Source of the DNA: Desulfocapsa sp. | Lineage (GTDB): Bacteria; Desulfobacterota; Desulfobulbia; Desulfobulbales; Desulfocapsaceae | Length of the DNA stretch: 33,484 bases | NCBI GenBank assembly: GCA_030145625.1 | Contig: JAQYVF010000052.1 | Coordinates: 1-33,484 of the forward strand | Direction: 5' to 3' | The notes under the pieces: generated by a model | Databases searched by the model: none | Told to the model about the DNA's origin: nothing | The model's input: the letters and a program-made list of their open reading frames with translations, nothing else | In this document: in pieces, positions 1-33,484 of the stretch | Layout of the letters: each line of letters starts with the position of its first letter | Numbering within the stretch: the first letter of the stretch is position 1 | Made by a program: the position numbers and the translations under genes

Positions 1-300
1 AGTCATTACCTCAATCGGATTACCGAATCGCATCAGCGGGCAACTGTGCTCAGTTTTAAAGGACTTGCCTTTAACCTGGCCTATGGCGTGATCGGAGTGC
101 TTTTTGCGGGTTTGATGCAGGAGTTACGAAAGAGTGTGGCAACTTCTCAGCCCGAGCTTGCCCTTCCTCTGCTTGAGGCCCGGGCCTTTCGTGAAGCCAT
201 TGCCTGCTTTCCCTGGTATACCCTTGTCATTCTGGGCCTGATTCTGTGTTTTAGCGCCTGGTCACTGAGAAATTCTGAAGTGCATCGTAAAATCGGCTGA
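1..300 (+). CDS. MFS-type transporter, C-terminal part (truncated by window edge)
   Basis: Frame 1 is open from the first base to the TGA at 298-300, giving 99 codons of a protein whose beginning lies outside the window. The residues NRITESHQRATVLSF followed by a helix (LAYGVIGVLFAGLM), a short polar stretch and a second helix (CFPWYTLVILGLILCFSAW) match the usual end of a major facilitator superfamily permease, where a cytoplasmic loop ending in S-x-Q-R-A-T-V-x-S precedes the last two membrane helices. The substrate cannot be told from this fragment. A GTG at 46 could be taken for a start, but the reading frame and the similarity continue upstream of it, so I treat the gene as partial. Confidence 0.75.
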   Translation, partial: SHYLNRITESHQRATVLSFKGLAFNLAYGVIGVLFAGLMQELRKSVATSQPELALPLLEARAFREAIACFPWYTLVILGLILCFSAWSLRNSEVHRKIG

Positions 301-491
301 GCAGGGAAATACAATTCCCGGCTGCAGGAGAGAGAGTTTCCTGCTGAAGAGAAATGAGAAAGAAGTGGCTTGCTTGGATAGGTTGGGGAACTCCCTGCTG
401 TCCCAGGTATGGCATTACCGCTGCCTGATTTCCCAAGGAGTTGGCACCGGAAAAGCATTAGACATATGGTTAGGAAAATAGTAATATTTTG

Positions 492-515
492 CATATCCAA
501 CGGATATGTTTTTTT
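492..515 (+). terminator. Intrinsic terminator-like hairpin upstream of the PilZ gene
   Basis: A perfect 7-bp stem (CATATCC / GGATATG) with an AAC loop is followed directly by seven T residues. It may end a transcript from the MFS gene or a short RNA made from the 252-bp gap, or attenuate transcription of the PilZ gene, which starts 38 bp further on. It also argues against the longer upstream reading of the PilZ ORF. Confidence 0.6.
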
Positions 516-552
516 CCTATTATTGAAATTCTCCATTACTGTCGATACTATT

Positions 553-894
553 ATGTGGAATGAACGAAGAAACCATCATCGTCGTTTTCTAGATTACCTC
601 CTGGAAATAGAGGGGGAGATGCAAAATGGTCAAGTATTTCAGGAAATGGCCACTCTGGTCAATATCTCTACAGGGGGAGCACTATTTACAACCCTCTACA
701 AGGAACGTTATTTCGTTGGGCAATCCTTGCAGGTCAATCTTTTTTTATCAGAAACGCGAGATGTCAAGGGGGGGATGAAGACCATGGCCCATGTCATCCG
801 CATTAGTGAAAGCAAAGAGAATGAATTGCCCAATAGCATAGCACAGGCCAATATTTCAATACATTTTACTGAACCCTTTCATCTTATTCGGTAA
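553..894 (+). CDS. PilZ-domain protein, probable c-di-GMP receptor
   Basis: A 113-residue protein made almost entirely of one PilZ domain. Both halves of the c-di-GMP signature are visible: an RxxxR motif near the N-terminus (RRNHHRR) and an NxSxxG motif about 35 residues later (NISTGG), followed by a beta-rich body. PilZ domains bind cyclic di-GMP and pass the signal to a partner. The frame is open up to 409, but that extension covers an intrinsic terminator and has no ribosome site, so ATG 553 is preferred. No clear Shine-Dalgarno precedes 553, so the start is the weak point. The adenylate cyclase gene follows after only 22 bp, suggesting a two-gene operon. Confidence 0.75.
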   Translation: MWNERRNHHRRFLDYLLEIEGEMQNGQVFQEMATLVNISTGGALFTTLYKERYFVGQSLQVNLFLSETRDVKGGMKTMAHVIRISESKENELPNSIAQANISIHFTEPFHLIR

Positions 895-916
895 GGGATT
901 AGGACGGAAGAGCGGC

Positions 917-2068
917 ATGAGAACAAGAAAGCAGGAACTTAGCTTTTACAGAAGAATCAGGATTAGTCTGGGATTGATGGGAATTCTTCCATTTCTCCTG
1001 GCCATGTATCTGGTCTTAAAAGAAGTGGGGAAACCGAGCCAGACTATGGTACTGAGTGCGGCCCTGGTTCTCTTTAGTATCCTCATGGGCTTTGTTCTGT
1101 TGCGTAAATCCTCGGATCAGCTTGCCTCCTTGGCAAGAAAGACATCTCTCCCCGGACCCGGGGATATTCCCTTGCCTCTTACTGTGGATGTTGATGGTGA
1201 GCTAAAAGATATTGCCACAAATTTTAATGTCGTGGTTGAACAGCTTAACCAGGCTAACCGGGATATACAGAGTCGGAGTTTCCAGCTCCAGGAATTTGCC
1301 GGCAATCTGTCCGATTCCTATGAACAGCTGGAACGAGAGAATCAGCTGCGTAACCATCTCTGTCGGTATGTCGGTAAGGATCTCGTTGAAAAACTCATGC
1401 TATCCAAAGATGGCCAACTGTTGAAAAACGAGAGAAAAATCGTTACTGTCATGTTTGCAGATATCCGTTCTTTTACAGCAATTTCAGAGCAGATAGAGCC
1501 TGAGGAAGTCCTTGCCATGCTCAATGAGTATTTTACCGCCATGGTGGATATTGTTTTCAAATATGATGGGATGCTTGACAAGTTGGTGGGTGATCAGATT
1601 ATGGCGGTATTTGGTCATATGTCCAATGAAAGGAAGGGCGCCAGGGCTGCTCTACGGGCAGCATTTGAGATGCAGAATGCTGCTGCTGCTTTGATGCGGA
1701 AACGGGCCAAAGATGGGTTGCCTGTATTCAAGATCGGGATCGGTATTAATACCGGTAGTGCCATTCTCGGCAGTGTCGGGTCGGAAAACAGAAAAGATTA
1801 TACAGTAATTGGAGATACCGTGAATGCGGCTGCCCGCCTGGAAAAACATGCAGGGGAGAGGGAAGTGGTTATAGGTGAACGCACCTGTAAACATATACCT
1901 CCGTCCATCTACACCGGCAACAGGCAGGAATTATACATGAAAAATCGTTTGGAGCCTGTTGTCTGCTATACTCTGACTCCGAAAAAAAAGAGAGTTGCCA
2001 AGAGAGTAAAGTCTGAGTCAAAGAAAATGCGTTTACCCCCTCTCCTCCAAGGTGAAGTTGTTTGCTGA
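917..2068 (+). CDS. Membrane-anchored class III adenylate cyclase
   Basis: A 383-residue protein. Two membrane segments (about residues 15-35 and 45-63) are followed by a HAMP-like and coiled-coil linker (70-165) and a class III nucleotide cyclase domain (about 170-355). Catalytic residues are in place: metal-binding Asp182 (FADIRSF) and Asp226 (KLVGD), adenine-binding Lys222, Asp294 in KDYTVIGD at the base-selecting position, and the transition-state pair Asn303 and Arg307 (NAAARLE). Lys plus Asp point to ATP rather than GTP, so cAMP is the expected product. A GGAAGAG sequence lies ahead of ATG 917. The C-terminal tail is Lys/Arg-rich. The PilZ gene just upstream suggests that c-di-GMP and cAMP signalling meet here (inference). 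Confidence 0.88.
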   Translation: MRTRKQELSFYRRIRISLGLMGILPFLLAMYLVLKEVGKPSQTMVLSAALVLFSILMGFVLLRKSSDQLASLARKTSLPGPGDIPLPLTVDVDGELKDIATNFNVVVEQLNQANRDIQSRSFQLQEFAGNLSDSYEQLERENQLRNHLCRYVGKDLVEKLMLSKDGQLLKNERKIVTVMFADIRSFTAISEQIEPEEVLAMLNEYFTAMVDIVFKYDGMLDKLVGDQIMAVFGHMSNERKGARAALRAAFEMQNAAAALMRKRAKDGLPVFKIGIGINTGSAILGSVGSENRKDYTVIGDTVNAAARLEKHAGEREVVIGERTCKHIPPSIYTGNRQELYMKNRLEPVVCYTLTPKKKRVAKRVKSESKKMRLPPLLQGEVVC

Positions 2069-2078
2069 AGGGAGGGAG

Positions 2079-2882
2079 CTATTTTTCGGTCTGCTCTCGT
2101 TTTTTGTTTTGCATTGTCTCTTCAATGGCTGTGAAGTTGAGGGTACTGTGTACCGTCATCAGGGGAAAGATCATGGCCATGAGAAAGATGTTGAGGACCG
2201 GGACAACACTGACCAGGGCCGGGAAAACACCCAATCGGAAGGATGGTGTGCTGTGGCTGCGTAACCAGTTGATCTTCCGTCCCAGACTCCAGCGCCTGCG
2301 AGAGGTCGGATAGTCCACAAACATGAGCGCAGAGTAGTAGGTATAGAGGAGAAAGACCACAATTTGCCCGATTCCTGGAATGAAGTTGGCCGCCAGTGCC
2401 GCGATGGTTACCAGGATTCCGAAACCGGCAATTTTCAACCCTTCAAAGAGATCAATAAGTATTCCCTTGATATTCAGAGCTGCATCTGCTTCAAAATGCT
2501 CACCTGCATGTATCTTTTCCGCTGTCGTACTGAGAAAGACGTAACCGGGAGAGGAGAGAGTGTAGGCAACGAGAAAGGCCAGATAAAAGGCGACGATACG
2601 GCTGATAATCAGAAAAAGCCATTTGACAACCATCCACCCTATATATTTCGTCCATCCCCAAATGCCTGCAGCCTCAGGCTGAGTCAGGAAGAAATTTCCA
2701 GTAAGGCCGTCCACAAAATCAACGGTGAGGAGGTAGCCTGCCCAGGTGAAGGCCATGGTCATCAGGATGAGGAATGCACTCCAGGCCATCAGGCGCTTGG
2801 AGCGCAGGATAAAGGCAAAGGAGTAGGAGAGCGGGATCCATTTTGCCGGTGCGGAGATTCTTGGAGTGTTGTTGTTATCCAT
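2079..2882 (-). CDS. EI24/CysZ-like integral membrane protein
   Basis: A 267-residue polytopic membrane protein of the EI24 (DUF540) family, which includes the sulfate permease CysZ. Hydrophobic helices lie near residues 32-55, 80-110, 150-190 and 225-250. The C-terminal half carries the family-typical pattern: a loop after PGIGQ, a D-Y-P segment (MFVDYPTSRR), a basic WSLGRK stretch and a final helix with PVLNIFLM. Similarity to the family is clear, but CysZ function is only a possibility, because no sulfate-assimilation genes lie nearby and many EI24 proteins are uncharacterised. The gene converges on the cyclase with 10 bp between stop codons. No obvious ribosome site precedes the start. 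Confidence 0.7.
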   Translation of the reverse strand: MDNNNTPRISAPAKWIPLSYSFAFILRSKRLMAWSAFLILMTMAFTWAGYLLTVDFVDGLTGNFFLTQPEAAGIWGWTKYIGWMVVKWLFLIISRIVAFYLAFLVAYTLSSPGYVFLSTTAEKIHAGEHFEADAALNIKGILIDLFEGLKIAGFGILVTIAALAANFIPGIGQIVVFLLYTYYSALMFVDYPTSRRRWSLGRKINWLRSHSTPSFRLGVFPALVSVVPVLNIFLMAMIFPLMTVHSTLNFTAIEETMQNKKREQTEK

Positions 2883-3053
2883 GAGAGAGGTGTCTTTAGG
2901 GTGAGAGTTATAAGTGTAATGAAAAACAATTGTTGTATACAGTAGGACTTTTTGGGAAGGGAGTAAAGGGCGATGCTGTTCTTTTGCAGGGGGATATGAT
3001 AGAGTCCTGTTGGTGTTCAGAACTATAAGTATTATTTAAGGAATCGGATTCGC

Positions 3054-4418
3054 ATGGGAAAGAAACAGGACAAGGCTTTTGTCTGTATCGATTGCGGTGC
3101 GGATTTCAGCCGCTGGCTTGGACAATGCAGTGTCTGCAGAGAGTGGAACACGGTGAAAGAGGTGCGCCTGGGCAGGAGTAGTGTCGATCGTGCTCGCGGC
3201 TACAGTGGCAAACGTTCCACTGTGCAACTGCTTTCTGAGGTTGACCGCAGTCGTGCCGAAAGGATTTCAACCGGAATTGTAGAATTTGACCGGGTTCTGG
3301 GGCAGGGAATTGTCTGCGGTTCAGTGGTCCTTATCGGCGGAGCTCCGGGAGCGGGTAAATCAACACTCCTCCTTCAGGCCCTGGCCAATGGTGCTCATGC
3401 CGGAATACCTGTACTCTATGTCTCTGGAGAGGAGTCACCCCAGCAGATAGCTGGACGGGCCTATCGACTTGGCCTTCCGGTGGATAATATCAAGATGCTG
3501 GCAGAGACCTCCGTTGAGGAGATCTGCGTAGTGCTTGATGAGGAAAAACCGCAGATTGTGGTCATTGATTCCATCCAGGTGGTGCACACCAAGGGATCCG
3601 AATCTGCCCCCGGCTCCATTTCTCAGGTACGCGAATCTGCTGCTGCCTTGACCCAGTATGCCAAAGAGACCAATACTTCCATTTTTATGGTGGGTCATGT
3701 GACCAAGGATCATTCCCTGGCCGGTCCCATGACACTCAGTCATATCGTGGATGCCCAGGTAGTCCTCTCATCTACTGATGATGCCCGCTACCGGATCCTG
3801 CGGGCGGATAAGAATCGGTTTGGCAGTGTCGGGGAGCTTGGGTTTTTTGCCATGACCGACACCGGTCTCAAGGAGGTGAAAAATCCCTCTGCCATGTTTC
3901 TTTCACGATCCGGCAGTGAATCTTCCGGCAGTGTGGTAACGGTTATCTGGGAGGGAACCAGACCTCTGCTCGTGGAAATACAGGCGCTGGTTACTGAAAG
4001 TCAGTCTGGCAATCCCAGGCGGCTGGCAGTGGGCATGGATCAGAACAGGATCGCAATGTTGCTGGCAGTCCTGGCCAAGCACGGAGGGATGGGAACTGCC
4101 AGTGATGAGGTGTATGTCAACGTGGTGGGAGGAATACGGATCTACGAGACCAGTTCCGACTTGGCAGCGGTGATGGGTATTGTCTCCAGTTTGAGGGACA
4201 GGGTTATCCCCCATGACTCCCTCTACTTCGGTGAGATCGGGCTCAGCGGCGAGATTCGGCCGGTGGCCAATGGTGAGGCCAGGTTAAAAGAGGCTGCCAA
4301 GCATGGTTTCCGTCGAGCTGTAATCCCTCGGGCCAACGCACCGAAGCACGCTGTTGAGGGATTGGAGATTGTACCCGTATCCAGTCTGGTGGAGGCTCTT
4401 GAGGTATTTATTGGCTAG
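3054..4418 (+). CDS. radA: DNA repair protein RadA (RadA/Sms)
   Basis: A 454-residue protein, the normal length for RadA. It starts with a C4 zinc finger (CIDCG...CSVC within the first 35 residues), then a RecA-like ATPase core with Walker A GGAPGAGKST and Walker B VVIDSIQ, the RadA-specific KNRFG motif, and a Lon-protease-like C-terminal domain (GEIGLSGEIRPV). RadA is a branch-migration helicase that extends recombination intermediates with RecA. AAGGA at 3039-3043 is placed correctly for ATG 3054. The TAG stop lies at the edge of a fold-back repeat (4417-4559), whose first bases AG are the last two bases of the stop codon. Confidence 0.95.
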   Translation: MGKKQDKAFVCIDCGADFSRWLGQCSVCREWNTVKEVRLGRSSVDRARGYSGKRSTVQLLSEVDRSRAERISTGIVEFDRVLGQGIVCGSVVLIGGAPGAGKSTLLLQALANGAHAGIPVLYVSGEESPQQIAGRAYRLGLPVDNIKMLAETSVEEICVVLDEEKPQIVVIDSIQVVHTKGSESAPGSISQVRESAAALTQYAKETNTSIFMVGHVTKDHSLAGPMTLSHIVDAQVVLSSTDDARYRILRADKNRFGSVGELGFFAMTDTGLKEVKNPSAMFLSRSGSESSGSVVTVIWEGTRPLLVEIQALVTESQSGNPRRLAVGMDQNRIAMLLAVLAKHGGMGTASDEVYVNVVGGIRIYETSSDLAAVMGIVSSLRDRVIPHDSLYFGEIGLSGEIRPVANGEARLKEAAKHGFRRAVIPRANAPKHAVEGLEIVPVSSLVEALEVFIG

Positions 4419-4559
4419 GAGCCTGTCTGAGAATGCCCTTTCTCCCCAACTCTTCGGAATTCTCAAAGAATAATGCTCGCAATATCAAACATATGGCTGT
4501 GCTTATTTTTTGAGAATTTCTCGCTTTGAGAAGAAATCCCTATTCTCGGACAAGCTCCT
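4417..4559 (+). repeat. Fold-back element D (143 bp, divergent member of the palindromic family)
   Basis: The ends are imperfect inverted repeats: aggagcctgtctgagaat on the left pairs with attctcggacaagctcct on the right (16 of 18 positions). Inside the ends the two arms keep pairing, for example TTCTCAAAGAATAA on the left against a near-identical reverse complement on the right, so the unit can fold into one long hairpin. It shares the central motif AATATCAAACA(T/G)ATG and the CTCTTCG block with the elements at 5317, 15586 and 24340, but has different termini. There is no ORF, so if mobile it is non-autonomous (MITE-like). Its left end overlaps the radA stop codon. Confidence 0.75.
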
Positions 4560-4678
4560 GGTGCCTGTCCTAACTGGTTAAAAGATGATGAGCAGAATGC
4601 TTTCTTTTTGTATAAAAACGTTTTGTTACGTTGGTCACGGTGAACAAGAGAAGTATAAATTTGAACAGAGAGGATTTC

Positions 4679-5296
4679 ATGGATTTTAAAATGCATCTGG
4701 AAACTGCATGGCAGAATACGCTGCAGTTTATCGTCCCGGTCATTCTGCTGACCCTGGTACAAATGGTGGTGGCAATTTTTAGTCTGGGTATTTTGCTCCC
4801 TGTCACGACAGCCGGATATATGCAGTCCCTGCTTCTTGCCTTGCGTGATGGGCGTGAGCCAAAGATCGGTGATCTCTTCTCCGAGATGCGCCTCTTTCTT
4901 CCCCTCTTTCTCTTTGGGTTAGTGGCCATGCTGGCCGTGACTTTAGGGTTTGCCCTCTTCATTCTCCCAGGTTTTCTTGTTACCTTATTCATTGTTTTTG
5001 CCACCATCTATGTCGTGCCTTTGATGACGGATCAGAAAATGGGATTGCTCGATGCCCTGAAAGGATCTTGGGAAATGGCGATGAGAGAGCCTTTGGCGGA
5101 TCAGATCATCCTTATGGTCCTCTACATGGTCCTTATTTCCCTGGGCAGCTCCATTGCTGTGGCCGTACTTTTTACTCAACCTCTGGCCACCTTTCTGGTG
5201 CTGTCGGTCTATGAAGAACGCCTCAATGGGAAACAGGATGTTATAGAACAGGGGCCTTCCGTTCCTCCCCCTCCTCCTACCGATAAAGAGGTGTAA
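4679..5296 (+). CDS. Small polytopic membrane protein of unknown function
   Basis: A 205-residue protein. ATG 4679 is chosen over an in-frame GTG at 4631 because GAGAGG lies five bases ahead of it. It has about five hydrophobic segments (roughly residues 14-37, 40-60, 75-110, 112-125 and 150-185) and a Pro-rich tail (PSVPPPPPTDKEV). The arrangement, with a G-L-L-D-A-L-K-G-S-W motif between helices, recalls the DUF975 / glycerophosphodiesterase membrane-domain type of bacterial membrane proteins. I do not recognise a specific family and no function can be given. The gene stands alone between fold-back elements D and A, so it probably forms its own short transcript. Confidence 0.7.
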   Translation: MDFKMHLETAWQNTLQFIVPVILLTLVQMVVAIFSLGILLPVTTAGYMQSLLLALRDGREPKIGDLFSEMRLFLPLFLFGLVAMLAVTLGFALFILPGFLVTLFIVFATIYVVPLMTDQKMGLLDALKGSWEMAMREPLADQIILMVLYMVLISLGSSIAVAVLFTQPLATFLVLSVYEERLNGKQDVIEQGPSVPPPPPTDKEV

Positions 5297-5316
5297 AGGA
5301 GAGTGGAAAGTTTATA

Positions 5317-5456
5317 GGCCACCTTGCAAAATTGCCTTTTCGCCCAAACTCTTCGTCGTGAGAAAAATTTTATCCTTGGAATATTTAATATATGCCTGCG
5401 GTAAAATCTTTCTCATGCCTCGATTTTGAACGAAAATTCGAAATTTTCAAGGAACC
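5317..5456 (+). repeat. Fold-back element A (140 bp)
   Basis: The left arm begins GGCCACCTTGCAAAATTGCC and the right arm, read on the other strand, begins GGTTCCTTGAAAATTTCG. The two match imperfectly along their whole length (CTTG-AAAATT, TTTTCG, CAAA, TGAGAAA-ATTTTA, ATAT), so the element is one long hairpin centred near 5386. It is nearly identical to element C (24340-24480) and to the reverse complement of element B (15586-15725). It fills most of the gap between the membrane protein gene and the radical SAM gene, so it lies in that gene's upstream region. Confidence 0.85.
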
Positions 5457-5496
5457 TTATAGAGAAGGGAAGGGCTCGTAAAGGGGATGTAGATTG

Positions 5497-8400
5497 ATGG
5501 AAATGCAAAAAGATGAAGTTGAAAAAGGTGTTGCTGAGATTCTGGGTTGGCAGCGTTTCGAATGGGAAGGGCATACGCTCTATGTCCAGCCAGATATCCC
5601 GGACTGGGTTGTTGTCTCTGGAGCAAGCGATCGGCTTCTTGGGGATGGAGAAAGAGGCACTGACAACTTTTATGCTCTGGATCGGCTGGTTGGTGCTCTG
5701 GAGGCAGAGCCCATACGTCCTTATCGGGGACGAGAATCGGCGCTGACGCTGGACCGTCTCAAAGAATGCTGGGTTCATCTTACCGATGCCTGTAATCTCA
5801 GCTGTCGTCACTGTCTCTTTGCCGCGTCTCCTACCAAAACAAGGAGCCTGGAAGCTGAGTGTCTGCAGGAGACAGTGGACCAGGCCCTGGCTTTGGGTTG
5901 CCGTCTCTTCTCCTTCACAGGCGGAGAGCCCTTCCTCTATCCTGATTTTCTTTCATTTTTGCGCAGCTTGCTGGAGGGAAACCAGGATGTCCATGTTGCA
6001 ATTCTGACCAACGGTATGCTGTTGGACCGGTATCTTGATGAGCTCAAAGGAATGGATCATCTCCATCTGCAGGTGAGTCTTGACGGACTGGAGACTGCTC
6101 ATGACAGATTGCGGGGTCACGGCAGTTATCGTAAGCTCATGGAAAATCTCAGAGCCCTTCAGGAGGCGGAGATTCCGGTTACCCTTTCAGTGGCACTCAG
6201 TCGTGAAAATATAGAGGATCTTCCGCAGCTGGTGGACGTGGCCGTAGAAGTGGGGGCCGCAAGTATCCACCTCCTCTATCACTTTATCAGGGGGAAGGGG
6301 AGCCGGGAGCAGTTTATCGATAGTGATACCATCTTTCCTCAGCTCCTTGCCGCCTGGCGGCGGGCAGATGAACTGGGACTGACCATCGATAATATCGAGA
6401 CCCTGCGCAGCCAGGTCTTTTCTACCCCCGGCACCCGCTATGACCTCTCCAACACGGGTTGGGAGTCGCTGGCTGTGGGACCGGACAAAAAAATCTATCC
6501 GTCACCGGCCCTGGTTGGGATGAAGGAATGTGTCTGCGGCAGCCTGGATCAGGGCTTGGCAGAGGTCTGGCGCACGAGTCCGGTCCTGGAAGGACTGCGT
6601 CGGAGTTCGTTGATTGATTCTTCTGCCTATCAGCTCAATCCTCTTAAGTTTCTGGTGGGCGGTGGCGATATCGACCACAGTTTCATGCACAGCGGCCATT
6701 GGGTGGGACATGATCCCTATGTGGAACTTTATAATCGTATTGCCCTCCAGCTTATTGTTGATCAGGCCAAGCGCTACAGGAGTGGTGAAAACAGCGCGAT
6801 CCGACTGCGTATGGGGGATGTCCGTTATGATTGTCCTGGCGAAGAAGCGAGTTCCGATGTGGCCTTGACCCACTGCAACTGTTTGATATCTCTGGCCTCT
6901 GACACTGGGCATAGTTCGGTTCGGGACTTTTATAGTCAGGCTGCATTGGCTGCCAATGAGGAGATTGTCAACCCCCTTGCCCCTGCTCAGGCCGAGGCGG
7001 AGTTTATTCCCAGTGAGACCCGTGAGCGTTCCTACGGCTGCGGCAGCCCGGTGACCGATGGTGCCCCGCAAGAGGGCGAGACCCTGGTTGATCTCGGATC
7101 TGGTTCCGGAGTTGAGTGTTTTATGGCCTCTTCTTCGGTGGGTCGAAGCGGTAAGGTCTACGGGATTGATATGACCGATGAGATGCTGCATCTGGCTAAT
7201 GATACACGAGCTGAAGTGGCAACGCGTCTGGGCTATGACAATGTGGAGTTTCGCAAAGGATTTCTTGAGCAGATCCCCTTAGACGATGGGGTGGCGGACG
7301 TGGTCATCTCCAACTGTGTCATCAATCTCAGTCCTGACAAGCGGATGACTTATCAGGAGGTCTTCCGTATACTCAGGCCTGGGGGCAGGTTGGTGGTCTC
7401 GGACATAGTTACTGACACAGCTATCCCCCTTGGAATACGAAATAATGTTCGTTATCGTGGCGAATGTCTGGGCGGGGCCATGCAGCAGGAGGAACTGGTG
7501 AGCATGATGGAGGCGGCAGGATTTGGCTCCATTCGTTTTCTCAAGCGTTTCCCCTATCGACAGGTGGAGGGGATGGACTTTTTTTCTCTAACCTATCAGG
7601 CAGAGCGCCCTGTTGGTGTCGGGAAGGAAGAGGGGAAAGTGGACGTGGTCTACAGAGGTCCCTTTGGTGCCGTATATACTGAATCCGGCATCCTTCTGGT
7701 CAAGGGAAGACGCACCGCTATCCCAGCTCCAGAGGTGTCTTTACTGGATGATTCCGTCTTTGTCCTGGATGGCCAGGGAGCTGTGACTAACCTGGTGATG
7801 GAGAATTCCTGCTGTGCTCCGCAGGTCGAAATTGGTCTGGCTCGGAGTGGCTGCGACACCGATACCGGAGGATGCTGCGAGAGCAGTGAAGGGTTGCCGG
7901 AGAAAGAGCGGAAAGGCGAGGGCTGCATGGTCTGCGGTGAGGATGTGCATTATTTTACCGAGAATAGGGAGATGCGTTGTAGCTATTGCGGACGTGTTCG
8001 GTCTGCGAATGCCTGCTGTGAACAGGACCATTTTGTCTGTGACAACTGTCACCGGGAAAACGGAATCGAGGTGATCAAAGCGATCTGCACCAGCACGGAG
8101 GAGAAAGATCTTATCAATTTGCTCGAACTGATTCGCAGTCATCCGGCCATCCCCATGCACGGTCCGGAGCACCATGCCATGATTCCGGGTATCATCCTGG
8201 CCTGTTATCGAAACTGCGGTGGAGAGCTCAAGGGTGAGAGTATTCTTACCGGGATTGGACGGGGGGCTGATATCCCAGGCGGGGTCTGTGGCTTCTGGGG
8301 GGCCTGCGGGGCAGCGGTTGGCGCAGGAATCGCAGTGTCCACCATCCTGGCAGCCACTCCCCTTACTCCTGCATCCAGGCAGACTGCTCAGGGGTTCAGT

Positions 8401-8646
8401 GCAGAGATCCTGGCAGCCATTGCCCGTTACCGTGGGGGGCGCTGTTGCCAGCGCGAAACCTGGATTACCCTCACTGAAACAGCCAGGCTTTCAGCAGAGA
8501 TACTGCCCGTGACCATGGAGGCAAAAGGAACAATCCACTGTGAACAGTATTTGAAAAACCGAGAGTGTATCCGCAAACAGTGCCCCCTCTGGGAAAACAG
8601 GGTGAAAACGCTGAAGCAGGAGTATCGTTTCCTCTCCCTGCCTTGA
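5497..8646 (+). CDS. Radical SAM / ArsM-like methyltransferase / DUF5714 fusion protein
   Basis: A 1049-residue multidomain protein; ATG 5497 has AAGGGGA at 5481-5487. Residues 1-90 resemble the short PqqD/RRE-like region found before some radical SAM domains. The radical SAM core follows, with C99-x3-C103-x2-C106 for the [4Fe-4S] cluster and TGGEP at 141-145; a SPASM-like region with Cys pairs follows near 330-350. Residues about 505-710 form a SAM methyltransferase with LGSGSG at 533-538 and Cys515, Cys607 and Cys657, in the positions of the arsenic-binding cysteines of ArsM arsenite methyltransferases (the last two are 50 apart, as I recall for ArsM). A Cys-rich linker (772-794, two CC pairs) leads to a C-terminal DUF5714 domain with four CxxC-type pairs and a GFWGACGAA segment. 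The likely role is making or modifying an organoarsenical. Arsenic chemistry is inferred from the cysteines only; no ars operon genes are adjacent. Confidence 0.82.
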   Translation: MEMQKDEVEKGVAEILGWQRFEWEGHTLYVQPDIPDWVVVSGASDRLLGDGERGTDNFYALDRLVGALEAEPIRPYRGRESALTLDRLKECWVHLTDACNLSCRHCLFAASPTKTRSLEAECLQETVDQALALGCRLFSFTGGEPFLYPDFLSFLRSLLEGNQDVHVAILTNGMLLDRYLDELKGMDHLHLQVSLDGLETAHDRLRGHGSYRKLMENLRALQEAEIPVTLSVALSRENIEDLPQLVDVAVEVGAASIHLLYHFIRGKGSREQFIDSDTIFPQLLAAWRRADELGLTIDNIETLRSQVFSTPGTRYDLSNTGWESLAVGPDKKIYPSPALVGMKECVCGSLDQGLAEVWRTSPVLEGLRRSSLIDSSAYQLNPLKFLVGGGDIDHSFMHSGHWVGHDPYVELYNRIALQLIVDQAKRYRSGENSAIRLRMGDVRYDCPGEEASSDVALTHCNCLISLASDTGHSSVRDFYSQAALAANEEIVNPLAPAQAEAEFIPSETRERSYGCGSPVTDGAPQEGETLVDLGSGSGVECFMASSSVGRSGKVYGIDMTDEMLHLANDTRAEVATRLGYDNVEFRKGFLEQIPLDDGVADVVISNCVINLSPDKRMTYQEVFRILRPGGRLVVSDIVTDTAIPLGIRNNVRYRGECLGGAMQQEELVSMMEAAGFGSIRFLKRFPYRQVEGMDFFSLTYQAERPVGVGKEEGKVDVVYRGPFGAVYTESGILLVKGRRTAIPAPEVSLLDDSVFVLDGQGAVTNLVMENSCCAPQVEIGLARSGCDTDTGGCCESSEGLPEKERKGEGCMVCGEDVHYFTENREMRCSYCGRVRSANACCEQDHFVCDNCHRENGIEVIKAICTSTEEKDLINLLELIRSHPAIPMHGPEHHAMIPGIILACYRNCGGELKGESILTGIGRGADIPGGVCGFWGACGAAVGAGIAVSTILAATPLTPASRQTAQGFSAEILAAIARYRGGRCCQRETWITLTETARLSAEILPVTMEAKGTIHCEQYLKNRECIRKQCPLWENRVKTLKQEYRFLSLP

Positions 8647-8733
8647 GGAAGGATTTTTTAAGAAACTCCATACCTGTTCAGGTTCGCAGTTGTTTTCCCC
8701 TGACATCTTTTGATGTTCTCACGATTCTTCCTG

Positions 8734-9681
8734 TTAATCTATCTTTAAAATACGCAGGTTCATATTGGAAACGGCCTCTTTTCGTTCCTGGGCACTGAGC
8801 TGATTGGAGATCATGGGAACCGTTATTTTCATGTTCCCTTCCAGGATAATTTTTTTGGTGATGGTCTCAAAGCCGGGTCGGGTGACGGTGAGGGTGTGGT
8901 CTCCTGGGATGAGCTCAACACCTTCAACAGGGCTTGTGCCGAGAAGTATCCCGTCCATCTCGACCATGGCCGGATCGGCACTGGTCTGAATCCAGACTTT
9001 GACTCTACTCTTTTTCCCATTATTCAGTCGATTATTGAGTTCTTTTTCTAAAGCAGGGATACCGGCGACAATGGCCTGCTGGTAGAGTTGCAGAAGATCA
9101 TCTTCCCCTATCTCCGTTTGCAGGCTCCCTGTCTGCCGGAATTTACGGGAGGCCTTGCCTTCTTCCAGGGCAATGACATCTCCATTCACGGTATCCATGG
9201 CCTGCAGCATGACCCGAAGGTTGAGGGTAGTGAATTCGGCCTGATGTCCCCCTTGATTGACCTTTTGCTTGCTCGTGGACAGGGCCAGAAGGCTGCCTCG
9301 TATCAGGGCGTCACCGTCCAGGGAGCGGGCAGCATTGAAAAAGGTGGGGCCAAGGGGAGTGGGACGTTCTCTGGTGGCAAAGAGGGTGTTGGGGAGTGGG
9401 TCTGAGCCATCACGAAGCTGTAGTTGTTCGATCTGGCGGACAAAGTCCCGTCGATCAATGAGGGTAAAACCGGGTGAGGCCAAGAGGGATTGCTGAAGGA
9501 AATAGACTCCTTTTTCAGTAAAGGCCCTTGAGTTGAGTGGACCGGTGAGGGCTGTATCTGCAATTCCTCCTGTCTCGTCAGTAAAGTCGAGCATGATCAC
9601 TCGCAGAGGACGGGCATGGGCTGACAGGGCAAGGAAGAAAAGGGTCAGGGCAGCAATGAGGCAGGTAGCTTTTCTATACAT
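8734..9681 (-). CDS. Exported CsgG-like / PEGA-domain protein
   Basis: A 315-residue protein. ATG 9681 is preferred to GTG 9690 because AAGAGG lies eight bases ahead of it. A signal peptide (about residues 1-23, ending SAHA) is followed by a domain resembling the CsgG/LpoB-type nucleotide-binding-like fold (RVIMLDFTDETGG..., with later strands containing DALIRGSL). The C-terminal 75 residues form a PEGA domain (VEMDGILLGTSPVEGVELIPG...TVTRPGFE), a beta domain common in surface and periplasmic proteins. There is no lipobox Cys, so it is probably periplasmic. It is divergent from lpoB and the COG3014-like gene with a 221-bp shared control region, and the shared CsgG/LpoB-like theme suggests one envelope pathway. 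Confidence 0.7.
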   Translation of the reverse strand: MYRKATCLIAALTLFFLALSAHARPLRVIMLDFTDETGGIADTALTGPLNSRAFTEKGVYFLQQSLLASPGFTLIDRRDFVRQIEQLQLRDGSDPLPNTLFATRERPTPLGPTFFNAARSLDGDALIRGSLLALSTSKQKVNQGGHQAEFTTLNLRVMLQAMDTVNGDVIALEEGKASRKFRQTGSLQTEIGEDDLLQLYQQAIVAGIPALEKELNNRLNNGKKSRVKVWIQTSADPAMVEMDGILLGTSPVEGVELIPGDHTLTVTRPGFETITKKIILEGNMKITVPMISNQLSAQERKEAVSNMNLRILKID

Positions 9682-9798
9682 GGCATGCACCTCTTATGAG
9701 AGAAGGTTGAAAAAATGACTTTTTGAGATGGTACCCTTATGAATCCTGAAAGGCAAATGAAAATGATTTCAGTATGGGGGGCTAATCTGTGGTTAGAA

Positions 9799-9827
9799 TT
9801 GCCTTCTTTTGCAAAAAAAGATATGCT
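9799..9827 (+). promoter_or_regulatory. Candidate sigma70-type promoter for lpoB
   Basis: TTGCCT and TATGCT are separated by exactly 17 bp, which would place the transcript start near 9834, about 70 bp before the lpoB start codon. Each hexamer matches four of six consensus positions. This is a motif match only. Confidence 0.35.
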
Positions 9828-9902
9828 TGAACGGTGAAAATAATTCAGGCCTGAGTTGGCTGAGTATGCATGTTGCTATCCCATTTAACAGGAGAAATTA
9901 TC

Positions 9903-10520
9903 GTGAATTCATCTCTGCTTACCTCTGTTGCGGGGGCCTCTGTTCTGGCCCTGCTCCTTCCCGGCTGCTCCGCCTTCAGGATGTCCACAGAAGATGTCCA
10001 TCCCGAAAACCTGGAGCATTACCGGGCCGACTATGATGCCTCGGACATGCGCAAGATCACCACTGCTGTGGTTAATAATATTTTGGCCAGTCCCTTCCTG
10101 GCCCAGCAGAGTTCACCCCCGATAATGACCATTGCAGGTGTTGAGAATCGCACCCGTGAGTATGTGGATACCAAAAATCTCACAGATCGGATGCGGACCA
10201 TGCTCCTGAAGAGCGGTAAAATGCAGTTTGTCAATACAGCCAGGAGACAGGATCTCCTCAATGAACAGGGCTACCAGGCGGCCAATGCCACTGCTGAAAC
10301 CATGACAGCCATCGGCCAGCAGATGGGAGCCAAGTATATGATTACCGGATCCCTGACCCAGATGACTCAGGAGACCGGCAAACAGGCCCGGGTTTCCACC
10401 CAGCGTCTCAATTACTATAAGTTGACAATGGAGATTACTGATCTTCAGTCCAGTCTGATTATCTGGACTACGGAAGAGGAATTTGCCCGCAACGAATCCA
10501 TTCCCCTTATCGGCTGGTAG
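9903..10520 (+). CDS. lpoB: Penicillin-binding protein activator LpoB-like lipoprotein
   Basis: A 205-residue lipoprotein starting at GTG 9903, with AGGAGA at 9890-9895. A short signal sequence ends in the lipobox LLLPGC, so the mature protein is anchored by its N-terminal Cys. The body matches the LpoB family: a region with MTIAGVENRTREYVDT, a helix with a conserved LLKSGKMQFV pattern, GAKYMITGSL, and a strand with YKLTMEITDLQSSLIIW. In enterobacteria LpoB sits in the outer membrane and stimulates the peptidoglycan polymerase PBP1b. The linked COG3014-like gene and the divergent PEGA gene fit a known type of neighbourhood. Activation of a class A PBP here is inferred from the family. Confidence 0.85.
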   Translation: MNSSLLTSVAGASVLALLLPGCSAFRMSTEDVHPENLEHYRADYDASDMRKITTAVVNNILASPFLAQQSSPPIMTIAGVENRTREYVDTKNLTDRMRTMLLKSGKMQFVNTARRQDLLNEQGYQAANATAETMTAIGQQMGAKYMITGSLTQMTQETGKQARVSTQRLNYYKLTMEITDLQSSLIIWTTEEEFARNESIPLIGW

Positions 10521-10529
10521 ATCTTTCTG

Positions 10530-11804
10530 GTGCTGAATCGTCTGTTCCATTGCTCTAGAGGGTTGTTGCTTGCGATCCACTGCGCTTTGCTCCTTTCTGC
10601 CTGTGCTGGTCATGATCTCCCTGATGCCAGGACTGCTTTTTATCAGGGTAACTACGGGCTTGCCAAAGAAGAAATAGGCAGCGACGAGATCGATGGGGTG
10701 GATTCTGTGCTGGTATTGATGGAGCGGGGGACCATCTATCAGACAGAAGGAGAGTATGAAAAGAGTTCCATGGATTATATCCGGGCGGGTGACATCCTGA
10801 AGGAGTTGCAGACCTATTCCCTCTCAGAAGGTGCAGGAAGTTGGGTGGTCAATGATACGGTGTATTCTTTTGAAGGCGCACCTTTTGAGCAAACCATGCT
10901 TCATTCCTTTACTGCGCTCAATCACCTGGCCATGGGAAACTGGGGGGACGGTGGGGTGGAGGCCAGGAGGATTATCTATTCACTGCGCCCGGAGGAGCGT
11001 GGTGAAGACTATCCTGACGATGCTTTTTCCCGGTATCTGGCAGCATTTATTTTGCAAATGACCGGTGATCGAGCCAATGCCGAGGTGCAGTATCAACTGG
11101 CTGATGAGTTGCTGCCGGAGCTTAGCATTGATGACAGAGGGGGCATAGGATATGGAGCCCCGAGGAGCATTGCAGCAGTTTACAATGGTGTGGGGCTCCG
11201 CAATGAGGTGGCAAGCGAGTATGAACTTGTCTGTTTTTTTCTCCTTGGCCGCTCTCCCACGATGCGTGAGCTGAGGGGTCAGTATATCCATTCTTTTTTC
11301 CCCCCTCAAATTCAGATTTATACGGGGGACCGTCATCTTGGGGATGCAACGATCCTGACCAATATCCATAGCTTGGCAATGACCACATGGAATCTGGAGG
11401 CCCCGGCAAGGATTGCTAAGACTGCTGCCAGAATTGCGGCCAAAGAGGTCTTGGCAAGCGCCGTTGATGAACAGGATGCGGCTCTGGGGGCGCTCACCAG
11501 GATTATTCTGATCGGAATGATGGAGCGCCCTGACTTTCGGCGCTGGGAAACGCTGCCTCGCTGGCTGGCGGTGGCTCGACTCTCCTGTCCTGCCGACCTC
11601 ACCTCCTTTGATGTCAAACTTCAGGGGGGGGGCAGTGGTTCGGCAACCGTCCTCCATGTGCAGAAGCCCCTGCTCCGACGCGGGAAGGTATTTTTTTCTT
11701 TTGTCCGGGATCTTCCCGGGTTTAATGGTGTCGGGATGATAGAAGAGAGTGACCAATCCTTGGCAAAACCAATATCTGTATCAAGCGAAGGCAGTGAAGA
11801 ATAA
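10530..11804 (+). CDS. COG3014-like lipoprotein linked to LpoB
   Basis: A 424-residue protein. The start is GTG 10530, nine bases after the lpoB stop, with no clear ribosome site, so translational coupling to lpoB is likely. The signal peptide ends in the lipobox LLLSAC. The N-terminal half contains TPR-like helical repeats (residues about 30-200: ARTAFYQGNYGLAKEEI, RGTIYQTEGEYEKSSMDY, YLAAFILQMTGDRANAEVQY). The C-terminal half is less helical and holds YGAPRS and VARLSCP. Its position and form fit the poorly characterised COG3014 family that accompanies LpoB. The function is unknown; a scaffold or partner for LpoB in the outer membrane is a reasonable inference. Confidence 0.65.
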   Translation: MLNRLFHCSRGLLLAIHCALLLSACAGHDLPDARTAFYQGNYGLAKEEIGSDEIDGVDSVLVLMERGTIYQTEGEYEKSSMDYIRAGDILKELQTYSLSEGAGSWVVNDTVYSFEGAPFEQTMLHSFTALNHLAMGNWGDGGVEARRIIYSLRPEERGEDYPDDAFSRYLAAFILQMTGDRANAEVQYQLADELLPELSIDDRGGIGYGAPRSIAAVYNGVGLRNEVASEYELVCFFLLGRSPTMRELRGQYIHSFFPPQIQIYTGDRHLGDATILTNIHSLAMTTWNLEAPARIAKTAARIAAKEVLASAVDEQDAALGALTRIILIGMMERPDFRRWETLPRWLAVARLSCPADLTSFDVKLQGGGSGSATVLHVQKPLLRRGKVFFSFVRDLPGFNGVGMIEESDQSLAKPISVSSEGSEE

Positions 11805-11837
11805 CGCTCTTGCACAGGGAGTATGGAAATGAGCGGC

Positions 11838-13442
11838 TCAGTCAGCTCTTACCAGGTGTATCCGTCCGTCAGGGGTTGGCGGATTGAGGAGATGAGTCTG
11901 ATTGAGTTTTTCCGCCAGGAGTGAGTAGAGGGTGGTGTAGGTGTTCACCTGATCGTGACCATATTCTTTAAACCAGTAGTACTGGTCACCTCCGTTTTGG
12001 GCCAGATAGGCATTGGTGGCAAGGCTATACTCTTTTTCAGGCTCTATGGCAGCGTAGGAACCGTCTTTGTTGCGGATTTGGGCCTCAACTATTCGCTTTC
12101 CTGGGTTGAGCACCTGCCAGTTTTCTCCCTTTTTGGCAATCTCCTGACTGCTTGCGGACGGGTTGATTGTTACGCGCAGGCCGGCCACCTGGAGAAAACC
12201 GCCTTGGCCGAAGAGGGCTGCAGAGTGTTCCAGAATTTCATGGAGATATTTCCCTTTTATTTTCAGGAGGTAGACATCATTTTCAAATTCATCTATCTCG
12301 TGGAGCATGGTGTCTGTGATCTGTCCGGCCGGGTATTGCTTGTTTCCCCGGAAGGCCCCGCCGTTATTGAGTACGACATCTACCTGGAATTTTACTAAGA
12401 TCAAGTCATTGACCATGTCAGCCACCGTGGATTCTCCGGCCCTGACGGATTTTTTATCAAGCTGCCAGGCCTTATCGGTTCGGCCCAGGACAACGGATGC
12501 AGGAAGTTGGTCACTATAGTGCTGCAGTTGTTGAGCTGTTGCCTTATCTTCAGCAATCGATTCGGTCACCGGTATCAGACTATAGGCTGCTGATCCCGGA
12601 ATGATCTTGTTGTCGTTGCCGAGTCTCACATCCAGACGAACAAGAGCAGCCCCTTTTTCCCCACCATTGACGATCAGGGTCTTGTTTACAGTTTCCAGTT
12701 TTGGCAGGTATGCATGGGAATGACCGCCAAAGATAAGATCAATCCCTTCCACACCGGCAGCAAGTTCACGGTCAAGATCGGCACCAATATGTGTTATTGC
12801 CACCACCAGGTCAGCACCCTTTTGACGAAGTTCTGCGGCCATTTGTTTGGCTACTGTATGGCTTGAACCGTTTAAAGAAACATTGCCGGTGGTGGTTACA
12901 TAGGGAAATTTGGGGGTCATCAGGGAAAAAAAACCGATATTGACTCCGTTGTATTTCCTGATCAGCAAAGGTTGACAGGAGCCTTCCAGCACAGTCCCTT
13001 TGACTGTCAGATCGGAACAGAGGGAAACAAAGGTCGTTTTTTCCAGGGCTTCGGCAAGCAGCCCCGGTCCTCGGTCAAACTCGTGATTGCCAAGACCAAG
13101 AACCTCATAGCCGGCACTACCAAGGAGAGTAAAGATGGCCTTGCCGTCAAAGGTGTGGAAGTAGCGTCCCATCAGGTCATCTCCTGAAGAGAGGACGATG
13201 ACGGGGTCCTGGTTCTGTTGTTTGATCTCTTTGATCAGGGTGGCAAGTCGGGCTATTCCACCGACTACATCAATTTTTTTGCCTTGCTTGCCAAGGTCGA
13301 TGGAGCGAGGGGTTGACTCCAGCTGTCCCTGCAGATCGGCAGTGCCGAGGAAAGTAAGCTGTTGGGTTGCTGCTGAGAGACCTGAACAGCTCAGCAAGAG
13401 TGAAAACAGTGCTGAAAAAAGGATGACGTGTGTGTCTTTCAT
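11838..13442 (-). CDS. Periplasmic 5'-nucleotidase / UshA-type metallophosphoesterase
   Basis: A 534-residue exported enzyme with a signal peptide (residues 1-24). GGAG lies just ahead of ATG 13442. The calcineurin-like metallophosphatase domain carries SSGDDLMG (bridging Asp), GNHEFD (Asn-His), VAITHIG and GGHSHAYL (His-x-His). A 5'-nucleotidase C-terminal domain follows (VADMVNDLIL, NNGGAFRG, LEHSAALFGQGGFLQVAGL). Such enzymes dephosphorylate nucleotides or 2',3'-cyclic nucleotides in the periplasm. One oddity is that the first metal motif, usually D-x-H-G, reads ADLQGQLE, so the His ligand is Gln; the codon is clearly CAG. It converges on the COG3014-like gene with 33 bp between stops. Confidence 0.88.
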   Translation of the reverse strand: MKDTHVILFSALFSLLLSCSGLSAATQQLTFLGTADLQGQLESTPRSIDLGKQGKKIDVVGGIARLATLIKEIKQQNQDPVIVLSSGDDLMGRYFHTFDGKAIFTLLGSAGYEVLGLGNHEFDRGPGLLAEALEKTTFVSLCSDLTVKGTVLEGSCQPLLIRKYNGVNIGFFSLMTPKFPYVTTTGNVSLNGSSHTVAKQMAAELRQKGADLVVAITHIGADLDRELAAGVEGIDLIFGGHSHAYLPKLETVNKTLIVNGGEKGAALVRLDVRLGNDNKIIPGSAAYSLIPVTESIAEDKATAQQLQHYSDQLPASVVLGRTDKAWQLDKKSVRAGESTVADMVNDLILVKFQVDVVLNNGGAFRGNKQYPAGQITDTMLHEIDEFENDVYLLKIKGKYLHEILEHSAALFGQGGFLQVAGLRVTINPSASSQEIAKKGENWQVLNPGKRIVEAQIRNKDGSYAAIEPEKEYSLATNAYLAQNGGDQYYWFKEYGHDQVNTYTTLYSLLAEKLNQTHLLNPPTPDGRIHLVRAD

Positions 13443-13652
13443 TTTTTTCTCCGCAGATCGAGTAGTATTTTGTTGACGGCAATTGAGGAACTATTTGTCA
13501 TAGTGCCATGATATTCCAGATGAGGTCAAGGCCCTGTAGTCAGGGATTTTTCGAAGGAGTGTGAAAAAGAGATCGACAAATCCTTCTAAAATTGTTCATA
13601 TACTCGTGAATGATATGTCTGATACAATCAGAATAAAGGAAGGAGGACTTCG

Positions 13653-13772
13653 ATGAGCGGACATGGGCATGGACATGAGAAACCGGAAGAAGATCACTCA
13701 ATCTGTATCAAGGTTGGAATTTTCTTTTGTTTCGTCATTGTTGGATTTTTTGTGATTGGTATGATCAACTAA
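13653..13772 (+). CDS. 39-residue His-rich single-span membrane peptide
   Basis: AAGGAGGA at 13639-13646 lies six bases ahead of ATG 13653, one of the strongest ribosome sites in the window. The peptide has an N-terminal MSGHGHGHEKPEEDHS segment (four His), a Cys (IC), then one hydrophobic span of about 19 residues (VGIFFCFVIVGFFVIG) with another Cys, and stops at TAA 13770-13772. An intrinsic terminator follows within 25 bp, which makes this a self-contained gene. The GHGHGH segment could bind a metal such as nickel, zinc or copper, but that is inference. I do not recognise a family. Confidence 0.65.
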   Translation: MSGHGHGHEKPEEDHSICIKVGIFFCFVIVGFFVIGMIN

Positions 13773-13794
13773 GAGAGTAATCGAACAAAATGAC

Positions 13795-13834
13795 AAAAAA
13801 CCGCCTGGGGCATAGCTCCTTGGCGGTTTTTTTG
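13795..13834 (+). terminator. Intrinsic terminator after the His-rich peptide gene
   Basis: CCGCC (13801-13805) pairs with GGCGG (13822-13826), with further pairing inside (TGGGG / CTCC), an A-run on the 5' side and seven T residues on the 3' side. It ends 22 bp before the rnhA start, so rnhA either uses a promoter overlapping this hairpin or depends on read-through. Confidence 0.8.
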
Positions 13835-13855
13835 TTTTTATGTCAGTGGTGGAGT

Positions 13856-14548
13856 ATGGCTGGGAAAAAGTTTTATGCAGTGGCGCAAGGTCGGAGGCCG
13901 GGAATATATGGTTCGTGGCCGGATGCTGAAGCCCAGGTTAAGGGATATAGCGGCGCCAGGTTCAAGGGGTTTAGCAAGCGATCTGAGGCAGAGACGTGGA
14001 TGGAAAATCCTGAGTACCAGCAGAAGCCGAAAAGAGTGGCAAGCAAGCAGGGAGTACAGCAAAAACATCCTGAAACTCGCGGCGACCGGGTGGAGATTTA
14101 TACCGACGGTGGGGCCATCAATAATCCAGGCCCGGGAGGGTATGGAGCGATTATCCGGGTAGAGGGAAAGGAACAGGAGATCTCAGGCGGCTATCGGCTG
14201 ACAACAAATAATCGGATGGAACTCATGGCCTGTATCAAGGCCATCGCTGCCCTGTCGGTTCAGGATAAACCGATCCATCTTCATTCAGACTCCAGCTATG
14301 TGGTTAACGGTATCAGTAAAGGCTGGGCCAGAGGCTGGCGTAGGCGCGGTTGGCTGAAGTCCGATGGGAAACCTGCCCTGAATTCCGATCTCTGGTCTCG
14401 GTTGCTGGACCTCATAGAGGGACTGGATATCAGTTTTCACTGGGTCAAGGGGCATGCCGGTCACCCTTTAAATGAACGCTGCGATCAACTGGCTGTAAAG
14501 AATGCCAGAAAAAATGATTTACCCGAGGACACAGGTTACAAACCATGA
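13856..14548 (+). CDS. rnhA: Ribonuclease HI with N-terminal hybrid-binding domain
   Basis: A 230-residue protein. Residues 1-50 are an RNase H1 N-terminal (viroplasmin-like) domain that binds RNA/DNA hybrids (KKFYAVAQGRRPGIYGSW...GFSKRSEAETWM). The catalytic domain spans about 80-225, with the four acidic residues in YTDGG, NNRMELMA, LHSDSSYV and ERCDQLA, and the basic WARGWRRRGW handle. It removes RNA from RNA/DNA hybrids, including R-loops and primers. ATG 13856 is chosen because a longer frame from ATG 13790 runs through an intrinsic terminator. The ribosome site (GGAG) is only one base away from 13856, which is unusual. The stop overlaps the srkA start by 4 bp (ATGA). Confidence 0.92.
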   Translation: MAGKKFYAVAQGRRPGIYGSWPDAEAQVKGYSGARFKGFSKRSEAETWMENPEYQQKPKRVASKQGVQQKHPETRGDRVEIYTDGGAINNPGPGGYGAIIRVEGKEQEISGGYRLTTNNRMELMACIKAIAALSVQDKPIHLHSDSSYVVNGISKGWARGWRRRGWLKSDGKPALNSDLWSRLLDLIEGLDISFHWVKGHAGHPLNERCDQLAVKNARKNDLPEDTGYKP

Positions 14549-15561
14549 CTGAGCAGAAAAACAAGAGACAGCATCCTGGTGCTTTTCCGGAACTGGGACC
14601 AGAGATCGTACTCAATATTGTCGAGACAGGTCTGGAAATCCCCTGCACAAATCTCTGTAGGCAGTTTAACAGTTATATCAATCGTGTCTTTGAGTTGGAG
14701 GCTGTGGACGGAAGAGGGCTGGTGGTGAAATTTTACAGGCCGGGCCGCTGGTCAAAAACAGCCTTACAGGATGAACATGATTTCCTGCTTGAGCTGCATC
14801 AGCGGGAGATTCCGGTAATTGCCCCTTTGATCCTGGCCAATGGGGAAACCCTTGGTGAGCATGAGGGGCTCTCTTTTAGTGTTTTTCCCCGCTGCGGAGG
14901 ACGCAGCTCTGATGAGTTCAATGAGGATCAATGGTTGGAGATTGGGCGTCTGCTTGGCCGTTGTCATGCCGTGGGGGCCATTCACCCTGCAAAAGAGAGG
15001 GTGAAGATGGTCCCGAGCCATTCTACAAGTGAGCAGGTACGCTTTATTCTGGAGGGAGGAGTTATTGCCCGGCCGGAGACAGCAGCCAGATTTTCTTCCT
15101 TGTGCCGGGAAATCATTGATGAGATTGCTCCTCTGTTCAATGAAATGACACTGAGCAGGATCCACGGCGACTGTCATTTTTCCAACATCATTCACCGCCC
15201 GGGAGAGTCTTTTTTTCTTATTGATTTCGATGATATGGCCATGGGGATACCGGTACAGGATCTCTGGATGCTCCTCCCGGGAGTCCCCGAGGAATCCCTG
15301 CTCGAGATAGATCTCTTTTTGGAGGGCTATGAGACCTTCCATCATTTCGACCGGCGCAGTTTCCGACTCATCGAGCCACTGCGGGCCATGCGTTTTCTGC
15401 ATTATATTGCCTGGTTGACGTATCAATACCTGGCTGATGGCACTGCCCCTATTGTTCCTGGATTTGGCTCAGTGGAATACTGGGAGACTGAGATAGCCGA
15501 TTTGGAAGACCAGCTTGAGCGGATTAGGGAGGGAACAGGAGGTTTTGGTAATATGGCTTGA
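14545..15561 (+). CDS. srkA: Stress response kinase A (SrkA/YihE-type protein kinase)
   Basis: A 338-residue protein, close to the length of E. coli SrkA/YihE. It has the aminoglycoside-phosphotransferase-like kinase fold: an N-lobe with VVKFYRPGRW, a hinge region with FPRCGGR, the catalytic loop IHGDCHFSNII (Asp and Asn) and the metal-binding LIDFDDM. The C-terminal part (LRAMRFLHYIAWLTYQY) is typical of the family. SrkA phosphorylates Ser/Thr residues and limits programmed cell death under stress in E. coli. The start overlaps the rnhA stop by 4 bp, so the two genes are translated together. Heptamer repeats and fold-back element B follow the stop codon within 25 bp. Confidence 0.88.
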   Translation: MTEQKNKRQHPGAFPELGPEIVLNIVETGLEIPCTNLCRQFNSYINRVFELEAVDGRGLVVKFYRPGRWSKTALQDEHDFLLELHQREIPVIAPLILANGETLGEHEGLSFSVFPRCGGRSSDEFNEDQWLEIGRLLGRCHAVGAIHPAKERVKMVPSHSTSEQVRFILEGGVIARPETAARFSSLCREIIDEIAPLFNEMTLSRIHGDCHFSNIIHRPGESFFLIDFDDMAMGIPVQDLWMLLPGVPEESLLEIDLFLEGYETFHHFDRRSFRLIEPLRAMRFLHYIAWLTYQYLADGTAPIVPGFGSVEYWETEIADLEDQLERIREGTGGFGNMA

Positions 15562-15564
15562 AAA

Positions 15565-15585
15565 ACTGAAGGCTAAAGACTAAAG
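15565..15585 (+). repeat. Three heptanucleotide repeats abutting element B
   Basis: ACTGAAG, GCTAAAG and ACTAAAG follow each other without gaps (consensus RCTRAAG) and end exactly where element B begins at 15586. A similar but imperfect series stands at the same side of element C. Confidence 0.6.
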
Positions 15586-15725
15586 GGTACCTTGAAAAAT
15601 TAGAATTTTCGTTCAAAATCGAGGCATGAGGAAAATTTTACCGCAGGCATATATTTGATATTCCGAGGATAAAATTTTCCTAATAACGAAGAGTTTGGGG
15701 GAAAAAGCAATTTTGCAAGGTAGCC
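15586..15725 (-). repeat. Fold-back element B (140 bp, inverted orientation)
   Basis: This is the reverse complement of the A/C type. It begins GGTACCTTGAAAAATT and ends with TTTTGCAAGGTAGCC. The inner blocks are shared with A and C: TTTTCGTTCAAAATCGAGGCATGAG, split here as two pieces TTTTCGTTCAAAATCG and GAGGCATGAG, the ATTTTACCGCAGGCATATAT segment and GAGTTTGGG. The two arms pair along the full length. No ORF is present. Confidence 0.85.
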
Positions 15726-15749
15726 TAAAGAAAAGGTATCATCTGGAGT

Positions 15750-15986
15750 GTGAAACAGGGTTGTTTTGCCTTTCAACCTTCATCTTCGTCACCTGCACAT
15801 CAACAATCTGAGGAAATCATTGTGGATATAACAGGAGAATTTCTCTGCTATTGCTTTTCCCACAGTCGTAAAGATATTGAACTGGATATCAGAAAAAATG
15901 GTAAGTCCACTATCATGGAAACGATTCTTTCTTCTTCCCGTGCCGGAAAGTGCCAGTGCAAGGAGAGAAATCCATCGGGGAAATGA
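15750..15986 (+). CDS. Small BFD/CopZ-like [2Fe-2S] protein
   Basis: A frame of 78 codons from GTG 15750. The C-terminal 55 residues read as a BFD-like [2Fe-2S] domain: C-Y-C, then 32 residues with KDIELDIRKNGKSTI, then C-Q-C and the family-like ending ERNPSGK. Domains of this kind occur in bacterioferritin-associated ferredoxin and the N-terminal part of archaeal CopZ, where they carry electrons or help metal transfer. The start is uncertain: GTG 15750 has little ribosome site, whereas GTG 15822 has GAGGAA six bases ahead and would give a 54-residue protein holding all four Cys. The Ser-rich first 20 residues look non-conserved, favouring the shorter form. The partner is unknown. Confidence 0.6.
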   Translation: MKQGCFAFQPSSSSPAHQQSEEIIVDITGEFLCYCFSHSRKDIELDIRKNGKSTIMETILSSSRAGKCQCKERNPSGK

Positions 15987-16110
15987 TGTCTGACTGATGT
16001 TCGCCGGGCGGTGAATGAGATCATGGCCAGTTAGGTTCCTTCCTGGCATGGCAATAGCTATGGGGTACAACAGAACCCGATGGACTTGACTTCTATTTTC
16101 ATGGAGAAAT

Positions 16111-16686
16111 ATGATGCGAAAATGTTTGTTGGTTCTGTGTCTGATGCTGCTTTCCGCCTGTGCGCAATTTGGCGGTGACAGTGAACGATTTCTTGCCAAT
16201 AATGATGGAACGGTACTTGATAAGGAAAGCGGGCTCATGTGGGCAGCTGCCGACAACGGGCAGGGGCTGACCTGGCCGGAGGCAAGGGACTATTGTAACT
16301 CTTATAGCGGCGGCGGGTACAGCGACTGGCGGTTGCCCAAAAAAACAGAACTTGATGCCCTCTTCAAGGCTGGAGTGCGAAAAGATAAAGGTGCGATCAT
16401 CATTCGTGAAAATTGGGTCTGGGCAGCTGATACCGATGATACCAAAGGTGCCTACTGTAGTTTTAAAATGGGTGGTTGTGACTGGGTGGAAAAGGTAGTC
16501 TCCTTTGCCCTGCGTGCCCTTCCTGTGCGTGATACCCGTAACGCATCATCTGCTTCACCTTCATCTTCCGCCCAAACCCAATCGCCTGAGCAACGCCTCA
16601 AAGTCCTTGACCTTCTCCATAAGCAGGAGCTTATCACTCAGGAAGAGTATGCGCGGAAAAAGGCAGCCATCCTTGATGAACTCTGA
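16111..16686 (+). CDS. DUF1566 (Lcl-type) lipoprotein with C-terminal SHOCT domain
   Basis: A 191-residue lipoprotein. GGAG at 16103-16106 serves ATG 16111 or ATG 16114. The signal peptide ends in the lipobox LLSAC. Residues 30-135 match the DUF1566/Lcl C-terminal domain found in bacterial surface proteins: DKESGLMWAA, LTWPEARDYC, GYSDWRLPKKTELDALF and a closing strand with LRALPVR. A Ser/Gln-rich linker (145-160) leads to a short SHOCT motif at the end (LLHKQELITQEEYARKKAAIL), usually an oligomerisation or interaction segment. The GNAT gene starts inside its last codons (11-bp overlap), so the two are probably co-translated. The binding target is unknown. Confidence 0.72.
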   Translation: MMRKCLLVLCLMLLSACAQFGGDSERFLANNDGTVLDKESGLMWAAADNGQGLTWPEARDYCNSYSGGGYSDWRLPKKTELDALFKAGVRKDKGAIIIRENWVWAADTDDTKGAYCSFKMGGCDWVEKVVSFALRALPVRDTRNASSASPSSSAQTQSPEQRLKVLDLLHKQELITQEEYARKKAAILDEL

Positions 16687-17191
16687 TTTTCCCCGTCCAT
16701 CCCCCTGTCGGATTTTTTCAGCACTGTCAAGTGATGTGGACAGGGGGTTCCATGACCTGAACAGGGACATGGATCCGAACCTGGTTCATGTTTTTCTCGA
16801 TAAACTGCAACGCTATGCAGCCAAACCGGATCGGGCGCTTCTCTTTGCTGAAGCCGAAGGGAAGATAATTGGTTTTGCCACCATCATTGATCGGGCAGAC
16901 GCTCCGGAAGGTATGGATAAGGCTGTTGTCCATCTTCTGCAAGATTATGGTTGCGGTACCGGGCTCATGGTTCTGCCGGAATTTCGACGCAGGGGGGTTG
17001 CCCGTATTCTTGTCCAACACTGGGGACAGTGGGCAAAATCCTGTGGCCGGCAGGGAGTCTGGATCGTCACTCGACAGATGGCCGACTGGTACCAGCGTTA
17101 TTTTCACTACTCTGTACTTGGGATCACAGTCCGTCACGGAGTGGAAAAAACAGTGCTGGCCGGAGACTTCCTTAACCCTCCTGTCTCCTGA
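16676..17191 (+). CDS. GNAT-family N-acetyltransferase
   Basis: A 171-residue protein from ATG 16676, which overlaps the end of the DUF1566 gene by 11 bp. The frame is open further upstream, but that part reads as low-complexity shadow of the overlapping gene. The acetyl-CoA binding motif A is clear: GLMVLPEFRRRGVARILVQHW (R-x-x-G-x-A, about residues 98-117), preceded by a beta strand (IIGFATIIDRA) and followed by a WYQRYFHYSVLG motif B. It should transfer an acetyl group from acetyl-CoA to an amine, but the substrate cannot be told. The linkage to a lipoprotein is unusual, and no functional tie is evident. Confidence 0.8.
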   Translation: MNSDFPRPSPCRIFSALSSDVDRGFHDLNRDMDPNLVHVFLDKLQRYAAKPDRALLFAEAEGKIIGFATIIDRADAPEGMDKAVVHLLQDYGCGTGLMVLPEFRRRGVARILVQHWGQWAKSCGRQGVWIVTRQMADWYQRYFHYSVLGITVRHGVEKTVLAGDFLNPPVS

Positions 17192-17263
17192 TCCGTTTTT
17201 CCGCCATTGACTCCACTGCAGCCATATCATAGAATAATTTAAAGATCTTTAAAAAGTCCTTAT

Positions 17264-17290
17264 CCTGATTGAGCTGCAGCTCATATCAGG
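17264..17290 (+). terminator. 27-bp palindrome between the GNAT and diguanylate cyclase genes
   Basis: CCTGAT and ATCAGG flank the perfect inner palindrome GAGCTGCAGCTC, with one and two unpaired bases between. TCAATTCTTTTTG follows, so an intrinsic terminator is possible, though the T-run starts seven bases late. It lies 52 bp before the diguanylate cyclase start, so a protein-binding operator is an equal option. Confidence 0.45.
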
Positions 17291-17342
17291 TCAATTCTTT
17301 TTGCGTCCAGAGAGAGTGTTGGACGCCACTGGAGTGAGGCTT

Positions 17343-18602
17343 ATGAAGCAGCTTCTCTTAGTTGAAGACAGCGTGATGTTCGGTCGATTGACCAAGGCCA
17401 GGCTGGAGGCAGAGTTTGACCGACCGGTTTACTGGACAAAGAGTTACGCTGAAACGGTCAAGATTCTTGATTTGGCCGACAATAATTTTTCCATGGCCCT
17501 TTTAGACCTCAATCTTCCGGATGCACCGAACGGTGAAGTGATTGATCAGGTTGTCGGACGCGGTATCACCTCGTTTGTTTTTACCAGCAATATGAGTAAT
17601 TCCCTACGTGATCAGGTGTGGTCAAAAAAAGTGGCAGATTATATTCTCAAGGATGACCCGAACAGTCTTGATTATATCATCACTGCCATGAAGCGCCTGC
17701 AAAAAAACGAAGACTCTCTTATCCTGCTGGTGGATGATTCTCGCCTCTATCGGACCAACCTTGCGGAATTACTTTATGTGCAGAAGTTTCGGGTGGTAGC
17801 TGCCAGAAACGGTCCTGAGGCCCTGGAAATACTCCAGAAACACCCTGAAATCAAACTGGTTATCACCGATTACAACATGCCGCAAATGGATGGCTGCTTG
17901 TTGTGTCAGATGATCAGGGCGGAGTTTACCCAGGAGGATCTGGCAATTATCGGGCTTTCCTCAGAGGAAGATAAGGGTATCGGAGCCCGTTTTATTAAGA
18001 GCGGGGCTAACGATTTTATCACCAAAGATTCCTTTCTGGTGGAAGAATTTTATTGCCGGGTCAATCAGTGTGTTGAGAATATAGACCTTATCAGACAGAT
18101 CAAAGAGTCAGCAGTCAGGGATTTTCTCACCGGTCTTTATAACCGCCGCTATTTTTTCAATGGTGGTGAGATGCTCTTTGCCAGTTCAATACGTGATCAG
18201 ATTGATCTTGTCTGTGCCATGGTGGATATTGATTTATTTAAAAGGGTCAACGATACCTATGGGCATGATGTGGGTGATCTGGTAATTCAACAAGTCGCAG
18301 CCCTTCTCCAGAACAGGATACGAGCAACAGATATTGTGGCTCGCTTCGGAGGGGAGGAGTTTTGTATCCTTGCTGTTAATATGGGGATATCTGAGGCAAA
18401 AGTGGTTTTTGATGACATTCGGCGCATGATTGCAAATACGCCGATTTTATATGACAATCAGCAGAAGAGTCTGCATGTCTCTGTTTCAATTGGTGTTTGT
18501 GTCGAAAGGACGGAGAGTCTTGAGCAGATGATCAAGGTTGCAGATGATTTTCTTTACAAAGCCAAAAAAAGTGGGCGTAACTGTATACGAGTATCATTCT
18601 GA
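17343..18602 (+). CDS. REC-REC-GGDEF diguanylate cyclase
   Basis: A 419-residue response regulator with two receiver domains and a diguanylate cyclase output. ATG 17343 is used because GGAG and GAGG lie just ahead; an in-frame TTG at 17301 is less likely. REC1 (1-120) has Asp55 in LLDLNLPD. REC2 (about 130-250) has LVDDSR, VITDYNMPQMDG and a conserved Lys (FITKDS). The GGDEF domain (260-419) has the active signature RFGGEEF, and an RxxD inhibitory site (RATD) exactly five residues before it. It should make c-di-GMP from two GTP, with product inhibition. Two REC domains suggest PleD-like dimer control. No histidine kinase is adjacent. Confidence 0.92.
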   Translation: MKQLLLVEDSVMFGRLTKARLEAEFDRPVYWTKSYAETVKILDLADNNFSMALLDLNLPDAPNGEVIDQVVGRGITSFVFTSNMSNSLRDQVWSKKVADYILKDDPNSLDYIITAMKRLQKNEDSLILLVDDSRLYRTNLAELLYVQKFRVVAARNGPEALEILQKHPEIKLVITDYNMPQMDGCLLCQMIRAEFTQEDLAIIGLSSEEDKGIGARFIKSGANDFITKDSFLVEEFYCRVNQCVENIDLIRQIKESAVRDFLTGLYNRRYFFNGGEMLFASSIRDQIDLVCAMVDIDLFKRVNDTYGHDVGDLVIQQVAALLQNRIRATDIVARFGGEEFCILAVNMGISEAKVVFDDIRRMIANTPILYDNQQKSLHVSVSIGVCVERTESLEQMIKVADDFLYKAKKSGRNCIRVSF

Positions 18603-18618
18603 TTAGGTCATGTAAATG

Positions 18619-19392
18619 TTACAAAGGTGAACAGCGTTCCACTGCCTCTCTGATGTGATCGCAGAAAATTTCTCCTATTCCCTCCAGCATTCCCAGGCCA
18701 TGATCTATGGTCTGGGTTGAGATGCCGGCCCCGGTCAGTTGCGATTGCCATGAATCAGGATCGGTGCCGGTTAATTCTTGCTCGAAATGTCGTCCTGCCA
18801 CGAGCATGAATGGGATAATACAGGCCGAGTCAAAGCCCGAATTTTTGACCTGTTGTATCATTTCTGCGGGAGTTGGAGAACCTTTCAGCAGGGCCAAAAA
18901 TATTCGTTTACCAAAACGTTTATGTAAAAAATGATCGAGTGCAAAATACCCGGTCCAGGCCGGATGGCTGGTTCCATGTCCACCAATAATCAGGGCCTGG
19001 TTCTTGTGCCTATTGGCGATGGTGTCAAGGCAGGGACAAAGTTTTTCATAATCCAGAGGGGAACTGAGCAGGGGCATACCCATGGAAATGTTGAGTGGAG
19101 AGGTGTGAGCTATCTGGACAAGCTTGTGGAATTCATGGCCAGGCCACAGGTGTGCTGACTGGATTACTGCCTGTTTGTATCCCTGCTCGTTGAGTTTTTG
19201 CAGCACATTCTCAGGGGCAGGGTGACCTAACGCATTTGTGCTACTATTTTTTGAAACAATAAAACGGGAAGAAAAACTCCACAAAACCTCATGTTCGGGA
19301 AAACGTTTACGGATGTGCTCACCGAGAAAGGCGTAGGTGCTCAGTGCCCTGGAAGTTGTGCCGAATGCAGTTATGACAATGGGAATGTTCAT
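18619..19392 (-). CDS. cbiK: Sirohydrochlorin cobaltochelatase CbiK
   Basis: A 257-residue class II chelatase that inserts Co2+ into sirohydrochlorin in anaerobic cobalamin synthesis; related enzymes also insert iron for siroheme. The N-terminal VITAFGTTSRAL matches the family start. The metal-binding His residues are expected in the GGHGTSHP motif (mid-protein) and in MLVAGRHFEQEL. The segment HLWPGHEF is also typical. There is no signal peptide, so this is a cytoplasmic form, unlike the exported CbiK known in Desulfovibrio. The ribosome site is weak. No other cobalamin genes are adjacent and no cobalamin riboswitch was seen upstream; hemC lies 6 kb away. Confidence 0.9.
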   Translation of the reverse strand: MNIPIVITAFGTTSRALSTYAFLGEHIRKRFPEHEVLWSFSSRFIVSKNSSTNALGHPAPENVLQKLNEQGYKQAVIQSAHLWPGHEFHKLVQIAHTSPLNISMGMPLLSSPLDYEKLCPCLDTIANRHKNQALIIGGHGTSHPAWTGYFALDHFLHKRFGKRIFLALLKGSPTPAEMIQQVKNSGFDSACIIPFMLVAGRHFEQELTGTDPDSWQSQLTGAGISTQTIDHGLGMLEGIGEIFCDHIREAVERCSPL

Positions 19393-19738
19393 GCAGAGTA
19401 CCGAGGATTGTGGGAAAAAGAGTGGTTTTGAGTACTATATGTTGTGGTTTAGAAAAACAAAATAACACTTTGTGGTTATGAATGGTAAAAAATAAATGAA
19501 ACCATTGAGAAAATATGGATAATCAGTTGACATAGAAGATCAAATAAGATAGTACAAGAAATTGAAGTAAAAATTTTTGTACGCAATAGATATCTGTACC
19601 AAACAGATGTAACATGTAAGACAGAAGAGTTTAAGCTGTGTTAATTTATTATTCAACAATCTATTTGGCAGCTTGAACGTTGATTCGGCTTTTCAGGAGG
19701 GTCGGGTCGTAACATTCAAAGAGGATGGAGGAAATAAG
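19393..19738. other. AT-rich control region between cbiK and the porin gene
   Basis: No gene is visible in this 346-bp stretch. It serves both divergent genes. It contains a candidate porin promoter (19527-19555), a perfect 6-bp inverted repeat with a 5-bp spacer (ATCTGT at 19592-19597 and ACAGAT at 19603-19608) that could be an operator, and a long transcribed leader before the porin. The ribosome site GGAGGAAATAAG stands directly ahead of ATG 19739. Confidence 0.6.
19527..19555 (+). promoter_or_regulatory. Candidate promoter for the porin gene
   Basis: A perfect -35 hexamer TTGACA (19527-19532) is followed after 17 bp by TAGTAC, a weak -10. It would give a leader of about 175 nt with an inverted repeat near 19592-19608. 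This is a motif match only. Confidence 0.35.
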
Positions 19739-21268
19739 ATGGTGAAAAAATTTTCCATGTTGGCACTGGCCGGTCTCATCGCCCTGCCTGCAGTAGCATC
19801 TGCAAGCGGTGGAGCCAATGCCAATGATCTGGAAAGAAAAATTGAAGAGTTGAGCCTGCAGCTGGACCAGCTGAAAGCTCAAATGTCAGAGAAAGGCGAG
19901 GGTGTAAGCCAGGCAGATTTTAACGACCTTTCTGATACCGTTGGTGAAATGGAAGAGCGTTCAGACAGCTGGGATCTGGCTGCCCGAATCAAATTCTATG
20001 GTGATTTCCGTGCTCGTCTGGATTACTACCGCGCCGAAACTGTTTCAGAGAAGATTCAAAGAAGTGATACCCTCTGGACCAATCGTTTTCGTCTGAACAT
20101 GCGTGTTAAGGCTACAGAAAACGTTGAGTTTAAGGCCCGTCTTGCCATGTACAAGGCTTGGGGTATGCAAACCACACCGACTGGACTTGGTAATGACTAC
20201 CCAATGTGGGATGGTAACATGACCCGTCAACCCGCAGACAGTGCGTTGCGCGTTGATCGCGCCTTCGTTAACTGGAACAACATCGGTGGAGTACCGCTCT
20301 GGTTCTCCGTTGGTCGTCGTCCTACTACTGATGGTCCCCCAGCTCAGATGCGCATGGGTACCGATGAGCGTATGGCAACCCCCACCGCCTTCATGGACTG
20401 GCCATTTGATGGTATCTCCGCTGGTTATGCCTATCGTTGGGGAGTGGAAGCCATGGGAACCGGTCGTATCCGTTTCTGCTATGGACGTGGATTCGAGAAT
20501 GGACTTGGATACGAGGATGATACCACAAGCGCTTTGGCTGATACCGACTTTGCCGGACTCAGCTGGGATATCATGAAAAAGGGAAATCGCTTCGTAACCT
20601 TACAGTCTTTCGGGGCCTTCAACATCTTTAACTATCCTACCTTTGAGAGTGATTTTGTTAACTTCGGTGCTTCCATGCCACCAGAGATGGGTGGTTTCGG
20701 TGCGCAGACTCAACTTGGTAATCTCTGGCACACCTCTGCAGTCTACCAGGATAAAATCGGTGATGTAAGCTACTTCGGTGCCCTTGGCTGGTCCCAGACC
20801 GATCCCAATGAGAATGGAATGTTCAACGATCCCATTGCCATGATGATGGGTGGTACTGCTAACAGCGATAAAGAGAACGGTTACTCTGTGTATCTTGGTG
20901 CCCGCTACGATATTGATTCCGTTGGCCTGAAATTTGGTGCTGAGTGGAACTACGGTACAGAGTACTGGATTGGCTTGACTCCTGGTCATGATGACGTCTA
21001 TCAGTCAAAGCTGGCTGCCCGCGGCCACGTCTTTGAGGTATACGGAATCTATGACCTGCCTTCAGGAGAGGCCATTTCCAAATATGCCAAGACCTTTATC
21101 CGTTTTGGATATCAGCGTTACCAGTATGATTACTCCGGTTCCATGGACTGGAACCTGACGCCCTATGATCTTGACGATACCGCCGACATAATGGCATTGC
21201 AGATGTTAGGTATGGATCCTGTTGAGAGTGCCGATCAGGTTTACCTGACTTTTGAGGCATACTTTTAG
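19739..21268 (+). CDS. DUF3373-type outer-membrane porin
   Basis: A 509-residue outer-membrane protein. ATG 19739 has GGAGG just ahead; the frame is open 66 bp upstream but without a ribosome site. A signal peptide (1-22, ending ASA) is followed by a coiled coil (residues about 28-80: ANDLERKIEELSLQLDQLK) and a beta-rich barrel with many alternating aromatic strands, ending in a C-terminal Phe (YLTFEAYF), the usual signal for outer-membrane assembly. The pattern of coiled coil plus barrel with FYGDFRARLDYYR fits the DUF3373 group of deltaproteobacterial porins. Codon use is more biased (frequent GGT, CGT and AAC) than in neighbours, suggesting high expression. Terminator hairpins follow. Confidence 0.85.
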   Translation: MVKKFSMLALAGLIALPAVASASGGANANDLERKIEELSLQLDQLKAQMSEKGEGVSQADFNDLSDTVGEMEERSDSWDLAARIKFYGDFRARLDYYRAETVSEKIQRSDTLWTNRFRLNMRVKATENVEFKARLAMYKAWGMQTTPTGLGNDYPMWDGNMTRQPADSALRVDRAFVNWNNIGGVPLWFSVGRRPTTDGPPAQMRMGTDERMATPTAFMDWPFDGISAGYAYRWGVEAMGTGRIRFCYGRGFENGLGYEDDTTSALADTDFAGLSWDIMKKGNRFVTLQSFGAFNIFNYPTFESDFVNFGASMPPEMGGFGAQTQLGNLWHTSAVYQDKIGDVSYFGALGWSQTDPNENGMFNDPIAMMMGGTANSDKENGYSVYLGARYDIDSVGLKFGAEWNYGTEYWIGLTPGHDDVYQSKLAARGHVFEVYGIYDLPSGEAISKYAKTFIRFGYQRYQYDYSGSMDWNLTPYDLDDTADIMALQMLGMDPVESADQVYLTFEAYF

Positions 21269-21275
21269 TAGCTTA

Positions 21276-21304
21276 GAAATAATTTCTTTCTAGAAAATTA
21301 TTTC
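21276..21304 (+). terminator. AT-rich hairpin after the porin gene
   Basis: GAAATAATTT and AAATTATTTC form a 10-bp stem with a short loop directly after the porin stop codon. There is no T-run, so it may protect the mRNA 3' end rather than terminate. A second small hairpin (ACCCCT-CAA-GGGGGT, near 21319-21334) follows. Confidence 0.4.
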
Positions 21305-21406
21305 GTGAAGATACTTACACCCCTCAAGGGGGTACAGAAAATCGTCCCGACTTATTTTTCATTGTATCGGGGTTAGGTCGATCTGCTGCAAACTTTGTAG
21401 TATTCT

Positions 21407-21441
21407 GGGGAAGGTTCCTTTTGGGACCTTCCCCATTTTTA
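21407..21441 (+). terminator. Strong intrinsic terminator of the porin transcript
   Basis: A 12-bp stem (GGGGAAGGTTCC / GGGACCTTCCCC, one mismatch) with a TTTT loop is followed by ATTTTTATT. It ends only about 20 bp before the pgeF start, so pgeF must use a promoter inside or near it, or depend on read-through. Confidence 0.85.
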
Positions 21442-21459
21442 TTGGTTCCTGATGCGGAC

Positions 21460-22209
21460 ATGATGAATTATCCACAAGCTGATAGAGAGGATGGCAGAAT
21501 TGTCGTGTCCACAGATCGACACGGAGGAGTCAGCCGCTCACCTTACAATTCTCTCAATCTCAGTTATGGTGTGGAGGATGCATTCCATTGTGTTGCTGAA
21601 AATCGTGAACGACTTAAAAAGCTGGGTCCGTTTCGTCACCTTCTTTCCGCCAGACAGGTTCATGGTGATGATATCTTTGTGGCCAAAGAAGATATCGGTG
21701 CAGATCTTGAGGTGGATGGCTATGATGCCTTGATGACAGATATCGTGGGCATTGGCTTGCTGATCCAGCAGGCCGATTGCCAGGCAGTGACTCTTTATGA
21801 TCCCAATCACCCGGCAATAGCTGCTGTTCATTGCGGTTGGAAGGGAAGTGTCCTTGGCATCCTCGGTAAAACGGTGCAGGTAATGAAAGAGTGTTATAAT
21901 ACGCCACCGTCAATGCTCCAGGCATATATCAGTCCTTCCCTTGGTCCCTGCTGCGCAGAGTTTATTCATCACAGCAAGGAATTACCTCCCTCCTTTCTTG
22001 CCTTTCAGGAGCGAAAGAATTATTTTAATTTCTGGGAGATTAGCAGGCAGCAACTGCTCCAGGCAGGTCTCGTTGCTGAACATATTCAAATAGCAGAGCA
22101 GTGCACCTCCTGTTCATCGGATCATTTTTCCTATCGCCGTGCCTGCCGTCATGGGGACGGACGAACCGGCCGCAGTGGTACAGTGATCGGTCTGGTAAAA
22201 GATCGGTAG
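21460..22209 (+). CDS. pgeF: Peptidoglycan editing factor PgeF (YfiH/laccase-domain)
   Basis: A 249-residue member of the YfiH/PgeF multicopper-like family, which binds zinc or copper and removes wrongly built peptidoglycan precursors (or acts as a polyphenol oxidase or purine phosphorylase in other descriptions). Family motifs are present: SARQVHGDD (His), QQADCQAVTLYDP (Cys), AAVHCGWKGS (His-Cys), SPSLGPCCAEF (Cys) and the C-terminal SYRRACRHGDGRTGR. ATG 21460 or 21463 is the likely start, because the frame upstream runs into the porin terminator stem. The ribosome site is weak. The gene sits between the porin and a two-component pair. Confidence 0.9.
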   Translation: MMNYPQADREDGRIVVSTDRHGGVSRSPYNSLNLSYGVEDAFHCVAENRERLKKLGPFRHLLSARQVHGDDIFVAKEDIGADLEVDGYDALMTDIVGIGLLIQQADCQAVTLYDPNHPAIAAVHCGWKGSVLGILGKTVQVMKECYNTPPSMLQAYISPSLGPCCAEFIHHSKELPPSFLAFQERKNYFNFWEISRQQLLQAGLVAEHIQIAEQCTSCSSDHFSYRRACRHGDGRTGRSGTVIGLVKDR

Positions 22210-22246
22210 GCGGTATGTGGTTTATCTATTGATGGTCTTCTTTAAA

Positions 22247-22281
22247 ACTCTCCACTCTCCACTCTCAATTCTCCACTATTA
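22247..22281 (+). repeat. Five heptanucleotide repeats upstream of the response regulator gene
   Basis: ACTCTCC, ACTCTCC, ACTCTCA, ATTCTCC and ACTATTA stand in exact 7-bp phase and end eight bases before the ATG at 22289. They take the place of a ribosome site. Similar heptamers abut the fold-back elements elsewhere in the window. Confidence 0.65.
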
Positions 22282-22288
22282 ACAGACT

Positions 22289-22963
22289 ATGCGACTGCTC
22301 GTTGTTGAAGATGATAAGAAAATAGCTGCTTTCCTGGAAAAAGGACTACAGGAAGCAGGGTTTACCGTGGATATCTGTCACGATGGCGTTGAGGGTATGT
22401 CTCTTGCTCTGACTGAGCCCTATGAGGTTGCAGTGGTTGATATTATGCTGCCCGGTCTTGATGGTTTGAGTCTGATTGAGCGTATCCGGGAGCGAGGAAT
22501 CGAGGTGCCTGTCCTCATTCTCAGTGCTCGACAGTCCGTGGATGATCGTATCGAAGGCTTACAGCGGGGAGGGGATGACTATATGGTCAAGCCCTTCTCT
22601 TTTAACGAGTTATTGGCACGTGTTCAGGCCCTTCTCCGACGTGGACAGAAATGCGGTGACAGTGGAAAACTCGTAGTGGGCGAGTTGCAGCTTGATCTGC
22701 TTAAGCGTGAGGTCAGGCGTCAAGGGGAGAAGATTGAACTTCCAGGCAAGGAGTATGCACTTCTTGAACTTATGATGCGTAATCCTGGGCGTGTTCTCTC
22801 CAAAACGTCAATATTGGAGCGGATCTATGAGTATAACTTTGATCCCCAGACCAATGTGGTCGACGTCCTTGTCTGTCGCCTGCGCAACCGAGTAGATAAG
22901 GAGTATGGTGTCAAACTCATCCATACCGTAAGAGGCATGGGCTATGTCCTTCGCACGGAATAA
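22289..22963 (+). CDS. OmpR/PhoB-family response regulator
   Basis: A 224-residue regulator with a receiver domain (1-115; acidic VVEDD, phosphoacceptor Asp51 in VVDIMLPGLDG, conserved Lys in MVKPFSF) and a C-terminal winged-helix DNA-binding domain (ELPGKEYALLELMMRNPGRV...NVVDVLVCRLRNRVD...IHTVRGMGYVL). The overall pattern is close to the CusR/CopR subgroup, often linked to metals or envelope stress, but the signal cannot be told from the sequence. The kinase gene starts inside its last 20 bp, so the pair is translationally coupled. No ribosome site is visible ahead of ATG 22289; heptamer repeats fill that space. Confidence 0.93.
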   Translation: MRLLVVEDDKKIAAFLEKGLQEAGFTVDICHDGVEGMSLALTEPYEVAVVDIMLPGLDGLSLIERIRERGIEVPVLILSARQSVDDRIEGLQRGGDDYMVKPFSFNELLARVQALLRRGQKCGDSGKLVVGELQLDLLKREVRRQGEKIELPGKEYALLELMMRNPGRVLSKTSILERIYEYNFDPQTNVVDVLVCRLRNRVDKEYGVKLIHTVRGMGYVLRTE

Positions 22964-24323
22964 GCAACTGTTACAGCGCCTCAGGCCAGGTCGTCTCCTT
23001 CTTTTTTTTCTTATTCTCTGGCTTCTGTCCGCTCTTTTTCTCTTTTTCCATCTTCAGGTTCTGAGAATTGAGATTCAGGCATTGGAAGTACAGCGTCTGG
23101 AGCTCGCGCTCGATAACTATCTCAAGCGCAGCGGAATTCATTCAGGAGGAAATTTTATCCTGGAGAGTGAAACACCCCGGGAAATAGATTTTATCCGTCT
23201 TGTCAGGGGGCGGGATCAACTACTCTTTACTGGCAACTCGACTATGAATTTCACAGGCTTGGTGGATCTTGATCCTTTAGCCCATGGAGTTTGGATAGAT
23301 CTTTTTCAACCGGAAAATTCAGGAACATGGCTCCTGGTGTCCAGGAAGATTACAGGAGGAGTTGTTCAAGCCGGTAAAGATGACAGCAGCGCAGGAGCTG
23401 CCCTCTACAAGCGGGCGGTGAGTGTTTCATTCTGGAGTTTTTGTCTGGCTGGCATACCTTCTTTTTTGCTCTCTTTTTTGCTCACATCCCTTGTCAGACA
23501 GCCCTTGCAGCATCTTCAGGAAGATATAGCAAGTGCTTTGCAGCAAAGGTCGCGGCCGCTTGCTGAACGTCGTCAAAAATATGTTGAACTGGTACCTCTG
23601 TATCAACAGTTGGACCAGCTTTTTCTGCAAAACCAGCAACTCATTCACGATATGCAATCTTCGTTGGACAATGTTGCCCACGATCTGAGAACGCCTATGA
23701 GCAGGCTGCGTGTGGTAGCGGAGTATGCCCTGCAGTCAGAGAAGAGTGATCCCGAACTCTATCGTAATGCACTTTCTGACTGCCTGGAAGAATCGGAACG
23801 GGTCATGTCTATGCTCAAGGTCATGATGAGCGTAGCCGAGGCAGAGGCGGGCACCATGCGTCTGGAATTGGAGGAGTTGGATCTCATGAAAACCCTGGAG
23901 GATGTGAGAAGCCTCTATCAATATGTTGCCGAAGAAGAGCAGATAGCTGTCTCCTGTGAAGGAGAAAAAAGAGTCATTGTCCTGGCCGATAAGACCCGAA
24001 TCTGTCAGGTATGGGCCAATCTCCTTGATAACGCCATAAAATATGGACACGAATCGGGAACAGTGAGGATTTGCGTAGAGAAAAAAGGAAAAATGGGGAT
24101 TGTCCGTTTTTATGATGACGGCATGGGAATCTCAGAAACAGAACTCAATCTCATCTGGGATCGATTGTATCGGGGTGATCGCAGTCGCAGTCGTCAGGGA
24201 TTAGGGCTGGGGTTGAATTATGTCAAGGCGGTGGTGGAAGCACACGGGGGACAGGTTCTGGTGAAGAGTAAAATTCGTGAGGGATCCTGTTTCGTCGTCC
24301 GCTTGCCCCTGGTGAGCAACTGA
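22944..24323 (+). CDS. Sensor histidine kinase partner of the OmpR-type regulator
   Basis: A 459-residue membrane kinase. Membrane helices at about 17-38 and 160-182 flank a periplasmic sensor domain of about 120 residues. A HAMP-like linker follows (LVRQPLQHLQEDI), then the DHp domain with His246 in AHDLRTPMSRL, and the ATPase domain with the N box (ANLLDNAIKY), G1 (DDGMGI) and G2 (GLGLGLNYVKAVVEAHGG). It should phosphorylate the regulator encoded just upstream. The sensor domain shows no motif I recognise. The gene overlaps the regulator by 20 bp. Imperfect heptamer repeats and fold-back element C begin right at its stop codon. Confidence 0.93.
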   Translation: MSFARNKQLLQRLRPGRLLLFFLILWLLSALFLFFHLQVLRIEIQALEVQRLELALDNYLKRSGIHSGGNFILESETPREIDFIRLVRGRDQLLFTGNSTMNFTGLVDLDPLAHGVWIDLFQPENSGTWLLVSRKITGGVVQAGKDDSSAGAALYKRAVSVSFWSFCLAGIPSFLLSFLLTSLVRQPLQHLQEDIASALQQRSRPLAERRQKYVELVPLYQQLDQLFLQNQQLIHDMQSSLDNVAHDLRTPMSRLRVVAEYALQSEKSDPELYRNALSDCLEESERVMSMLKVMMSVAEAEAGTMRLELEELDLMKTLEDVRSLYQYVAEEEQIAVSCEGEKRVIVLADKTRICQVWANLLDNAIKYGHESGTVRICVEKKGKMGIVRFYDDGMGISETELNLIWDRLYRGDRSRSRQGLGLGLNYVKAVVEAHGGQVLVKSKIREGSCFVVRLPLVSN

Positions 24324-24340
24324 AGAATCAAAGGCTGAAG
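24319..24340 (+). repeat. Imperfect heptamer repeats abutting element C
   Basis: ACTGAAG, an 8-nt AATCAAAG and GCTGAAG run from the histidine kinase stop codon to the first base of element C. They resemble the RCTRAAG series next to element B. Confidence 0.5.
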
Positions 24341-24480
24341 GCCACCTTGCAAAATTGCCTTTCCGCCCAAACTCTTCGTTATGAGGGAAATTTTATCCTC
24401 GGAATATCAAACAGATGCTTGCGGTAAAATTTTCTTCATGCCTTCTTTTTTGAAAGAAAATTCGAATTTTTCAAGGTACC
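24340..24480 (+). repeat. Fold-back element C (141 bp), overlapping an EEP gene stop
   Basis: It is nearly identical to element A over both arms (GGCCACCTTGCAAAATTGCC, CGCCCAAACTCTTCGT, AATATCAAACAGATGCTTGC, GGTAAAATTTTC). It ends TTTTTCAAGGTACC. The two arms pair along the whole length. The right end overlaps the end of the minus-strand EEP gene: its stop codon (24471-24473) and last two to three codons are element sequence. Confidence 0.85.
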
Positions 24481-25205
24481 TTGAAATCACAGAGCAGTGG
24501 GGCATGATCAGAGAGGCGGATGTCGGGTATGGAAAAGTTTGAAGCGGTAAGTTCCGGACTGTGGAGGATGAAGTCAAGATGACGTTTGGGAGCGTGGCTG
24601 GGATGTGATGGCTGGCTGGTGAGATTGGCGTTACGCAGTCTTGAAGCCGCCATAAAAAGCTGGAGCTCACGATCACCGCCAAAGGTGTTGAAATCACCAG
24701 CCACGATCACTGGTTTTGTGCTGTGCGAAAGGATACGGTGCAGGTGTTCAAGCTGCTGCTGCCTGTGTTTGAATTTTAAGGAGAGGTGGACAATAAAGAT
24801 ACAGACATCTTCAAGTTCTACTTCGATGACCAGGCGTTTGATTCCCTCGTTAAAATAATGAAAGTGGGAACTTTTGATAGGGTGACAGGTGAGCAGGGCA
24901 TTACTCTGTTTATTCAGTACAGGAATCCGATTGGCCAGTGAGTTGTCTCCATATTTGCTTTCCACCACATGAAAGTGGTCCAGATTTCTGGCAATGGCCT
25001 TGGCCTGGCAGGATCTTCCGGAACGATAGGAGCCGGAATCAACTTCAATCAGGCCAATAACATCAGGATTGACGGACCTGATAAAGGCAGTGATCTGTTC
25101 GAGGGTGTTTCCGGTATGTTTGAAAAAGCCGGTAAAGGGAAGGGGTAGGTGGTATTTCGTTCCATGGCCAGTACCGTACCGTATATTATAAAGCAAAAAG
25201 CGCAT
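24471..25205 (-). CDS. Endonuclease/exonuclease/phosphatase (EEP) family protein
   Basis: A 244-residue protein with the DNase I-like EEP fold. Motifs in order: MRFLLYNIRYG (Asn), LIEVDSGSYR (metal-binding Glu), VIVAGDFNTFGG (Asp and Asn) and a terminal LSDHAPLLCDF (Asp-His). There is no signal peptide. The family cleaves phosphodiester or phosphate-ester bonds in nucleic acids, lipids or small molecules; the substrate is not clear. The last few codons (FKVP and the stop) are encoded by the inserted fold-back element C, so the native C-terminus may have been replaced. The core motifs are intact, so it is probably functional. The ribosome site is weak. Confidence 0.85.
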   Translation of the reverse strand: MRFLLYNIRYGTGHGTKYHLPLPFTGFFKHTGNTLEQITAFIRSVNPDVIGLIEVDSGSYRSGRSCQAKAIARNLDHFHVVESKYGDNSLANRIPVLNKQSNALLTCHPIKSSHFHYFNEGIKRLVIEVELEDVCIFIVHLSLKFKHRQQQLEHLHRILSHSTKPVIVAGDFNTFGGDRELQLFMAASRLRNANLTSQPSHPSHAPKRHLDFILHSPELTASNFSIPDIRLSDHAPLLCDFKVP

Positions 25206-25510
25206 GAAGATATGATAGCGGTTTCGGCAACGCTTTGCAATCTTGCCTTTTTATGATTGCTCAGAAGAGATTCTATCCATTAGGTGGAAAACAGTGCTAT
25301 TGAAAGAGCTTGGCTGTGTGTTGCTGGCTTGTAAGAGAATTTCACAACTTGGCCATGCGAGCCGGGCTGATCGTGCCCTAAGGGCACCCTCCCTGGACGA
25401 GAAGATGGGAGGCTGATGAACTCTTCACTTTTTTCTCTATATCTCATATGGTACAGTGATGCTTCACAGGTGAAAGAAAATGATACAGATTTAAACAGAC
25501 AGGATAGATA
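25206..25510. other. Structured gap upstream of hemC, no gene seen
   Basis: This is a 305-bp stretch. No convincing gene is present; an 81-codon minus-strand frame crosses the palindromes below and overlaps hemC. From about 25369 to 25425 it contains a perfect palindrome arm pair (GTGCCC-TA-AGGGCAC, 25373-25387) followed by CCTCCC (25388-25393) pairing with GGGAGG (25407-25412), then CTGATGA. The motif GGCTGAT occurs on both sides. It may be a structured leader RNA or a dispersed repeat. No known riboswitch consensus was matched. Confidence 0.4.
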
Positions 25511-26443
25511 ATGACCACAATACATATCGGATCGAGGAAGAGTAAACTTGCCATGTGGCAGACAGAGACCGTAGCCGCCCTGCTTGAAAAGGCCGGTTTA
25601 GAGACTGTTATCAGCTCCATGGAGACCAAGGGCGATAAAATTCTTGATGTTTCCATTGCCAAGATTGGCAGCAAAGGTGTTTTCACCGAAGAGCTTGAAG
25701 AGCAATTGGCCGGTGGTTCCACAGATATAGCGGTGCACAGTGCCAAGGATATGCAGTCCATCCTGCCTGCTGGTTTTGGTCTCATTGCTTTTACCGACCG
25801 GGAAAAGGTCAATGATGTCCTCCTTTCCATGGACAAGTCCATAGACATAACAGATACAAGCCGTAAGATTCGGGTCGGTACTTCCTCGGTAAGGCGTATT
25901 GCCCTCTTGAAACATTATTATCCACATGTTGAAACCGTAGATATGCGTGGAAATCTGCAGACCAGAATCAGGAAGATGGAGGAAGGGACCTGTGATGCCC
26001 TCATTCTGGCCTATGCCGGAGTCAAACGTATGGAATATGAGGATATGATCGTCAAGGTTTTTTCAAAGGAAGAGTTCATACCTCCGGTGGGACAGGGCTG
26101 TATTGCCATCGAGGCGGCAGAGAACTTGGATGCTGAGAAACAGGAACGGGTTCGAACGTGTCTCAATAACCCGGATTCCGAAGACTGCCTGCTTGCTGAA
26201 CGTGCCTATCTGCGAACCATGGAAGGGGGCTGTTCCATTCCGGCATTTGCACTGGCGATCCTTGATGGAGAGCAACTTGTCCTGCGTGGTGGTTTGGCCA
26301 GCCTGGATGGAAAAACTGTTCTGGTCAAGACGGAAAAAGGCTCCAGGGAAGAGGCTGATCAGTTGGGACAGCGCCTGGGTAAATATATTTTGGAAAACGG
26401 TGGTCGTGAGATACTGGCCGAGGTGCGACGTATGCAGGGGTAA
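25511..26443 (+). CDS. hemC: Porphobilinogen deaminase (hydroxymethylbilane synthase)
   Basis: A 310-residue enzyme that joins four porphobilinogen units to hydroxymethylbilane, the precursor of heme, siroheme and cobalamin. Motifs: the start IHIGSRKSKLAMWQT, the substrate-binding SAKDMQ and GTSSVRR...DMRGNLQTRI, PVGQGCIAIE, and Cys241 in EGGCSIPA, which holds the dipyrromethane cofactor. AGGA stands ahead of ATG 25511. The standalone location is unusual, because hemC often neighbours other heme genes; cbiK, which uses a downstream product, is 6 kb away. The 305-bp gap upstream has palindromes and may be regulatory. Confidence 0.95.
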   Translation: MTTIHIGSRKSKLAMWQTETVAALLEKAGLETVISSMETKGDKILDVSIAKIGSKGVFTEELEEQLAGGSTDIAVHSAKDMQSILPAGFGLIAFTDREKVNDVLLSMDKSIDITDTSRKIRVGTSSVRRIALLKHYYPHVETVDMRGNLQTRIRKMEEGTCDALILAYAGVKRMEYEDMIVKVFSKEEFIPPVGQGCIAIEAAENLDAEKQERVRTCLNNPDSEDCLLAERAYLRTMEGGCSIPAFALAILDGEQLVLRGGLASLDGKTVLVKTEKGSREEADQLGQRLGKYILENGGREILAEVRRMQG

Positions 26444-26545
26444 CTCAGAGACAGGTCTTACAAGGTTGAATGTCCTCGTCTCGTTCCTAGGTACATTGTA
26501 TGACGACATCCTCTACAACCCATATTGGACAGGAGGCGTTATTTG

Positions 26546-27169
26546 ATGAAGGAGTATTTCACAGGATTCACTTCAGTTTCTTTTATTTTTTTGTTTACCC
26601 TCATGGTCTGCTGCTTAGCCGGATGTGCTAAGCAGCCTCTACTCAGGCAACAGCTTTCGGCACCGGCAGCTGTGATACCTGCAGAGCTTGCACCCGGACT
26701 CTCTGTTATTTATCTTGATAAATTCTATCGAAGAACAGGGCAGATGCCGACCCTTGCCGAAGCAAAAACCAAGGGAAGACCTGGAAAACCTCTCTTTCAG
26801 CTCAATCATCAGTTTGCTCATGAGGGACTGGTTTTTGATTCCGGTGCGCAGAAAGGTGTCGGTATGGTGCTGGCCGGTTATATTTATCTTGGTGAATCCG
26901 GCGAGTACAGATTTCAGGCCCTGGCAAATGACGGCATAGAGTTTTCTCTCGAGGGCAAGCTCATATTTGAAGACCCGGCAGTGCACAGTGACAGACTCTC
27001 TCCCGAGGGTACTGTTGATGTTGTGGCACCCGGTTGGTATCCGATCCTTATTCGTTACTTTCAACGTAAGGGAACCGCCACCCTGAAGCTATACTGGCAG
27101 CCTCCAGGTGCCACCGAGTTTTCCATTATTCCTGCAGAGATATATGCACATCAAGGGGCAACAGAATAG
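26546..27169 (+). CDS. PA14-domain lipoprotein
   Basis: A 207-residue lipoprotein. AGGAGG at 26531-26536 is nine bases ahead of ATG 26546. The signal peptide ends in the lipobox LAGC (about residue 28). The rest is mostly one PA14 beta-barrel domain (residues about 50-200), seen from PGLSVIYLDKFY at the start, GYIYLGESGEYRFQALANDGIEF in the middle (given here in part), the Asp-Gly pair typical of PA14, and YPILIRYFQRKGTATLKLYW at the end. PA14 domains usually bind carbohydrates or act as structural modules. Binding partner and role are unknown. It converges on hypB with a shared hairpin between them. Confidence 0.8.
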   Translation: MKEYFTGFTSVSFIFLFTLMVCCLAGCAKQPLLRQQLSAPAAVIPAELAPGLSVIYLDKFYRRTGQMPTLAEAKTKGRPGKPLFQLNHQFAHEGLVFDSGAQKGVGMVLAGYIYLGESGEYRFQALANDGIEFSLEGKLIFEDPAVHSDRLSPEGTVDVVAPGWYPILIRYFQRKGTATLKLYWQPPGATEFSIIPAEIYAHQGATE

Positions 27170-27206
27170 AAATATGCCAACATTATTTTCGGCATATTTC
27201 TTTTAA
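27169..27206. terminator. Bidirectional terminator between the PA14 gene and hypB
   Basis: GAAATATGCC (27169-27178) pairs perfectly with GGCATATTTC (27191-27200), a 10-bp stem with a 12-nt loop, followed by TTTT on the plus strand and flanked by ATTCT on the other. The loop holds the hypB stop codon, and the right-hand stem arm encodes the last residues of HypB. Confidence 0.7.
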
Positions 27207-27893
27207 ATAGTCCAGCCACTGCTCAAATCCTTGTCCGCTGGTGGCAGAAAGATCCATGACCAGTAATTTGGGGTTCAGCTGCAAGGCCTCGGCCCGGGCC
27301 TCCTCAACAGGGAAATCAAAGTAGGGAAGGAGATCGGTCTTGGAAATAATAAAGACCTGGGAACTGGTAAAGGCTTTGGGGTATTTTGCTGGCTTGTCAG
27401 GTCCTTCCGGCACAGAAACCAGGACCACCCGGTGATGTTCCCCTAAGTCAAAGGTGGCCGGGCAGACCAGATTGCCTACGTTTTCAATGACAAGCAGATC
27501 GAGTTTGTCGCCGTCTGGCTCTTTTTCCAGAAGATGCAGTCCCTTGTGGATCTGGGCTGCGTCCAGGTGACATGCCCCACCGGTGGTCAACTGGATTACG
27601 GGAACTCCCTTGGCACGAATACGTTCTGCATCCCTTTCTGTTTCAATGTCCCCCTCTATCACACCGATTCGGAGGCTGTCGCCAATGGCTTCAATGGTTT
27701 TTTCAAGGAGCGTGGTCTTGCCGGAACCGGGGCTGGAAATCATGTTGATGGCCACTGCCCCCATCTTTTCAATATGGGCCCTGTTTTTTTTTGCCATGGC
27801 CGTGTTGGCGGCAAGCAGGCTCTGGTGGACTTCAACGATCTTAGGGTCGTGGGAATGGTCGGGAGTTATATCACAGCCGCATGAATCACACAT
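27183..27893 (-). CDS. hypB: Hydrogenase nickel-insertion GTPase HypB
   Basis: A 236-residue GTPase that, with HypA, delivers nickel to [NiFe]-hydrogenase. The N-terminal MCDSCGCD provides the high-affinity nickel site (Cys2, Cys5, Cys7), with a short His segment (DHSHD) rather than a long His-rich tail. The G domain has the P-loop SSPGSGKTTLL, GDIETERD, the metal-site Cys and His in TGGACHLDA, and the nucleotide base motif SKTDLL. GAAGGTG lies ahead of ATG 27893. It is the last gene of the hyp operon. The preceding 41-codon ORF ends two bases before its start. Confidence 0.96.
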   Translation of the reverse strand: MCDSCGCDITPDHSHDPKIVEVHQSLLAANTAMAKKNRAHIEKMGAVAINMISSPGSGKTTLLEKTIEAIGDSLRIGVIEGDIETERDAERIRAKGVPVIQLTTGGACHLDAAQIHKGLHLLEKEPDGDKLDLLVIENVGNLVCPATFDLGEHHRVVLVSVPEGPDKPAKYPKAFTSSQVFIISKTDLLPYFDFPVEEARAEALQLNPKLLVMDLSATSGQGFEQWLDYLKEICRK

Positions 27894-27895
27894 AA

Positions 27896-28021
27896 TTACA
27901 CCTTCATAAAAAATGGCAGCCGAAGCGGCCGGTTGTCAAAAATTGATTTAAGTGCAGGTTGCAGTTGAATCAGCAACCCTGCATTGTACTCTTTTGCCAA
28001 ATTGTCACTTTGTCCGTTCAT
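27896..28021 (-). CDS. Candidate 41-residue small ORF between hypA and hypB
   Basis: ATG 28021 to TAA 27896-27898 gives 41 codons whose product has a plausible protein-like composition (MNGQSDNLAKEYNAG, then a hydrophobic/basic end RPLRLPFFMKV). It lies in frame with hypA, eleven codons after the hypA stop, and ends two bases before the hypB ATG, with the hypB ribosome site inside its last codons. No Shine-Dalgarno precedes its own start. Two hairpins lie inside (a near-perfect one at 27953-27983 and a GC-rich one followed by six T on the minus strand), so the region may instead be a regulatory leader for hypB. I recognise no family. A remnant of a deleted gene is a further option. Confidence 0.35.
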   Translation of the reverse strand: MNGQSDNLAKEYNAGLLIQLQPALKSIFDNRPLRLPFFMKV

Positions 28022-28054
28022 GGAGGATAGGATCTCATTGGCGAAACAAAACGG

Positions 28055-28399
28055 TTATTCCATTTGCACCTGTCGGAGAATAATATCATCTCCTCCCTCT
28101 GGGCTGAGAAGGTTTTCTAAACAGACGGGGCAGGCCTCAGGCTTCTCTTCTTCTTCTATTTTTGCTCCGCAGCCACAGCAGTGGTAGGTGGCGGGTGAAC
28201 TTTCTATGACCAGGCTGGCACCATGAGTTAATGGATCTTCGTCGGAGAGGATGTCAAAGGCGAATTGAAACGAGTCTATGACCACCCCGGAAAGGGGGCC
28301 GATATCCATAGATACGCTTATGACCTTTGTTTTGTTGTGCTCTCGGGCCAGGCTGTGAAGTTGGCTGAGCAGGCCCTGAACCAGGGACATTTCATGCAT
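28055..28399 (-). CDS. hypA: Hydrogenase nickel chaperone HypA
   Basis: A 114-residue nickel metallochaperone. The start is set at ATG 28399 because HypA must begin Met-His-Glu-Met (His2 binds nickel); the longer frame from TTG 28420 adds residues not found in the family. The C-terminal half has the zinc site, two Cys pairs in CCGCGAK and CPVC. There is no Shine-Dalgarno ahead of 28399, but the start overlaps by 8 bp the end of a 41-codon ORF that has a good one, so translational coupling is likely. The length is normal. Confidence 0.95.
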   Translation of the reverse strand: MHEMSLVQGLLSQLHSLAREHNKTKVISVSMDIGPLSGVVIDSFQFAFDILSDEDPLTHGASLVIESSPATYHCCGCGAKIEEEEKPEACPVCLENLLSPEGGDDIILRQVQME

Positions 28400-28517
28400 A
28401 ACTACTTTTCTCTTTTTCAATATTTTGCGAATGGATGGTGCAACCTAAGCTCTTTAGCCGCTGCACAAGAAGATTACCGATTCCGAGTATTCCAATTTTT
28501 TTGTTTTCGTGTTCCAT
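28392..28517 (-). CDS. Candidate 41-residue small ORF or gene remnant between hypE and hypA
   Basis: ATG 28517 follows TGAGGAGCCGGA, in which the hypE stop codon is part of the ribosome site and AGGAG is five bases from the start. The 41 residues begin MEHENKKIGILGIGNLL and end EKEKSSYA; the TGA overlaps the hypA start by 8 bp (ATGCATGA). The GILGIGNLL stretch resembles the N-terminus of [NiFe]-hydrogenase maturation peptidases (GxGNxL), while the following VQRLKSLGCTIHS fits the first beta-alpha-beta unit of a Rossmann NAD(P)-binding domain. Either a truncated relic whose translation still couples hypE to hypA, or a real microprotein. I cannot decide which. Confidence 0.5.
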   Translation of the reverse strand: MEHENKKIGILGIGNLLVQRLKSLGCTIHSQNIEKEKSSYA

Positions 28518-28526
28518 TCCGGCTCC

Positions 28527-29546
28527 TCAGCAGATCCTGGGTAGAGGTTCCCCGTGCAGGGGAGTAATGATTCTGGAACCACCTATGGTGGTACGCAGTA
28601 CAACCTGGCCAGGTGTTCCTGTTTTCAGGCTTCCAATAACAGCACTTTCATTTCCTACGGAAGTTGATCGCATCAGCTTCAAGGCTTCTTCTGCCTGTTC
28701 TGCAGCAACGAGCACAAGGCATTTTCCTTCATTGGCCAGGTACAGTGGATCCAGACCCATGATCTCGCAGGCAGCCCGGACCTCTTTTCTCACGGGGATG
28801 TCTGTTTCATGGATTTCGGCCATAAGGTGAGCGGCGGCCGCAATCTCATTTAATGAAGTTGCCACTCCGCCCCGAGTTGGATCACGGAGGGTATGCAGGC
28901 TGTCAGGAGGGAGGCGGTCAAGGAGGAGGGCCACCAATTCATGGAGGGAGGCGGAATCACTGGCAAGGTTTCCGTCAAGACTAATCCCGGCCCGGCGGGT
29001 CATGATGGTTATTCCGTGATCTCCCATGGAACCGGAGAGGATGATGACATCCCCTGGCCGAGCCATGGTGGATGAGATGTTGACTTCCTCTGCGACGATC
29101 CCGATGCCGGATGTGTTAATGAAAATTTTATCACCTTTCCCCCTGGGAACAACCTTGGTGTCACCGGTGACAATGGGCACCCCGGCCTCTTTGCAGGCTG
29201 CTCCAATGGAGATGATGACACGTTCAAGATCATCCAGATCCAGCCCCTCCTCCAGAATCAAACCCAGGCTCAGACAAAGGGGACGGGCACCACGCATGGC
29301 AAGATCATTAATGGTGCCGTGAACGGCCAGGGTGCCGATGTCACCACCCGGGAAAAAGATCGGATCCACCACATAGCTGTCCGTACTAAAGGCCAGTTTT
29401 CCGGGATGATTGTCAAGCACGGCACTGTCTTCCAGAGAGGCAAGGATGTTATTGTCCAGGTGCTTGAGAAAAAGTCCGGATATTAACTCCTGGCTGGCAA
29501 TACCGCCGCTGCCATGATCAAGGAGGATACAGTTTTTAGGGTTCAT
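28527..29546 (-). CDS. hypE: Hydrogenase maturation protein HypE (carbamoyl dehydratase)
   Basis: A 339-residue AIR-synthase-like protein that, with ATP, dehydrates the carbamoyl group on its C-terminal Cys to cyanide for the Fe(CN)2CO centre. The N-terminal LLDHGSGGIASQELI and the motifs STDSYVVDPIFFPGG, VHGTINDLAMRGARP, TGDTKVVPRGKGD and RDPTRGGVATSLNE are typical. The C-terminus is PRIC, with the essential terminal Cys339. The gene lies 52 bp after hypD. Its TGA stop overlaps the ribosome site of the small ORF that follows. Confidence 0.97.
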   Translation of the reverse strand: MNPKNCILLDHGSGGIASQELISGLFLKHLDNNILASLEDSAVLDNHPGKLAFSTDSYVVDPIFFPGGDIGTLAVHGTINDLAMRGARPLCLSLGLILEEGLDLDDLERVIISIGAACKEAGVPIVTGDTKVVPRGKGDKIFINTSGIGIVAEEVNISSTMARPGDVIILSGSMGDHGITIMTRRAGISLDGNLASDSASLHELVALLLDRLPPDSLHTLRDPTRGGVATSLNEIAAAAHLMAEIHETDIPVRKEVRAACEIMGLDPLYLANEGKCLVLVAAEQAEEALKLMRSTSVGNESAVIGSLKTGTPGQVVLRTTIGGSRIITPLHGEPLPRIC

Positions 29547-29598
29547 TTTCTTTTACACTCTCCACAAAATTTCTATCTTTATTGGCCTTTAACCTTCC

Positions 29599-30684
29599 TC
29601 ACCCACCATACTTATAAAAAGCGGCACAAGTCCCTTCACTGGAGACCATACAGGGCCCCACTGGATTGCCGGGGGTGCAGCGGCTGCCGAATAGAGGACA
29701 CTGGGGGGGACGTTCTTTACCCTTGAGGATTTCACCGCATCGGCAGCCACGGGGTTCCTCCGTGGGTATCAGCTTAATATCTAATCGTTTTTCTGCATCA
29801 AAATGATCATAACTGTCTCGAATGGCCAAGCCGCTGAGCGGAATTGTTCCAAGGCCGCGCCATTCCATATCAACGGGTTCAAAGATTTCACTTACCATCT
29901 GTTGTGCCCTGGAATTGCCTTCCCAGCGCACAGCCCGGGTATAAGCGTTTTCCACTCGGGCTTCCCCCTGGCCCACCTGTCTGGCGAGTAAAATTAAGGC
30001 CTGGAGGATATCGGCTGGCTCAAAGCCTCCCACCACGCAGGCCAGACCATATTTGTCCACAAGGGGCTGGTAGGCTCCGGCCCCGATAATAGTACTTACA
30101 TGGCCGGGGCAGAGGAGTCCGTCAATCTGCAGTTCAGGATCATTGAGCAGGGCGATGAGCGGAGGGGGCATGACCTTATGGGTGGAAAAAACAGCAAAGT
30201 TGTCTACACCGCTGTTGTGTGCAGCCAAGATGGTCGCAGCGATTCCGGGAGTGGTGGTCTCAAAACCGACGCCGAGGAAGATTACCAATTCCTGAGGATG
30301 CTTTTTGGCAAGTTCCAGGCTGTCCATGGGAGAGTAGACGATGTCCACTTTGGCCCCCTGAGAAGAGGCATAGGCGAGGGATAGGCCGCTGCTGCCGGGA
30401 ACCCGAAACAGATCACCAAAGAGGGCAATTCTTACTTTTGGCTGTTCGGCCATGGTCAGGATGGCATCGATGTGGGACGCGGAGGTGACGCAGACCGGAC
30501 AGCCAGGGCCGGAGATCAATTCCAGTCCTTCCGGTAGGAGAGATCGCAGGCCGTTGCGAAAAATGGCCATGGTATGGGTGCCGCAGACTTCCATTATCCG
30601 GAAAGGCTTGGTTACGGCGCGCCGCAGTTCTTCAAGGAGAGGTGCGGCCAGGTCCTGATCACGGAATTCATCGAGATATTTCAT
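29599..30684 (-). CDS. hypD: Hydrogenase maturation protein HypD
   Basis: A 361-residue Fe-S protein that with HypC carries the Fe(CN)2CO fragment. Conserved catalytic Cys residues are Cys34 (EVCGTH, with His37), Cys62 and Cys65 (GPGCPVC). The [4Fe-4S] cluster Cys residues are in the C-terminal part (CRCGEIL, QCPLFGSRC, GPCMVSSEGTC). Length and motif order are normal. The start overlaps the hypC stop by 4 bp (ATGA), so the two are translated together, in keeping with the HypC-HypD complex. Confidence 0.97.
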   Translation of the reverse strand: MKYLDEFRDQDLAAPLLEELRRAVTKPFRIMEVCGTHTMAIFRNGLRSLLPEGLELISGPGCPVCVTSASHIDAILTMAEQPKVRIALFGDLFRVPGSSGLSLAYASSQGAKVDIVYSPMDSLELAKKHPQELVIFLGVGFETTTPGIAATILAAHNSGVDNFAVFSTHKVMPPPLIALLNDPELQIDGLLCPGHVSTIIGAGAYQPLVDKYGLACVVGGFEPADILQALILLARQVGQGEARVENAYTRAVRWEGNSRAQQMVSEIFEPVDMEWRGLGTIPLSGLAIRDSYDHFDAEKRLDIKLIPTEEPRGCRCGEILKGKERPPQCPLFGSRCTPGNPVGPCMVSSEGTCAAFYKYGG

Positions 30685-30956
30685 GATCTGTTGTCCGCTT
30701 TTTCCTGGGCGATCATTTCATCTGCCATTTCACGCATGAGGCGGAGATTGATCTCTGCCTCTTTTGCTTCCAGGGTGTGGATGGCAAAGCCTGCATGGAT
30801 GATAAGATAGTCACCAATATCGGGCCAGCGGTCCACGACATCAAGGCGGGTCTCTTTCCTGATTCCGTCAGCATCGACCACAGCGATCTGGCCGGAGAAA
30901 AAATCATCCGGACTTCCTTGAATTTCAATGACCTTCATGGGTACTGCCAGACACAT
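30681..30956 (-). CDS. hypC: Hydrogenase maturation chaperone HypC
   Basis: A 91-residue HypC/HupF-family chaperone that binds HypD and the large hydrogenase subunit. The start is ATG 30956 because the family needs Met-Cys-Leu-Ala-Val-Pro with Cys2 exposed, and GGAGG is eight bases ahead. An upstream in-frame start at 31004 is discarded. The OB-fold body shows the typical GDYLIIHAGFAIHTL segment followed by a charged C-terminal helix. It overlaps the hypF end by 32 bp and the hypD start by 4 bp. Confidence 0.96.
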   Translation of the reverse strand: MCLAVPMKVIEIQGSPDDFFSGQIAVVDADGIRKETRLDVVDRWPDIGDYLIIHAGFAIHTLEAKEAEINLRLMREMADEMIAQEKADNRS

Positions 30957-33273
30957 GGCGTAAACCTCCGATAATTGCCTGTCCCAAGGAGATTCCGCCA
31001 TCATTCACCGGAATATTTTCCCCGGTATAGACAGTGAAGTCTTCTTGTTTCAGAAGAATAAAGAGGCCTTCAAGAAGAAGGCTGTTCTGCATGCAACCGC
31101 CGGTAAGGACGATTTTGCGTATACCTGTTTCTTCAGCAAGCTGGCGCAAGCAAAAATACAGGCTTTGAATGAGACAGAGGTGAAAATCAAGGGCAATGTC
31201 CGCAGGATCTGTTCTCTCTGCCAATTGATCAAGAACCTGACGAATCAGTCCGGCCTGCTGCAGTACGAGGCGATTGTTAACCAGGCAGCTCTCCGGCTTC
31301 CAGCGGCAATTGTCAAGAAGCTCTTGCAGTGGGCGCTTGCCCTTTGCCCGTCTGGCCAGGGATTCTAATTCCATGGCGGCCTGACCTTCGTAGTCTGCCT
31401 CCAGGCAGATGCCGAGGAGAGCGGCGATCCCGTCAAAGAGGCGACCGCAACTGGAGGTAAGAGGGCAGTTGAATCCTTGGGCCATCATTTGGTACAGGGC
31501 TAGTCGCTTTTTCTCCTCCACGCCCTGCAGGCCCTGTGGGAGCCGGAAGTTGGCCAGCCCCTGGCTGCCAAGGACATGGTGGAGGAGGGATAGTCCCATT
31601 CGCCATGGTGCCTGGGCTGCAGCATCTCCACCCGGAAGAAGCAGGTGTGACAAAGAGCCGATCCGTCTGTAACTGAAGCAGTCCGCCTCCAGAATTTCTC
31701 CTCCCCACACTGTATTGTCGTCACCAAGTCCACTTCCGTCAAGGACCAGGGCAAGGACTTTTTCCTGGATCCCATGTTCGACCAGTACTGCTGCTGCGTG
31801 GGCATGATGGTGTTGCACTGTATACAGGGGCAGACCCAGGTCTCTTGCATAATGGCTGCTGAGATAGTCAGGGTGGAGGTCGCAGACAACTGCCTCCGGT
31901 TCCACCTGGAGGAGTCTTTTGAAATGATAGATGCTTTCCTTGTAAAAATCCAGTGATTCCAGATTAAAAAGGTCCCCGATATGTTGACTGAGGAAGGCAT
32001 CTTGATCCCGGGTCAGGCAGAAGGTGGACTTGAGGCCGCCACCGCAGGCCAGAATCGGTGGCAGCGAGTGGGGAAGATGAGTCGCCGAGGGAACATACCC
32101 ACGGGCTCGGCGCAGGAGCTGGGGGCCTCGCGGCGTGATCCTTGCAACCGAATCATCAATACGGGTGACGATCTCCCTGTTGTGGAGGAGAAAATAGTCT
32201 GCAATCTCGGAAAGGCCTGCGACAGCGGCATCGTTGGCGGTGAATATTGGGGCTCCGCTCATGTTGCCGCTGGTCATGACCAGGGTCTGCGGACAATCTT
32301 CCTGCTGGAAGAGAAGCTGATGCAGTGGGGTATAAGGCAGCATAACCCCGATTTCATTTATACCTGGGGTAAGGTTCTCAGCCAGCTGCCCCTTCTTGCG
32401 GGCAAGCAGGACAATGGGGTGCTCCGGCCCTGAGAGGAGGCTGATCGCTTCTGTGCTCAGGTGACAGATCTTAGCTGCCTCATCCAGGTTTGCTGCCATC
32501 ACTGCCAGCGGCTTGCTTTTTCGTCCCTTACGTTGCCGCAGTCTCTTTATTGCCTGTTCTGAACCTGCATCTACGGCCAGGTGGAAACCTCCCAGCCCCC
32601 TAAGGGCAACAAGTTTTCCTTGTTCCAGGGCCTGAGCTGTTTCTCCAAGGGGAGAGGGGACTGTAATTCTTGTACCAGGGTTATCATGCCATGATAACCC
32701 TGGCCCGCAGTCTGCACAGGCGTTGGGCTGGGCATGGAATCGACGGTTTTCCGGATCTTCATATTCCTCTTTGCAGGCAGAACAGAGAGGAAAATGGCTC
32801 ATGGAGGTACCGGGACGGTCATAGGGGATGGATTCCACAATGGTGAAGCGCGGACCACAGTTGGTGCAGTTGGTGAATGGGTATGCAAAACGCCTGTTTT
32901 TCGAATCAAGGATATCCTGCAGACAGTCGGAACAGAGGGCGATATCTGGCGGAATGATAGTTTTGCTGCCAGCTGTGCAGATACTTTGCAGGATAGAAAA
33001 TTCTGTAAATCCCTTCAGGGTCTGTTGGGGATGCTGCTGCAGGGAACTGATACGCGCCAATGGCGGCGCTGCGGAAGAGAGCAGTGATGTAAATTCTTGA
33101 AGGGATTCTTTTTTTCCTTCCGCCTCTATGACAACACCTTGATCTGTATTTACAATGGTACCGGTAATGCCAAGCTGATTTGCCAAACGATAAACGAAGG
33201 GGCGAAAACCAACACCTTGGACAGTGCCCTGGATAATGATTTCCACCCTGATGGCGTCGTAAAAGTTCTTCAT
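30925..33273 (-). CDS. hypF: Carbamoyltransferase HypF
   Basis: A 782-residue enzyme that makes carbamoyl-AMP from carbamoyl phosphate and ATP and loads HypE. Domains in order: acylphosphatase (about 8-95, GTVQGVGFRPFVYRL), zinc-finger pair with four CxxC motifs (CSDC, CTNC, CSAC, CADC, about 110-190), YrdC-like domain (about 205-385, KLVALRGLGGFHLAVDA) and a Kae1-like carbamoyltransferase domain (400-770) with the metal-site VQHHHAHAAAVL, DGSGLGDDNTVWGGE and TGGCMQNSLL. Length is normal (about 750-790). It is the first gene of the hyp operon and ends within hypC. No strong ribosome site is seen before the start. Confidence 0.97.
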   Translation of the reverse strand: MKNFYDAIRVEIIIQGTVQGVGFRPFVYRLANQLGITGTIVNTDQGVVIEAEGKKESLQEFTSLLSSAAPPLARISSLQQHPQQTLKGFTEFSILQSICTAGSKTIIPPDIALCSDCLQDILDSKNRRFAYPFTNCTNCGPRFTIVESIPYDRPGTSMSHFPLCSACKEEYEDPENRRFHAQPNACADCGPGLSWHDNPGTRITVPSPLGETAQALEQGKLVALRGLGGFHLAVDAGSEQAIKRLRQRKGRKSKPLAVMAANLDEAAKICHLSTEAISLLSGPEHPIVLLARKKGQLAENLTPGINEIGVMLPYTPLHQLLFQQEDCPQTLVMTSGNMSGAPIFTANDAAVAGLSEIADYFLLHNREIVTRIDDSVARITPRGPQLLRRARGYVPSATHLPHSLPPILACGGGLKSTFCLTRDQDAFLSQHIGDLFNLESLDFYKESIYHFKRLLQVEPEAVVCDLHPDYLSSHYARDLGLPLYTVQHHHAHAAAVLVEHGIQEKVLALVLDGSGLGDDNTVWGGEILEADCFSYRRIGSLSHLLLPGGDAAAQAPWRMGLSLLHHVLGSQGLANFRLPQGLQGVEEKKRLALYQMMAQGFNCPLTSSCGRLFDGIAALLGICLEADYEGQAAMELESLARRAKGKRPLQELLDNCRWKPESCLVNNRLVLQQAGLIRQVLDQLAERTDPADIALDFHLCLIQSLYFCLRQLAEETGIRKIVLTGGCMQNSLLLEGLFILLKQEDFTVYTGENIPVNDGGISLGQAIIGGLRHVSGSTHEGH

Positions 33274-33484
33274 CTGCTTGTTGTCACGGTTTTTCAGTCA
33301 TTGTTAGCCATAATCACGTTTCCGCAGTCAAAAAGCATTGTTGAATCTTTTGTTGGCAGAATTGTGCAAACAGTGCCTTTGTGCTGATCATAATAAAAAA
33401 TATCATTATTCGAAGGCAAGATCAACGATATTTTTCAGATTTTGGTATTATTTTTATGAATGTGTCAAGTTTGTCAGCACAGTA
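33274..33484. other. AT-rich upstream region of the hyp operon
   Basis: There is no gene in these 211 bp, which run off the window. AAAAATATC (33396-33404) and GATATTTTT (33427-33435) form a perfect 9-bp inverted repeat with a 22-bp spacer, a possible regulator site. On the minus strand TTGATC (33425-33420) and TATTTT are separated by 17 bp, a weak promoter candidate overlapping the repeat. No convincing sigma-54 site was found. Confidence 0.35.

Follow-up and report, generated by a model that had tools for sequence, protein, structure and literature searches.

A single chain joins a radical SAM enzyme, an ArsM-like methyltransferase and DUF5714

The window, that is, the whole 33,484-nucleotide stretch of Desulfocapsa sp. 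DNA analyzed here, carries on its forward strand an open reading frame (5494/5497-8646) that encodes a single chain of 1049 amino acids from an ATG at 5497. A radical SAM part is followed along the chain by an ArsM-like methyltransferase and then by DUF5714. Profile searches for the individual domains, as the preliminary description had proposed, placed Radical_SAM at residues 95-247 (E 1.7e-26), Methyltransf_31 at 526-675 (E 2.2e-29), and DUF5714 at 860-1032 (E 5e-59), each above its Pfam gathering score; the reading frame and Pfam agree with the single chain and cysteine-rich DUF5714 end described there. The same description had found no ars regulator or efflux gene adjacent to the fusion, and we recognized none either, using Pfam on 10 other window ORFs and inspecting the rest by eye. 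The features are as follows.

5480..5486, + strand: AAAGGGG, putative ribosome-binding sequence ten bases ahead of the ATG (read from the sequence)
5497..8646, + strand: entire fused gene, 1049 amino acids and stop (ORF reading; relatives with the same build)
5758..6282, + strand: radical SAM core, about residues 88-262 (Pfam PF04055 at 95-247)
5791..5814, + strand: CX3CX2C motif, C99, C103 and C106 (C in 18/18 aligned full-length members)
6277..6921, + strand: radical SAM tail, residues 261-475, the former SPASM/twitch region (alignments)
6967..7596, + strand: ArsM-like methyltransferase domain, residues 491-700 (Pfam, family models, solved relatives)
7039..7041, + strand: C515, counterpart of CmArsM C72 (alignment; 18/18)
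7315..7317, + strand: C607 in SNCV, counterpart of CmArsM C174 (alignment; 18/18)
7465..7467, + strand: C657 in GECL, counterpart of CmArsM C224 (alignment; 18/18)
7597..7824, + strand: ArsM C-terminal extension, residues 701-776, with C772-C773 (NF040538 match to residue 774)
7924..8049, + strand: C810, C813, C828, C831, C841, C848 and C851, which may be read as zinc-ribbon-like (18/18)
8074..8592, + strand: DUF5714 (PF18978), residues 860-1032 (Pfam; cysteine alignment)

The radical SAM part is distinct from ArsS and likely has one cluster

The radical SAM part scored 93.8 bits against PF04055 (cut-off 29.5), and its CX3CX2C cysteines, reported as intact from the first reading, were indeed conserved throughout the full-length members. 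In the tail, the auxiliary-cluster cysteines are gone and C446, H459, N461, and C462 are kept. Eight alignment columns hold a cysteine in each of the two distant two-domain relatives, and none of the 18 fusions has one at any of them, so one cluster is likely. A single cluster has also been proposed for ArsL, in the portion of that report available to us (PMC8552651). The ArsS model TIGR04167 gave only 54.4 bits, far under its cut-off of 300, and ArsS rows fell in a separate clade (see below); we therefore rejected ArsS as the identity of this part. Among the best 25 of 80 families, the nearest named models were SPASM/twitch maturases and heme enzymes, headed by mycofactocin, ScmF, and ACGX-system maturases, and no ArsL model was among the matches listed.

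The methyltransferase keeps the arsenic-binding cysteines

We compared the methyltransferase with solved structures and observed that each of the top five relatives of the family profile is an arsenite methyltransferase (E values from 1.5e-51 to 7.7e-49). The three cysteines that had been pointed out at ArsM-like positions align with C72, C174, and C224 of the solved CmArsM (numbers counted off the alignment), in which the C72A mutant 5eg5 shows A at the C515 column; C607 and C657 are 50 apart. Their conservation in homologues had been set beforehand as a test, and the arsenic-binding cysteines occupy the CmArsM positions in all 18 full-length members. The arsenite methyltransferase model NF008823 gave 222.7 bits with the whole protein and 222.9 with the domain alone, below its cut-off of 263, and on these scores the domain is described as ArsM-like and not as an NF008823 member. 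In the extension, C773 is present in 18/18 and C772 in 16/18 full-length members; the Desulfogranum japonicum locus (L048) gave no match to the extension.

The Cys-rich end

The C-terminal domain scored 199.2 bits against PF18978 (gathering cut-off 26.2), contains C931, C937, C983, C984, C1015, C1024, and C1029, and was predicted with a pLDDT of 80.1. The MbdU model NF045648 matched residues 769-1037 at 128.9 bits, under its cut-off of 600, and there is no in-frame stop. DUF5714 probably holds arsenic. DUF5714 was not mentioned in the literature available for searching.

The window's own genome also has a stand-alone DUF5714 gene with an in-frame TGA (358 bits to the model of the metal-binding double selenoprotein MbdU, cut-off 600), whose neighbours are an ArsR/SmtB-like regulator and a frame resembling an efflux permease. 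In another genome (G208), a (seleno)protein TrsS is followed by a DUF5714 gene.

The triple fusion recurs across the phylum

We found the triple combination in 24 genomes of the phylum out of 297, a recurrence that led us to reject a chance join or an assembly artefact. One uninterrupted ORF encodes it in 19 of these genomes (window included), contig ends cut it in three (G041, G209, and G261), and it is read as two ORFs in different frames in two (G218 and G156). Across the 18 full-length members, 24 of the 26 cysteine positions checked are invariably C, the three ArsM ones included. The fusion family is an old one. A scan of GTDB for relatives covered the best 80 loci. Two contigs carry two labels each in the analysis (L046 and G209; L049 and L242); at L049/L242 the contig stops within the locus, and DUF5714 could be present there. 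No description of the radical SAM-ArsM-DUF5714 fusion was found among the papers listed in searches of the available literature.

The fusion accompanies arsenosugar-named glycosyltransferases and excludes ArsS

We next asked which genes share genomes with the fusion. The TIGR04282 "arsenosugar biosynthesis glycosyltransferase" was present in 24/24 fusion genomes versus 111/273 others (p 1.8e-9, relatedness ignored), and TIGR04283 (E <= 1e-45) in 23/24 versus 108/273; TIGR04283 was under its cut-off in G162 and was not found in G228. ArsS showed the opposite pattern, with 0/24 versus 86/273. When only TIGR04282-bearing genomes were considered, ArsS occurred in 0/24 with the fusion versus 80/111 without it (p 1e-11, relatedness ignored), and of the taxonomic families, 15 hold fusions, 46 hold ArsS, and none holds both. 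The fusion and ArsS exclude each other. TIGR04169 was found in 0/24 fusion genomes, and the 47 genomes in which it exceeded its cut-off are all ArsS genomes. Of the arsenosugar pathway markers, the fusion genomes have TIGR04282 and, in 23/24, TIGR04283, and they have neither ArsS nor TIGR04169.

The Acr3 arsenite pump, used as an unlinked control, was found in 16/24 fusion genomes versus 153/273 others (p 0.39, relatedness ignored); with no such tie, we rejected the idea that the gene merely follows arsenic resistance, and the earlier suggestion of a role outside classic resistance gains support.

The glycosyltransferase genes adjoin the fusion in some genomes and lie elsewhere in others. In 6/24 genomes the fusion is 90-242 bp from the TIGR04282 gene on the same strand; in the one-contig genome G195 the distance to the glycosyltransferases is ~1.7 Mb. 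The window's own genome has adjacent TIGR04282 and TIGR04283 genes, both over cut-off, on a contig (C34) different from that of the fusion, and no ArsS over cut-off. Among the genomes listed, TIGR04282 was present in 2/9 fusion-less genomes of the 15 fusion families. Desulfogranum japonicum (L048) gave a TIGR04282 match of 101.5 bits, under cut-off, and a Chitinivibrionales genome (L047) gave none. Neither ArsS nor the fusion was present in 31/135 TIGR04282 genomes, so the TIGR04282/TIGR04283 pair may also serve something else; the roles ascribed to the pair rest on NCBI naming. Overall, the genome context points to arsenosugar-type synthesis.

Unfused relatives stand where ArsS would stand

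Six genes for unfused proteins related to the radical SAM part all adjoin a gene that resembles TIGR04169 (100-113 bits against a cut-off of 120), with a TIGR04282 or TIGR04283 gene adjacent or within about 2.8 kb. In G022, for example, TIGR04282, TIGR04169-like, unfused radical SAM, and TIGR04283 genes follow one another on one strand. Unfused radical SAM relatives thus occupy the ArsS position in arsenosugar-type gene sets.

In two radical SAM trees, each with 14 of the 41 ArsS rows, ArsS formed a clade of its own (100/100 in the first, SH-aLRT 100 in the second). The wider clade of fused and unfused parts received moderate support (83/91 and SH-aLRT 94, respectively) and also takes in four or six other rows. 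The first tree did not include the window protein as a row (L013 and L022 are fusions, L246 a partial unfused row). The second included it and left out the long rows L004, L008, L035/L240, and L226; one fusion there (the G209 contig, L028/L046) is labelled "other". A methyltransferase tree comprised 24 of 30 ArsS-neighbour rows and, from the 57 remaining ArsM rows, 30, without L242.

Proposed function and alternatives

We propose, with a probability of roughly 0.55, that the protein works on its own as an organoarsenical synthase of the arsenosugar type. The ArsM-like domain, whose residues are in place, would bind As(III) on C515/C607/C657 and methylate it with SAM. The radical SAM domain, as a second, non-ArsS family in the same pathway role, would use its [4Fe-4S] cluster to split a further SAM and would place a SAM-derived group, most likely 5'-deoxyadenosyl, onto the methylated arsenic; its role is suggested by gene company and the transferred group by analogy with ArsS. 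C772/C773, the C810-C851 cluster, and DUF5714 might hold or hand on thiol-loving trivalent arsenic. Conversion of the product into arsenosugars would fall to the TIGR04282/TIGR04283 glycosyltransferases, as suggested by their name in the database and by co-occurrence. The preliminary description had suggested an organoarsenical maker; this gains support from the three cysteines (18/18) and TIGR04282 (24/24 genomes), and of its two precedents, arsenosugar and arsinothricin, the arsenosugar one fits the neighbours.

We considered whether the group transferred by the radical SAM part is a different one, either 3-amino-3-carboxypropyl as in ArsL or something new, such that the product is no arsenosugar precursor. 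Its low ArsS score (54.4 bits, cut-off 300) and its nearest models, the SPASM/twitch maturases and heme enzymes among the best 25 of 80 families, are compatible with this, and a single-cluster CX3CX2C enzyme also describes ArsL in the accessible part of PMC8552651. However, the tight tie to glycosyltransferases with an arsenosugar name and the fact that ArsS is excluded argue for the step of ArsS, and we consider another group unlikely.

That the gene tracks arsenosugar genes and not Acr3 also speaks against a detoxifying ArsM fused to a protein- or peptide-modifying radical SAM domain like the SPASM maturases. Such an enzyme would explain why mycofactocin, ScmF, and ACGX-system maturases are the best named models (best 25 of 80 families), but the eight SPASM-region cysteines of two distant fused relatives are missing in all 18 triple fusions, making it very improbable. 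There is a similarly slim chance that the enzyme acts on a soft element other than arsenic (antimony, selenium, tellurium, or mercury), with the glycosyltransferases working on the resulting product. The stand-alone DUF5714 gene of the own genome, with its in-frame TGA, MbdU match, and ArsR/SmtB-like and efflux-permease-like neighbours, would suit this, as would the DUF5714 gene that comes after TrsS in G208; yet the solved structures closest to the methyltransferase are those of arsenite methyltransferases, and the arsenic triad is kept.

Returning to the arsenosugar-type synthase, the broader proposal, on which we are evenly divided, is that Desulfobacterota and a few further phyla make arsenosugar-type compounds with a second C-As-forming radical SAM family (adenosylating or other), which does not derive from ArsS and comes in three builds: alone by the glycosyltransferases, with ArsM, and with ArsM and DUF5714. 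If true, the triple form would take inorganic As(III) to an arsenic nucleoside on one chain, arsenic-holding domain included. If a widespread replacement of ArsS is real, arsenosugar-type synthesis would reach lineages from which, judged by the ArsS marker, the pathway seems absent; that marker would miss 24/297 genomes here. DUF5714 would gain a testable arsenic-related role, and the protein offers a single-chain system in which the methylation of arsenic can be studied alongside a radical step on it. A likely setting in which the fusion counts is the cycling of arsenic in sediments.

Comparison with known systems

In the available portions of the relevant papers, two C-As-forming radical SAM reactions are named, those of arsenosugar and arsinothricin synthesis (PMC13188914, PMC8552651, PMC12159101, and PMC8787705). 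Among other systems, MbdU (NF045648) matches the DUF5714 end but is a selenoprotein by name, whereas the fused domain has Cys and no in-frame stop. Like the fusion, NF041536 (ArsM/DUF2284) and NF041537 (ArsM/AhpD) join ArsM to a further domain, judging by name; the fusion scores 126.8 and 133.3 bits against them, far under the cut-offs of 575 and 510, and they are named selenoproteins with no radical SAM in the name, unlike the fusion, which is without an in-frame stop. ArsM and ArsL of arsinothricin synthesis also pair a methyltransferase with a single-cluster radical SAM enzyme on arsenic, according to the part of PMC8552651 at hand, and the NF040538 ArsM model matches the fusion at 170.8 bits (cut-off 500). 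However, the two are not fused, and neither inspection by eye nor Pfam on 10 ORFs revealed an arsQ or ars operon next to the window gene. ArsM and ArsS (AsSugarArsM NF038099; ArsS TIGR04167) share with the fusion the pairing of an arsenite methyltransferase and a radical SAM enzyme, and they too occur in genomes that have TIGR04282 and TIGR04283. The fusion differs in that its radical SAM part falls in a different clade, far under the ArsS cut-off, in that the TIGR04169 gene is missing in 24/24 fusion genomes, and in that what are two genes in the ArsM and ArsS system are here one chain with an extra DUF5714.

A radical SAM-ArsM-DUF5714 fusion family

The gene of interest lies in a single open frame of the window.

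5497-8646, +, fused gene, 1049 residues

Its radical SAM core, methyltransferase, and DUF5714 domains all scored well above the Pfam cut-offs, and the chain was correctly described in the preliminary description. The methyltransferase part was nearest to the NCBIfam arsenite methyltransferase model (222.7 bits, below the cut-off of 263), and the top five hits of a profile search of solved structures were arsenite methyltransferases. C515, C607, and C657 align with C72, C174, and C224 of the solved CmArsM. For the C-terminal end, the best NCBIfam model was MbdU, a metal-binding selenoprotein (128.9 bits, below the cut-off of 600); the fold of the DUF5714 part could not be placed.

The fusion is a real and old family. 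We found it in 24 of 297 genomes sampled from the phylum (the window's genome counted): 19 copies are one uninterrupted ORF, three are truncated at contig ends, and two (in G218 and G156) are each divided between two ORFs that differ in frame. Among the best 80 loci from a search across species genomes, at least seven are fusions of the window's kind.

L042, Desulfocapsa, full-length fusion, 68% best-segment identity
L043, full-length fusion
L044, Ca. Eisenbacteria, full-length fusion
L047, Chitinivibrionales, full-length fusion
L048, Desulfogranum japonicum DSM 18378, 9986-12910, full-length fusion
L045 and L046, fusions interrupted by contig ends (L046 is the same contig as G209)

Two further loci concern a two-domain build, radical SAM plus ArsM without DUF5714.

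G016 (L238), two-domain build, 828 aa
L242/L049, resembles the two-domain build, but ends at a contig end

In an alignment of 18 full-length fusions, 24 of the 26 cysteine positions checked were cysteine in every protein; C772 was cysteine in 16 and C460 in five. The ArsM C-terminal extension gave no match in the triple fusion of L048.

The fusion co-occurs with arsenosugar glycosyltransferases

TIGR04282, an arsenosugar glycosyltransferase model, was found in 135 of the 297 genomes (E <= 1e-20; 134 above cut-off), namely in 24/24 fusion genomes versus 111/273 others. The companion model TIGR04283 (E <= 1e-45) was found in 23/24 versus 108/273; it was not found in fusion genome G228 and fell below cut-off in G162. 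The arsenite pump Acr3, an unlinked control, showed no difference (16/24 versus 153/273). The arsenosugar precedent raised at the outset was the right lead.

The fusion lies 90-242 bp from a TIGR04282 or TIGR04283 gene on the same strand in six of the 24 genomes, 3-5 kb away on the opposite strand in two, and 18-29 kb away in four. In the other 12, the window's genome included, the glycosyltransferase pair is on other contigs, or ~1.7 Mb off in the one-contig G195. At L123, TIGR04283 and TIGR04282 genes lie directly upstream of the fusion, above cut-off, and at L131 the gene directly downstream is TIGR04282 and TIGR04283 fused together. The two genes are adjacent and above cut-off in the window's own genome (C34:19215-20454).

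The fusion probably replaces ArsS

ArsS (TIGR04167), the known arsenosugar radical SAM enzyme, was found in 86 of the 297 genomes (E <= 1e-30; 85 above cut-off) and in none of the 24 with a fusion. Among TIGR04282-bearing genomes, ArsS occurred in 0/24 with the fusion versus 80/111 without it. Fusions were found in 15 taxonomic families and ArsS in 46, with no overlap, and ArsS was above cut-off in none of the eight genomes behind L042-L049.

We rejected the idea that the radical SAM part is itself an ArsS: it scored 54.4 bits against a cut-off of 300, similar to the 52.7 and 50 bits that other radical SAM proteins from this genome reached, and the two form separate clades. In a first radical SAM tree (67 rows), ArsS formed one clade (100/100) and the fusions a second (98/99). 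A repeat tree by a quick method (65 rows, window protein included) again placed the ArsS rows in one clade (SH-aLRT 100); a second clade of 25 rows (SH-aLRT 99) held 24 labelled fusions, including the window protein, plus a row tagged "other" that, judging by the labels, is the truncated G209 fusion. The methyltransferase parts of the fusions formed one clade (23 rows, SH-aLRT 97) outside the ArsM rows that neighbor ArsS. The radical SAM part of the fusion would replace ArsS. This point is new here, as are two others described below, the unfused relatives and the missing auxiliary cysteines.

In a Thermogutta MAG (L091, 9938-12098), an ArsM that groups with the ArsS-neighbor rows adjoins a 426-aa radical SAM protein (ArsS model 45 bits, cut-off 300; Rv1681 98.9), perhaps another ArsS replacement.

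Unfused relatives lie in arsenosugar-type gene sets

Of 75 radical SAM segments lacking an ArsM domain, seven matched a profile built from the tail (residues 261-475): five distinct unfused genes (in G022, G099, G127, G154, and G268), one duplicate, and one fusion piece. Each of the five genes has a TIGR04169-like neighbor that scores 100-113 bits, against a cut-off of 120. In G022, the TIGR04282, TIGR04169-like, radical SAM, and TIGR04283 genes follow in that order on one strand, with 4 to 53 bases between ORF ends. In G060, a suitably sized gap between TIGR04283 and TIGR04169-like genes holds a sixth unfused gene (521 aa) that matches both the core and the tail.

L236 (G022:C86), 1326-4674, unfused ~520-aa radical SAM gene in arsenosugar-type gene set
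L250 (G060:C119), 1701-3263, unfused ~520-aa radical SAM gene in arsenosugar-type gene set

Because the unfused genes sit in such sets, this radical SAM family occupies the ArsS position. All 47 genomes with TIGR04169 above cut-off are ArsS genomes, and none of the 24 fusion genomes has it. With the neighbors of the unfused genes at 100-113 of 120 bits, just short of the cut-off, the model may overlook a genuine subgroup. Perhaps DUF5714 stands in for TIGR04169 in fusion genomes, although this is a guess.

Several observations count against or weaken an arsenosugar reading. The glycosyltransferase names are database labels. L042-L049 stem from eight genomes, seven with fusions and one with the two-domain form; TIGR04282 was above cut-off in six of them, below it in L048, and absent from L047, so these two members outside the 24 weaken or break the co-occurrence. 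Furthermore, 31 TIGR04282 genomes lack both ArsS and the triple fusion. Seven of these hold radical SAM candidates, namely the five tail-profile genomes, G016 with its two-domain form, and G203 with a partial candidate at a contig end; the others were assigned no radical SAM partner.

A proposed mechanism and its genomic setting

Most likely, cysteines of the C-terminal half would take As(III), the ArsM-like domain would then methylate the arsenic, and the N-terminal radical SAM domain would add a SAM-derived radical group, all in a presumably anaerobic host. Our first guess for this group would be 5'-deoxyadenosyl, because PMC12159101 states that the arsenosugar radical SAM enzyme adenosylates arsenic. 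The glycosyltransferases would complete an arsenosugar-type compound. The domains, the residue conservation, the gene associations, and the mutual exclusion with ArsS are observations; each step of the chemistry is inferred.

DUF5714 genes occur in settings that point to the handling of metals or metalloids. A second such gene in the window's own genome scored 358 of 600 bits with the MbdU model.

L152 (G000:C93), 2894-5790, DUF5714 gene with in-frame TGA, 282 aa with TGA read as a residue

The stretch from which it diverges matches an ArsR/SmtB-type regulator and an MTH895/ArsE thioredoxin-like protein, both above cut-off, as well as efflux permease models, below cut-off; L152 is likely a selenoprotein metal(loid) operon. 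A radical SAM gene precedes a DUF5714 gene in G208 (where it is TrsS by model) and G252, and a second DUF5714 ORF adjoins the fusion in G029.

Among other neighbors, a small membrane protein (VTT/TVP38-like by eye) joined to a MerA/lipoamide-dehydrogenase-like flavoprotein lies near the fusion in 8/29 loci (L123 11436-13659, plus seven others). Gene order at 917-5296 and 13790-14548 of the window is common to the Desulfocapsa MAG L042, comprising four upstream genes and an RNase H-like gene (identified by eye). Additional genes occupy 8734-13442 in the window.

8734-10520, downstream neighbors, PEGA-domain protein (-) and LpoB-like lipoprotein (+), names not arsenic-related
27183-33273, -, hydrogenase maturation set, HypB-like (CobW family) and HypD by Pfam, HypE/HypC/HypF by eye

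Triple fusions have lost SPASM cysteines

Eight SPASM-region columns are cysteine in both two-domain relatives, and three of these are cysteine in all five unfused proteins; none of the eight is cysteine in any of the 18 triple fusions, which retain C446 and C462. This loss fits a one-cluster enzyme; a single cluster has also been proposed for ArsL (PMC8552651).
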